DNA from: Vitis vinifera
Lineage: Eukaryota; Streptophyta; Magnoliopsida; Vitales; Vitaceae
Assembly: GCF_030704535.1 (NCBI RefSeq)
Contig: NC_081808.1
Location: 22,075,501 to 22,139,500, forward strand
Direction of reading: 5' to 3'
DNA length: 64,000 bases
Below the pieces are notes generated by a model that did not search any database, was not told the DNA's origin, and worked only from the letters and a program-made list of their open reading frames with translations. This document shows, one piece after another, positions 1 through 64,000 of the stretch (positions within the stretch are counted from its first letter, which is position 1; each line of letters opens with the position of its first letter). Position numbers and translations under genes: made by a program.

Positions 1-1
1 T

Positions 2-2055
2 GGCTCTTATGTGAATTACCGACATCTGGCTATCTTGTGTGATACGATGACCTATCGTGGCTACTTGATGGCCATCACCCGTCATGGAATTAACCGTAAT
101 GATACCGGGCCCATGATGAGATGCTCGTTTGAAGAAACTGTGGACATTCTTCTTGATGCTGCGGTATATGCTGAAACTGATTATCTGAGGGGTGTAAGTG
201 AAAATATTATGTTAGGTCAGCTTGCGCCCATTGGCACAGGAGACTCTGCATTGTATATTAATGAGGAGATGTTAGAGTCTGCCATTGAACTCCAGCTACC
301 TAGTTATATGGAAGGTCAGGATTCTGGCATGTCATCTTCCTCTTCGCCTGTCTCTGCAACTCCATTTTGCGAGGGCTTGGTGTCTCCAAGTTATTTGCAG
401 AGCCCAGTTGGTCGTTCATCACCGTCCATGGATGCTCGGTTTTCTCCTCATATAAGCAGAATGCTCTTCTCTGATTCTTCAGCTCCATGCTTTAGCCCAT
501 TATCTGCAGGCTACAGTCCATCATCTCCCCCACATAGTCCTATCTCCTCTGGTAATATTCCTGCATCTTCTGGATACAGTCCTGCTTCTCCTGGATACGG
601 TTCCTCCTCCCCTGGTTACAGCCCCACTTCCTCAACATACAGTCCTAGCTCTCCTGGATATAGTCCATTCAGTCCTGCGTACTCCCCTCCAAGTCCATCC
701 TACTCACCCACCTCGCCCAGCTACAGTCCTACTTCTCCAAGTTATAGCCCCACTTCACCCGCCTATAGCCCCACTTCACCCACCTATAGCCCCACTTCAA
801 CTGCATACAGCCCCACTTCACCTGCATACAGCCCAGCATCTCCTTCATACAGCCTAACATCACCCTCCTACAGCCCAACCTCTTCCTCCTACAACCCCAC
901 CTCTCCTAGTTATAGTCCAACATCACCAACTTACAGCCCAACCTCACCAAGTTATAGCCCTACATCACCAAGTTACAACTCTACATCAACACAATACAGC
1001 CCGTCTGCAGCATACTCACTAAGCAGTCCAAAATTGCCATCTAGTCCGTATAGTCCTTCATCTCCAAACTACAGGTTAGACTTGAAACGGCATTCCTTAA
1101 TTTTGTGTCTCAATTTTCCATTATTAGAGCCAGTTGGTTTATAAGCATATTTTCCCATGACTTTGGTTTTGACTTATCTTCACTCCATCTGATATGCCTG
1201 AACCTGTTGCAGCCCAACATCACCATCATATTCACCTACCTCTCCATCCTATTCCCTTTCAAACCCCAAATACAGTCCCAGCAGGTAAGGTTTATTTGTT
1301 TCTTTTGCAGCTTGTAATTGTGTTTTATAGATATCAATTTTTTTTGTTCTCACTAACTCCAATCACTATTAATTGCACATTGCTTTGTGTTTTCTCGATT
1401 GTCCAGTTCAACAAAATTTCTTCTTTTGTCATCTCTTTTTGAAATATGTTTTTTTTTTTTTTTTCATTTTGTCATGCATTGGAGCTGCAGCTCAAACTTT
1501 ATGAGTTGTACAAAGTATTCAATAATTAGCTGGTGCCTGTTTCTTTTGGTGGCAATTTGGGTTCCGACATGGCTACAGGGGTTGGATGTATAAACCATCC
1601 AGCACAAATCAGACCTTAACTTAAACTCATAACTATGGCATAAACCCATTTAATTGATTTTGTCCTTCAAAATTTTCCCCTGTTTAACAACCTCTAAGTA
1701 GCATAGCTGCAGAAGAGGGGTAGATGTTGATTTCTTCAATGGAATATTGTATTCATATTGAATTCTGATGAGGTTGTTTAAATTATTCCCTTTCCAGCCT
1801 ATTCAATTCAGGAGAGAACTTGAACTATAGCCCACGTTCTTCACAATACAGGTGAGCTCAGACTATAAAGCCTAGTTCTTTGAGAGAGCCTCTAGAGACA
1901 AAAATGCACCTGTTTAGCTCTTAAATCTTCCTTGTGTTTTGCCCCCATGCAGTTCAATTGCAGCATACTCTCCAAGCTTACCCGGTTATTCTCCAATATC
2001 TGCCAGCCAGAACACGTCAAATGAGAGCAACAAGGGCGACGAGAGCACTCATTGA
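2..2055 (+). CDS. NRPB1: RNA polymerase II largest subunit, C-terminal part (partial, 5' end outside window)
   Basis: Carboxy-terminal part of the catalytic subunit of nuclear RNA polymerase II. Exons read as 2-1074, 1213-1284, 1798-1851 and 1953-2055; every junction splits an AGC or AGT serine codon in phase 2, and the joined frame ends at TGA 2053-2055. The first ~85 codons match the conserved end of the polymerase core (motifs [15 protein letters not shown] and GINRNDTGP). A Ser/Pro-rich linker follows, then a tail of about 34 heptads of consensus YSPTSPS. Central repeats are near consensus; the first and last ones are degenerate, and the protein ends in a hydrophilic stretch, [11 protein letters not shown]. 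Phosphorylation of Ser2 and Ser5 in this tail recruits capping, splicing and 3'-processing factors (family knowledge). The catalytic core lies upstream, outside the window. Confidence 0.95.
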
Positions 2056-2705
2056 GGCATATGATATTTCAAGAACTTGATAAAAGCTAGGTTTACTTCT
2101 TCAAACTATTGTGCAAACGTTGCCATAGGGAAAAGTCTCATCTGAATGGTCCAAAGGCAACCAACCGCATAGTTGACTCCCGAAATTTAGACAAGTATTG
2201 TGAATTCTGTTCTGTTTCAGCTGTTGAGGAGACACCTTATTTCATACCGGCTTCATCTCCCTTCTAACCGGTTGCTTGTTTCTGATTCTGTATCATGTAT
2301 TCATTAATTTCAGTTCTTGACATAGAATCTTACATTCGACAGTCATTTCTACTCTTCTGATCTTCGATTATAATATTTCAAAGCTCACATTATATATATA
2401 GGAAAGCCGCCCAAGACGAAAATTGAGCAGGTGTTGTGGAGCTGTGAGCCTGGCTTGTGGAGAGGTGTGGTGATTCTGCTGTCGTAGCCCTCCAAGATGA
2501 TGCAGGCTTGGGATGACCAAGTATTAAAATCCTGGCCGGCCTGCAAGTGTTTGTTAAAGGCATTATTCTGATAAACAAATGCCTTCATCGTCATTCCAGT
2601 TCTACTCTCATCCTGTACACATTCTATGACAAGGTCAACTGACTCATTCCTCATATACTTTCCAGGACCATCACAACGTCCAAGTTCTCTTCCCTCTGCT
2701 CTCTC
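2056..2705 (+). other. 3' flank of NRPB1 and spacer
   Basis: About 650 bases between the polymerase stop codon and the promoter of the next gene. It should hold the NRPB1 3' UTR. No separate gene is supported; the long minus-strand frame over 2385-3041 is antisense to the next gene. Confidence 0.6.
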
Positions 2706-2716
2706 TTTATATATAT
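2706..2716 (+). promoter_or_regulatory. TATA box of the 14-1-1-like gene
   Basis: A TATATAT run at 2708-2714 lies about 40 bases before the ATG at 2755. It argues for that ATG as the start and against the in-frame ATG at 2626, which would lie upstream of transcription initiation. Confidence 0.5.
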
Positions 2717-2754
2717 CATTGACCAGGATAACCAAAGAGCAACAATCTGATCTA

Positions 2755-3459
2755 ATGGAGAAACGTTCCACCAGAATGAAGAGGACGTTCCTGAAGCTTC
2801 TACCAAAGGCTGCCTCTCCTGTCATCTTCCTAAGCCCACCTCTCAGTCCTGTTGGTGACAGAAGAATTGAGAATACAACTAAGCTCAAGGCCATCACCAA
2901 AGGATACTCTGGTCCAAATGTTTCAATGGTTCCACCGGAAGCTAGAAGAAAGTCGAAGAACGGGAGCTTTGACACTCGAGAACCAACCTCACCCAAGGTT
3001 TCATGCATGGGACAAATCAACATCAAGAAGAAGAAGAACAAAAGTAAGACGGTTCTGCTTCCAACTGAAAAATCTAAGCCTGTCCCATCTCCTGGAAAAT
3101 CTAAGAAGAATCCATTTGCGATTCATAGGATCTTTCAGGGCTCAAATCATTGTAGAAAATCGGGCCATATTGATGTTAAGCAACCAGCTCCAGATAGAAC
3201 TCCTTCTCTGAGTCAGATGAAGGGGTTTGCGAGCGGGCGTGATGCGTTTATGAATTTTGATTGGAGGGTTCACGGTGCTGCTGTTGCCCCTGACAACCAA
3301 AACCATTGTGCTGATGGCAAGGAAGAAGGAGAAGAGAAGGCGATCATTTCATTTTCTGCACCCATAGCGGTGGGTGGAGCAGTGGCTGTAGGGCCGAAGA
3401 AAGCAATCGATTTGTGGAAGAGAAGAACCGTGCCTCCTCCTCCCGCTCTTCAGCTGTAA
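2755..3459 (+). CDS. Syringolide-induced protein 14-1-1-like, plant-specific, 234 aa
   Basis: Single-exon frame ending at TAA 3457-3459. The protein is basic and low in complexity, with no membrane segment. Recognisable family blocks are a proline/serine stretch (LSPPLSPVGDRR), the motif YSGPNVSMVPPEARRKSKNG, the motif EPTSPKVSCMGQI followed by a Lys cluster, and a C-terminal stretch AIDLWKRRTVPPPPALQL. These blocks are shared with plant proteins named after the soybean syringolide-induced 14-1-1 transcript, whose biochemical role is unknown to me. The frame is open back to 2626, but I chose ATG 2755 because of the TATA run at 2708 and because the family begins close to MKRTFLKLL. The Lys-rich stretches could be nuclear localisation signals (inference). 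Confidence 0.75.
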   Translation: MEKRSTRMKRTFLKLLPKAASPVIFLSPPLSPVGDRRIENTTKLKAITKGYSGPNVSMVPPEARRKSKNGSFDTREPTSPKVSCMGQINIKKKKNKSKTVLLPTEKSKPVPSPGKSKKNPFAIHRIFQGSNHCRKSGHIDVKQPAPDRTPSLSQMKGFASGRDAFMNFDWRVHGAAVAPDNQNHCADGKEEGEEKAIISFSAPIAVGGAVAVGPKKAIDLWKRRTVPPPPALQL

Positions 3460-4355
3460 AAAGGAGTGAGCCAACTATGTAAGCATCACTTCCAACTATT
3501 TCATCAAACTGATAAATGAGGAAAATATTTCATTTTCTTGAGCCAGTTCCTCAAAAAGTCCTTCAGGACCTGTAATAATTTTATTCACTGTGAGATCTGA
3601 TATGGTTATGCCATGCATGTATTGGAGTGATCTGTCCATTGAAGTTGTCTGCCACATCCATCACCATTTAACCAACTCTGAGAATGTCTGTAAATCTTTT
3701 GGGAGTGGAGAAAAGATGAGAGCAAGGAGACCACAGAAAATATCAGCAAGTTAATCTGTCATACACTTTGGCTTGGTCAATTGCACCTATTTTATTATAT
3801 AGCTTTAAAATATATTTTCTAGACACATTGGCTGAGCCTGATGCTTATTTTCTTTCCAAAGCCGGCACTGTAGTCTGAAATTGCTATAGCTGGCCTCAGG
3901 CTTCGAAATAAGTCTTCTACCAAATTCTTATGTCGTGTGTCATGTTGGGTGGTTTTTTTTTTCTTTCTTTTGAATGTCATTTTGTGTAAGTCATCTCTGT
4001 ACTATCATTAATAGGAAGAAGAAATTGCAACTTTTAAATTTGCATTGAGAAATTATGACTTCAGTTTGAATTAATTTTTATTGACAATGACAATTGAAAA
4101 GAGAAAGTGAGGAAATGGGTTGAGAAGATAAGCTTCTCTAATGTGGGGCCTTGTCACCAACCACAACCAGTCGCCCAAAAAATCAAACTCCATTGACCGC
4201 AGGCACTGCGGAAGCTCAGTAAAAATATCAACGTCAGTCCTCTCAAGCACTAACCAAACGTGGCCTCTATTCATTTCCCATTACTCATCATGCTTTCGCT
4301 GTCGCCTTATGTTTTTAGTCCTTCCTCTCTGAGGGTCTCTGCGCTTCAGCATTTC
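3460..4355. other. Intergenic spacer
   Basis: 3' flank of the 14-1-1-like gene and 5' flank of the PLD-like exon. Short frames on both strands show no family resemblance. There is a T-rich run near 3951-3971. No gene seen. Confidence 0.5.
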
Positions 4356-4362
4356 TATAAAT
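4356..4362 (+). promoter_or_regulatory. TATA box before the lone PLD exon
   Basis: TATAAAT at 4356-4362, about 39 bases upstream of ATG 4401. This spacing suits a plant promoter and suggests that the partial PLD copy kept its own transcription start. Confidence 0.45.
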
Positions 4363-4400
4363 TATGGTGTCTGTAGTGAAAACCTGGTACCTCGGCTTCC

Positions 4401-5330
4401 ATGGCGGATACTCCTGATTCTGAGCAAATGGTCTACCTTAACGGTGACCTAGACCTGAAGATTCTCGAGGCTCGCCATCTACCCAACATGGATTTGCTCG
4501 CCTTGAATCTCAGCCGTTGCTTCGCTTCTTGTGAAGCTCGTAAACGTCCATCGTCCCCCGACAGACAAAGGCCCGGCGACCGGAAGGACCGTCACACCAA
4601 CATCATCACCAGTGACCCCTACGTCAAAGTATGCGTCCCCCAGGCCACTCTCGCTCGAACACGCGTCATCTCCAACACCCAAAACCCCTACTGGAACGAA
4701 CGCTTCAGCATCCCACTCGCCCACCCACTCGCCAATTTGAAGTTTGAGGTGAAGGAAAACGACCTCCTGGGCGCCGAGCTCATGGGAACTGTTCTCATTC
4801 CGGCAGAGAAGTTCGCATCCGGCGACCCCATCTCCGGATGGTTCCCAGTGATTGGCCCATTAGGAAAGCCACCAAAGCCCAACACAGCACTTCGGATCGA
4901 GATGCAATTCACACCTTGCGAAAAAAACCCTCATTATCAACGCGGCATTGCCGGCCATCCGGAGCACATGGGTGTCCACCAAACTTACTTTCCATTGAGG
5001 AGAGGTGGGTCAGTGGCTCTGTACCAAGACGCTCATTCTCCTGGAGAAGCACTGTCACCGGAGATTGAACTGGATGGAGGTATAGTGTACAAACGCGGGC
5101 AGTGTTGGGAAGATATATGCCACGCCATAGTAGAGGCCCATCATATGATATATCTAGTTGGTTGGTCGATTTTTCACAAAGTGAAGCTGATCAGAGAGCA
5201 CACACGGCCGTTGCCCAGAGGCGGTGAACTGAGTCTGGGTGAATTGCTCAAGTATAAGTCAGAAGAAGGGGTTCGAGTTCTGATGTTGGTTTGGGATGAC
5301 AGGTTCTCTGATAAGCTCCATATCTTTAAG
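4401..5330 (+). CDS. Lone first exon of a phospholipase D delta (N-terminal C2 region), tandem partial copy
   Basis: 310 open codons that align from end to end with exon 1 of the complete PLD delta gene at 7716-8681. Shared blocks include [46 protein letters not shown] and [17 protein letters not shown]. The product would carry the C2 (calcium/lipid-binding) domain and the start of the PLD fold, but neither HKD catalytic motif. The frame ends in a good donor (AAG then GTAAGA at 5331) in phase 0, like the full gene; reading on adds seven codons to a stop at 5349-5351. No PLD exon lies between 5331 and 7715. It differs from the full gene at many residues yet has no internal stop. It may be a truncated gene, or an alternative first exon that splices to exon 2 at 8983. 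A decaying pseudogene cannot be excluded. Confidence 0.7.
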
Positions 5331-5595
5331 GTAAGACTTGTTAAGATTTAAGCACCAAGTAATTTGAAAGTTGGATTATATGAAGCAGAACTTAGATATC
5401 ATGATACGGATTCTTGTTGCTGGAAAAAATTAAATAAAATAATCTCCAACTTTAATTTAATGTCTTTAAAAATAAAAATTCCAAAAACAAGACCCGAGTC
5501 GTAATAATTTTCAAACTAATGCATGTCGGTTACTTAGACATTCATGTGAGTTGAGAATTATTTATTTATTTGTTTTTATCATAAAGCTATAATTA

Positions 5596-5640
5596 ATAAC
5601 TACGATTTTAAAATATTTTTAAACATAAAATCGTAGTTAT
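5596..5640. repeat. Perfect 15-bp inverted repeat
   Basis: Arm 5596-5610 (ATAACTACGATTTTA) is the exact reverse complement of 5626-5640, with a 15-base spacer. This is a hairpin-forming sequence, possibly part of a MITE; no flanking target duplication was found. Confidence 0.6.
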
Positions 5641-6349
5641 TTATTGATTATGATTTTAACCTTAAATTTAAACTTGTGGTTAAGTTTGATCATTTTAAAA
5701 TAAATTTAAAATTATTTTAATAATGTAAATATTTATGTGGATAAGACAGACTAATTTAAAAATTATTTTGAAAACAAAATGATCTTACAAAACACCAACA
5801 CGTGTTATTGTCTTATATTTCTTGCCAAAGAAGTCAAAGTGACACATACCTGAAGATATTCTTCTTTTGTCTATGCCAAATTCCATCCAAAATATCTTGT
5901 ATAAATGAAGTCCTTAAGATTCATGCTTGTTTGGAAGATATTTATTTGGAAAATGTTTATTTATTTAAGAATGAAATCTTGAGTTGCTTGTGATTCGAAA
6001 AAACATTTTTTTATTTTTATTTTTTAGTTTCACTTTTTAAAAATAATTTATATATATTGAATGATAGATATTGGTTCAAAGGACCCTTATAATTTTAAAA
6101 TATATTTACAAGATTAAGAGAAATTGATATTTATAAAGTGTAATAAATTTTCTTTTATATCTAATATAAGATATTAAATATAGGTTAAATAAATAAACAT
6201 TTTTTACAAGTCAAACAAACCCTTACATTAAAGAGTTGTGATTGATTTTAATACCGAGCTCTAAAACCACTCTAAGATCATAATGATTATTTCACATGTT
6301 AAGCTTAAAAGCTTAACATATAAATTGATACAAACGCTTAATTATATAT

Positions 6350-6431
6350 AAAAGCTTAAAATATAAATTGATACAAACACTTAATTATATATATCATTAA
6401 GTGTTTATATCAATTTACATTTTAAGCTTTT
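6350..6431. repeat. Foldback repeat, 36-bp arms
   Basis: Arms 6350-6385 and 6396-6431 are reverse complements at 34 of 36 positions, around a 10-base loop. A related direct copy of the left arm (TATAAATTGATACAAACGCTTAAT) lies just upstream, near 6320-6343. Looks like a small MITE or MITE remnant. Confidence 0.6.
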
Positions 6432-7018
6432 AATAAATTCGTGATATTATTATGTTGCATATGTTAATTATTATTTGTATTTTAATTTATAATATAAAAT
6501 ATATCTAAGTTTAATAATAAATAAAATAATTATAAGATAATAATTGACTTTAAATATATATATTATCATATTTCTTTTATATTTCCAACTTTGTATTCTT
6601 TTTATATCATAGGACATATGAAGATTTTTATGCGATTTAATTCTTTTTTATTTTATTTTTTAAAATATCAATTGGCATTTTTATTTTTCAATTTTCAATC
6701 TCAATTTTCTAAAAACTAAAAATGGTATCATACTCTAAAAAAATGTTTAAACAAATACGAGCTTAATTTCTTTTTCTTTTTTTAATAATAATAAAAATTT
6801 TAATTTTTTTTTTTTATAAAAAAAAAACACCTCTCAGCTTGTCATTTGTTTCTTCCTCACAAATCATAAACAATCCTTGAATCTCTCTGTACAATGTTCA
6901 AGCTGAGTCTGAAGCCCAAATCAATTAGAGGTTCAATCTCAAAAGAGGGAGGAAAGTAAAAGAAAGCCAAGAAGGAAAGGAAGAAGCCGAAAGGGAAAGG
7001 TTACCAGCAATGAAACTT

Positions 7019-7114
7019 GCTGTTGCAAGAGAGGGATCCTTAAAAAGATGAGGAGAGAAGAACATTGCTGTTGCAAGAAAGGGATCCTTAAAAAGATGAG
7101 GAGAGAAGAACGTG
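7019..7114. repeat. 48-bp tandem duplication (two copies)
   Basis: Two adjacent copies that begin GCTGTTGCAAG and contain GGGATCCTTAAAAAGATG, with period 48. Near-identical, so probably a recent slippage event in the upstream region of the PLD delta gene. Confidence 0.7.
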
Positions 7115-7715
7115 AGGTGGAGATCACTCCCCAGTCTTAACTTTAATTTGGCAGGTGGGGAGATGTCCATGCCCAAACTTGGAAGCAAATCTTGGCCCAC
7201 GCTTTTTTCTCAGAAACTTGTGATATTCCATGGATGAGTTAAAAGCTTAAGTATCATATTTGAATTTTGAAATTCCTTGGATGCAACAAGTCTGACAGTG
7301 AACAAGGTGTGAGCAGTACTTGACCCTTCTTTTTAAGCTGTGACGGTCGAAAAAGGGCGAGGGATGAAAGCAGGGTGAATGCCGGTCAGGAGATGCTCTC
7401 TCACCCATTTCAATCATGAACGTGGCCTGTTGTCTATTCCCAACTACTTCTTGCCCCCCTTTCCCCATCTCATTATAGGTGTCACTTGTCGTTCTCTTTC
7501 CTCTAATTGTCAAATAATTTCCTATTTTATTTCAAATCATTTATTTCGAGTTTATTAAAATATTCACAAAAGTATTCTAAGCAATCTCTTTCTTGGATTA
7601 TCCGACCGGCGTATCCTTTCCGGCTTCCTCTCATTCTACTCTCTGCGATTTTCTTTCTCAGTTCTGCTGTGTAAAACGCACGCAGGTGTTTGGGCAAGTT
7701 TAGAGCTTTGATTCT

Positions 7716-10700
7716 ATGGCCGACACTGCTTCCCAGCGTGTGATTTACCTTCATGGTGACCTAGACCTGAAGATTCTCAAGGCCCGGGACCTTCCCAACA
7801 TGGATTTAGTCACCGAGCATGTCCGCCGTTGCTTTACTCTCTGTGACGCTTGCAAAACCCCCTCTGCCGGGAAGGATGTCTCTACCCCCGACACTGATGA
7901 CCGCCCCGCCAGGCATAAGCCCGGCGACAAGCGACTTGACCACCACCGCAAAATCATCACCAGTGACCCTTACGTTACCGTCTGCGTCCCCCAAGCCACC
8001 GTCGCACGGACACGTGTCATCTCCAACACCCAAAACCCTTACTGGAATGAAAACTTCTACATCTCATTGGCACACCCAGTCGCCAATTTGGAGTTTCAGG
8101 TGAAGGATAATGACTTATTTGGCGCCGAGGTTATCGGAGTTGCTCGGATTCCGGCGGAGAGGATCGCCACCGGGGAGCACATCAGCGGATGGTTTCCAGT
8201 GATTGGCGCAAATGGGAAGCAGCCGAAGCCCACCACAGCTCTTCAGATTGAAATAAAGTTCACACCCTTCGAGCAGAACCCATTCTACCGCACCGGCATT
8301 GCCGGCGATCCGGAGCACTTGGGTGTTCGGCACACTTATTTTCCACTTAGGAAAGGTGGGTTGGCGACACTGTATCAAGATGCCCATGTTCCTGAAGGAT
8401 TGTTACCTGACATTGAAGTGGATGGAGGACAGGTTTATAGACATGAAACGTGCTGGGAGGATATATGTCATGCCATAGTAGAGGCTCATCATATGGTATA
8501 TATTGTTGGTTGGTCGATTTACCATAAGGTGAAGCTCATTAGAGAGCCAACTCGGCCGTTGCCCAGGGGTGGTGATCTCACTCTTGGTGACTTGCTTAAG
8601 TATAAGTCAGAAGAAGGGGTTCGAGTTTTGATGTTGGTTTGGGATGATAGGACTTCCCATGATAAGTTCTTCATCAACACGGTGAGAAATCCAACTGCCA
8701 ATGTGGTTTAAATTTGTGATAATAATAGAATGTTACATGTGTGCTTTAGTCCAGTTATTGGCTTGATGAAATATGGGAAGTCAGGGACATTTGATGGAGT
8801 CTGTTATTTCCTAACTTTGATGTTTCTGATTGAAATTCTATAGATAAACCGAAAAAATATATTCAATTTTCATTTTATGACACTTCTATTAGGGTCCATG
8901 AATGTTTCCTTTATATGCTGTTTCTGCTAGTTTCTGATTGATATGTAATTTAACTCACATTGTATCATGTTTTTTAATGCAGAAAGGAGTCATGGAAACA
9001 CATGATGAAGAAACCCGGAAGTTTTTCAAGCATTCATCTGTCATCTGTGTCCTCTCTCCTCGCTATGCTAGCAGCAAGCTTAGCTTTATCAAACAACAGG
9101 TAAGGCTTTACGATATTGAGATAATTTATCTACCATTTCTGTGAAGGTATTTTACATATTAAATTTGGTTCATTCTTCTGGTTAAGATGTGCTTCATTGA
9201 CTATACTAGTTCTAAAGAGAAAAGCATATGGCAATTGTTGTCCAAATTTCATCTAATTATGCTGGTCACACTACATTATTTGGCCTTGTCCTGTGTATAA
9301 TGCTGCTTCACATTGTGTAATCCTTGTCCATGTATCTGTGCAGACATATGTTCCAATCTATTACACAGCCAAACCATTTGAACTCTTCCTCCCTTTAGAC
9401 CCTATTTTAGCTATGTTAATATTCTTGAAAACACTGTAATCTTTCTTTCTTTCTTTCTTTCTTTCATGCTCACTTTTTGACAAGCATGAACAAGATATAG
9501 ACAGGAAACTCATGTTTATGCACATTATCTCCCATCATATATTTAAGCATTAACCAAGAGTTCATATGAAATAGGCTATAGGGTCCGTGTTGGTTTAAAA
9601 TTACTTTTCTACTTCCATAATGATCTTTATATGCAATCTTTTTTCATGCAGTTATTTTATTTTTTATTTTTTTGATGAATAAACAACAGTATATTAAATA
9701 TAAAAGGCACATCAAGGAAGCGCCCCAAAGTATACAGGATGTATACAAAAAGGCTAAAGAACGCCTCAAAGAGAAACAGGGGATCAACACAAAATAACAC
9801 CCCCTTGAACAGAGCCTAACCAATCTATAAAATCCACAATGAAAGGGGGGTCGAAGTTTACAAACCCCTTGGCCCATGCCCATAGGTTACAAAGGAAAAA
9901 AGATTTACACCCTTGAATCGAATGTCCCTCATTTTCAAAAGCCCTACTGTTTCTTTCCTTCCAAACTATCCAAAAAAGACACAAGGGAGCTAAAAGCCAC
10001 ACTTTCTTCCTCTTCTTTCCCACACAAGACCCAAGTCACCCCAATAACACCTCTCTAACTGAATATGGGAGCACTTACGACACCCCAAAAAGGGAAAATA
10101 GTAAGTTCCATAAACTTCTTGCCAGCTAACAATGCAAGAGGATGTGATCAATAGACTCTTCCTCTGAAAAACACAAGTAATATCTGTTAGCCAAAGGACA
10201 CCCTCAACTTTAAATTTGATCGAAGGTTAAGACCTTTTTCCATGTAGCCTCTCAAGCAAAAAAAACTCACTCTCGAAGGCACCAAAGAGTTCCAAATTAC
10301 TCTTGCAGGAAAATCCCCTTGTCTTTCTGGTTCCAAAGCCTTATAGAGAGACTTGACAGAAAATCTACCGTCTTTTGACTTTGTCCAAACTACTCGATCT
10401 TCCACATCACTATAAACCCTCCAACCCTGCAGTCTCAAGAGAAAACGCTCCACATTGAACACCTCCTAATTGTTAAGCCGCTTAGAGAATCAAGGAACCC
10501 ACACTCCCCCTCTAGAGTGGCTCCACACATCCTTCACCCAAGCCTCCTTAGCCAAGGAAATAACAATAAAGGAGGGAAAATAAATACACAAAGGATCGTC
10601 TCCACACCACCCGTCCTTCCAAAATCTAACCCTCCTTCCATTCCCCATAGAATAAACCATATTGTTGCCTATCACATCCCAATCTCTCCTAGTGGCTTTC

Positions 10701-13700
10701 CACAAACCAATCCCAAAACTTCCTCTCACTTCACAAGACTGCCAACTGCTCGCTTCTTCCCCATACTTCCCACAAATAACCTATCTCCACAAAGCCTCTC
10801 TCTCCACTGTAAAATGCCAATTCCATTTGCATAAAAGAGCCTTATTCAACAACGCCGAATTCCTCACACCCAAACCATCCTTTCGTTTATCTGAGCAAAC
10901 AATAAATCGATCTACTAAATGGGGCTTCCTTTCCAGGGTGCCACCACCCCAAAGAAAATTCCTTTGGATCCGCTCCAACCTCAGTCTCACACTCCTTGGC
11001 ATGTAAAACAGGGACATACAATGGATAGGCATACTAGATAGAGTGCTCCGAATCAAGGTCAGCCTGCCCCCTTTGGAAATATATTGCCTTTTCCAAATCG
11101 AAAGCCTTTTCCTCAGCCTCTCCTCTGCCCCATCCCAAACTGCCATATCCTTGAAACGAGCACCCAAAGGAAGACCCAAGTAAGAATACGGGAGTGTGCT
11201 AAACTTGCAACCAAACTCAATAGTCAACTCCTCTACATTCTCCACTTTCCCCATCGAAATGAGCTCACTTTTGTCCAAATTCACCTTTAACCTTGACATG
11301 GCTTTAAACCACATAAGGAGCCAACTCAAGTAGGACATCTGATCTAGAGAAGGCTCATAGAAGACTAAAGTGTCATTTGCGAACAACAAATGAGAGATCT
11401 CCATTCCCGCACCTCCTCTACCATTGAACCTCCACCTCGGCAAAAACCCTCCCTCCATAGCTCTCTTCAACAAGCAATTGAGAGCCTACATGACAATCAC
11501 AAAAAGGTAAGGGGATAAGGGATCCCCCTGTCTCAAGCCTCAAGAACTTTGGAAGAAACCGAAGGGGGTTCTGTTAATAAGGATAGAGAAGTTGATTGTG
11601 CCAATATACCACTAGATCCAGTTGATCCACTTAGCTCCAAAACCCATCCTTTCCAACAACCAAAGAAGAAAACTCCAGTTTACATGGCCGTATGCCTTCT
11701 CAATATCTAGCTTACAAAGGATGCCACCATCCCCACCTTTCTGCATTGAATCAATAGCCTCATTAGAAATCAGCGAAGCATCCAGAATTTGCCTCCTCTC
11801 CACAAAAGCATTTTGGGACTTGGAAACTATCTTTCCCGCCACCTTTTTAAGCCTATTAGCTAGCAGCTTTGCTAATAACTTGTAAAGGTTGCCCACCACG
11901 GTTATAGACCTAAAGTCCTTCAGATCTTCAGCTCTCCCTTTCTTAGGAATTAAAACCAAAAAAAAGGCATTAATGCTCTTCACAAACCTGCCTCAATCAT
12001 GAAAATCCTTAAAAAACCCCATAACTTCCTCCTTCAGAAAACTCCAGCTAAAATGCCATTGAGAAACCATCGGGAGCAGGAGCTTTATCTCCATTGAGGT
12101 CCGAGAGAGCACCAAAAACCTCTTTCTCAAAGAAAGGGACCTCTAACATTGTTGCATCTTCCCTTCCAAGGACCCCAACCTATAGCTCATTGCATTTGGG
12201 CCTCCAGTCCTCTGTTTCAGACAAAAGAAAGTGTTAAACTTGAACCACTCTTATTATGTCTCGCTCTTCTGTTACCCAAGTCCCATTGATCTTAATCTTC
12301 ACTATAGAGTTACCTCTCTTATGAGTAGTAGCCATTTTGTGGAAAAAGCCAGTTTTTCTGTCTCTCTTCCTCAACCATAACTCTCTAAACGTTTACCTCC
12401 AAGAGGTCTCTGCCATCAACACCCATTTCTTGGTACTCCTCCAAAGTCTGCTTCCTAAGACTTTGTTCTTTTACAAACAACACCCTGTCTCCTTCTACAG
12501 AATCCCAAAACACCATCTGCTTCAAGGCTAATTCCTTTCTAGCAGAGGTATTTCCAAACACTTATCTATTCGAAGTCTTCAAGCTAGCCTTAAGCGCTTT
12601 AAGTTTTTTAGACAGAGTGAAATTGAAAGACCCTCTGAACTGGAAACCCATCCACCAACTCCTTAGCAAATCCTTAAAATTGTCTTCCTTCAACCACCTA
12701 TTCTCAAATCTGAATGGGGAAGGTCCCTTCCTCGCACCTTCGCCGTCTAACAAAATTGTGCAGTGGTCAGAAACAGGTTTGGGAAGAAGACACTGAACTG
12801 CCTCGCTGAAATAGCACTCCCAATCCTCGAAAACTAGAAATCTATCCAACCTTGATTGTAATTGATTATTCAAACTGCCCCTCCACATGAAAAAACCCCC
12901 TACAATGGGAGATCCCACAATTCCAAATCCTCAATGACCGTCGAGAATCTTTTCATTACTGAAGACAGTCTTGAATCTTTGTTCCTCTTTCTCAAGAATC
13001 TAAGAACATTAAAATCTCCTCCTATGCACTATAGATCTTGCCACAAACCCATAATAGTCCCCAACTCCTCTTAGAAATCTTCTCTAAGCCTCTCAACAGA
13101 AGGGCCATACACACTTGTAAAAACCTAGTAGAAGTCATCCTCCACATTCTTAAACCAACAGGAAACTGAAAAATCTCCAATTTCCATTCTTATTAGCTTT
13201 AACACCCTACTATCCCAAAAGACTAACACCCCCCCTTGCCATACCCTAAGAATTAAGAGTGCCCCACTCCAAGAACCTACCCACCCCCAAAGACCGAACC
13301 AAACCACATGACAGATTTTGGAATTTGGTTGCCTAGAGGCAAACCAAATCCGCTTTCTGAGCTTTGACTACAGATTTGATGATTTTTTTTTTATCACCAT
13401 CATTTGCCTCTCTCACATTCCAAGAGAGGATTCTTAACTTCATTTACCCACATAAACTAAACCCCCATTCTCTTGGGAGAGAGCTTTTCCACATCCTAAA
13501 CTTTTAAAATGAATGGAATACTCCAACCTTCTAAGTTCCCTTTCAAACCTTGAGGATTCAACCTTTACCCTTTTAGGCCCATACCACTGATCCTTTTGTT
13601 CTTTCCTGAATTTCCATTTCTTGAGCAAAGTTAGAATTTCCTCCTCAAAACCCGTAGTCAACATGCCTAGAAAGTCACTAAACTGGGCAAGACAACACGA

Positions 13701-16700
13701 TTTCCACTCCTCAGCTGACTCCACTCCACACTCAAGTGGCCCATTGAATTGTCTCTTTCCTCAAGGCTCACCTCTCTTACTACAACTAGAGCCCTTTCCT
13801 CCCCAAAAGAGGTCGCCATAGAGCTCCTGTCAGCCAAAACCACATTTAGAGGACAAATTCTCACAACTGCTTCAACAATCTCCGCCCCCTAGCCACAAAC
13901 AAAACTGCAGTCCCCTTTCGCAACCCTTTTCCGACAAGAAGGAGAAGAAGAAGAGAAACCCCGTAGTCCCCAAAGCACCAAAGAATAAGAGGAGCGAGAG
14001 GTGTACCTTGTCGCTTCACCCTGGAAAGCCTCATCCACTGCAATGAACCCTCCGCAACAGTCCCCAACTTTCTTAAAGACTTCAAGGCTCCACAAATGCA
14101 AAGGAAGACCCAAGACTCTCACCCACGCCTCCTTGCAAGACCCCTTCTTCACCTCACACCCAGTCTCATGTTGCCACCTTTCCAAACTAAGGAGTCTCTC
14201 GTTGAACCTCCTAGAACCTCTGACCAACACCCTTTCTGCCTCCATTCGATCCTCGAACTCGAACAAAAGTAAAGAACCCCCAAAAACAGACGCCTGCAGC
14301 CCATGTCTCCAGTACCATGTTCCCCTCGCCCAAATATTTAATGCCTGAAGCTCTGAGACCGAAAAGGGTCCCTCACCAAACTTCCCAACCACCTCCTAAG
14401 CTTCTCCTCCCTCCCTGTCTTGCACATCTCCCTCCCCAATTTGGAGCCAAGCTGTCTCCTCCACCAAACCCTCATTATTTCTTACTGCATTCACATAGGA
14501 CATACTCCCACTTCCAGCCTTCCAACTGCCCCCATTCTCAACAGAAGATTCCACTTTCTTTTCCTCAAAAATGGGAGCAACCCCAAGTGACCGCAGTTTC
14601 TCGGCCAAAATGAGCCAACCCCCATGGTTACCCCTCCCTTCTGGGAAAACCAGAGAGAAACTCTTTGATTCTGCCATGACCGCCGTGACCGCCTTGCAGA
14701 ATATGAACCTCCCAGCCCCATTCTCCCGACATTCCAGCTTGACTTTCCTTCCTCCCTCCTCCCACCCTTTGTTCCACCTTGACAGCCAAACATCTCTACA
14801 ACAAGCTTCCACCCCTGCCAGAATGCAACCCAGACTGAACTCCCCAAACCTGACCCAACTGGAAAAACCTCTTCCACGCTCCACAATGACCCCTCTCAGT
14901 CTCTTTCCAAGCTCCTCAACAGGAATGTCAAAGGACTTGGACTCCACTGCAAACCAACACCGCCCCATTCACAGCCTTTTTTTCATGAAGTTATTGATTT
15001 ACTAATCTTTGTATTTTACTTCTTTTAAGATAGTTTCTTTGAGTTTGTGGGATTGTGTAGTTTTCTCTAAACTGAACCAGTTGCTGAAATTGTTTTTGTG
15101 ATGGTTGGCCAGGTTGTTGGTACCATCTTTACGCACCATCAAAAATGTGTGCTTGTAGATTCCCAGGCACATGGAAATAATCGGAAGATAACTGCTTTTT
15201 TGGGAGGTATTGACCTGTGCGATGGTCGTTATGATACACCTGAGCATCGGCTATTTAAGGATCTTGACACTGTATTTAATGAGGATTTTCATAATCCTAC
15301 ATTTCCTGTGAGTTCTTGACACTGTATTCCTGCATTTTATTTCCAGCATCCTTTTGCAACTTGTGTCTGATTTTGAATATGATTAAAAATAAATTGTCTA
15401 TCAAGAATTTTCCATATTCTGCTGTTGATTATGTAACTTAGGGGATAGTGTATATATTCTCATGATGATTTTGTTTTGTTTTCAAAATAGTTTATTACTA
15501 CAATCACATTTTAAACTACTTGATTAAGCCTCTGAATTCTTGAATAACATTTTTTCTCTCAAGATTTTCCATATTGTATTGTTGGTCATAGTGAATAACT
15601 TTGATTGAACTACTTGATTAAACCTCTGAGTTCTTACACACATATGTCTCTGCACCCACACCCACCATTTTGTGACTGAATAACTTAAACCGGAGTCTAA
15701 TTGAATTACATTTACATGCACATGCTATTTTGTGACTGAATAGCTTAAGTCAGCCTGAGTATAATTGAATTATGTTTATAAGATTAAGGTGAAATTAAAC
15801 ACTTTATTGCTGCAATTGGATTGTTTCAAACAAATTCTATCATGTCATGAAAGATTGATTAACAACATTTGCTTGTCAATCTTGTGCAATAAAATTTAAG
15901 AACTGTATGAGTTGAAATGCTTGAGTTTTGATTATATTTGAATATAGCAATTTAAATCTACTGCTACATCTAAAAGAACACAAAGCCATTCATTTGTTAG
16001 AAGTTATCAACTTAGCACTTACGAATGCAAATATCGTAGGCTTCAAGCTCAATATATGTTCAAGTGAATGACTCATATATTCATGCACAAATGCAATCTT
16101 GACTTGCTATATGCTCGTATCAATTTCTTATTCTCTTATCAATTTCTTGTCTATAGTTAGTACCAGTGGGAATATAATGAACTTTTAAATGCTATTTTGA
16201 GATGACAACAATCCAGTCCTGTTATCTTATCACAGGGTGAAGTTAGCATGAGGCTAGATACATGTGCTTGAAGTGTGGAACAAGTTTTCCTTTATCGTTT
16301 GGCCTATATGCCAAATTCAATACCTTTTTATGTTCTTGTCATACAGGAAATTATTATATTTTTTCCCCTTGTTCTTTCTTGTTTATTAGGCAGGAAGCAA
16401 GGCTCCAAGGCAACCATGGCATGATTTGCATTGCAAAATTGAAGGGCCTGCTGCATATGATGTCCTTATAAACTTTGAGCAGCGTTGGAAAAAGGCTACA
16501 AAGTGGACAGAATTTGGACTACATTTGAAGAAAATATCTCACTGGCATGATGATGCTTTGATAAAAATAGACCGCATCTCATGGATACTTAGTCCTCCAT
16601 CTGGTTCAGATGGTGATGATGTTACATCTGTTCCGAAGGATGATCCTTCATTATGGGTTACCAAGGAAGATGATCCTGAAAACTGGCATGTTCAGGTTAC

Positions 16701-19700
16701 ACAATGCAACTATTTGGTTCAATAAAACATCACTTGTTTGATTCTATTATTTTTATTCAACCTTAATTGGGTTTCTCTATTTCTGTAGGTTTTTCGTTCC
16801 ATTGACTCAGGATCACTGAAAGGATTTCCCAAAACTGTGGATACCGCTGAGAATCAGGTTCACATTCAAAGTTATTTTTCTTCTTGGTGTTTCCACCTTT
16901 TATATTTATGTAGAGAAAGCAGTTAATATTGACTAAAGTTCACAACCCTTACTGAGTTTCACATTGACATTTTAATTTGTCTCAACACTCAATCATGCAT
17001 AATATTTTAGTTCCTGGTTCCTAATGACATTCTTCTACAGCAGAACCTTATTTGTGCAAAAAATCTGGTGATAGATAAAAGCATCCAAACAGCATACATC
17101 CAGGCAATAAGATCTGCTCAGCATTTCATATATATTGAAAATCAGTATTTCCTTGGATCATCATATGCATGGCCATCCTACAAAGATGCAGGTGAGAATC
17201 ACATTTTTAGATTATGATGTAGCATCTGTAATACTTTTTGGGAAATTATTTTCATTGTGGATGCCTCTAATGTTTCAAATTTTCTGCTGCATGAATTGTG
17301 AAAAAGTTTGTGTACAAGCTATGCAAAAAAAAATTTGGATTTAAACATTTTTTTACTTGCAAATGAGCCTTTATATCGTTTGTATTTACTTAAGTAAGAT
17401 TGTCCTTTGTGATTTTGGTGGGACAATCAGATTTCGTCCTTATCATATTTGTGAATACTTGGAATTTACAGCTCTCCTTAGTTGTTTTTAGGTTTTCCTC
17501 AACTAATTTATGGTATTTTCATGAACTTATGTCTGATTCAATGCTTTTTCCTTCATCTTTTTGAATTTAATTGCTTTGGTGGTATGGTCAGGAGCTGATA
17601 ATCTAATCCCGATGGAGTTGGCACTGAAAATCGCAAGTAAAATTAAAGCTAAGGAGAGATTTGCTGTATACATTGTCATACCAATGTGGCCTGAAGGCGA
17701 TCCAAAATCTAATACTGTGCAAGAGATACTCTTCTGGCAGGTATTGTATTTCTAATTCCTAAATCTAATGGGCTTTTATCACTATGCTTCCACAGACATA
17801 TCAGATGACTCAAGTTTATAACACCATATGGTGAGATACTAACCAACAAGTACTGAAAATGTTATATTAAAGTAACCATAGTAACAGCACAAGTAGTGGT
17901 GATTATATTGATGGTTTGACACAATTAATATTTTTACTTTATGAATTTGCTTACAGGCCCAGACAATGCAAATGATGTATGAGGTTATTGCAAAGGAACT
18001 AAAATCCATGCAGCTGGAGGACTCGCATCCTCTAGACTACTTAAATTTTTACTGCCTGGGTAACCGGGAAGGAGTGACCAAAGAAATGTCAGAGAAAGCT
18101 AGTCCAACACCTGCAAATGCTGATGCGGTAATATTTAATAAGAAATTTATTTTCTGCTGGTTTAGTTTACAATGCCTTTTAAGTTTTATTGCATGGGTTC
18201 AGGTATGAGTGTCGGATGTGGGTATGTATCCAGGAGTGATTCTTCACAACTCAAATTTTAGGACACGGGGTGAAAAAGGATCAAAAAGAGGGGCATGGGT
18301 ACTAGCATACGGTGTAATAGAAGAAAATTAATTAAGTGAAGATATCCTTTTTAAAAGTTTTCATCTTTTCCCTCTAATCCCTTTTTTTTTTCCTCTTATA
18401 CTGCAATTTTTCCTTTTTTACAAAAGTTCACTTTTCAGCTAACTCTTCATTTCCTCAAATATAATTATTACTAAGAAAGTTGAAAGAATAAAAGGATATC
18501 AATAAAAAAATCTAATCATTGCACCAAAAGAAAAATAAGAGTGTCCAACAAGGTTCTTGTACCCAAGGAGGAAAATGTCGGGATATATCGGCGATATATC
18601 GTCGATATATTGTGTATCGGGAGACGATGACACGATATTTTGTGGAGAAAAATCGGAGAGGAGAAAAATCGTTGATATATTGGCATCAGGCGATAAATCG
18701 CCGATTTAATGGAAAAAAATGGCCTAAAGGGAAGAAAATCACCGATATTTCGATCAGTCAACGTGGGTCAATGCGCTACAGTGCACCGCTACAGTAGCTA
18801 CAGTGCACCGCTATAGTGCACTCTCAAAAATGCCTATTTGTTGTGCCGCTGAGGGGATTTGAACCCCAACCAAAGGTTTGGGGTTCAACTCATCAGACCA
18901 CCAAGGGAAGCTTGCCCTTTGTTAAATGTATTGCACTAAAAATATATATTCAAAGTCATCATGTAAAGAAAATTTTAAAAGAAAATTTTAGAGAGCAAAT
19001 TAATTATAATTATTTTATAATTAAATACAAAAATTTCTTTTAATTGATTAACAAAAATATAAAAATTATCATAATAATTTTCTTCATAGTGTTTTTAATA
19101 TCATTAATAAATTAATTAAATATTAAAAAATTGTACATATATCATAATTTATTTTATATCATTTGATACAATTGAATTAAATGGATCATAATTTTAATAT
19201 TAAAATATATTTTTAAGTTAGACATATTATAATCAAATATCATAATATTATTATGAAATAATATTTGATGTAATTTAATAATAAATGTACACTTATAAAA
19301 TTCATATTTTTATCGATGCATACAATATTATTATCAAATATGATAAATCATATTATACATATATCAAATTCTTTAATAAAATAACTTTAAAATATCTATT
19401 ATACTTCTAATTGCATTTTTATGAAGTTTTTCTTGTATTTTTATAAATTTTGATCAATTTTAGGCTTATTGATATTTTTTTCCGATATATATCCGATATA
19501 TCTGATATATCCGTAAAATCGAAGTACCGATATATCCGTGATTATCGATATTTTCATCCTTGCTTGTACCCACCCATGTCATGTTGTGTTGATGTAGTAT
19601 GTTCGGTGAAATTAAAGGATCTAGGTATCATAGCCTTTAAGTATAAACAAATCTAAAGGGTTTTGGTGCTTAATTACTAAAACTTGGTGTACCATGGTCA

Positions 19701-22323
19701 ATGGCATTGGTTGATCTCCTCTCCAGTCAAAGTTTGTCTTTGAGACATGGTAAACTCCATAATGTTGCTGTTTTTAAATTGAATACAAATCCATCTAAGA
19801 TAATCTGATGGTTTCAAATTGAATTCTCTAATTTTTGCATTAGTCCAGCTTTAGATTAAAATACATTTAATATGTGCAGGTGCTATCTAGTTCATATCAT
19901 ATGAGTGGAGCCCCTTTGGAATTTCAATTTCTGTTTAAAACCCAAACTGAGTTCCAATTTTTTTCCTTGTTTTTTGTCAGTTCTCATGATCTTTGGCAGA
20001 AAATTGAAAATTTGAAAAAATTCACTAAACAGAAATATGCCCATTTGAGAAAAAATAGGGGCTTCCTAACTTTTCCAAAACATAGATAAATCAGGTAGGA
20101 AAATGTGGGGCCCACATCTGGAAGTTCCATTTAAGTGTCCCTAGAAGTTGAAGCTCTCTTGAACAGGCTATAATACACTGCCTTAAACAAAGGACCTGGT
20201 AAACATTAAAATTTTCCTTCTATTCTCTGTATGTACTTCATCGTGTTCTGCCTCTCTATGAACAAACCTCACAATAAGCACACTAATGCCCATGGACTGT
20301 TCAAGTGGTTTGAACCCCTTAAAGCTTCTCAAGGAAGAAAATTCATTGATCACCACTTCACAGATGAGGAGGCGGCTAGATACTACTAGGCCACCAGGCA
20401 ACTGATAGCTGTTTTCTATGGCCTTTAAAGCACCTCTCTTGGTCTTCATGTAAATAATCTTGAGTCTTGATTTGCTTAGTTGTAGCAATGTATTCCACTA
20501 TATAGCATAGAAAGGCATCTCCTATGAGGGGTGTTTCCCCACTTGCGTCTCTTGTCCATACTTGAGGATCAACCCTTTCCTTGACACTATTTGAGGATGC
20601 TTCATGGCATAGCACCTAGATGCTCTGTTGCTTGCACAAGTTGAGAGCAGGACTAGAGAAGCTGATTATGGACCTGGTGCATCTCAATGATGGATATGAC
20701 CCTATCCATGGAGTATGTGGGATGATTAAAGGCCCAATCTACATTGCAAGGGACTACAATTTACACACTCTCAAATGGTCAAGCATCAAGCTCATTTTCA
20801 GAACTCTCTAAGATTCCTGAGTTGCCTTCTCTCAAGATATTTCCTTTGATCTACTGCTATGTTCTCCAGCCCTCTCCTACCTCTCGGCCCTCCACATTGT
20901 TCTCTCAAGCTTGGACATCTGACGGTTCACATGGCTAACCTCCTCCAACAAAGAACTGTTGCAGTAATACACATCACAAATTTTACCCATTAAATTTGTA
21001 TTTTCATTTTGTAATGGCCTATAAAAATTGTTGTTCATAATATTTCTAATGTTTATCTGCTTGTTTCATCATATGTTCCAAGTTATTGAATTTAATACAC
21101 TTCGTTGATTGTGATTTTCCTACATTCATTAGCACATGGTGTTTGAAAAATCTTACATCTGGATGTTGTTCTTACCATTTCCAGCATCTATCTATCTACC
21201 TGTTGCACCATGTTCATCCTGTAATTCTTACCCTGGTATTGGTTGTTGAGATTATAGTACATGCATTAGCACCTCATATTTCAACATCCTATATTTGGAC
21301 AAGCAGGAGATTTATCTATGCACACAATATTCATTTATAACCTGCATGAAGCTCATCGAAGTTTGGTTGTAATTAAATTTTTTTATCAGGTCTTAGCTTC
21401 AGCAAAATTTCGGAGATTTATGATTTATGTACATGCCAAGGGAATGATTGTGGACGATGAATATTTGATAATGGGCTCTGCCAATATTAACCAAAGATCT
21501 ATGGCTGGTACAAAAGACACTGAGATAGCTATGGGTGCGTATCAGCGCCATCACACTTGGGCTGAGAAGAAGAAACATCCACATGGCCAGGTCTGTAAAC
21601 TTGATCTCTTTTAATGCATCTTTTTTTAGCTATAGATGATTTGGAGGCTTCTTTTTTGGAGGCAAGCAAGAATAACTGAACAGTTTAAAATAACACTTGG
21701 TTCTTGGCACACTGCAGCCTTTAGATATGCACTTATGTGCATGATTGATGCTGCTAAATGTCTGGTTTTCATATGATTTGCTTTTTCATCCAAAAATTAA
21801 ATAAAATGCTTTAAAACAAAGAATGCAAAATCCTGATGTTTTTCTAGTTGAAGTTTGTGGGCCATGAGTATCTTGACGACATTGAAGTACATTTTTCTTC
21901 AGTTTCCCCTTCTTCAGAAAAACACCACTTTCCAGTAGTAAACCTGAACATATTACTTCTTTTTCATTCTAGTGGTAGATTTTCTTTGTTCTTGGAGTTT
22001 CTGTCATTGCCAATATGTATGTGCAGGTCTATGGATACAGAATGTCACTGTGGGCCGAGCATCTGGGGATGGTAAATAAACTGTTCAAGGAGCCAGAGAA
22101 TTTGGAATGTGTGAGGACTGTGAATGAGATGGCTGAAGAAAACTGGAAGAGATTCACAGCTGAGGAGTTTACTCCATTGCAGGGCCACCTTCTCAAGTAT
22201 CCTATGCAGGTAGACGCCGATGGGAAGGTGAGCTCCAAGCCTGGACATGAGAATTTCCCAGATGTTGGCGGATATGCACTTGGTTGTCATTCCACCACAC
22301 TACCTGATTCTCTAACTACATAA
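7716..22323 (+). CDS. PLDDELTA: Phospholipase D delta, complete ten-exon gene, 873 aa
   Basis: Hydrolyses membrane phospholipids to phosphatidic acid in stress signalling. Exons: 7716-8681, 8983-9099, 15113-15307, 16390-16695, 16789-16857, 17041-17191, 17592-17740, 17957-18127, 21390-21590 and 22027-22323. All junctions are GT-AG and in phase; the sum is 873 codons, close to the ~868 aa of Arabidopsis PLD delta. Exon 1 holds the C2 domain (about residues 1-165, with NPYWNE). The first catalytic HKD motif is H370-K372-D377 in exon 3 and the second is H723-K725-D730 in exon 9 (HAKGMIVDD). IYIENQYF lies near 580-588. The protein ends in LPDSLTT, close to the Arabidopsis end. All catalytic residues are present. 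The gene is long because intron 2 (~6 kb) carries a LINE and intron 8 (~3.3 kb) a Mutator-like element. Exon 6 may start at 17041 or 17044. Confidence 0.95.
9443..9466. repeat. (TTTC)n microsatellite
   Basis: About five to six TTTC units in PLD delta intron 2, upstream of the LINE. Confidence 0.7.
9639..9656. repeat. Target-site duplication of the LINE, left copy
   Basis: TTTTTTCATGCAGTTATT, matched at 17 of 18 positions by 14978-14995. Confidence 0.85.
10187..13442 (-). pseudogene. LINE ORF2: endonuclease, reverse transcriptase and zf-RVT region, broken
   Basis: Minus-strand pieces in several frames. The endonuclease start is visible as [12 protein letters not shown] at about 13442-13400, and an endonuclease C-terminal part ([24 protein letters not shown]) at 12918-12562. 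The RT fingers/palm block at 11983-11612 has [27 protein letters not shown] and [13 protein letters not shown]. The block 11473-10781 holds the catalytic box as FANDT instead of FADDT, so the active site is mutated, and continues with SYLGLPLGA. Blocks 10729-10490 and 10462-10187 match the thumb/zf-RVT region. At least five frame breaks separate these parts. Confidence 0.85.
13667..14968 (-). pseudogene. LINE ORF1-like protein (DUF4283-type), broken
   Basis: The minus-strand frame from 14968 begins [20 protein letters not shown] and runs with one in-frame stop at 14396-14398 into a second block (14392-13889). That block carries [17 protein letters not shown] and [21 protein letters not shown], the signature of the DUF4283 domain found in plant LINE ORF1 and related nucleic-acid-binding proteins. 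Further pieces continue in shifted frames to about 13667. It probably bound the LINE RNA; it cannot now be translated whole. Confidence 0.75.
14978..14995. repeat. Target-site duplication of the LINE, right copy
   Basis: TTTTTTCATGAAGTTATT, the partner of 9639-9656; it marks the LINE 5' end. Confidence 0.85.
17038..17043 (+). promoter_or_regulatory. NAGNAG tandem splice acceptor, PLD delta exon 6
   Basis: CAGCAG precedes AACCTT. Use of the first AG gives Gln-Gln-Asn across the junction; use of the second removes one Gln. Both keep frame. Confidence 0.6.
18566..19562. mobile_element. Non-autonomous Mutator-like DNA element (about 1 kb) in PLD delta intron 8
   Basis: The 997-bp segment is flanked by a perfect 10-bp duplication, CTTGTACCCA (18556-18565 and 19563-19572), the size typical of Mutator-like elements. 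Its ends are imperfect inverted repeats: the left begins AGGAGGAAAATGTCGGGATA and the right, reverse-complemented, CAAGGATGAAAATATCGATA. Subterminal regions are dense in CGATATATC motifs in both orientations. The centre is AT-rich and has no transposase frame. A clearly related sequence lies at about 39136-39500 in reverse order. Confidence 0.7.
18841..18918 (-). other. tRNA-like remnant inside the Mutator-like element
   Basis: On the minus strand the block contains GGGGTTCAAATCCCC, a T-arm/B-box-like hairpin with the loop TTCAAAT, and upstream of it CCTTGGTGGTCTGATGAG, which partly resembles an A box. Spacing is short and no full cloverleaf forms, so it is not a functional tRNA gene. It may be a captured tRNA or SINE head. 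Confidence 0.35.
20183..20811. other. Unclassified coding-like block in PLD delta intron 8
   Basis: More GC-rich than the surrounding intron. The minus strand carries a 101-codon frame (20183-20488) and a 79-codon frame (20376-20615), and the plus strand a 63-codon frame (20620-20811). Segments such as [21 protein letters not shown] look protein-like, but I do not recognise a family. It could be a retrocopy or a fragment of another mobile element. Confidence 0.3.
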
Positions 22324-23964
22324 GCTCTTCCTGTTTTTGTGTTCATATTTAAATATGGCAGCAGCAAAAGAAAACTGGCAGTGACATTCTAGAGATCCCT
22401 CTGTGTTACTGTGTTCCTTATCGCAGAGGGGTTGGGTTGGGATGGGAATTAGTGCTTGTAAATTCTGTGTTTATCAAGTGTACACACTTTGGATAGATTG
22501 ATTTGTTGTGCATATCTTGCTCATCCTTGTTGAGATCTCGTAACAATTACAGTGTGAATACTCATCAGTTCCCAGACTGTTCGTGTGTTGCTGTTTCTTG
22601 CATTAGTTCCCTTTTTGTTTTCCTTTGTCTTCAAATAGAGTTTGCAATTTGACTAGAGACTTTCACTGTCGCATCAAGCATGAGTTTGACGCATCAATTG
22701 CATATATGAAAAGTGCCTTATAACTGTGCTTTACTCCTAGCGATTTTGCAGGTTAGATCCTGGCAGGTTGTGGTCATGAGTGCCGTGCCCTGAAAAACTG
22801 TAGCTTCCTTTTTAAGTGTTTGTAGTAGTGGCATGAGAGAATGCTAGCTCTTACCCCATAAGGGATGCATAGTTCTTTAGACCATAAGACGATGCTCCAA
22901 ATCATTTGTCAATCTAGTATCTTGCAACCAATTCATTTTGATAAAAAAAATGCTATGAATACAACAAGACACCTCCAAATTCAACAACAAATATAATGAA
23001 AGGAAAAAATTCTGAAGCATCATCCACTTTGACGTCAGTTGTAGTAAGACCATTGAGAAGTTTCAATGTTCTAGCGTGTATATGGATGTTTAAGGCCAAG
23101 GCGCCGTATTTCATTGAGTGATGAAAACTTTTTTGATGCATGGCTGTGAACAAAAATTGGTCAATTCCTCTAAAATCCAGAAGGAAGCCACCACATCTTC
23201 GTTTCACAGGATGGAATAGCAAAAGATGGAAGATGATCCACTGTGGTTGATTGGTGTACACAAAACCATCTTCCTCTAGTCTTGTTAGTTCATTGAAAAT
23301 GGTGACCCTGAAAAGGACAACAAGGTTAGGAAGACATAATTCATTCAAGAAACTAAATATCAACATAGAAAGAGACTTGGCAAGGGTTAATGTTTTACAC
23401 TTCCAATTGGTAATGCTCCTAAATTCTGGAACTTCTCCAAAGATTTCAATTATTACTAGACATGGCTCACCCTTTCCTTTCCTTTCCCTTATTGTTTGAG
23501 GACTAATTCATATATTAACATTGCAAGGACCAACCAAAAAGAGGCATGTTGGAAAATCAACTAGAAAAGTTAATAACGATCACCTGCAGTCACAATACTC
23601 TCTGCACAAAACAATTCCCACACCTCTACCTAGCCAACAAAGAAGCATCAACCAAGTCAGGAAAAACACACTTTGAATGGTTTCAAACACAACATCAGTA
23701 AATATTTGGGTAAGGTTCTTACCCCTTCAGAAAGTTGCCATGGACAGCCTTAAAAATACACCAAGCCGCAACCTCTACAGCACATAGAAAGTCATCTAGA
23801 CTGCGAATCCATCAGTTCCCATGCTGTTAAGGTACATGTTTTTTGATATTTTATGTAAGATTCCAGTAAGTTAAATCTATTGAGAATGTCTTGAACAATG
23901 GCAGCTAGTTGTTTGTTGTTGTTACAATGGGATGTGGATGGCAATGGATGGGGTGTGGACAGCA
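22324..23964. other. Spacer between PLD delta and the convergent PPR gene
   Basis: Holds the PLD delta 3' UTR on the plus strand and the PPR 3' UTR on the minus strand. A 137-codon minus-strand frame at 22953-23366 has no recognisable motif and no supporting signals; I do not call it a gene. Confidence 0.5.
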
Positions 23965-25575
23965 TTAGATGGTTTCTACCAAAGGGAACCTATCAAACAA
24001 TCCGGCCTCTTCCTCCATTATATTATCCAACCTTTCCAATGTGTCAAAAATCTGATCTTTAAATGGATGAGATTTATCTTCCACTCCAAATGTGTGGAGA
24101 ACACAACCCAACTCAATTGCACTACATCCAAGTGGCTTCCTGATATTCTTCTCTTTCAGCGCCTTCCTCAGTCTTGCTGCATTCTCCCACTTACCTGCAT
24201 CTTCATACATCTTAACAAGAATTATGTACCGCCCAGCATTGTCAGGGTCAAGAACAAATAACTTCTCTGCTATTTCTTCTGCAAGTTCTATATTATTATG
24301 TATTCTACAAGCACCAAGCAAGGCACCATAGACATCCTTCCCTGGCTGCATGGGCATGTTTTTAACAAACTCGACTGCCTCATGAAGAAACCCAGCTCGA
24401 CCCAAGATATCTACCACGCTAGCATAATGCTCAGAACTTTTCTCAACTCCATAATCCCCCATTTTCTCAAAAAGTTCCATTCCTTCTGCAACCATCCCTG
24501 CATGACTAAATGCAGACAACAAACATAAGAATATGACTCCATCTGGATGTAAACCACTATCAATTAGCCCAGAGAACATTTTGAGAGCTTCATCTGCATG
24601 GCCATGCATACCATAACACCTTATTATTGCATTCCAGACCACAATATTTTTATCATCGATCCGATCAAATACATCCCGGGCACTGTTCAAAAGGCCACAG
24701 TTTGCATACATTGCAATAAGACCGCTGCCTAAAGCGGCATCAAGTTCAATGCCTGACTTTATTACATAAGAATGAATCCACAGGCCCTCTTGGATGGCTG
24801 TTGCTTGTGCACAAGCAGGAAGAATAGCAACAAGAGTAGCACTATCAGGTGCATACACAGTATCACCTTGCACTTGCAGCATATTATGGAAAAGCACAAG
24901 AGCATCATCTGCACATCCATTAATGGCATAGCCCGAAATCATTGAATTCCAAGTTACAATATCTTTCTCAGAGATCATATCAAACACCCTCCTCGATGCC
25001 CCAATTTCGTTACATTTGGCATAAAATGCCACAAGAGCATTTCCAACAAACAGATCCAAATCAAGTCCATGTTTCACAACATGCCCATGAATAGCCTGAC
25101 CCTTCTTCCCATCTTTCATTGCACCACAAGCCTTTAACACAAAAGGGAAGGTATACCTGTTTGCAGCAACTCCACTGCATCGCATATATTCATAAATATT
25201 CAATGCTTCCATAAAAGGACCCAGATTTGCATAACCCTGAATGATCGTATTCCACACAAAAACATCTCTGTCAGGCAAACAGTCGAACACCTTCCTTGCA
25301 TCTTCGATGTTTGATTCATAGCACTGGGCGTACTTGCCCACAAGCTTTGCACCAAGAAATGGGTTCTCCTCAAACCCTCCAATAATTATCTGGGCATGTA
25401 TGCTTTTGATGGTTTTGGTGCCTTTACAACGCTGTAACAAGTATGTATAATCGTATGAATTTCTCTGAGATGCCATGCCCACAAAACATCTAATTGAAGT
25501 GAATATCATTCTTGTTAAAAGAAGAAGCTTTGGTTTGACGAGGAACCCAAGCATCTGAGTTCTCAAAGGAAGCAT
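23965..25575 (-). CDS. Pentatricopeptide repeat protein, PLS class with E/E+ tail, organelle-targeted, 536 aa
   Basis: Intronless frame from ATG 25573-25575 to TAA 23965-23967. The first ~35 residues are basic and hydrophobic without acidic residues, as in a mitochondrial or plastid presequence. PLS-type repeats follow, for example DVFVWNTIIQGYANLGPFME, DIVTWNSMISGYAINGCADD and NIVVWNAIIRCYGMHGHADE, each followed by a helix ending in a DG/PD-type step. After about residue 405 comes an E motif (VYGALLGACRIHNNIELAEE) and an E+-like segment (VEDKSHPFKDQIFDTLERL). No DYW deaminase domain is present. E-class PPR proteins bind single-stranded organellar RNA one base per repeat and usually recruit an editing deaminase in trans. 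The target cannot be told from this sequence by eye. Confidence 0.9.
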   Translation of the reverse strand: MLPLRTQMLGFLVKPKLLLLTRMIFTSIRCFVGMASQRNSYDYTYLLQRCKGTKTIKSIHAQIIIGGFEENPFLGAKLVGKYAQCYESNIEDARKVFDCLPDRDVFVWNTIIQGYANLGPFMEALNIYEYMRCSGVAANRYTFPFVLKACGAMKDGKKGQAIHGHVVKHGLDLDLFVGNALVAFYAKCNEIGASRRVFDMISEKDIVTWNSMISGYAINGCADDALVLFHNMLQVQGDTVYAPDSATLVAILPACAQATAIQEGLWIHSYVIKSGIELDAALGSGLIAMYANCGLLNSARDVFDRIDDKNIVVWNAIIRCYGMHGHADEALKMFSGLIDSGLHPDGVIFLCLLSAFSHAGMVAEGMELFEKMGDYGVEKSSEHYASVVDILGRAGFLHEAVEFVKNMPMQPGKDVYGALLGACRIHNNIELAEEIAEKLFVLDPDNAGRYIILVKMYEDAGKWENAARLRKALKEKNIRKPLGCSAIELGCVLHTFGVEDKSHPFKDQIFDTLERLDNIMEEEAGLFDRFPLVETI

Positions 25576-27387
25576 TTCCTCTGTTTCAATTCTCCATTAA
25601 ACCCCACAAACAACCAAATCAATAGAATGCAGTTACTTCATTGACAGTTGAATTCAAGAATAGGGTTTGAGTTGATGATTCAAGTCTAGCAATTTTTTAA
25701 CAACAAATTTCAAGGCTAATCATTTCTGCCAAACACAACAGCATTTTTCTCATTTTTAAATTGAGAATTTATATTTGGATCTCCCAAAACTCTCGGCCCA
25801 CCCATTTTATTCACCCATCCATCCTTGAAATTTGCATCGGGTGAACCCCACCCAACCCGACCCGTCTATCCATCCCTATTCCCATCTTTATCTAAATAAA
25901 AAATTAAACCCGGGACAGTGTAGAAAATTCTCATATCCATCCCACTCTATTTAATTTTTATAATTTTGAAATATTATTAAAAATAAGATTAATTTATAAA
26001 TAAATAAATATTTTAAATATTTATAATTTATTTTTATAAAAAGTAATATTTTATGCATGTTTAAAAAGTTAAAAATGAAAAAAAAAACTAAAATAATTTT
26101 TATTTAATATTATGTATAATTGAAATGAGGTTACACAAAGTCATATCCTCTAAACCCTTCTATGGTGAGATGGGTACTTAGAATAACCCGTTACATTGTC
26201 ATCCCTACATCCAATGTCTTTTGGTGGATGAGACAAAATAAAAAATTTATGTATTATAATAAATATAGATAAATTTTCATAATTTAGAAATAGTAGATAA
26301 AATAAGTAATTATTGATATTAGTTATAAAAAGAAAAGAAGAATTTATAATATGATAAATAACAAAAATACTAAAAACATTGGCAAAGGAGTTTTGGATTT
26401 TATTAAAAAATTCATATAATATTTAAGATTTTTCTTTTAAGATAGTAAGAAATTTGACCAAAACATTTTGTAATAATTTTTAGAAATATTTCGTTGAAGA
26501 ACTTTTAGAAAAATTTAATAATTTCACAAATAATATTTTTTGGATTTCTTAAATAATTAAATATAAATCACTTGATAGTGATACAAATTTTTATTAAAAG
26601 TAATCTAATATAATGTCAGTATTAAAATTTAGGTGGTCAACTCTAAATTACTAAATTCTTGATTAAACCTAAAACTCTAAATATTATAAAAATATTTAAA
26701 TTAAACTAAAAATAACCTACCAATAAAAAAACATATTTGATAAAATATCAAATATTTAAACAAAATTAAATTTTGTTGGCAATCATAAATCTTTAAATTA
26801 AACTAAAAATAACCTACTAGTAAAAAGGACATTCGATAAAATATCAAATATTTAAACAAAATTAAATTTTATCAACAATTAAATAACATTTATTTGAATA
26901 ATTGTGTACATACTTATGAATTAGCAACTGCTTGATTAAACCTAAAATTTTAACATTTAAAAAAGTCTCAAAATTAAACAAAACATAGCACACAACAAAA
27001 AAAAATGTAATAAAATATCAAATACAAAATTATAAAAAAATAATTTTGCTAGATTTATTTTATGTATATTAGGATTTAAATAAATTTAATTTTATTAACA
27101 TTAAATAAATTTAAAAATGCAAACAAACAAATATTTTATAAAATCTATTCAATATTCATACTTATTTAATTTTTTTTCACACACAAAACTAGTTTTTTAG
27201 AGAGGGCAAACTTGCATTATTTTTTCGATTTTCTAAAATTCCTAAATCAACAAAAGAAAATTCCAAACATAAATCTTAATAATATATTTACTTAATTATT
27301 TTCAATGTACCTAAAATATCATTTTTTCACATTTTTCTTCCTTCTTAAAAATAAAAGATTAGGGTTATTAAAAGATTCATACAAGAG
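25576..27387. other. AT-rich spacer upstream of the PPR gene
   Basis: 5' flank of the PPR gene, then about 1.5 kb of highly AT-rich DNA with a direct repeat at 26696-26882. No gene seen. Confidence 0.55.
26696..26882. repeat. Direct repeat, two copies, period about 98 bp
   Basis: The phrase AAATTAAACTAAAAATAACC followed by GATAAAATATCAAATATTTAAAC occurs from about 26697 and again from about 26795, with a few substitutions. Confidence 0.65.
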
Positions 27388-27509
27388 TATCAAAATATAA
27401 AAGTAGACTAGAATTGAAAAGATAACAAAGAGTTAAAACAAAGATGATTTTTTGGAATATTTCTTGCATACTTTCATTCTGATTGAATTACATAAATAGC
27501 TAGGTTATT

Positions 27510-28318
27510 TATGTTTCTATAATAGGTTGTTTATAATAATTACAACAACCTTGATTATTAGGAAAATTGATGCGAACCATATTCGACACGATTTGAGACC
27601 CAACAAACAGTATTTGAATAATTGCCCAAGAAAGCTAAAATACAGATTTTTGATAGAACCCTGACCCAACTTTTATAAGTGAAACTTGAACCAAAAGTAT
27701 AAGTAACAAACCTTGACCCAATGATTACAATGGAATCATGAACCAAAGGTATAAAATTTAAACGCCACAAGGAAGAATCCCTAATAAGTTCACAGTTCTT
27801 GAAGAACCAAAAGAAGAGCAAAACCTCACCTTTTCTGATTGTTTTATTCAATAAAAAATTATCCCCTATTACAATGAGTGCGTTATATGTCATGAAAAAA
27901 AACTTACTAAATATTAAAACCCTAAATAAAGGTTGATTTGGTCTGAAATTAGCAGATCCAAAATAGGAAAATAGCTAAAAAACGTTCTAAATAATAAAAG
28001 CCTAAAATTAAGGTAAATTTAGCCTGAATTTAGAAACTCTAGAATAGGAAATAACTAATATGAAGCTGGAAAGTCAATCAGTCATTAATCCATACCATAA
28101 ATCATGTCTAATCAAGCCAGATTAGCCCTCAATAGCTTGGATTAAATTTATTACACCTTCATCTTCCTTTGGGCCAAACTTGGAATGTCCTGCGTTAGAA
28201 TCAGCCCAAATCACTTGAATTAGCCCATTAAGTGCTTCTTTGATCTTCTTAGATCTTGCTTTAGTAATAGGCCCAACTGGAACATGCAATGGATCCTTGA
28301 CTGCTTGTTGATTCGCAT
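27510..28318 (-). mobile_element. Retroelement fragment (gypsy-like 3' part) inserted in the copia 3' LTR
   Basis: It interrupts the copia LTR: LTR similarity stops near 27510 and resumes near 28319. On the minus strand it begins with a peptide VGPITKARSKKIKEALNGLI, a phrase typical of the end of plant gypsy polyproteins, followed by non-coding LTR-like sequence. Partial and broken; boundaries are approximate to ten or twenty bases. Confidence 0.5.
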
Positions 28319-30476
28319 AAAAAATATAGGTAGTTCTAACTAATTAACAACTAGTAGCTAAGTGGTTAGCTTCAACATTCCCTTTCAAGCTCATGGTAGA
28401 ATTCTTCACACTAAGTTTTTCTTGTTATCTCACAAAATAAGCTATAGAAATTGGTTTAGTCAATACATCAGCAGTTTGATCTATGGTAGGAACATGTTGG
28501 ACTGACAACGTCTTTGTTAAGACCTTTTCACACACAAAATAGATATATAACTCTATGTTTTGTTTTAGAATGAAGTATATGATTTTCAAACATTGCTATT
28601 GTGCTTAAATTGTCACACTAAACCACTAGACTCCTTGGTTGAAGAATTTTAAGTTTTAATAATAATGATTGTAATCATAAAATTTCGAAGGTAGCAATAG
28701 CAAGACTTCTGTACCCCTCTTCATTGCTAGACCTCGAAATAGTATGTTGCTTCTTCAAGGACCACGAAACAATGTTGTTACCAAAGTATACACAAAATCT
28801 AGTGGTTGACCTTCTATCATCTAGGTCACTTCCCCAATCTACATTTGAATATCCAATCAATCCTAAGCTACCATATCTTGTAAATGAGAGACCAAATTCA
28901 ATAGTTTCTTTAAGGTATCTTAAAATCCTTTTGACAACTTTCTAATGAGTGTTTAATGGTTGTTGCATTAATCGACAAACTTTATTAACACTATAAGATA
29001 GTTCAAATCATGTTATAGTTATGTATTGCAATGTTTCTACCATGATTCTATGCTCACAAGCATTTGAAATAGGATCACCCACTAGAGAAGAGAGTTTTAA
29101 ACTAAATGTCATAGGTGTGAATAGAAGCTTGACATTTAAAATATGAACTTTCTTTAGGAGGTTAGTAATGTACTTTTTTTGGCAAAAACAAAACCCATAA
29201 TCAATGTGTTGGACTTCTATACCAAGAAAATAACTAATTTGCCAAGATCCTTAAGAAAGAAAATAACATTGAGATGAGAGATCAACTGGGTTAATTTTGA
29301 ACTATCACTTCTTGGATAATAATATCATCCAAATAGAGTAGTAAATCAAATAAATAATGAGTGATCTGCTTTAAAGGATGTAAAACCAAGTTGAAGCAAA
29401 AAAAAAAATTTAACTTTTCAAAAAAGCTTGAAGGTCTTGTTTCAAGCCATATAATGCTTTATGTAACTTGCACACTTGTGGTTTGTTTTATTCAAAACCA
29501 GTTGATAGTTGTATAAACACATTTTCTTGTAAAACCTCATTGAGAAATGCATTATTAACATCAATCTACCTAATCTCCCATCTTCTAGTTAAAACAAGTG
29601 TAAAAATCACTTTGATTGTTATTGGTTTAACTATTGGGCTAAATGTTTTAGTGAAATTAAAATCAACTTGTTGGTGAAATCACTTAGTTACTAAACAAGC
29701 TTTATATCTAAAAATTGAACCATCAGGATTTCTTTTGATTTTGAAGACCCATTTGCAATCAATGACTTTCCTATTTAGAGGTAAATCTACAAGAGACTAA
29801 GTTTTATTCTTAAACAAGACATCATATTCATCTAATATATATAGTAGTCTTCCAATAATCACAACTTAAGGCCTCATTAATAGAGGTGGGTTCACTTGTA
29901 GATAGATCAGTTGCAATATAGGCTTTAGGCTTAACAATTCCTTTTTTAGAGTGATAAAATGTAAGTTAGTAGGTAGTGAAGCATTACAACAATCAAGGAT
30001 AAACTTAGATAAAATTATGTGTAGGGGGTGATAAAGAATTAGGTTTAAGAGTTGGCACATACAATAAAGAAGTAATGAACGCTATAGTAAGAGACTCAAC
30101 AGGATGGTGGCTAGGTTGGTGACTATATGAGTCATTATATAAAGGTTGCACTATAGGAGATGGAAGAGGATGTATTATGTTGTCAATGATAGATAAGGAA
30201 AAAGTTTGGTTAGGTGGTTTCAAAGTAAAAGGAGATGTAAATTCATCAAACACAACATGTCATGAGATGTAGATTCTTACATCAAGACCTAAGCATCAAT
30301 AACCTTTGTGGACATCGCTATAACTAAGAAATGTGTAAGAGAAAAAACAGTATTGTAATTTATGATTATTATAAGGTCTTAAGTAAGAATAACGAGTACA
30401 ACCAAATACCTTCAAGAAGTTATAGTTAAGTTGAGTGTGAAACAACATTTCTTTTAACTCAAGGTTTCTTTTAAGT

Positions 30477-31735
30477 GGGTTTTGATGATAAGAAATCATG
30501 GTTAATTTGCTAATGAGTTAAAATCAAGATGAGTTTCAAGTGTTAATTGTGAAATTCAATTAGAAAATTAAGCTATTCATCAAATGATAAAAATACAAGA
30601 TCAAGTATGCATGAAGGTCGTTCACGTCTAAAAACTCAATGTAAGATGGATACTTGGGTGCAGTTAGGAGTATTATTTTTCTCATGTATTCCTTTCATAC
30701 TCATTAATTTTAAGCTTTAAAGATTGTATTTTATGTAAACTCGTGTGTAGTTTTAAAAACGTTAGGCAAAACTACTCCAAATTATTTTTTAAAAGGTGAT
30801 TAAGGTTATTGCCTAAGTGGAAGAAGTTTTTAGAATTGAAAAAGATTGTTTTTTGAGTTGAAAAGGTCTAACTAGTCAATGGTGGAAGAAATTGGCTGAA
30901 CCGATTGGGAACTAGTCGAACTAATTACCTTTCTCGGTTCAAGACCAATCAAAGGTGCATAAAAATCTTTTTTTTCATCTAGTAGGGGGTTTTCTCAGTC
31001 AAGGAAACCTTTTCTCGATCAAAGGTGCCTCTTTCCTAGTCGAGGTTCGAATAAACCCTAACAATCACCTATAACACATTAAATACTCAACGATTGATCA
31101 ATCGATCAAATTGGAGCTTAACTAGGAAAGACTAGTTAGTGTTTTTTTTGGGTGTTCGAGGTTGGAAATCTATAAATAGAGAATTATTTTTCATTTATTA
31201 AGAAGTGAACACATGCATTTAACTCTAAAACTACTTGTTTCTCACATTCAAAACTCTCTTCTCTCTTTGGTACATTAAAATCTCATTTTCAACCTACTTC
31301 TAATGCATTTTTGTGTTCATCCTAACTTCTCTTGTATTTGCTCATTAGTTATGCTAAGTTAAGTATTCTAAAACTTCATTCTTCAAGTAAGGTTGAGTGC
31401 TTAGTTTTCAAGTTGAAAATAGATAGACTTGAAGGATTGTAGAGCCCATTAGAGCTAGAAATCCAATTGTAAAGACTTGGGAGCTTGATTGAAACTTCAA
31501 ATTAGTGGAACCCTCACTTGAAAGGAGCTTAAAGAGAGTGAATGTAGGTGGAATTGACAGAACCACTATCTAATCAGTATTTACAATCTCTTTATCCTTT
31601 ATCTCTTTATTTGTACTGTTATTTCATTGTTGTTTGAGAATAATTTTTTGAAAAGTTTTTAAAGACCCACCCCACCCCCACCCCCACCCTCTTGGGTGTT
31701 TTTTTTAAAACTAATTAGCCTTGTTTCACAACTTT
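30477..31735. mobile_element. Probable solo LTR nested in the copia integrase region
   Basis: Copia integrase similarity stops near 31735 (LINRLPNTIL then SPLK) and resumes near 30477 (LFHTQLNYNFLKVFGC further on). The ~1.25 kb between is unrelated, non-coding, and has a TATA-like motif (CTATAAATAG at 31170-31179) as LTR promoters do. Similar short sequences (CTTTTAAGTGG / CTTTCAATGG) sit at both edges. Family not identified. Confidence 0.45.
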
Positions 31736-33880
31736 CAATGGTGATCTTTATTGCAAGATTGTGTTTGGCAACCTATTAATAAGGAACACAACAGTAATTT
31801 AAAAAAATGACCAAAACTTCAAAGGTAAGGAAGCTTGAACAAGAAGTATAAGTCCCAATTCAACTATATGATGATGTTTACATTCAACTAGACCATTTTA
31901 CTCAAAAGTATGAGGACAAGAATACCTTTGAATGATACCACAAGGGTTAAGGAAATGGGTGAGAGCTTTAAACTCACATCCCATGTCGATTTGTAAAACT
32001 TGACTTTTTTATTTAGTTATAGTTCAACCCAAGTTTTAAAATAAAGGAAAGATTTATATACATCATATTTGCATCTAAGAAAATATATACATGTGTATCA
32101 AGAGTAAGCATTAACAAATGACATATAATATCTAAAACCATTCAAAGAAAGAATAGAGATTACACTCTACACATCAACAACTAATTGAAGAAGTAGAGTA
32201 TATTTGGTGCAAAATTTAAGAAAAGGGAGTTTGTGACTTGTTCCTATTTGGCAAGCTAAACAAACTGAAGGAATGTTATTGAAATGATGAGGTATGTTAT
32301 GAAGAGTTAACACTTCTTGTATTACTTTTTAAGCAGGGTGTCCAAGCCTTTTGTGCCACAAATCAATCACACAGTTATCACATTAAGGGAAAATTGAATT
32401 TTGATTTAGGTTTGAGGTCTTAAACTTTATAGAATAATTAGTTGTAAAAGGTTGAATGTCATCAGGTTAGCTTCAAAATGAGGGAGAACCTTTCCAGTGT
32501 GTTGAGTCGTGAGATTGAATCTATACAATCTTTCATGCAAATTTCTTTTGAGAAGTGTTGTTCCTATTACATGATCTTTCACAACACAAAAACAAAACGT
32601 GAAATTCGAAGAAAACATTGTTATCTTTAGCAAATTGTGAAACACTAAAAAGGTTTTTGGCGATTAAAGGAGCATGCAAGTGGTTTTTAAGATGAAATTA
32701 GTTAGGAGAAGATGTTGAAAATGGAACTATAAAATGACCTATATGTTTAATATAAATACTTGTGTCATTCCTTACATGTAACTTGTTTTAACCATGGTAC
32801 TCACTTCTAAAGTTCATATTATTTAGGTCATTGATAATGTGATTTGTTGCACCCAAATTAGAATGTTGTTCCCATCATTTATAGTATTAGGAGTAGCAAC
32901 CATTGTTGTCATTGAGTTAGATTCAAAAGCATGGTGGTTGTTCAGTCTAATAAACAATGTGTTGAAACGATAGTATCATTTGTGTACTATATATCCAAAC
33001 TTTTTGCATAGTTGGCATGGTGGTTTCGAATTCCCCCAGGTGCATTCTCTACCATGAATATCACCACGATCTTAGTTACCACCACAACTACTTTGAAAAT
33101 ATTGGTTTCCACCTCGACCTTCTTAGATACTTTGATTTTTTCCTCAACCACCTTGTGTAGATAAACTTACAGATGACTGATTATTTTTTTTTTTTGTGTA
33201 AAAGATGATGAATTTTGTTCAATCCTATCTCTTGAGCAAACAATAAAGATGAAACAACTTTCAAGGAATAGTAATCTTCACAGAAAGTAATCACAAACAA
33301 CAATAAAATCATATTCTAGACCAAAGCTAACTAAAATTGCCAAAATCTGATCATTCTAAAAAATATTGTGTCTAGATGAAGCTAATATGTTTGAATAGGT
33401 TTTTATTTTAATCAAGCAATCTTTCATTGGTAAACCATATTTCTTTTGACTTTACAACTTGAATTTGTATTGCATTACCTTTGCCTTTGATTGGTAAGCA
33501 AAAATCGGTTCTATTATTTTCCAAACTTCTTTAGTAGTGTCACATCCAATGAGTTGAGGCAACATTTTAGAGCTCATTGAGGCTAACAACCAAGGAATAA
33601 GAAGATTATCTTGTCTTTTGAAAATAGTATATGTAAGATTGATTACTTTGGTTTCACATTCCTCGATAAATTTCTGAAAGGAAACTTGATTTTGAAATAA
33701 AATTTGCTCATCCATAACCTTTGATTGCATCAAGAACCTAATGTTTCTAAGAAAGATAGTTTACATCAGTCAACCTCATTGTAACAAGTTGATTGAGAGG
33801 ATTAGCTATTTGAAGAATTGGAACAATCGAAGATAGCTTTGTTTCCATGGAAGAGATTTCTACCATGATTGAGCTTCAAA

Positions 33881-33892
33881 GCTTTGATATCA
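33881..33892 (-). other. Primer-binding site of the copia element
   Basis: The minus strand here is a decayed form of the initiator-methionine tRNA primer site common in plant copia elements. It sits directly beside the LTR edge. Confidence 0.6.
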
Positions 33893-34068
33893 TATCAAAA
33901 TATGAAAGCAAAAATAACAGAGAATTGAAAAAAGATAACATAAAGTTGAAAACAAATGAATCTTTCTTGTATATTTTCATTATAATTGAATTACAGTTAT
34001 TTATATATCAAAAAATACAAGTAACTCTAACTATTTAATAAGAAGTAGCTAATAGGTTGATTTCAATA
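33893..34068 (-). repeat. 5' LTR of the copia element
   Basis: About 176 bp. It corresponds to 27388-27515 plus 28319-28377 of the other LTR, with substantial divergence. The outer edge was taken where similarity to the other LTR stops. Confidence 0.65.
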
Positions 34069-34657
34069 AAGAAAAAGAAAAGGAAAATATGCATATTTTT
34101 TATAAGAATATTTTAAATTTTCTCAGTATTTCAATTTCTTCACTTTACAATATTCTTTTACTCAGAGAATTCATAATAAAATGCATAGTAAGGAATATTT
34201 TTTTGGGTGATTTTATTTCATATATGTCCTCTTAATTACCAAAATTATACACGCAACCTTGTTAATAAAGTGGGGCTTTTGTTAGCAGATATTTTTAGAA
34301 GCTACTACATTATTATTTAAAGTAAAAAACTTCTGACTTTTATCGACCCCACACTTGAAAAGTCAAATTCTGGACGAATTGATCATGGCCATCGACGGTC
34401 CTGATCTCTCTGCTACGCAACCTCACATGCCCTTCGAGTCTTTAGAGCAATAAATAGAATAAGCCCGGCCGCGTCGTATCTTGTTCTGCAGTTCTGCTGT
34501 GGCGCTATTTTCCCCTTTTCGGAAAAGGGAAGAGAAGGAAGCAAACAATCTGCCCTAAGTTTCGATCCCAGACCACCGAGGGGCTTTCTCAAGCCTCACT
34601 GCCCAAAACCCGTCTTTTTCATCTCTTGTTTTAAGGCTTCTTAATCTCTGCTTGAAA
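34069..34657. other. 5' flank and UTR of the SR45a-like gene
   Basis: AT-rich to about 34330, then more GC-rich sequence that should contain the promoter and 5' UTR. No TATA box of good spacing is evident. No separate gene. Confidence 0.5.
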
Positions 34658-37510
34658 ATGGTAAGCTATCTCCTCCGTTTCTCTCTTCCTCCCCTCCCCC
34701 CCCCCCCCCCTTTTTTTTTGAATTATTGGAGTATTTTTATTCTAATTTTTTTTGTCAAACTTAAAATTGTTTTCAGGCGGATTCTCCTCGCAAAAGGTAA
34801 ACCCTGGTGCTGAATCGTATTGCATCGTTTCCCTTTTTATTTTCGTATGCAATGTGTAGGGTTTCTTTTTTTTTTTCTTTTTCTTTTTCTTCTTCTGGTT
34901 AATGGTGTTCGATGTTCTTTTTCTTTGTTTTTAATTTTTTTTTTTTTGGGTTTGTTTTTCATTTGATCTTTGGAGGAATTAGCTAAAACAACAATTGAAT
35001 GATAGCGAACCCTAGACGTACGGATGATGGGATGGGCGAGCTCATTAGGGTTTGGGCTGGATTTTTCTCTATTTGGGGTCTGTTGAACATTTGCCCTAAG
35101 TTTGGTTGTTGAGAAAAGGGGGGAAAACTATGGAATAAGATTTTGAATTTTATGTTTCTTCTGTTTAGGTTTTTAAAAAATTAAGTTCATCACACATGTG
35201 AGGATATAGATGTATCCTCTTGTGGTCGCTCTTATGGACAAGACAATCTGATTAATGTATGGTTTTTTATTGCTGGGTCAACAGAATCTTTCAACACAAA
35301 GGGGTGGTATGGAGTGAATAAAATGTAAATGTTTAAAATAATACTGAAAACTTTGATTTGATTTAGTGGAGCATGAATGCTGGGAAAAGTTAATAATGCT
35401 TGTTTTGTACATGATAGAATGAGTTTAAAAGTTGTAATTCAGTATCTTGCCAAGGGATGTTTTCATAGTCCTTGATCCTATAGTTTCTTATGGTCAATGG
35501 ATTATTCCATGTAATTGATGCTTATCTTCCATTGATACTGAAAATTCAGTTGCACTGGCCGGTTCTTGAGCTTTATTTGCATTGTTAATCCTTTCAACAT
35601 TTTTGGGTTGTTTTTCCTCTTTCCATATCGATGGTAAATGCTCTGGATGTATTTCAGGTATTCAAAATCTCCTTCCCCATGGAGAGAGCAATCCCGGTCA
35701 AGATCCAGGTCAAGGTCAAGATCCAGATCCTGGTCCAGACCAAGGCACAGGTCCAGGTCCAGATCAAGGTCTAGGAGCCGTGGCAGGTATTTTGTAACTT
35801 TGGCTTTGCCTTAGATGGACTAGTCTGTGACAATTGCACTTCTATTTTACCTTACTTTGCCATGTTTGAACCTGACACCTTTGTTTATGTTATTGTTTAC
35901 ATGGATATCTGATCTTCCAAAAACTCATGTCTAATGGTTGGGATGATTATGCAGGACTGATACTTCAAATCCTGGAAATACCCTTTATGTGACTGGCCTA
36001 TCTACTAGGGTTACAGAGAGGGCCCTTGAAGATCACTTCTCCAGGGAGGGAAAGGTTAGTGTTTCTAACCTAGGCATGAAAGTACAATTTGTTTGTTTTT
36101 TGGTGTAAGTAATGAGGTTCATTGGCCCTTTGTTTTTAAGCTGGTCATGGATTTTATGATCGGAATGGTTGATTAGCACCCCCATCACTGTAGTAGCATA
36201 ATTGTTATTGTCTCTAATTTCCTTGTCCAACATTCTTGAAATTAAGAAGATTTTGGGATTTCTGCAATCATTTTGTATGTATGCTTTTCATTATACTGAT
36301 GTACAGTTCAATTTTCTAATTATTGTTATTCTTCTCCCATTTTTAGGTGGCTTCATGTTTTCTGGTCATGGAGCCTCGCACGCGCATTTCTCGTGGATTT
36401 GCCTTTGTTACAATGGAAACTGTTGAAGATGCCAACCGCTGCATCAAGCACCTCAATCAATCGGTTCTAGAAGGTCGATACATAACTGTGGAGAAGGTAA
36501 TGTGATTGTACATTTAGTGGTGTACAATGAAGTGTTTTGCTTGTTACTTTCATCTTGACTTGGAGGTTTTCTGGTTATATTCAGAACACCTTGCATCAGC
36601 TATATTGGCAGCAATCAAAGATGATCAGTTCATCCATATCAACTTAAGTGAAACAGCTTGATCAGTGGCCAGATTAAACAGCTTTTGAAACGCATCTGAT
36701 CAACTAAACATAGCAACTATATTGCCCAACAACTATACAACCTCAGGCATTCACTTTCAACATTCAACTAATCAACGGACATTATCAACAACTTTCTAAT
36801 CAGGCTTTTATGGTACCGCATATCTGGCATTCATTTAATGGATACTAGTCGTATGTGCCTAGATATTATATGCCTCTTATAATGGCCACATCATTCTTTT
36901 CCCCTTTTGAGGTTCTTCTCATGAAAGTTTCTCATGACATACTCATTTTTTGAAATGATATAAAATGGAATATATGTTATCTCATGCTGTGTGTTTTTGC
37001 TCTGATTTTGTTGTTACTATTGGCATCATTTGCAAGGACGAAATATATCCTGTATTTATAGGAAAGGTAAATTTAATAGTGGAAATTCATACCATTGAGG
37101 TGATTTATTTATCTTTCAGTCACGGAGGAAACGTGCAAGGACTCCAACGCCTGGACACTATCTTGGGCTGAAAAATACTAGGGATTCTGGTGAGTTTTTA
37201 AATGTTTATTTATTATAAAGGTTCTCATCATTCAACCTGTGGTTCTGGCATCCTAACAGAGGTTTCTGCATCTATACCATTTGTATTGGTGAAAGGCTAT
37301 CGTGGTGACCGTGGTAGATTTCGTGGTGGTTCTGGCCGAGATGACTATGGATCTCGGAGATCTCCCAGGCCCTCACCTTATAGAGGAGGCCGTGATTATT
37401 CTCCCAGGCGATCACCTCCAAGGGGAAGATCAAGAAGGGACAGGTCAAGGTCGATTCCGTACTCTCCTTATGCTAGCCCAGAAAGGGGCTATGGCCACCG
37501 TGCTAGATGA
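34658..37510 (+). CDS. SR45A: Serine/arginine-rich splicing factor, SR45a / Tra2-like, 228 aa
   Basis: Nuclear RNA-binding splicing regulator. Exons: 34658-34660 (coding part is only the ATG), 34777-34796, 35658-35786, 35955-36054, 36347-36496, 37120-37189 and 37296-37510; phases add up to 229 codons with TGA 37508-37510. The protein has an N-terminal RS region (SRSRSRSRSRSRSWSRPRHR), one RRM of about residues 55-135 with RNP2 LYVTGL and RNP1 RGFAFVTM, a linker RARTPTPGHYLGLK, and a C-terminal Arg/Gly/Ser region ending SPYASPERGYGHRAR. The order RS-RRM-RS is that of animal Tra2 and plant SR45a. Start MADSPRKRYSKSPSP fits the family. Introns 2 (~860 bases) and 5 (~620 bases) are long; stress-regulated alternative splicing of this family is known, but I cannot see isoforms here. 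The last acceptor (GGTGAAAG) has a poor pyrimidine tract. Confidence 0.9.
34691..34719. repeat. C-tract followed by T-tract in SR45a intron 1
   Basis: About 15 consecutive C then 9 T within the first intron, a length-unstable homopolymer that also forms a strong pyrimidine run upstream of the micro-exon. Confidence 0.7.
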
Positions 37511-39135
37511 GGTTCTTGTTAGGTTTCAGTAATCCATGTTAGGGGATGATATCGACTTTTTGTTAAAGACAAATTATGGTGATGCGTAGGGGATGATATT
37601 GACATTTTGTTGGGACACATTGTGGTGAAGTTCTGAGCTAAGATCTTCAGTTAAAACTAGACCTGGCAGCTGGTTCATGTTCATTTGGAAGGTTGCTTTA
37701 TTTTCTTTCCATCTATGTCATTGACAGCTTATGTATGGTTTGAGTGGTGATCCTTGTTTATCTAATTGTAATGCTTGCTGCTGTGTTCCAAGCCCTAATA
37801 AGGGTTTGTTTCAATTATTCTTGCTTTAATTAATTTGAACAGTGCTATTTCTAGAGGAGTGTTGAAATGCAGTGGTAATGATAAGACTCCTACTGGTTGT
37901 GTTGAAATCCACGTTGCAAAATGAAATTTCTGGTGTGACTGGATATTATTGTTATGAGAAACCCCAAAGGATTGAAATAGTTTAAAATTAGATAATAGAG
38001 TTAATTAAGAGTTATTGTAGAATTGTTGCCTTGATGTAATGGTGTATTATCAGTGCGGAATGCCAGCATATTGCTCAAACTCAAGTAGGACAGCAACCTA
38101 CAAGGTGGAAAGTAAGGTGTTTTCTATCTTACCAATGAGGTAAGCATTATCTTATCATTCCTTTTATATGCATATGCCATTTGGTTCTTCCCTCAAATCA
38201 TTAAATCATTTACTTGACTCGCGATGAATAGAAAAACTTTGGTCAAAAGCAGAAGAGACAGTTGGGCATGTTGGAAACTACACAAATTTTTGTGTTCTAT
38301 GATATTAAAGAAGCCAAAAAAGGTTGGTGCTAGAATTGGGGAGCTTGATCGTCCCAAGTGTGAAAAAGCTAATCACTCAGTATGTACTCCACATACTTCT
38401 TGGACCGAGATATGGTCTCATTACAACCTTCCATTACTCCTATCAGCTAAAAGATAGCAAGTAAGAGAAAAGTGAAAACATGAGTTTCTTATGATATACC
38501 TATATATAAAGGATGATGAAAGCCAAAAACAAAAAAGATGTGATACTTATTTTACTCTTACAACCATTTAAGTATAATTGATACCTTATTATATTTATAT
38601 AACATTAAACAGAACTATTGTCATCATTTGATAAGTGAGGGTACTTTAAGCATTTTATAGTTTTTTATCCCATATTTAAGAGCGGTATTATTTCACCTTA
38701 ATAATCTCTCTTCCAAACAATAATCCTTAAGTATGATGCCAAAAATCCTTAAAGATATTATGTTCTTGATGCATCTAATCTTTAGTTTTATTTGATAGAA
38801 CTATTCATGAGTAAGACGAAACCTAAAAAAACTCTAGTGGAAGCATGCAGTGACATCGGTGGTATAAATCGTTTGTTTGACTTTGTGATATAAGATGTAT
38901 TATTTTATATTTATAATATATTTTTTTATTGTAGGTTTACAAATTAAAAGTGTAAATTTCTTTTCTAAAATAAAAATAAAAATACTTTGAAGAAAATTAT
39001 TTTTATTTCCTGTCATGGCATAAAGTTTGATTTGAATTTGAAGTTGAGCATGCACTCAACACATTGGTCATACGCATCCTGGCTGGCCATTTGAAATGGC
39101 ATATAGGCATAGTTGGAATATCAAATGGGCGTAAA
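37511..39135. other. Intergenic spacer after SR45a
   Basis: 3' UTR of the SR45a-like gene to about 37850, then non-coding AT-rich DNA. A 77-codon plus-strand frame at 38224-38457 resembles no family known to me. Confidence 0.5.
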
Positions 39136-39340
39136 AGCATTGATAAAAATATTAGTAATAACGGATATATCGGTAATTTGATTCTATGGATATATCGAAA
39201 AAATATCGACAGATATTTTGGAAAAAAATTTTGATTAGCAAAAAATTGATTAAAACTCATAAAAATGTAAAAAAAAACTCTCGTAATAATATAATTAGAA
39301 GTATAATAAATAATTTAATGTTATTTTGTTGAAGAATTTG

Positions 39341-39371
<31 letters not shown>

Positions 39372-39500
39372 GATTTGTGATATTAAATGTAATTACTTTA
39401 TATCCGTCGATAAAAAATGTGAATTTTGTAATTATACACTGATTCATGAAAGACTTATTTAATTAAACATCAATAATTTGTATAGATTCAATTCTGAACG
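39136..39500. mobile_element. Second member of the CGATATATC Mutator-like family, one end
   Basis: Reads like the reverse complement of the right half of the element at 18566-19562. Shared phrases include ACGGATATATCGGTA, AATTAGAAGTATAATA and GAAGAATTTGATATAT, spaced similarly. It starts near 39136; similarity fades near 39500. The other end may be the CGAAATTTC-rich block at 40080-40320, which would make an element of about 1.2 kb whose middle (39520-40060) is unrelated. Confidence 0.5.
39341..39365. repeat. (AT)n microsatellite
   Basis: About 12 AT units inside the Mutator-like sequence. Confidence 0.8.
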
Positions 39501-40079
39501 TTGGATCACATTCGGCTTCAATTTGAACTATGCTATGTCATGATTTGTTTCCCCTTTTTATTTTAATTTTTTATCTATACTAAATCTAAAAAACAAAAAG
39601 GTCACCCACTTCTCTCAGTCGGCATCACGAACCCCTTTTCTGAAGATTTCCAGACGAGAGAATCCCTAAAAAGGCCCTACTTTCCTCTTCCACTCTCAAT
39701 CCTCGCAGGTTCTAATCTAATCATTTTTTTTTTCTTGCAACCCCCGTTTGATTCCCAAGAAAATCCATCCCCCATTCGATTTCCGGGAAAATTCATCCTT
39801 TGATTTCCGAGAAAATCCATGCCAAACCCCCAAGGAAAACCAAAAAGATTGCTTTTTTTTTTATTTGCTCCCTCTGTTTTCTGGATCTGTTCTAGGGGTC
39901 GCTTTGCTTTTGTGCCATTGGATTTAAATTTCACGAACCCTAAATCCACGATTTTTGAGCCAGGCTGAGAAACACAACCTTTGCCTGCAAATCATGATCA
40001 GATTACCAAATAACATCTTATGTTTTTTTTCTTTTGAAAAAAAAATAGACAGATTTTTATCCTGTGCGCGGGCTGGACT

Positions 40080-40320
40080 GGTAGGAAATATGGGGAAATT
40101 TCCCGAAAAATCGGCGATACAAACCGAAATTTCTCCGATAAATTGCAGCCGCCGGCGATTTTTTGAAGATTTCGCCGATTTTTCGCCTGCAGCAATTTTT
40201 CGCCGATTTTAACCGAAATTTCTCCCATCGACATTTCGCCCCCTTCTTTCGTATCGCCGGCCACCGAAATTTCGGCGAAAAATGGAAACTTTCGGTTAAA
40301 ATCGGCGAAAAATCGTAATT
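40080..40320. repeat. Cluster of CGAAATTTC / CGCCGATTTT motifs
   Basis: CpG-rich block with many forward and inverted copies of AAATTTC, CGAAAAATCGGCG and related short palindromes (for example GGGAAATTTCCC). Probably a subterminal region of a DNA transposon; it ends about 190 bases before the AKRP-like start codon. Confidence 0.5.
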
Positions 40321-40419
40321 CAAACTCAACTTTTAAGATCTCCCAATTCAATGGGCTTAGCCGAACTTTGGCGCGCCATCATCCCATCGGAGCAGTTGTC
40401 GGAAAATCGTAGTTCAAAC
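40309..40419. repeat. 17-bp direct repeat in the AKRP upstream region
   Basis: AAAATCGTAATTCAAAC (40309-40325) and AAAATCGTAGTTCAAAC (40403-40419), one mismatch, 94 bases apart. Confidence 0.6.
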
Positions 40420-40512
40420 GACGTCGTTCTTGAAACGATTAACTTAAAATTTTGGAAGGTGGCTGGATAAATGAAACCTTGTCTCATTTGTGTGCAGGAG
40501 GGAGGAGTCGCA

Positions 40513-43500
40513 ATGCTACCCCAAACTCTTCTGAACCCCCAAAACCCCAAAATCTTCTCTCTTCTCTCCTCCTCTTCCCTTTCTCTTCACACTCCTCGTA
40601 GGCTTTACTCATTCCAAACCCTAACTTTCTTTAGAAAATCTTCCTCTCTCGCCCTTGCTACTCCCTCGTCCTCCTTTCAATCCCCTTACCAACAAGAGGA
40701 AGGCTTAGTGGAAGAAGAAGAAGTCCCAATTGGCGACTGCTTGGTGTTCGAAGAAGGCGTATTTGAAGACCCGTACCTTCAAGATAACTTCGATTTCAAT
40801 GCCCCAAATCCTAAACACAAGAAACCTAATTTAGAAATTGAACCTGAGAACTTGGTTCCCGAAAAATGGAAGGAGGTTCAGGAACAAATCAATATTACAA
40901 AGAAAGAGAGACGCAAGATTGCTCAGCAATTGGAGTATGGTAGTCGCGTCGAGAAGAGGAAGCAGGGTTTAGTACCTATAAGTCAGGAGGATTACTCATC
41001 GTATAGAGAGACTAAGTTGGCCCAGTTGAAGCCCCTTGTTCTTGATAAACCCACAAGTTTTCCTGTGAAAGAGGAGGCGGCGGGGGCGGCGCCTGTGGAG
41101 GGGAACCCCAATGAACCTACTAGTAGTCGAGTGGTGCCAAGGAACCCTCGGCGAGCAGTTTATGGCGGCACTTTGGAGGATATTTCCGAGTTCTTTAACA
41201 GTGGAACCTATCAACCAGGTGGTAATGCTGCAACTCAAGGTGTGTATGCGTGTATGCATATTGAGCGGTCTACTTAAAAATTTTAAAAATCAGAGATTTC
41301 TTTCTGTTTGGAACTAAGTAACAAGAGTATTGAGTAGGAGCAGGACTGGAATAGAGGAAGGAGTTCATTATATTATGCTTATAGGGATTCATGTCTCTTT
41401 ATCTTGGTATATATATGTGAAGCAACCATTTTCCATCTAATAATGGTTGTTGGACAGAGAGGAATGTTACTTATAAATATTTACATTTACACATATGTAT
41501 AACATGGAAGATTGCCTTCGATCCATGCTCCCAACTTAGGGTAATGAGAATAGGAAAAGTTCTTGCTTCCAATCTGCCAATTAAGATTGAGAGTGGGTTT
41601 TACATGTAGTTTGATCATTGTGGGTGTGGTTAAACATAGCATTTATTTAGGTTACATGTGGGTTTCACATAACATATGTCTAAATGATCAAGGAAGTTGA
41701 CCCTCTAATGTGCCCTTTTGAAATGCTTAAGATAGTGAATGTGCCACGGATAGCGCATGTGATAAACTCAAATTGTATGTATAAAGTTGCTTGTGATTTT
41801 CTATTAAGTTGGAATAAGGCTGTTTTATAGTTGATGTCTATAACTTGAAATACCAATGTCAAATTCGTTTATATTATGATCTAATAGGACCCCGTAAATT
41901 GTTCACAAAGGAGGAAAAACTTCTGCTGAATAAGCGGATACCTGATCTGGTAGCTGCTACCTCTGTAAGTTACACCTGTGAGATTGTACCCTGTTCTTTG
42001 CCAGTATTTATATTGACCTAGTGTTTTTGAATTTTCAGTAGAGTTCTTCAACCGATGCTGTTGAATTAACTGATGAGATTAAGGCTTTTAATCCATCAAT
42101 GAATACTTATGAAATCATATTTCAGGGCAAATGGCTCCCTCTGCACACTCTTGCTGCATCAGGGGAATTTTACCTCATGGATGCTTTCTTGAAACACAAC
42201 GTTGATATCAATGCTGTGGACAAGGTAGATGGAAAGAATGGTTACTAGCTGCAGAGAGTACTGCTATTTGTTGCCCTTTCGTGTACTTGTTTATTCTTTT
42301 ATTTTTTTGAAGGGAAGCTTTTTGTGTTTTGGGTAGAATACTGAGAAATCTTCTCATTCACTTCCTGGTTTTTTCTTTTTTTTCTGTTTTTTTCCTTTTG
42401 AACCTTGAATCAAGCTCTGGTTTGTTGATATCTACTTTATGCATATCTCCCAGGATGGTTTAACTGCACTGCACAAGGCAATTATTGGCAAAAAGCAGGC
42501 CATTACAAACTATCTTTTGAGAGAATCTGCAAATCCTTTTGTTCGTGATAAAGTGAGTAGCAATTTAGAAAGTAGACCTCGCTTTAATTATATTTGTTAA
42601 CAACCAAAGAGTATCATCTACTATTCACATTACCATTGATGTTAGACAAGACCTGCTCTCCTATACAATTGTTATCCTTTACATATGCATGCTAAGCGCC
42701 AACTTAAAAAATTTGGAAAGGCCTGTTTATAGAAGCTGCCTTTGTACATCTTTATTCTTCATTCTGTTGTATGGTTAGGCTTTGTCTAAGTTTCTAGTGT
42801 TTTCTGTCATTACAGTAATAGATGCATTTTCTTCTTATATGTAATCATTTCATCTGAACGACATTGGCAGATATTATCTGCCTATTATGTTGATAGTTTA
42901 CTTCTCTATTGGAGATGTATGGTATTGTATTTCTCTTCTTTATTTAGTGGCTTGACATGTTCATTGTTACCCTTTTCTTTCTTCTATTTTTGGCCAATGG
43001 CAGGAGGGCGCTACATTAATGCATTATGCTGTCCAAACAGCATCAAGTCATGCAATTAAGATTCTTCTGTTGTATAACGTTGATATAAACCTGCAGGATA
43101 ATGTATGTCTAATACTGCCCATATGTGCTTTACTTTTTTCTTATGCATGCCGTTGATGTATTTGAGAATGCCCTTGTTTTCCATTTCCAGGATGGGTGGA
43201 CACCGCTACATCTTGCTGTTCAAACCCGAAGAACGGATTTAGTGAGGCTTTTATTGATTAAAGGAGCTGATAGGACATTAAAGAACCAGGTAAATATGCA
43301 TGAACACTTTTGTACTTTGTTCACTGGTTGCTTCATGTTTTTGTTCTCACGTTGATGCTTAAGGATTTATGTAACAACTAAACACTACCACCACCAATCA
43401 TCTCCCACCTCACCCACTCTCTATTCCTCCATCACACACCGAGAAATTCATTCTAGGAAAAAAAAAAAGTTGACATTTAACATTACTACTTTGTGTGCAT

Positions 43501-44287
43501 TCTATCAAGATGACTGCATAGTATAACCATATAATAACTTGAACATCCCCTGACTTTTATTGTTTTAAAAGTTGTTGACAAATCTGCTTTTATGCTATGA
43601 AGTGTTGGCACTGTCATGAGTGTTGTGTTTTGACTCAGACAACCTTTCAGACCTGGGAACTCCCCAGTATCTAAACACTAGGCACATTGTATGTGTGTTT
43701 ATTGTGTAGAGGAACCATGAAGAGTTAAATAATGATGAAAGTAATAGCCTAAGAGTAGTTTATCTAACATAAAGGAATAACGCATGTGTACTTCTTTACC
43801 TTATTGAATTAAGGTAGCTGCTCTATGATTGACCAGATAGCCTCGTGTGTGTCACCTTAACAAGTGTCCACACATCAATTTTGAGCAGGAACTCACCCCC
43901 TAAAACAAAAGCATTTATTCTAAAATAGTTGAGGGATTTGTGCTTGAAAGTTGAAAGAATCCTTCTATGAAGTTTGAACATTTTCAATCATAAAAAAGGG
44001 TAGCCTTGACAGTAATTCTTTTCTTTGTTATCCAGTATGACATTCTAGATTTTGTATATCAACTGTTTCACTTGCATTCAATGTTGTATTAGAATTTAGT
44101 TGCTAATAGCCACTGGTTCATTTATTTTTCCCTTGAACACTGTCTGTCTCAGGATGGCTTGTCACCACTTGAACTTTGCCTGTATTCTGGCCAAGACACA
44201 AGGACTTACGAACTCATTAAACTGTTGAAGCAGCTTCCTCAGCAACGCTCTCCAAGCCCCTACATTGCCTGCCTGACTGTTAAATAA
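40513..44287 (+). CDS. AKRP: Chloroplast ankyrin-repeat protein, AKRP/EMB506 family, 444 aa
   Basis: Exons: 40513-41239, 41888-41964, 42126-42224, 42454-42552, 43004-43102, 43191-43289 and 44153-44287 (TAA 44285-44287), all in phase. The N-terminus from MLPQTLL is Ser/Leu-rich and lacks acidic residues for about 60 positions, as in a plastid transit peptide. The in-frame ATG at 40471 would add 14 residues and is less likely. An acidic middle part follows, with the family motif [15 protein letters not shown], then [17 protein letters not shown] and five ankyrin repeats (about 269-444), e.g. [18 protein letters not shown]. In Arabidopsis AKRP (~435 aa) and EMB506 interact in plastids and are needed for embryo development; length favours AKRP. 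Exons 3 to 6 are each exactly 99 bp, one repeat per exon. Confidence 0.85.
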
Positions 44288-46430
44288 CAATAGGATATCA
44301 TTAACTACTTGTAAAATTTTGCAATGATTATTATAAGACACAAAATTTTTGGGTCCGCCATGGCCAGAAGCTGTTATCATTTATTAAAGTGATGGGATCA
44401 AATATTATACCATAGAGGCCCAACGTAGAATTTTTAATTTTTTATTGCTGGTTGGCGTCGCGTATGCGTGCCTAAGATACCTTCAAACTTCTAGTTGCCT
44501 TTGCGTTCATTTTTTATTCCATTTAGGGAAATCACATTTTCATCATGTGCTTTAATTATTGCGTTTTTTGGTTGGAGCGAACACTTATATTTAATTCGTG
44601 TTTTTTGTGAACACGGCTCGATTACAAAAATCCAAAGCTCTGATTAGGAATTGTCAAAACATTTGAATTTTCACCTATTCTAATTTAAATTTAAAGGATT
44701 AGACAATCAAATGATAGATAGTAATCGGTCGGATTGAAAATAAATGAATTGCTAGTTGTAGAATATTATTTTTTGTTAGATTTAAGTCTAACTAAAATAA
44801 CAATGGTTTGATTAATTTGACCACTTTTTTTCTTTTTCCGTCTAAGTGAATTGGCTTATGGCAAAGGGTTAGAGATTTTTCTTCCATTTATCAAGAACAC
44901 GATTGCTAAATAAAATGAATTGCTAGTTATAGAACATTATTTTTGTTAGATTTAAGTCTAACTAAAATAAGGTTTGATCAATTTGACCACCTTTTTTCTT
45001 TTTTAGGTTGAAGTAAATTGACCTATGATAAGGGTTAAAGATTTTTCTCTCATTTATCAAGAACATGAGTACGAACATAACGGACCTTTCTATTAATGAC
45101 CCTTTCAACTCCCTTTTCTTTGGTTATGGACTTCTTCAAAGTATTAAAATGAAAAATGTATTTAAAACTTGTCAAAACTAAAGGATTTGTCGTCATTAGA
45201 AATTCAAAGCTTTGATTCAAAATTTTCTTTATTTATCCTCAGGAGAAATTGTCAAAACTAAAGGATTAGTCAATCGAATAATTGATAGTAATTGAATAGG
45301 ATTGAAAATAATGGAATTGTTAGTTGTAGAATATTATTTTCATTAGATTTAAATCTAACTAAAATAACGATGATTTGATCAATTTGATCACTTTTTTTCT
45401 TTTTTTGGTTGGAGTAAATTGATCGAGATTTTTCTTTTATTCATCACGAACAGAACTACTAAATGTCGTCTTATACGACCATAATGGACCCTTCTATTAA
45501 TGACCCTTTCAACTCCCTTTTCTTTGGTTATGGACTTTTTCAAAGTATTAAAATGAAAAATGTATCTAAATCTTTTTTTTAGATACAAATTAAAATAAGT
45601 ATCGATAAATACTTCATGGCATGTTTTATAATGCAAAGTTGTTAAATCATACAATTTTTTCCCACAAATGAAATGAAATAGTTACAGGGAAAAAAATATA
45701 TGAAGTGGGTGTGCCAAATGGTAAAATTCAGCATATTCTCACCAACCCCAAACCCTATCGTGCTCCAACCACTTGGTCATGCTCAAACGGTTCCTAGTTC
45801 CTACACCACTTGGTCTTTAATGGGTCATCCCTGTCAGGCTGTGTCACCCCTCTCTGTCGGCTTTTGGAGAAGACATTCATATTATCTCATTCCATCTAGC
45901 CCCCAACAGCCAAACAACGTGCGTCTCATATCCACCCACTTGGACCTCTCAGCCTAATAGCACGTTCCAACCGTGTTGAATCTTCCGATGAGAAGTCAGC
46001 GTCGCCTCTAACCGTCCAAGGGACTCTTCTCTTTTTCTCAGCCTCTCTTCTCATTTCTTTCGTTAATTCGACCAATTTGGCTCCCACCTCCCGACCTTAA
46101 CAAGACTCTTCGTTTGCGGTATTGCCAGGATTCGAGAAATGACTAGACACTTTTTTCTCATACTTATTCAAATATTACCACGTGATTCGTAACTTTTACT
46201 GTGTGTAAATTCACAGACCAGTTATTTGGATTCTTTAGGAGGATATTTTAGAAATTAAGGAGGAAAACAGATCCTTCAGAAAAAAGGTAGGGGTGGGGGT
46301 GGGCTGCATTAACAAAGTGGTTTTCAGTGACTTCGATACGAAGCCATCTTCCGTCATTTTTCTCTCCCACTTCTCAGTTTCGACTCTTCCTGATTGGTTG
46401 AGCTTTGCGTCTGCCGTCTACCCAATTAAT
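44288..46430. other. Spacer between AKRP and the nuclease gene
   Basis: AKRP 3' flank, a three-copy repeat (44731-45570), and from about 45680 a more GC-rich stretch that should contain the promoter and 5' UTR of the nuclease gene. No further gene seen. Confidence 0.55.
44731..45570. repeat. Three-copy degenerate direct repeat
   Basis: Units start at about 44731, 44919 and 45300. Each contains GAATTGCTAGTT-like, GTTAGATTTAAGTCTAACT and TTTGATCAATTTGACCAC phrases; the last two also share CCCTTTCAACTCCCTTTTC. The AGATTTAAGTCTAACT core is itself partly palindromic. Divergence is moderate. Confidence 0.7.
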
Positions 46431-49400
46431 ATGCTCCGAGCTCATTTATGCCTGCCTACAGTCTCCGGTGCTGGACTTGTCGCGCAGCAATTCGACGGCA
46501 GCCGTTTGGTCTCCAATTCGCTGGTTTCATTCTCCTCGCGGTTCTCATTCCAATTAGGTTTCAGAGGCAGACACAGTCGCGGATCCAAATCCGTCATCAT
46601 TTCTTGTAGAGCTTCTCGCGGAAGCTCCGGTGACAGATCGGCCAATGGCGAAGATCGCGATCAAGATTATCTCGAAGCCTTCGTTCTCATTTCAGGTTTC
46701 CATTCGTTTTTTTTTTCTTTCTTTTTTTTCTTATTACAGAAAGGATGAATTTATTTCCGAATTCTTTGGGATTTTCGCCTTTTTTTTTTCTTTGACGCGG
46801 TATAAATTGGAGTTATTAGAAAATCAAATGCGCGGGCGTTTGATGGTTTTTCTTAGTAAGAGAATGTGCTATTAGCATGAATTGATCCTAATTTTCCTAG
46901 AAACTGTTGAATATAAAGAAAATACAGCAAAAGAAGGTCTAGTTTATAGGTATATATAGAAATACTAGTTTGATCATGTGGTTTTGAATGCCCTATCCTG
47001 TAAATTTATCTCACTGCAATTTTGCTTATGGGGAAATGCAGTACGTAAAGCATCTGAATCAAGAGTTGAAAATTCTAAAATTGGCTGGAGAAAAGGAATT
47101 TATTGGCTGCAAATTTATTGTAGAACCTATACCTTTGGTGAGAGAAGGTTCCTGGTGGATACCTTGTTTGCGAAATGCAGCTAGGGAAAATCTTGGAACT
47201 GTAACTATGTCCTGTTTTCAACATTGGAAAAGGAAAATGGAACAACACTGAAATACATGTTTATTAATGCACTTTCAAAAACAGATTTAAAAAAGAATTT
47301 CCTGTGCCCTCTTTAGAAAACCTTAAAATTTTACCTTGTGTTTTACAAAAACGCACGCTCTACAACAATTGAAAAAACAAAAAAAAGCACTACCATGTTC
47401 ATTGTTTGCAGTTGCTAAGAATGCATCATGACAAGTTTTGAGTAGTTACTTCTTTTTGTGTGTGTGTGTGTTTTTTTTTAATCCATTCCAATGCCTCCCT
47501 AACTTCCACTATTTAAACTATTGAAGAAACTATCAGCCACCACCAGATGCGTAAACAAGGATTTCTGGAAGGGAATAAATGGCAATCTTGGGGCCAACTG
47601 CATCCTTTTTCTGCTCAAACAAAGGATTTAAGAGCTGATGTCAGTTCAATTGGACAAGGATTTCTTCGTCGTTTTCAGAGTCCCACAATTTTTCTTAAGC
47701 TTTCTTGTGATGGAGACTTCTTACTACCAATTATTGTAGGTATATTGATGAATTTCTTCAGTAATCAATGTGTTACTATCTTCAGTTATTCCATTGTCAT
47801 TTGATGGACAGTTTTGCAAAGAAGTAACTTTAGTTTTCTCCTATTGCAGGGGAGTTTTCTGTTGAAAAACTTATTGATACCTTACGGGAGGATGCAATTG
47901 TGGTAACCATTTGAATTAATTTTCATGGAACCTATTGTTTGTCTATTTTCATATCAATGATTGGATAAGATATTGCTGCAGGATTGCCCTAATCAGTTTC
48001 AGTTTGTGAGAGATCTTGTGGGGAAACTTGGCTACAAAGTACGGTGCTTATTTTTCATGTATTAATACATGCATATGCTTGTATTGTTAGTCATTTTCCT
48101 ACTATAGTGGCTATTTTTCATTGCATTTTTTAATAAAGATACTAGTTTTAGATTTTTATTAACATGATTTCTCATTTGCCTAGCCTCATTGCTTATATTG
48201 GATTTTCATAAGTTCTATGCAAGTGACTAAACAATTGTGTCTAGTAGTTGTTGGAGAAAGAGAGGGAGAAATCCAAAAAAGAGAAGGGATATAAAGGAAG
48301 TAATAGGATGGGTTCTCCTTTTTTAACTTTGCATCATTTACTTGAGTGAAAACACAGTAAGCTGGTACTACTCTTCCATATCTGGAGAAGAAACTTGCAA
48401 CTAGAAACATCTAACACCCCTTTGATGCCCCTTTGACTCTCTCACACAATAGCTGGTCTATCTATTTGGCTCTAATTTGACATGTGAAATTTACTAATTG
48501 TCTATCTTTCTACTTAAAGCATGTCCTGCAACTTTTTGTTGATGCATTTATTTAGAATCATAGGAGTATATATGAAGTGATTATATTGATTATTACTTCA
48601 TCTGACATGATTTTTCAGTAGTGTAATGCCTGTAACCTTTAACTACCATGTTACAAAATTTTACATCATATCATAGTTAATTATTACATTTCACTTTCTA
48701 AACATTATGGTACATTTATTGACTAAACTATTCCCGTTTCCCTGAATTCCTTTAACAAAATCATAATTTTAATTGCAGGTAAACATGGTGAAGATCACAG
48801 AAAGAATCGTTAATACTTACTTTGCCAGAATATATTTTAGTAAGGTAGGCATAAACTTGCGAAGCATATGCATTATGCATTGCTGAAAATACAACAGCTT
48901 CATGTAATTTCTTTTTATGTTCATCTTGAGGTTTTTATATCATGCAGCCAGGGGAGAATAATATTCAAAGTGTTGATGCACGTCCTTCAGATGCCATAAA
49001 TGTAGCAAAACTATGCAAGGTATTTACTTTCCACACCTTGGCAGCCAAACTGCTATTAATATTTGTTAACCCAAAAGAAAAGGCTATGCATTGTGAGCTT
49101 AGGTTTTAAATCATTCTGCAATTTTGAGTGTCTTTCACAGCTTATTATTCTTATTAGCACCCTGTTGCTCACCAAGGCTGTCTTGAACTTGCTAAATTGA
49201 AGTTCTGGTGTCCAATTCTGACTATGCTGTCATACACCTTGAAAGGAATTGTTTATTACTGACAGTAAAATAAAAAAGTATACAGATAACAAGCTAAAAA
49301 AAGATACAATTGACATACAAACTGGATTAGTCAAATAGTCAGGGAAGCCCTCTTTGTGTGCATGTGTGCGCCCCCCTATTGCTTATAATTCAAATAGTTT

Positions 49401-49966
49401 GGATTGAGTTGTGCAATTTATTGTGTCTGCAGGTGCCAATATATGTAAATAAACAGATTATCTTGACAGATGCCATTAGAATTGTTTATGGGATGGGAAG
49501 AGCTCGTGATACAAAATCTGTTTATGATGTTGTCTTAGACAGGTATTACTGTGCTTGCTCTAGAGGCCTTGTTTTCATGTCATGAGTTTTTATTGTACCG
49601 TGCCACTAAGCATGAGTGGTATCTTTTCCAGTGCTGCTGACGGTCCAGATTTACTTGCTGAGGAACTTGATCTGGTGAGGAATATGAGTTTAGCTATTAA
49701 GGAGGAAAGGTACAATGATGCAGGTATATTTTAGATAAAGCAATAACAGGCCTCTTATATGAACGCTGTTATAAATTATACTGTAGATTCTCCCTCTCTT
49801 TTTTTGTCTTCTAATATGCCCATCTCCATTTAATAAGTGATGGATAAAATAATGCTCATATATGGATGCTACTATAATATAGATTCATCTTGACTGATCA
49901 GTGGTTTCTGCAGCTTTGTGGAGAGACAAACTCATGAAGCTGCGGGAGTCAAGACATGAGCTATAG
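46431..49966 (+). CDS. BBD: Bifunctional nuclease (BBD type) with UVR motif, wound-responsive family, 326 aa
   Basis: Exons: 46431-46695, 47527-47739, 47850-47902, 47982-48038, 48779-48844, 48948-49019, 49433-49542, 49632-49723 and 49914-49966 (TAG 49964-49966). Phases fit and the sum is 327 codons with stop, the length I recall for Arabidopsis BBD1/2 (~325 aa). Start MLRAHLCLP gives a basic, Ser-rich N-terminus without acidic residues for about 40 positions, a possible plastid presequence; the frame is open back to ATG 46293. Motifs: DYLEAFVLISETISHH, the bifunctional-nuclease core (PTIFLKLSCDGDFLLPIIVG, later DARPSDAINVAKLCK and VPIYVNKQI), then a UVR motif at about 298-320 (LAIKEERYNDAALWRDKL). 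The family shows RNase and DNase activity and acts in wound, ABA and defence responses. Confidence 0.9.
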
Positions 49967-50826
49967 CTGATGGTGTGTACCCTTTGTATGCTTATCTATC
50001 GCCATTTAGAGCTTGATTCTCTTCTTTGAATAGCATTTTCATCAAGCTTGGGAAAAGGTTTATGGGGTTGGTTTCTGGTTTGGTGTTAGTGGCTGGATGC
50101 CATTTCATATTTGGTTGAACAGTGTCACCGATTTATCATTGATGACAGGATCGGTGTTCGTCGGGGAAGAAAGCATGGAGTCTTTTCATATACAGCATTT
50201 CTGTAGGACTATTTAAGTGAGAGGGGAACACACCATAGTATCCGATGCTTGAGAAATGACTGAGTACCCCCAGCAATTCGTGGGAAAGGGCTAATGACAG
50301 AAGAAACTTCCCAAATAATGATATGTACAGCTTTTTAACTTTCCACCAAATGTTGGCCCATGAATGTAAATGCAAAATAATGTATTCAATTATATCAACC
50401 TAATATCAATCAGAACAGATAAGTTCCCAATGCTTGTACCTAGCCCTTGGTAGGTTAGTATAGCAAGAAACAGATGCATCATCTCTCCTTGCTAATGTCA
50501 AACACCTCCCGTTGAATAGCAGTGGAAGAGTATTTCTATTGGTTGCACTCTTGCTTTGTCCACATTCTTCTTTATTTTTCAAACAAAATATCATGTTAAA
50601 AAGGGAATGCGTGCACTGGCTTCTGACTTTGAATTTTACTTTTCAGTTGGTAATTCTTTTGGTCCATTTTTTAGGAGGTCAGAGAAACTGGGCATTCTTA
50701 TTTCCCTAGTTTCGCTTGAATAAAGAATATTTTGCATCCAAATAAACTGAAGTAATTATAAAAATACAGTTGAGGGACAGGGAAAACCAACTTATTAGCA
50801 AGTTTAAAAAGAACTTAAACTTGCAG
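49967..50826. other. Convergent spacer between the nuclease and ammonium transporter genes
   Basis: 3' flanks of two convergent genes; short frames only, no gene supported. Confidence 0.5.
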
Positions 50827-52496
50827 TTAACAATGACGGCACATGGAAGGAATTGTGAGGCGACGATGTGGGTGTGTTGGCCTCCTCTCTCCGTCTCCCC
50901 ATAGGGCATACGCTTCCTCTCCATGCGCTGCATCATCACCTATCTCAAGGTCTCTTTCGTCCATTCTGAGATTAAGAAAGCGGCTTAAGAATATACAGAT
51001 CAAGCTTGTCACAACCACATTCCATGAAGCCACAAAAACAGCTCCTAGAATCTGGAAGCCCATTTGTTTTAGACTGTCCATTAATCTACCCTGAATTAGA
51101 CCATAAAATAAGCCTGGTCCATACGGTGTCTCCGTGTAGTATAGCTTCAAAAGGCTGGGTTTGGCCAATATTCCAGAGAGGAGTCCTCCCAAAGTGCCAG
51201 CCACTGCGTGTGTGTGGAAGGCACCCAAGGTGTCATCAACCTTCTGGAAGAAAGCTGATTTCCTGTGCAAAACCATCATGGTGTACCAGGGTATTGAACC
51301 AGACATTGCTCCCATCAACCCTGCTGCCCATGGTTCCACTATCCCTGCCCACGTGAAGATCAAGAGGAGAAGCCAAATGTTTGAATGAGAAACAAGAGTA
51401 GAATGTAGAGTTGGGCAAAGAGATAAACCAAGGACAAACCTGCAGCAGGAGTGATGCAGACGAGACCAGTGATCATCCCCTGCACAGCCCCAATGGCAGA
51501 GCTTTTCTTATAAACCAACATGTCCATTGACAGCCACACGAAGAGGCTGGTGGCTGTGCAGATATGGGTGTTGAGAATAGCTAGTGAAGTGATCTCATTC
51601 GCTGCAAATGGAGACCCGCCGTTGAAACCTGTCCAACCCACCCATAGGAACCCTGCTCCTCCCAACATGTGAATTATGTTGTTTGGTGGAAAGTGTTGCC
51701 TGTCATGTGAAAGCCTTGGTCCTACCTATTCTCACCCACGCCACCATAAAATCCCACAATCAATTCATCAATTCAATCATGCACACACTATAACATCGTC
51801 CATCCATTGTCTAACCACACACAAAAAATAAAATAAAATAAAATAAAATAAAATAAAAACCCAAAACCAAAACCTTAATATCATTTTTCTTACCCAATAA
51901 GCCGCTGTGAAACCAGCCACCCCGGACGAAAGATGAATGACATAACCACCCGAGAAATCTATGATACGGTTTTGAAGAAGCCCACTGCCCCAAATGTTAA
52001 AGGCTCCAATGGTGTAAGAAAAGGTGAGCCACAGAGGAACAAAGGACATCCAAGCATAGAAATTCATCCGCCCAAGCACCGACCCACCAAGCAATATGAC
52101 AGTGATGGCAGCAAATGCAAATTGATAGAACACGTAAGTGGCGGTCGGGATGTACCAATTTTTTGCCCTCTCCAGCAGATACTTCTGGCCCAATGCAAAG
52201 TTGGGCTTTCCCAGGATAGGACACATCCTTTCCCCGAAGGACATCTCATGGGCCCAGAGCACCCAACATATGAGCACCACCGCAAAGGCGTAAAGGGCCA
52301 TGAAGGAAGAATTCACTGCCCATTTCTTCTTCACCATGCTACCATACAAGATTACAAGCCCAGGAACGCTCTGTATGGCCACCAAAGCTGCTGCTGTCAG
52401 CTCCCATGCATTGTCCCCTTTGTTCATCCATTCCGGAGACCCCTCATCCGGCAGAAGTCCCGAAGGAAGAGGCCCCTCAAGTTGCGGCCAACTCAT
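50827..52496 (-). CDS. AMT2: AMT2-type ammonium transporter, intact copy, 468 aa
   Basis: Plasma-membrane ammonium transporter. Minus-strand exons: 52496-51894, 51725-51440 and 51344-50827 (stop 50829-50827), GT-AG and in phase. Motifs: [19 protein letters not shown] at the N-terminus, [64 protein letters not shown], and the conserved AMT2 cytosolic tail [20 protein letters not shown] with YALWGDGE. Many hydrophobic helices are visible, as expected for 11 spans. The second intron (51345-51439) is only 95 bases; splicing at its GCAG gives [11 protein letters not shown], aligning without gaps to AAG-VVQGWAAI of the family. The start MSWPQLEG is the one matching the family; the frame is open further upstream. 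A TATA-like CTATAAAG lies at 52674-52667. Confidence 0.92.
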
Positions 52497-52666
52497 AAAA
52501 GGAGGAGAGACAAAAACGGAGGAAGAAACGAAAAATAATTTTAGAGAATGGCGGTGGGCATTGCAATATAAAGTGACACAATTTTGGAGGTATTCATGAA
52601 GGGGAGAGCATTGGAGATATCGTTTGTTGATCTTAAATATATGCACAGGATCATAGCTGTTGCTTA

Positions 52667-52674
52667 CTTTATAG
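52667..52674 (-). promoter_or_regulatory. TATA-like box of the intact AMT gene
   Basis: CTATAAAG on the minus strand, about 170 bases before the ATG; the same motif is at 57291-57284 before the second copy. Confidence 0.4.
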
Positions 52675-54216
52675 ATTCATTTTGGGATTTCAGAAAGGGA
52701 GTTGCGTGGGACACAATCGCTTATTAGTGTTTTGTCCGGTTTCTAACGTCGGCTTTGCAAAATGGGTGGTGTGAGCTTGAGCAGGCGAGTAGGTTTGTTT
52801 GATGTATAGTCAACAGGTGCTTCTGGCAAATTTTAATATTAAAAGTGAATCGTCGGTGCCTGTATATTCAGAATCCGACATGGGTGGCCAATGCCGATGG
52901 GATTGTTGCAATAGCTGAAATACCGTGCCAGTGCATCGGTTTACTATACTTTCGAAGCCTGATACTTGTATAATTTTATTTTGGAACAATGCTCCTTTAA
53001 AATATTACAACTTTGAAGTAGTGCATCTATGAAATAATGTTGTTGTACTACTGCAGCACAACAACGTTATAAAATTATTGTTGGAGGCGGAGGTCCGACG
53101 GCCGGGGGCGTCGTGGGCCTGTGTTTTAGAGGCTGCTGAAGAAGTTGCTGTCACCGATTCTTACGACAATAAGAAAAGGGTATGCTAAGACAAACCCATT
53201 GTCTTGGCCATGGGAATGAGTCGAATGACACATCCCCTTAAAGGGGTACAGCATACCCATTGCCTTAGCCATGGAATGGCACACCCCCTTTGTTTGGTGC
53301 GCCATTAGCTCTTCCTTCCTAGTGGTTAAAGTTGTCTAAACACTTGTCCCAAATTCTTAGGATTTTTCATTAATTTGAGAAGGCTAAACGGATTTTTTAC
53401 TAAGACTTTTGCCACAAGGGATTTCTAGTTCTTCCTTGTCCAAAAAATTAAATATAATTAAAATTAGTTGGAAACTTATGTATTTTAAAATTATTTAATC
53501 TTTATATTGATGAATTAAAATAAATAAAATGAGTTCAAAATAGCAAGTAAAAATAATTTATCATCTTTAATTTTATTTTTTATTTTTTTTCAAGAAAAGT
53601 TTTCTTTCCTTTTACTTTTCCTTTTTATTTTCTTTTCTTTGCATTTTCCCTTAAATTTTCTAAAAATCAAACATAGCCTTTGTGGTTGTCATGAGTTTGT
53701 TAACTTAGATATCCATCAATGGAGGATTCCTAGAAAGTTATTGCTAGTTAAATTGGTATCTTTATTTTATTTTATTTTATTTTATTTTATTTATCCATCA
53801 TCCTTCCTGATTTCTAGAAGTAAATAAAACACTCAAAGTGAACCAAAATGAGAGGAGTTTAATTCCTCATTAATAATGACACTGAAGTCTTGTTACAAAA
53901 TCTTATTAATCAACTCAAACTTGACATTGTAATTCAGAATTCTTACTAAAAAATCCAACATAAAATTACATCTTATTGTGAGTTTGTTAATCTTTAGCAA
54001 TTGACTGAAGTGTCATTTGGATCTGCCTTTTGTTTTTTATTTTTTTAAAATAGAAAAAATAATTTTTATATAAAATATAAGAATTCTTCTTAACTTCTAA
54101 AAAAAAGTTAATAATTTTTAAAAATTATTTTAAATTTACGTTTTTTTATATAAGAGTTATTATATTTTATATAAAAATTGTTCCCATTTTTTATTTTTAA
54201 AAACAAAAAACATGAA

Positions 54217-54249
<33 letters not shown>

Positions 54250-55250
54250 TTTTATAATTAATTTTAATAATATATAAATTCATATTTGTAATATCATATT
54301 GACATTATACAAAAACATTAAACTTGAATTACTTAAGTGGAATATGAGTAACCAAAAACTCATTTTTAAATTTAATAAGAGTTTATATGCTTGTTTGATT
54401 AATTTTGTTCAAGCAATTTCATAACCTTTTTTTTTCTTTTTAATATTCAAAGAACCTTTCATGGTCACTCTTATGACATTTTATGAGGACTCAAGCCTTG
54501 GGAGCTCTCACAATAACTAATATTAGGTAATTCAACATATGATTAGTGAACCGAAAACTATGTCACTTTTCAATGTTCGCCCTTACCAATTGGGCTACTT
54601 GACAGATTCAAAGAACTTATAACTTACATAAGAGCTTGCCACGAAAGTCAAGAAAGAATTGTTTCGCATAGAAATTCTATTTTGATTTGACCATACATAA
54701 GGGTATTTAACTTAATTAAACAAAGGTTAAGTACCTAATGTGTTGTTTTCGGTTTCGTTGAAAAGACTAGCTTGTGGCCAGAAAATAAAGCCAGGCAAAT
54801 TGGTTGGATTTGCCACAAGAGAGAATCAAAAGCTGGTTTGGACTATTGACTATCGACCCAAGACCCAAAAAATAGGATCCTTGCATAAATCTGGATTTAT
54901 CACAAAATGATCGACCTTTGACCATTCATGCTCGGATGATGCTACAGTCCCAGATTTGATTATCGATTTTTCCTTAGATAAAATCCCTTACGGAAATATT
55001 TTCTTAATTATGTATGGAATTAAAAGATACGTTGCTGGAGAAACGAGTTCAAGTGCTTATTCAAACGAAGGTGCCATTTCTTCACGGCCAAGAATGAATA
55101 ATTGAACACGGGACAAGGACAAGAACAGAAGACATGAAATAATTTTCCCCACAATCTCTTTTTCTTTGTTCCGGAGAATGATCGAGTCATGTGCCCTGTA
55201 CATCCCTCCCCAATTACATTTACTTCCAGAAAACTGAAACAAAGAAGGGG

Positions 55251-55270
55251 AGAGAGAGAGAGAGAGAGAG
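55251..55270. repeat. (AG)10 microsatellite, unit 1
   Basis: Pure AG repeat; the counterpart in unit 2 is at 60069-60089. Confidence 0.85.
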
Positions 55271-55493
55271 AAGGAGATTAATACTTGCCATGTTTATGCC
55301 AACAGAGCAGCATCACCACACATCTCCTAGCAATATAAAATCTGGACCTCTTCTCCTTGGCCATTGCCATCAACCCAACACTCCTCTCCTTTGCAGCAGA
55401 CCCCATCGACCGGGAAACACATTGACCCATTTTCCACCCAGAGAAACCCAGAAGCAGAAGCTCCAAAACGAAACCCAGATGCGAGACTTAATT

Positions 55494-57113
55494 TTATGGT
55501 GTAATCCTTGAGTCTTTCTTCATATCATCCGCGTGCGTGCAATCGTCTCTTTGTGTTGTCATAAGCCATTTCTCATAACCATTAAGCAACCGTTTCTTTG
55601 TCATTCTGAGATTAAGAAAGCGGCTTAAGAATATACAGATCAAGCTTGTCACAACCACATTCCATGCAGCCACAAAAACAACTCCTAGAATCTGGAAGCC
55701 CATTTGTTTTAGACTGTCCATTAATCTACCCTGAATTAGACCATAAAATAAGCCTGGTCCATACGTTGTCTCCGTGTAGTATAGCTTCAAAAGGCTGGGT
55801 TTGGCTAATATTCCAGAGAGGAGTCCTCCCAAAGTGCCAGCCACTGCGTGTGTGTGGAAGGCACCCAAGGTGTCATCAACCTTCTGGAAGAAAGCTGATT
55901 TCCTGTGCAAAACCATCATGGTGTACCAGGGTATTGAACCAGACATTGCTCCCATCAACCCTGCTGCCCATGGTTCCACTATCCCTGCCCACGTGTAGAT
56001 CAAGAGGAGAAGCCAAATGTTTGAATGAGAAACAAGAGTAGAATGTAGAGTTGGGCAAAGAGATAAACTAAGGACAAACCTGCAGCAGGAGTGATGCAGA
56101 CGAGACCAGTGATCATCCCCTGCACAGCCCCAATGGCAGAGCTTTTCTTATAAACCAACATGTCCATTGACAGCCACACGAAGAGGCTGGTGGCTGTGCA
56201 GATATGGGTGTTGAGAATAGCTAGTGAAGTGATCTCATTCGCTGCAAATGGAGACCCGCCGTTGAAACCTGTCCAACCCACCCATAGGAAGCCTGCTCCT
56301 CCCAACATGTGAATTATGTTGTTTGGTGGAAAGTGTTGCCTGTCATGTGAAAGCCTTGGTCCTACCTATTCTCACCCACGCCACCATAAAATCCCACAAT
56401 CAATTCATCAATTCAATCATGCACACACTATAACATCGTCCACCCATTGTCTAACCACACACAAAAAAAAAAAAAAAAAAAAACCAAAACCTTAATATCA
56501 TTTTTCTTACCCAATAAGCCGCTGTGAAACCAGCCACCCCGGACGAAAGATGAATGACATAACCACCCGAGAAATCTATGATACGGTTTTGAAGAAGCCC
56601 ACTGCCCCAAATGTTAAAGGCTCCAATGGTGTAAGAAAAGGTGAGCCACAGAGGAACAAAGGACATCCAAGCATAGAAATTCATCCGCCCAAGCACCGAC
56701 CCACCAAGCAATATGACAGTGATGGCAGCAAATGCAAATTGATAGAACACGTAAGTGGCGGTCGGGATGTACCAAATTTTTGCCCTCTTCAGCAGATACT
56801 TCTGGCCCAATGCAAAGTTGGGCTTTCCCAGGATAGGACACATCTTTTCCCCGAAGGACATCTCATGGGCCCAAAGCACCCAACATATGAGCACCACCGC
56901 AAAGGCGTAAAGGGCCATGAAGGAAGAATTCACTGCCCATTTCTTCTTCACCATGCTACCATACAAGATTACAAGCCCAGGAACGCTCTGTATGGCCACC
57001 AAAGCTGCTGCTGTCAGCTCCCATGCATTGTCCCCTTTGTTCATCCATTCCGGAGACCCCTCATCCGGCCGAAGTCCCGAAGGAAGAGGCCCCTCAAGTT
57101 GCGGCCAACTCAT
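55494..57113 (-). CDS. AMT2-type ammonium transporter, second copy with replaced C-terminal tail, 459 aa
   Basis: Minus-strand exons: 57113-56511, 56365-56080 and 55984-55494 (stop 55496-55494). Exons 1 and 2 have the same lengths as in the intact copy, and I count about seven amino-acid changes over ~420 shared residues (for example Leu to Arg in SGLRPDEG, Pro to Thr in TETTYGP). All membrane spans are present. Directly after Leu-Arg-Met the sequence leaves the family: the conserved 44-residue tail is gone and 35 unrelated residues ([20 protein letters not shown] and on, ending SRITP) are read from DNA that lies about 3.2 kb upstream of the AMT promoter in the original arrangement. Promoter and introns are copied. 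AMT tails couple the subunits of the trimer, so activity or control is probably altered or lost (inference). Confidence 0.85.
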
Positions 57114-57283
57114 AAAAGGAGGAGAGACAAAAACAGAGGAAGAAACGAAAAAGAATTTTAGAGAATGGTGGTGGGCATTGCAATATAAAGTGACACAATT
57201 TTGGAGGTATTCATGAAGGGGAGAGCATTGGAGATATCGTTTGTTGATCTTAAATATATGCACAGGATCATAGCTGTTGCTTA

Positions 57284-57291
57284 CTTTATAG
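57284..57291 (-). promoter_or_regulatory. TATA-like box of the second AMT copy
   Basis: Same motif and relative position as 52667-52674. Confidence 0.4.
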
Positions 57292-60068
57292 ATTCATTTT
57301 GGGATTTCAGAAAGGGAGTTGCGTGGGACACAATCGCTTATTAGTGTTTTGTCTGGTTTCTAAAGTCGGCTTTGCAAAATGGGTGGTGTGAGCTTGAGCA
57401 GGCGAGTAGGTTTGTTTGATGTATAGTCAACAGGTGCTTCTGGCAAATTTTAATATTAAAAGTGAATCGTCGGTGCCTGTATATTCGGAATCCGACATGG
57501 GTGGCCAGTGCCGATGGGATTGTTGCAATAGCTGAAATACCGTGCCAGTGCATCTGTTTACTATACTTTTGAAGCCTGATACTTGTATAATTTTATTTTG
57601 GAACAATGCTCCTTTAAAATATCACAACTTTGAAGTAGTGCATCTATGAAATAATGTTGTTGAACTACTGCAGTACAACAACGTTATAAAATTATTGTTG
57701 GAGGCGGAGGTCCGACGGCCGGGGGCGTCGTGGACCTGTGTTTTAGAGGCTGCTGAAGAAGTTGCTGTCACCGATTCTTACGACAATAAGAAAAGGGTAT
57801 GCACCAATGCCGTAACCCTTAGGGTAAGACAAACCCATTGTCTTGGCCAGGGGAATGAGTCGAATGACACATCCCCTTAAAGGGGTACAGCATACCCATT
57901 GCCTTAGCCATGGAATGGCACACCCCCTTTGTTTGGTGCGCCATTACCTCTTCCTTCCTAGTGGTTAAAGTTGTCTAAACACTTGTCCCAAATTCTTAGG
58001 ATTTTTCATCAATTTGAGAAGGCTAGACGGAATTTTTACTAAGACTTTTGTTGGGGAAAAGGAGGCCATTAGGGATTTCTAGTTCTTCCTTGTCAAGTCT
58101 TTATTTTTTTCTTAGTGAATTTCATGGGTTGTAAACTTAGAAAGGGAAAGGAGGCTCCTAGGGATTTCCACTTCTTCCTTGTGAAGTCTTCATGTTTCTT
58201 AGGTTATGTTTGGTTCCGGAAAATACAAATGAAATAAAAAAAATGTTAAGAAAAATGATTTTATCATGTTTGGTTGTCCTACAAAATATTCCAAAGAAAA
58301 TTAAATATAATTAAAATTAGTTAAAAACTTATGTATTTTAAAATTATTTAATTTTTATATTGATGAATTAAAATAAATAAAATGAGTTTAAAGTAACAAA
58401 TAAAAATAATTTATCATCTTTAACTCTATTTTTTATTTTTTTTTATTTTTTCTTTCCTTTTACTTTTCCTCTTTATTTTCTGTTCTTTGCATTTTCCCTC
58501 AAATTTTCTGACAACCAAACATTACCTTAGTAATTTTCATGAGTTTGTTAACTTAGATATCCATCAATGGAGGATTCCTAGAAAGTTATTGCTAGCTAAA
58601 TTGGTATCTTTATTTTATTTTATTTATCCATCATCCTTCCTAATTTCTAGAAGTAAATAAAACACTTAAAGTGAACCAAAATGAGAGGAGCTTAATTCCT
58701 CATTAATAATGACACTGAAGTCTTGTTACAAAATCTTATTAATCAACTCAAACTTGACATTGTAATTCAGAATTCTTACTAAAAAGTTCAACATAAAATT
58801 ACATCTTATTGTGAGTTTGTTAATCTTAAGCAATTGACTGAAGTGTCATTTGGATCTGCCTTTTGTTTTTTATTTTTTAAAAATAGAAAAAATAATTTTT
58901 ATATAAAATATAAGAATTCTTCTTAACTTCTCATAAAAAAGTTAATAATTTTAAAAAATATTTTAAATTTACGTTTTTTATATAAGAGTTATTATATTTT
59001 ATATAAAAATTGTTCCTATTTTTTATTTTTAAAAACAAAAAACATGAAATATATATATATTAAAATTTTATAATTAATTTTAATAATATATAAATTTATA
59101 TTTGTAATATCATATTGACATTATACAAAAAATTCAAAACATTAAACTTGAATTACTAAAACCTTAAAGTGTGGAATATGAGTAACCAAAAACTCATTTT
59201 TAAATTTAATAAGAGTTTATATGCTTGTTTGATTAATTTTGTTCGAGCAATTTAATAACTTTTTTTTTCTTTTTAATATTCAAATAACCTTTCATGGCAA
59301 GACTCTAATGACATTTTATGAGGACTCAAACCTTAGGCATTGACCGTCTTGTAATAACTAATATTAGGTAAATTCAACATATGATTAGTGAACCAAAAAC
59401 TATATCACTTTTCAATGTTCGTCCTTACCAATCGAGCTACCTGACGGATTCAAAAAACTTATAACTTATATAAGAGCTTAGTACGAAAGTCAAGAAAGAA
59501 TTGTTTGGCATAGAAATTCTATTTTGATTTGACCATACATAAAGGGTATTTAACTTAATTAAACAAGGGTTAAGTACTCAATGTGTTGTTTTCGGTTTCG
59601 TTGAAAAGACTAGCTTGTGGCCAGAAAATAAAGCCAGGAAAATTGGTTGGATTTGCCACAAGAGAGAATCAAAAGCTGGTTTGGACTATTGACTATTGAC
59701 CCAAGAACAACAAAATAGGATCCTTGCATAAATCTGGATTTATCACAAAATGATCGACCTTTGACCTTTCATGCTCAGATGCGACTGTCTCAGATTTGAT
59801 TATCGATTTTTTCTTAGATAAAATCCTGTACGTAAATATTTTAAAAGATACGTTGCTGGAGAAACGAGTTCAAGTGCTTATTCAAACGAAGGTGCCATTT
59901 CTTCACGGCCAAGCATGAATAATTGAACACGGGACAAGAACAAGAACAGAAGAATGAAATAATTTTCCCCACAATCTCTTTTTCTTTGTTCAGGAGAATG
60001 ATCGAGTCATGTGCTTGTAAATCCCTCCCCAATTACATTTACTTCCAGAAAACTGAAACAAAGAAGGG

Positions 60069-60089
60069 GAGAGAGAGAGAGAGAGAGAG
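60069..60089. repeat. (GA)n microsatellite, unit 2
   Basis: Counterpart of 55251-55270, with a different right edge (GGGAGGGAG). Confidence 0.85.
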
Positions 60090-60424
60090 GGAGGGAGATC
60101 AATACTTGCCATGTTTATGCCAACAGAGCAGCATCACCACACATCTCCTAGCAATATAAAATCTGGACCTCTTCTCCTTGGCCATTGCCATCAACCCAAC
60201 ACTCCTCTCCTTTGCAGCAGACCCCATCGACCGGGAAACACATTGACCCATTTTCCACCCAGAAAAACCCAGAAGCAGAAGCTCCAAAACGAAACCCAGA
60301 TGCGAGACTTAATTTTATGGTGTAATCCTTGAGTCTTTCTTCATATCATCCGTGTGCGTGCAATCGTCTCTTTGTGTTGTCATAAGCCATTTCTCATAAC
60401 CATTAAGCAACCGTTTCTTTGTCA

Positions 60425-63400
60425 TCAAGGGCTGGTCCACCTTTGCACGGTTCTGACTACTCGCTTACGTCTCTTTTATTTTCTGACTCCACGTTTCATT
60501 TTTTCATTGGTGGGAACCTACCTCCGCCGTTACACACACGATTGACCAACCTCATTATTTTTTTATTTTTTATGGAATCCATATTTCAAAGTCTAAAGCA
60601 AAAAAAATAAAAAAAATAACAACTTAATATTTTTCCAAATATTATTTTCAACATTTTAAATCCCATTTAATAAGAAAAATTAATTTTAAAGGAATTTCAT
60701 AAGTCTCAATATGCATAATTACATGGATATCCCACCTTATAGTATCACAATAAATTTAAACCTTATACTTTGTTAACATATACACATAATATTTAATAGG
60801 AAATTTAAAAAAAAAAAAAATCATCGTATTTGGTATAATATTTTATAGTAATAATCTAATTCAGTTAAAGTCGTGTCTAGTGGAATAAGGAATGAAAATA
60901 AATATTTTGTTCCATTTTTATTTCTCTTTGAATAGGAATGAATTTGGTAATTTTAATTCATTTTTTTAATATATATAAAAAAGTAAGATTAAAATAATAA
61001 TTTGTTTGCATTTCAATGTCAAGTAAAAATGGAAATAAAAGCAAAAAAGGAAATAAATTATCAATAATTTTTGTAGATATAGTTTAAAATATTTTTTTAT
61101 TTTATTAAAAAGACCTCTCATTACATAATTTAAAATAAAATTGTTTTTAAAAATTATATCATTGTTTGGTTGTTAATAAGTTTTAAAAACAAAGTAAAAT
61201 AGAGAATATTTTTACATTGGAAGAATGAATTTCAAATCAAGTGAAATTTTGTATTGAATTTATTAATAATTTTAAAAAATAACTTAAAACTCAAAAAATA
61301 TATATAATAACTATAAAAAAAAATTAATGTTTTAAATTCTTTAATAAATCTTCTAAAAGTTTTAAGAATAATTTGAAATTCAAAAAATTAATTAATTAAT
61401 TATAGATTAAATTAAATAATTTAGAATGTCATCTCCATAGTTGAGTAATAAATGTATGTATATAATAAAAAAATTGGCCCATTTTTTAAGTTAAAACATT
61501 AAATTTTATTTGTTTTTAAATTCATTTAAAATAGAATTGTATTAGAAATTATTAATTTTGAATAATTATTCTTTATTTTAAACAAAATAAATTAATTATG
61601 TTTTTATAAGATGTTAATATCATATAAAACAATATTAGAAATTATTAATTTTAAATTATTATTATTTATTTATTTTTTAAAATCAATTAATGTTAATATC
61701 CATATTTTTATAATATTTATAAAAATGTAATTTATGATTTTATTATATTATTAATATTCATAATTTATTAAAAACTATTTATTTATAATTATAAACTTAT
61801 TTTTATTTTTAATAAGATATGAATTTAATTTAATTTACATTATATAAAATGATTTTTTTTTTTTTACAAAACCAAAATAGAAAATTATTTTTAGAAGCAA
61901 ATTATCTAGAAAAGTTTTTAGTTTTTAAATTTTAGGAAAGTGCTTTTAAAAATAACTTATACTAGGAATTAAAATACCTCATAATTACGATGAATTCAAA
62001 TCTTACTTATAAGTAAAATTTTGTTTTCATTAAAATTATTTTTTTTATTCTATTCACCTCATAATTTAAATTATTGAAGCATACAAATGAAAGAGTAAAT
62101 ATCAAAGAAAATAATTTTTTTTATTTTTTATTTTGCCGTTGAAAATAGTAAAAAAAAAAAGTCAAGTATAACAATTAAAGTACGTTAGAAACTTATTTAT
62201 TTATATAAATTATTTAATCTTTTATATAAAAAAATATTAAATTAAATAAAATAAAATCAAGAATAAAAAAAGACATTGAATATTAATAATATTTGTTTCC
62301 CTTAGTTTAGGAAATAATATTTATTTTCTTTGATATTTATTATATCTTTCTTTAAATAATCCAAAGTATAAATTTAAAAAAAGAAATAATAAAATTCAAC
62401 ATTTTCATTACTAAATTATTAAACTTTTCATGTTATTAGACATGGTATTAAAATTAGTGGAGGAGGCTCGTCATCATATTCTAGCCTTCTATCCATATTC
62501 TTAATTCCTAGTCTTTTCAAATCGACCACTTATTTTGTAGTATCAGTGTTCTACACTACAAATTTCCCACTATGACAAAATCAATCTATCCCCTTAGTTT
62601 GTAGCATCGATGTTCTCCAACATCTCTTAAATAGAAAAAAACATATTAAAGAAATTAAGGAGGATGAAAAATCTATTATTGTTATTGATCAACAATGATA
62701 TATTTGTTACCTTCCGAGTTCTTAGAACCATGAAAGAAAATGGTTTCAATAGTTGAAAACCACAGGATTATGATCACTTGAAGAATATTTAAGAAGCAAA
62801 AAACAAATAAATAAATTTTACTTCTCTTTAATAAAGAAAATAATTATTAAATTATTAATTACATTAATCAACTTACATATAGAAACTTATATTTGAGGCA
62901 CATTAAAAAAAATTAATAATAGAAAATTTGAATCAAGTGTAAGAAACCAAAAAAATTAAGGTTACATTTACACATTCATTTTATTACAATATGATTTAAT
63001 AAAATGATGTAACATCCATTTAAGTAGAATCTTTTTTAAATTAGTATATGGATATAACATTCATTTATTCAATCAATATAATGAATATTATGGATTAATA
63101 TTGAAACCAAGATACATGTATGACAAAGATGCATTGTTGTGCCAAACACTTCTAGATTTGTCCCCTTGAAATTTCATTTATTACAAACCAACATTAAAAG
63201 AAACTCTTTCATTTATTTATTTATGTTAATGCACTTTCAATGATACGTAAGCAAGATATTTCTGAACTTAAATTTACTTTTTAATGATTATCGATATTGG
63301 TTTTCTTTTAAATGCACATCTATATAACTTAATTTTTTTTAATGATTATTGGTATCAATTAAATGTTAGAGTATTGAGGTAAATGATATGATAAACAATT

Positions 63401-64000
63401 GGAAGAAATCATCAGTAGAATAGATGGATGTACTTAATCTATGTTTGGTTGATATGATATAATAATAAAAGATAAATTGCATATCTTATTTTATATATGT
63501 GGTTGACGATAAAATACAATAAATATCTTATTATTTTTCATATTGCATGTTTATATATATTTAACAATATAGTATAATATTTTTTTAATGACAATTTTAT
63601 TAGTAAAAATAAAAAATACTCATTAAATGATAGTTGTAAACAATTTGAAGATAATATTAAATATGAAAGATATTTCATATTTTTTTAATAGTAAATATTA
63701 TGATGTAATATAATTTTAATTTTAAACAAACTTCACACATTGAAGTACAATATGTTTTTATTTTATTTTATTTTATATAAATCAAATATAAACATGATAC
63801 ACAATATATTCTCATTACACATAATACCCGAAGATATTATATTTCATTAGAAATATTTAAAAAAAAAAATTTCGAATTACCTTCTAAAATGCCTAAAATC
63901 TTAGATTAGTTGTTTTATCGATGAATTCTCAGTCCTATGTCGTGAATGGAATTACAAATTTTGAGAAACACTATTTTTCACAGCACAAATGCTTTTAACC
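60425..64000. other. AT-rich intergenic DNA
   Basis: Unique, GC-poor sequence after the duplication. Rich in poly-A/T runs and TATT/AATT motifs. No long frame, RNA gene or clear repeat family was found. Confidence 0.55.

Follow-up and report, generated by a model that had tools for sequence, protein, structure and literature searches.

A tandem duplication breakpoint in grapevine fuses an AMT2-type ammonium transporter gene with sequence 5' of a DVL/RTFL peptide gene

Gene content of the locus

The window analyzed in this study is a stretch of 64,000 nt from Vitis vinifera (NC_081808.1, positions 22,075,501 to 22,139,500), and all coordinates below are counted from its first base. A direct tandem repeat of a 4.6-4.8-kb unit was confirmed within this 64-kb window, with a similarity far beyond that expected by chance. 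The unit consists of two genes, both on the minus strand, a DVL peptide gene upstream and an AMT4;1-type ammonium transporter gene downstream. The features of the locus are as follows.

50962-55601: left unit copy, 4640 bp, spanning AMT exon 3 through the DVL-L 5' flank
55602-60425: right unit copy, 4824 bp
55602-55604: duplication junction, 3-bp microhomology CAT (ATG on the minus strand)
50827-52496, minus strand: AMT-L, intact AMT2-type ammonium transporter, 3 exons, 468 aa, matching VviAMT4;1
52496-51894, 51725-51440, 51344-50827, minus strand: exons of AMT-L, spliced model
55494-57113, minus strand: AMT-R, chimeric transporter, 3 exons, 459 aa (424 common and 35 new)
57113-56511, 56365-56080, 55984-55494, minus strand: exons of AMT-R, spliced model
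55494-55601, minus strand: new tail of AMT-R, 35 codons and stop, from the DVL 5' flank
55278-55430, minus strand: DVL-L, intact 50-aa DVL/RTFL ORF, starting 63 nt past the AMT-R stop
60099-60251, minus strand: DVL-R, 50 codons identical to those of DVL-L, original upstream sequence kept
60315-60425, minus strand: 36-aa ORF preceding DVL-R, with the breakpoint ATG as its start codon; the tail of AMT-R stems from this sequence in its unrearranged form (T/A difference at one residue)

The transporter genes have 424 codons in common, which end in LNLRM and contain 10 nucleotide and 7 amino acid differences. Their introns measure 168 and 95 bp in AMT-L and 145 and 95 bp in AMT-R. The original prediction, in which AMT-L retains the conserved C-terminal tail and AMT-R gains 35 new residues, is borne out on both counts by the spliced models; the new residues follow LNLRM directly and run to a stop at 55494. 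They are hydrophilic with a net charge of +2, against -7 for the first 28 residues of the AMT-L tail. Both transporters are of the AMT2 type (MEP clade), and the Ammonium_transp domain PF00909 is matched over positions 1-383 of 399 in AMT-R (E=2e-72), an 11-span core as judged by the domain match, and over 399/399 positions in AMT-L. Six pore residues, aligned with F107, W148, D160, H168, F215 and H318 of AmtB, are identical in AmtB, AMT-L and AMT-R; among pore residues of this kind are the twin His, the Phe gate, and the Trp and Asp of the outer site. The core is thus kept and the cytosolic regulatory tail is gone from AMT-R, as had been proposed.

The peptide gene was absent from the earlier description of the locus. 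In either unit its 50-aa product has a DVL domain at the C-terminus (PF08137, E=8.9e-12, residues 25-43 of 50). The two copies differ in the stop codon, TGA in DVL-R and TAA in DVL-L. Both look like ordinary members of the DVL/RTFL family; all that sets DVL-L apart is its location behind the chimera.

Origin of the chimeric tail

The alignment of the two units contains 4555 aligned bases with 135 mismatches and 21 gap runs, one of which is a 3-bp end gap alone. The CAT of the junction recurs at both outer breakpoints, 50962-50964 on the left and 60423-60425 on the right, and such a 3-bp microhomology is compatible with end joining or a template switch. The junction falls in exon 3 of the right transporter, where the minus-strand ATG encodes the Met of LRM. 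Since the ancestral order of transcription was DVL and then AMT, the new tail of AMT-R is the 5' flank of the peptide gene; it differs by one base over its 108 bases from the unrearranged sister sequence at 60315-60422. The unit alignment, the junction and the open right frame all agree with the proposal that an in-frame chimera was born at a duplication breakpoint. The flank that supplies the tail had been called unrelated, which holds with respect to the transporter tail but needs to be made specific, as this flank belongs to a DVL/RTFL gene. The 36-aa ORF at the unrearranged site would be a putative uORF if the DVL transcript extends that far. A read-through of 35 residues was also considered as remarkable in itself and rejected, because 13% of the start positions in the same flank open at least 35 codons.

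In chimeric genes formed at tandem duplication breakpoints, as in AMT-R, the new 3' end is taken from neighbouring sequence at the junction. AMT-R differs from them in having recruited the 5' flank of a peptide gene, which leaves the DVL frame in its presumed 3' UTR.

An AT-rich palindromic MITE-like element, about 70% self-complementary, lies once in each unit (54034-54210 and 58867-59042). Its presence in both units indicates that it probably predates the duplication.

Divergence and age of the two copies

Strict mismatches between the units were counted by region: 10/1272 in the CDS, 4/224 in the introns, 18/917 in the first kb upstream, 62/1404 in the middle and 2/161 in the DVL 5' flank, with the middle (53462-55211) compared to 50962-53461, as positions of the left unit in the window. 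The copies had been described as nearly identical; this is true of the CDS, whereas the noncoding middle differs by 4.4% after strict filtering. Introns and the first kb upstream taken together (22/1141) show lower divergence than the middle (p=5e-4), and synonymous sites are below the middle (p=0.004) and not below introns and first kb (p=0.45). This unevenness would be explained by local gene conversion or by regional differences in rate.

Within the common CDS, 3 changes are synonymous and 7 are replacements (dS 0.010, dN 0.007). The dN/dS of the two copies, a comparison put forward with the original prediction, is 0.70 and indistinguishable from 1 (Fisher p=0.71; 10 changes), and any inference of selection from it was rejected because there are only 10 changes. 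The units are also separated by 20 indels (the end gap not counted), all of them noncoding, with none in the 1272 common coding bases. A claim of selection based on 20 noncoding against 0 coding indels was rejected as well, because the zero count of coding indels does not reach significance when the AMT side is taken alone (P about 0.13). For a neutrally evolving AMT-R branch, 20 changes are expected from all noncoding sequence, and 10 were seen on both branches (P 0.01); the expectation becomes 12 when only the noncoding sequence of the AMT side is used (P 0.32).

With assumed substitution rates of 2.5-6.5e-9 per site and year, the noncoding divergence suggests an age of 1.5-9 My for the duplication. 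In the proposal of a recent chimera, "recent" is to be taken in a relative sense on this estimate, and an origin at the level of cultivars was rejected.

It is highly improbable that the repeat is an assembly artefact in which two alleles were laid end to end. This idea would fit with an older survey that analyzed one AMT2 member for V. vinifera, and no independent record of AMT-R or of the junction was found in the literature searched. Against it, the window is without N, the junction is a clean short microhomology, and neither outer flank is repeated within 49001-64000. Noncoding differences of 2-4% together with 20 indels also exceed the divergence expected of alleles.

AMT-L corresponds to VviAMT4;1

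A transporter gene named VviAMT4;1 (VIT_200s1818g00010) has been reported from table grape (PMC12899475). Its introns of 168 and 95 bp equal those of AMT-L, and AMT-L counted from Met24 has 445 aa, the reported length of the VviAMT4;1 protein (PMC12899475). The reverse cloning primer matches 50827-50846 exactly and ends on the AMT-L stop codon, and the reverse qPCR primer matches 50905-50924 exactly in the AMT-L tail; a window-wide search allowing up to 4 mismatches gave neither of them a second site. In intron lengths, protein length from Met24 and left-specific reverse primers, AMT-L matches VviAMT4;1, which in itself makes Vitis the most likely source of the window. The forward qPCR primer is exact in AMT-L and has one mismatch in AMT-R. 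The forward cloning primer as printed has no match in the window, the best site showing 6/20 mismatches (PMC12899475).

VviAMT4;1 is expressed in roots, is induced by ammonium depletion and mediates uptake in yeast with a Km of 49.6 uM (PMC12899475). Since AMT-R lacks the sites of the reverse primers and mismatches the forward qPCR primer, the published expression should concern AMT-L only, and the root expression, the induction by ammonium depletion and the uptake in yeast should all be assigned to AMT-L. The published qPCR primers would miss the second copy, and in the literature found on grape AMT genes neither AMT-R nor its expression is described. Other grape AMT genes, AMT3.1 and AMT3.3, are located on chromosomes 7 and 8 according to their accession names (PMC5854021).

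The new junction could also have put DVL-L behind a root-expressed, ammonium-responsive promoter, so that the peptide, as second frame of a chimeric mRNA, would be the product that matters. DVL-L is intact, with the same 50 codons as DVL-R, at 63 nt beyond the AMT-R stop, and overexpression of DVL/RTFL peptides alters organ shape and shortens roots (PMC4408365). We regard such a capture as most unlikely: DVL-L was left with only roughly 170 bp of its original upstream region, and an identity of 150 bases is unsurprising at a local divergence of 1-2%. In addition, second frames in plant mRNAs are rarely translated.

Conservation of the lost tail

AMT-R keeps only LR of the conserved tail LR..GD..HG..Y by which AMT2-type proteins were assessed here. 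Bacterial relatives of the transporter were collected and ranked by similarity to the AMT-L protein. An earlier scan of genome contigs for transporter relatives gave no match, and an alignment-based scan gave 144, of which the best 80 were combined with 2 plasmid loci to a total of 82. LR..GD..H is kept in 80/80 of the loci that reach the tail core (from the best 80 of 144 and the 2 plasmid loci); the remaining 2/82 (L076 and L077) end before it. For a 65-row alignment, 17/82 loci were left out for length or for a missing stop; LR..GD..H is present in 15 of these 17, one of the 15 (L040) ending just after the motif, and the other two are L076 and L077. Among the 65 full-length rows of this alignment, L422, R423, G432, D433 and H437 are invariant, G438 is found in 64/65 and Y442 in 47/65. 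As the AMT2-type motif reads GDD and is one residue shorter, the equivalence is positional and the spacing is not identical. A Gly at residue 432 of AMT-R is coincidental, and neither this residue nor a gapped MAFFT match of the AMT-R tail to DD..H was accepted as a retained motif.

The relatives are up to 57% identical among those listed, and many come from acidophiles. A plasmid transporter of Acidithiobacillus caldus (L001, 1-1605) is 57% identical to the grape protein, including the tail core, and lies beside a P-II gene. Land-plant AMT2 genes have been proposed to arise by horizontal transfer, and this plasmid relative fits with such an origin.

Published lesions of the conserved tail reduce or abolish transport (PMC7048316, PMC4852598, PMC3699834). 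Yeast Mep2 stopped at 426 complements poorly (PMC7048316), and transporters mutated in the ExxGxD motif show no activity (PMC4852598). Yeast Mep2 without only its distal autoinhibitory part is more active (PMC4852598). Because lesions of the conserved tail lower transport and the distal Mep2 deletion raises it, an unregulated and open AMT-R is possible, though less likely. The tail mutants AtAMT1;1 G456/T460, LeAMT1;1 G458D, ScMep2 S426stop and AmtB G393 resemble AMT-R in that the tail is disabled and the core stays. They were made in the laboratory, whereas in AMT-R the whole tail core of an AMT2-type protein was swapped by a natural duplication.

The loss of a tail core found in all 80 relatives that reach it makes AMT-R probably weak or inactive. 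However, the ranking by similarity to AMT-L may favour relatives with AMT-L-like tails, which counts against this conclusion.

Amino acid replacements in the common core

Of the seven replacements, A398V lies in the last membrane span.

55680-55682, minus strand: codon 398 of AMT-R, Val (GTT); Ala (GCT) in AMT-L at 51040-51042; aligned with AmtB I359

In two alignments, residue 398 pairs with AmtB I359 and no gap intervenes before the conserved Arg. Leucine at I359 of AmtB (Inwood 2009) is reported to bypass the requirement for the C-terminus (PMC7048316). Among the 65 aligned bacterial relatives, 55 carry Ala at site 398 and 10 carry Leu; the two closest plasmid proteins have Ala, and a more distant Azospirillum protein has Val. 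From the Ala or Leu of the relatives, Val398 is probably derived in AMT-R. Comparing the other six replacements with these relatives was of little help: the two closest have Pro at P370, the aligned relatives have Val at position 403 in 39/65 cases, Ala in 16/65 and Ser in 0/65, and positions 15, 90, 109 and 113 are not polarisable. At P370 and position 403, AMT-L may hence be the changed copy.

AMT-R could be an active, tail-independent transporter if A398V replaces the tail. Such compensation would count against an inactive AMT-R. A398V resembles AmtB I359L in affecting the corresponding span-11 residue of a protein whose tail is not functional. The substitutions are different, Ala to Val in AMT-R and Ile to Leu in AmtB, and the Azospirillum protein also has Val. 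The observation is moreover post hoc. If 7 replacements fall among 424 residues, one of them strikes a single chosen site with P=0.016; the chance rises to 0.14 over the 9 core suppressor sites named in the literature consulted (six in AmTrac, H199 and G349 in Mep2, I359 in AmtB) and to about 0.29 over 20 sites, a guessed number. We consider A398V a suggestive lead, no evidence of function, and a tail-independent AMT-R quite unlikely. A two-step history, in which the tail was removed at once and A398V later restored transport without tail control, giving VviAMT4;1 a constitutively open partner in grape roots, would be very unlikely.

Probable fate of AMT-R

We lean, with some reservation, to the reading that AMT-R is a by-product of the duplication, weak or inactive and under weak or no selection, and that AMT-L does the work. 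The tandem duplication joined exon 3 of the transporter to the DVL 5' flank through the 3-bp microhomology. AMT-L holds the ancestral 3' end, and AMT-R the 5' part and the membrane core without the cytosolic tail. Given its similar proximal promoter, AMT-R could be transcribed in roots, reading through the DVL-L frame, and the protein, if made, could insert and trimerise. Without a GD..HG..Y core docking on the cytosolic loops, it should move little or no ammonium. The AMT-R core has perhaps been kept similar by gene conversion with AMT-L. The intact AMT-R ORF, with no indel in the 1272 common coding bases, counts against an inactive by-product, and so does the shortfall of coding changes when all noncoding sequence is the yardstick.

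Failure may already occur at the mRNA, with AMT-R untranscribed, or its mRNA unstable because the 3' UTR crosses the DVL frame or lacks a proper 3' end. The sequence downstream of AMT-R is the DVL gene and not a native 3' end, none of three poly(A)-like hexamers or heptamers was found on the minus strand of 54601-55500, which counts for a silent copy, and a dN/dS indistinguishable from 1 also agrees with one. On the other hand, polyadenylation signals in plants are loosely defined, DVL-L possessed a 3' end of its own prior to the duplication, and the AMT-R frame is intact. A silent or degraded AMT-R is a possibility to be taken seriously, though a doubtful one; it overlaps with the by-product reading, differing only by failure at the mRNA, and the likelihoods given to the readings do not add up to one.

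A tail-less AMT-R could instead act as a dominant-negative subunit, joining trimers with AMT-L or other AMT2-type proteins and lowering ammonium uptake. AMTs are trimers, and both the inactive LeAMT1;1 G458D and AtAMT1;3 carrying a phosphomimic at the site equivalent to T460 reduce the activity of a wild-type partner (PMC7279009); similarly, inactive Mep1 inhibits Mep2 and Mep3 (PMC10433425). Over the first kb upstream, the copies share about 98% identity (18/917 strict mismatches), so co-expression of AMT-L and AMT-R is plausible. Nevertheless, three indels (22, 15 and 199 bp) at 0.7-0.95 kb upstream mean that the promoters are not identical, and the cited effects come from AMT1-type or fungal proteins and not from tail-less AMT2-type subunits. 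Poisoning of AMT-L by AMT-R is judged unlikely.

The tails of AMT proteins control the gating of transport, within a subunit or between subunits, and the tail evidence reviewed here comes from laboratory mutants; at this locus the plant itself has made a tail swap, with the frame open. If expressed, AMT-R would be a natural test of whether an AMT2-type transporter needs its tail and whether a tail-less subunit poisons trimers, and also of whether nature reached the span-11 bypass obtained in an E. coli screen.

Other features of the window

Upstream of the repeat, plus-strand ORFs with C2 domains (4380-5351 and 7704-8711) and with the PLD active site and PLD_C (21270-21614 and 21979-22323) apparently represent two tandem phospholipase D genes at 4380-22323. 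LINE-like remains on the minus strand at 11612-14395, comprising a reverse transcriptase ORF (11612-11992) and a DUF4283 ORF (13889-14395), lie between the PLD-gene ORFs and are thus probably inside a PLD intron. Neither tRNA genes (ARAGORN) nor Rfam families at the gathering score were found in the window. A single long ORF at 23965-25596 on the minus strand encodes a PPR protein of 543 aa with an E motif. A further direct repeat of 101 nt with 94% identity is located at 45070-45170 and 45474-45574, 404 nt apart.
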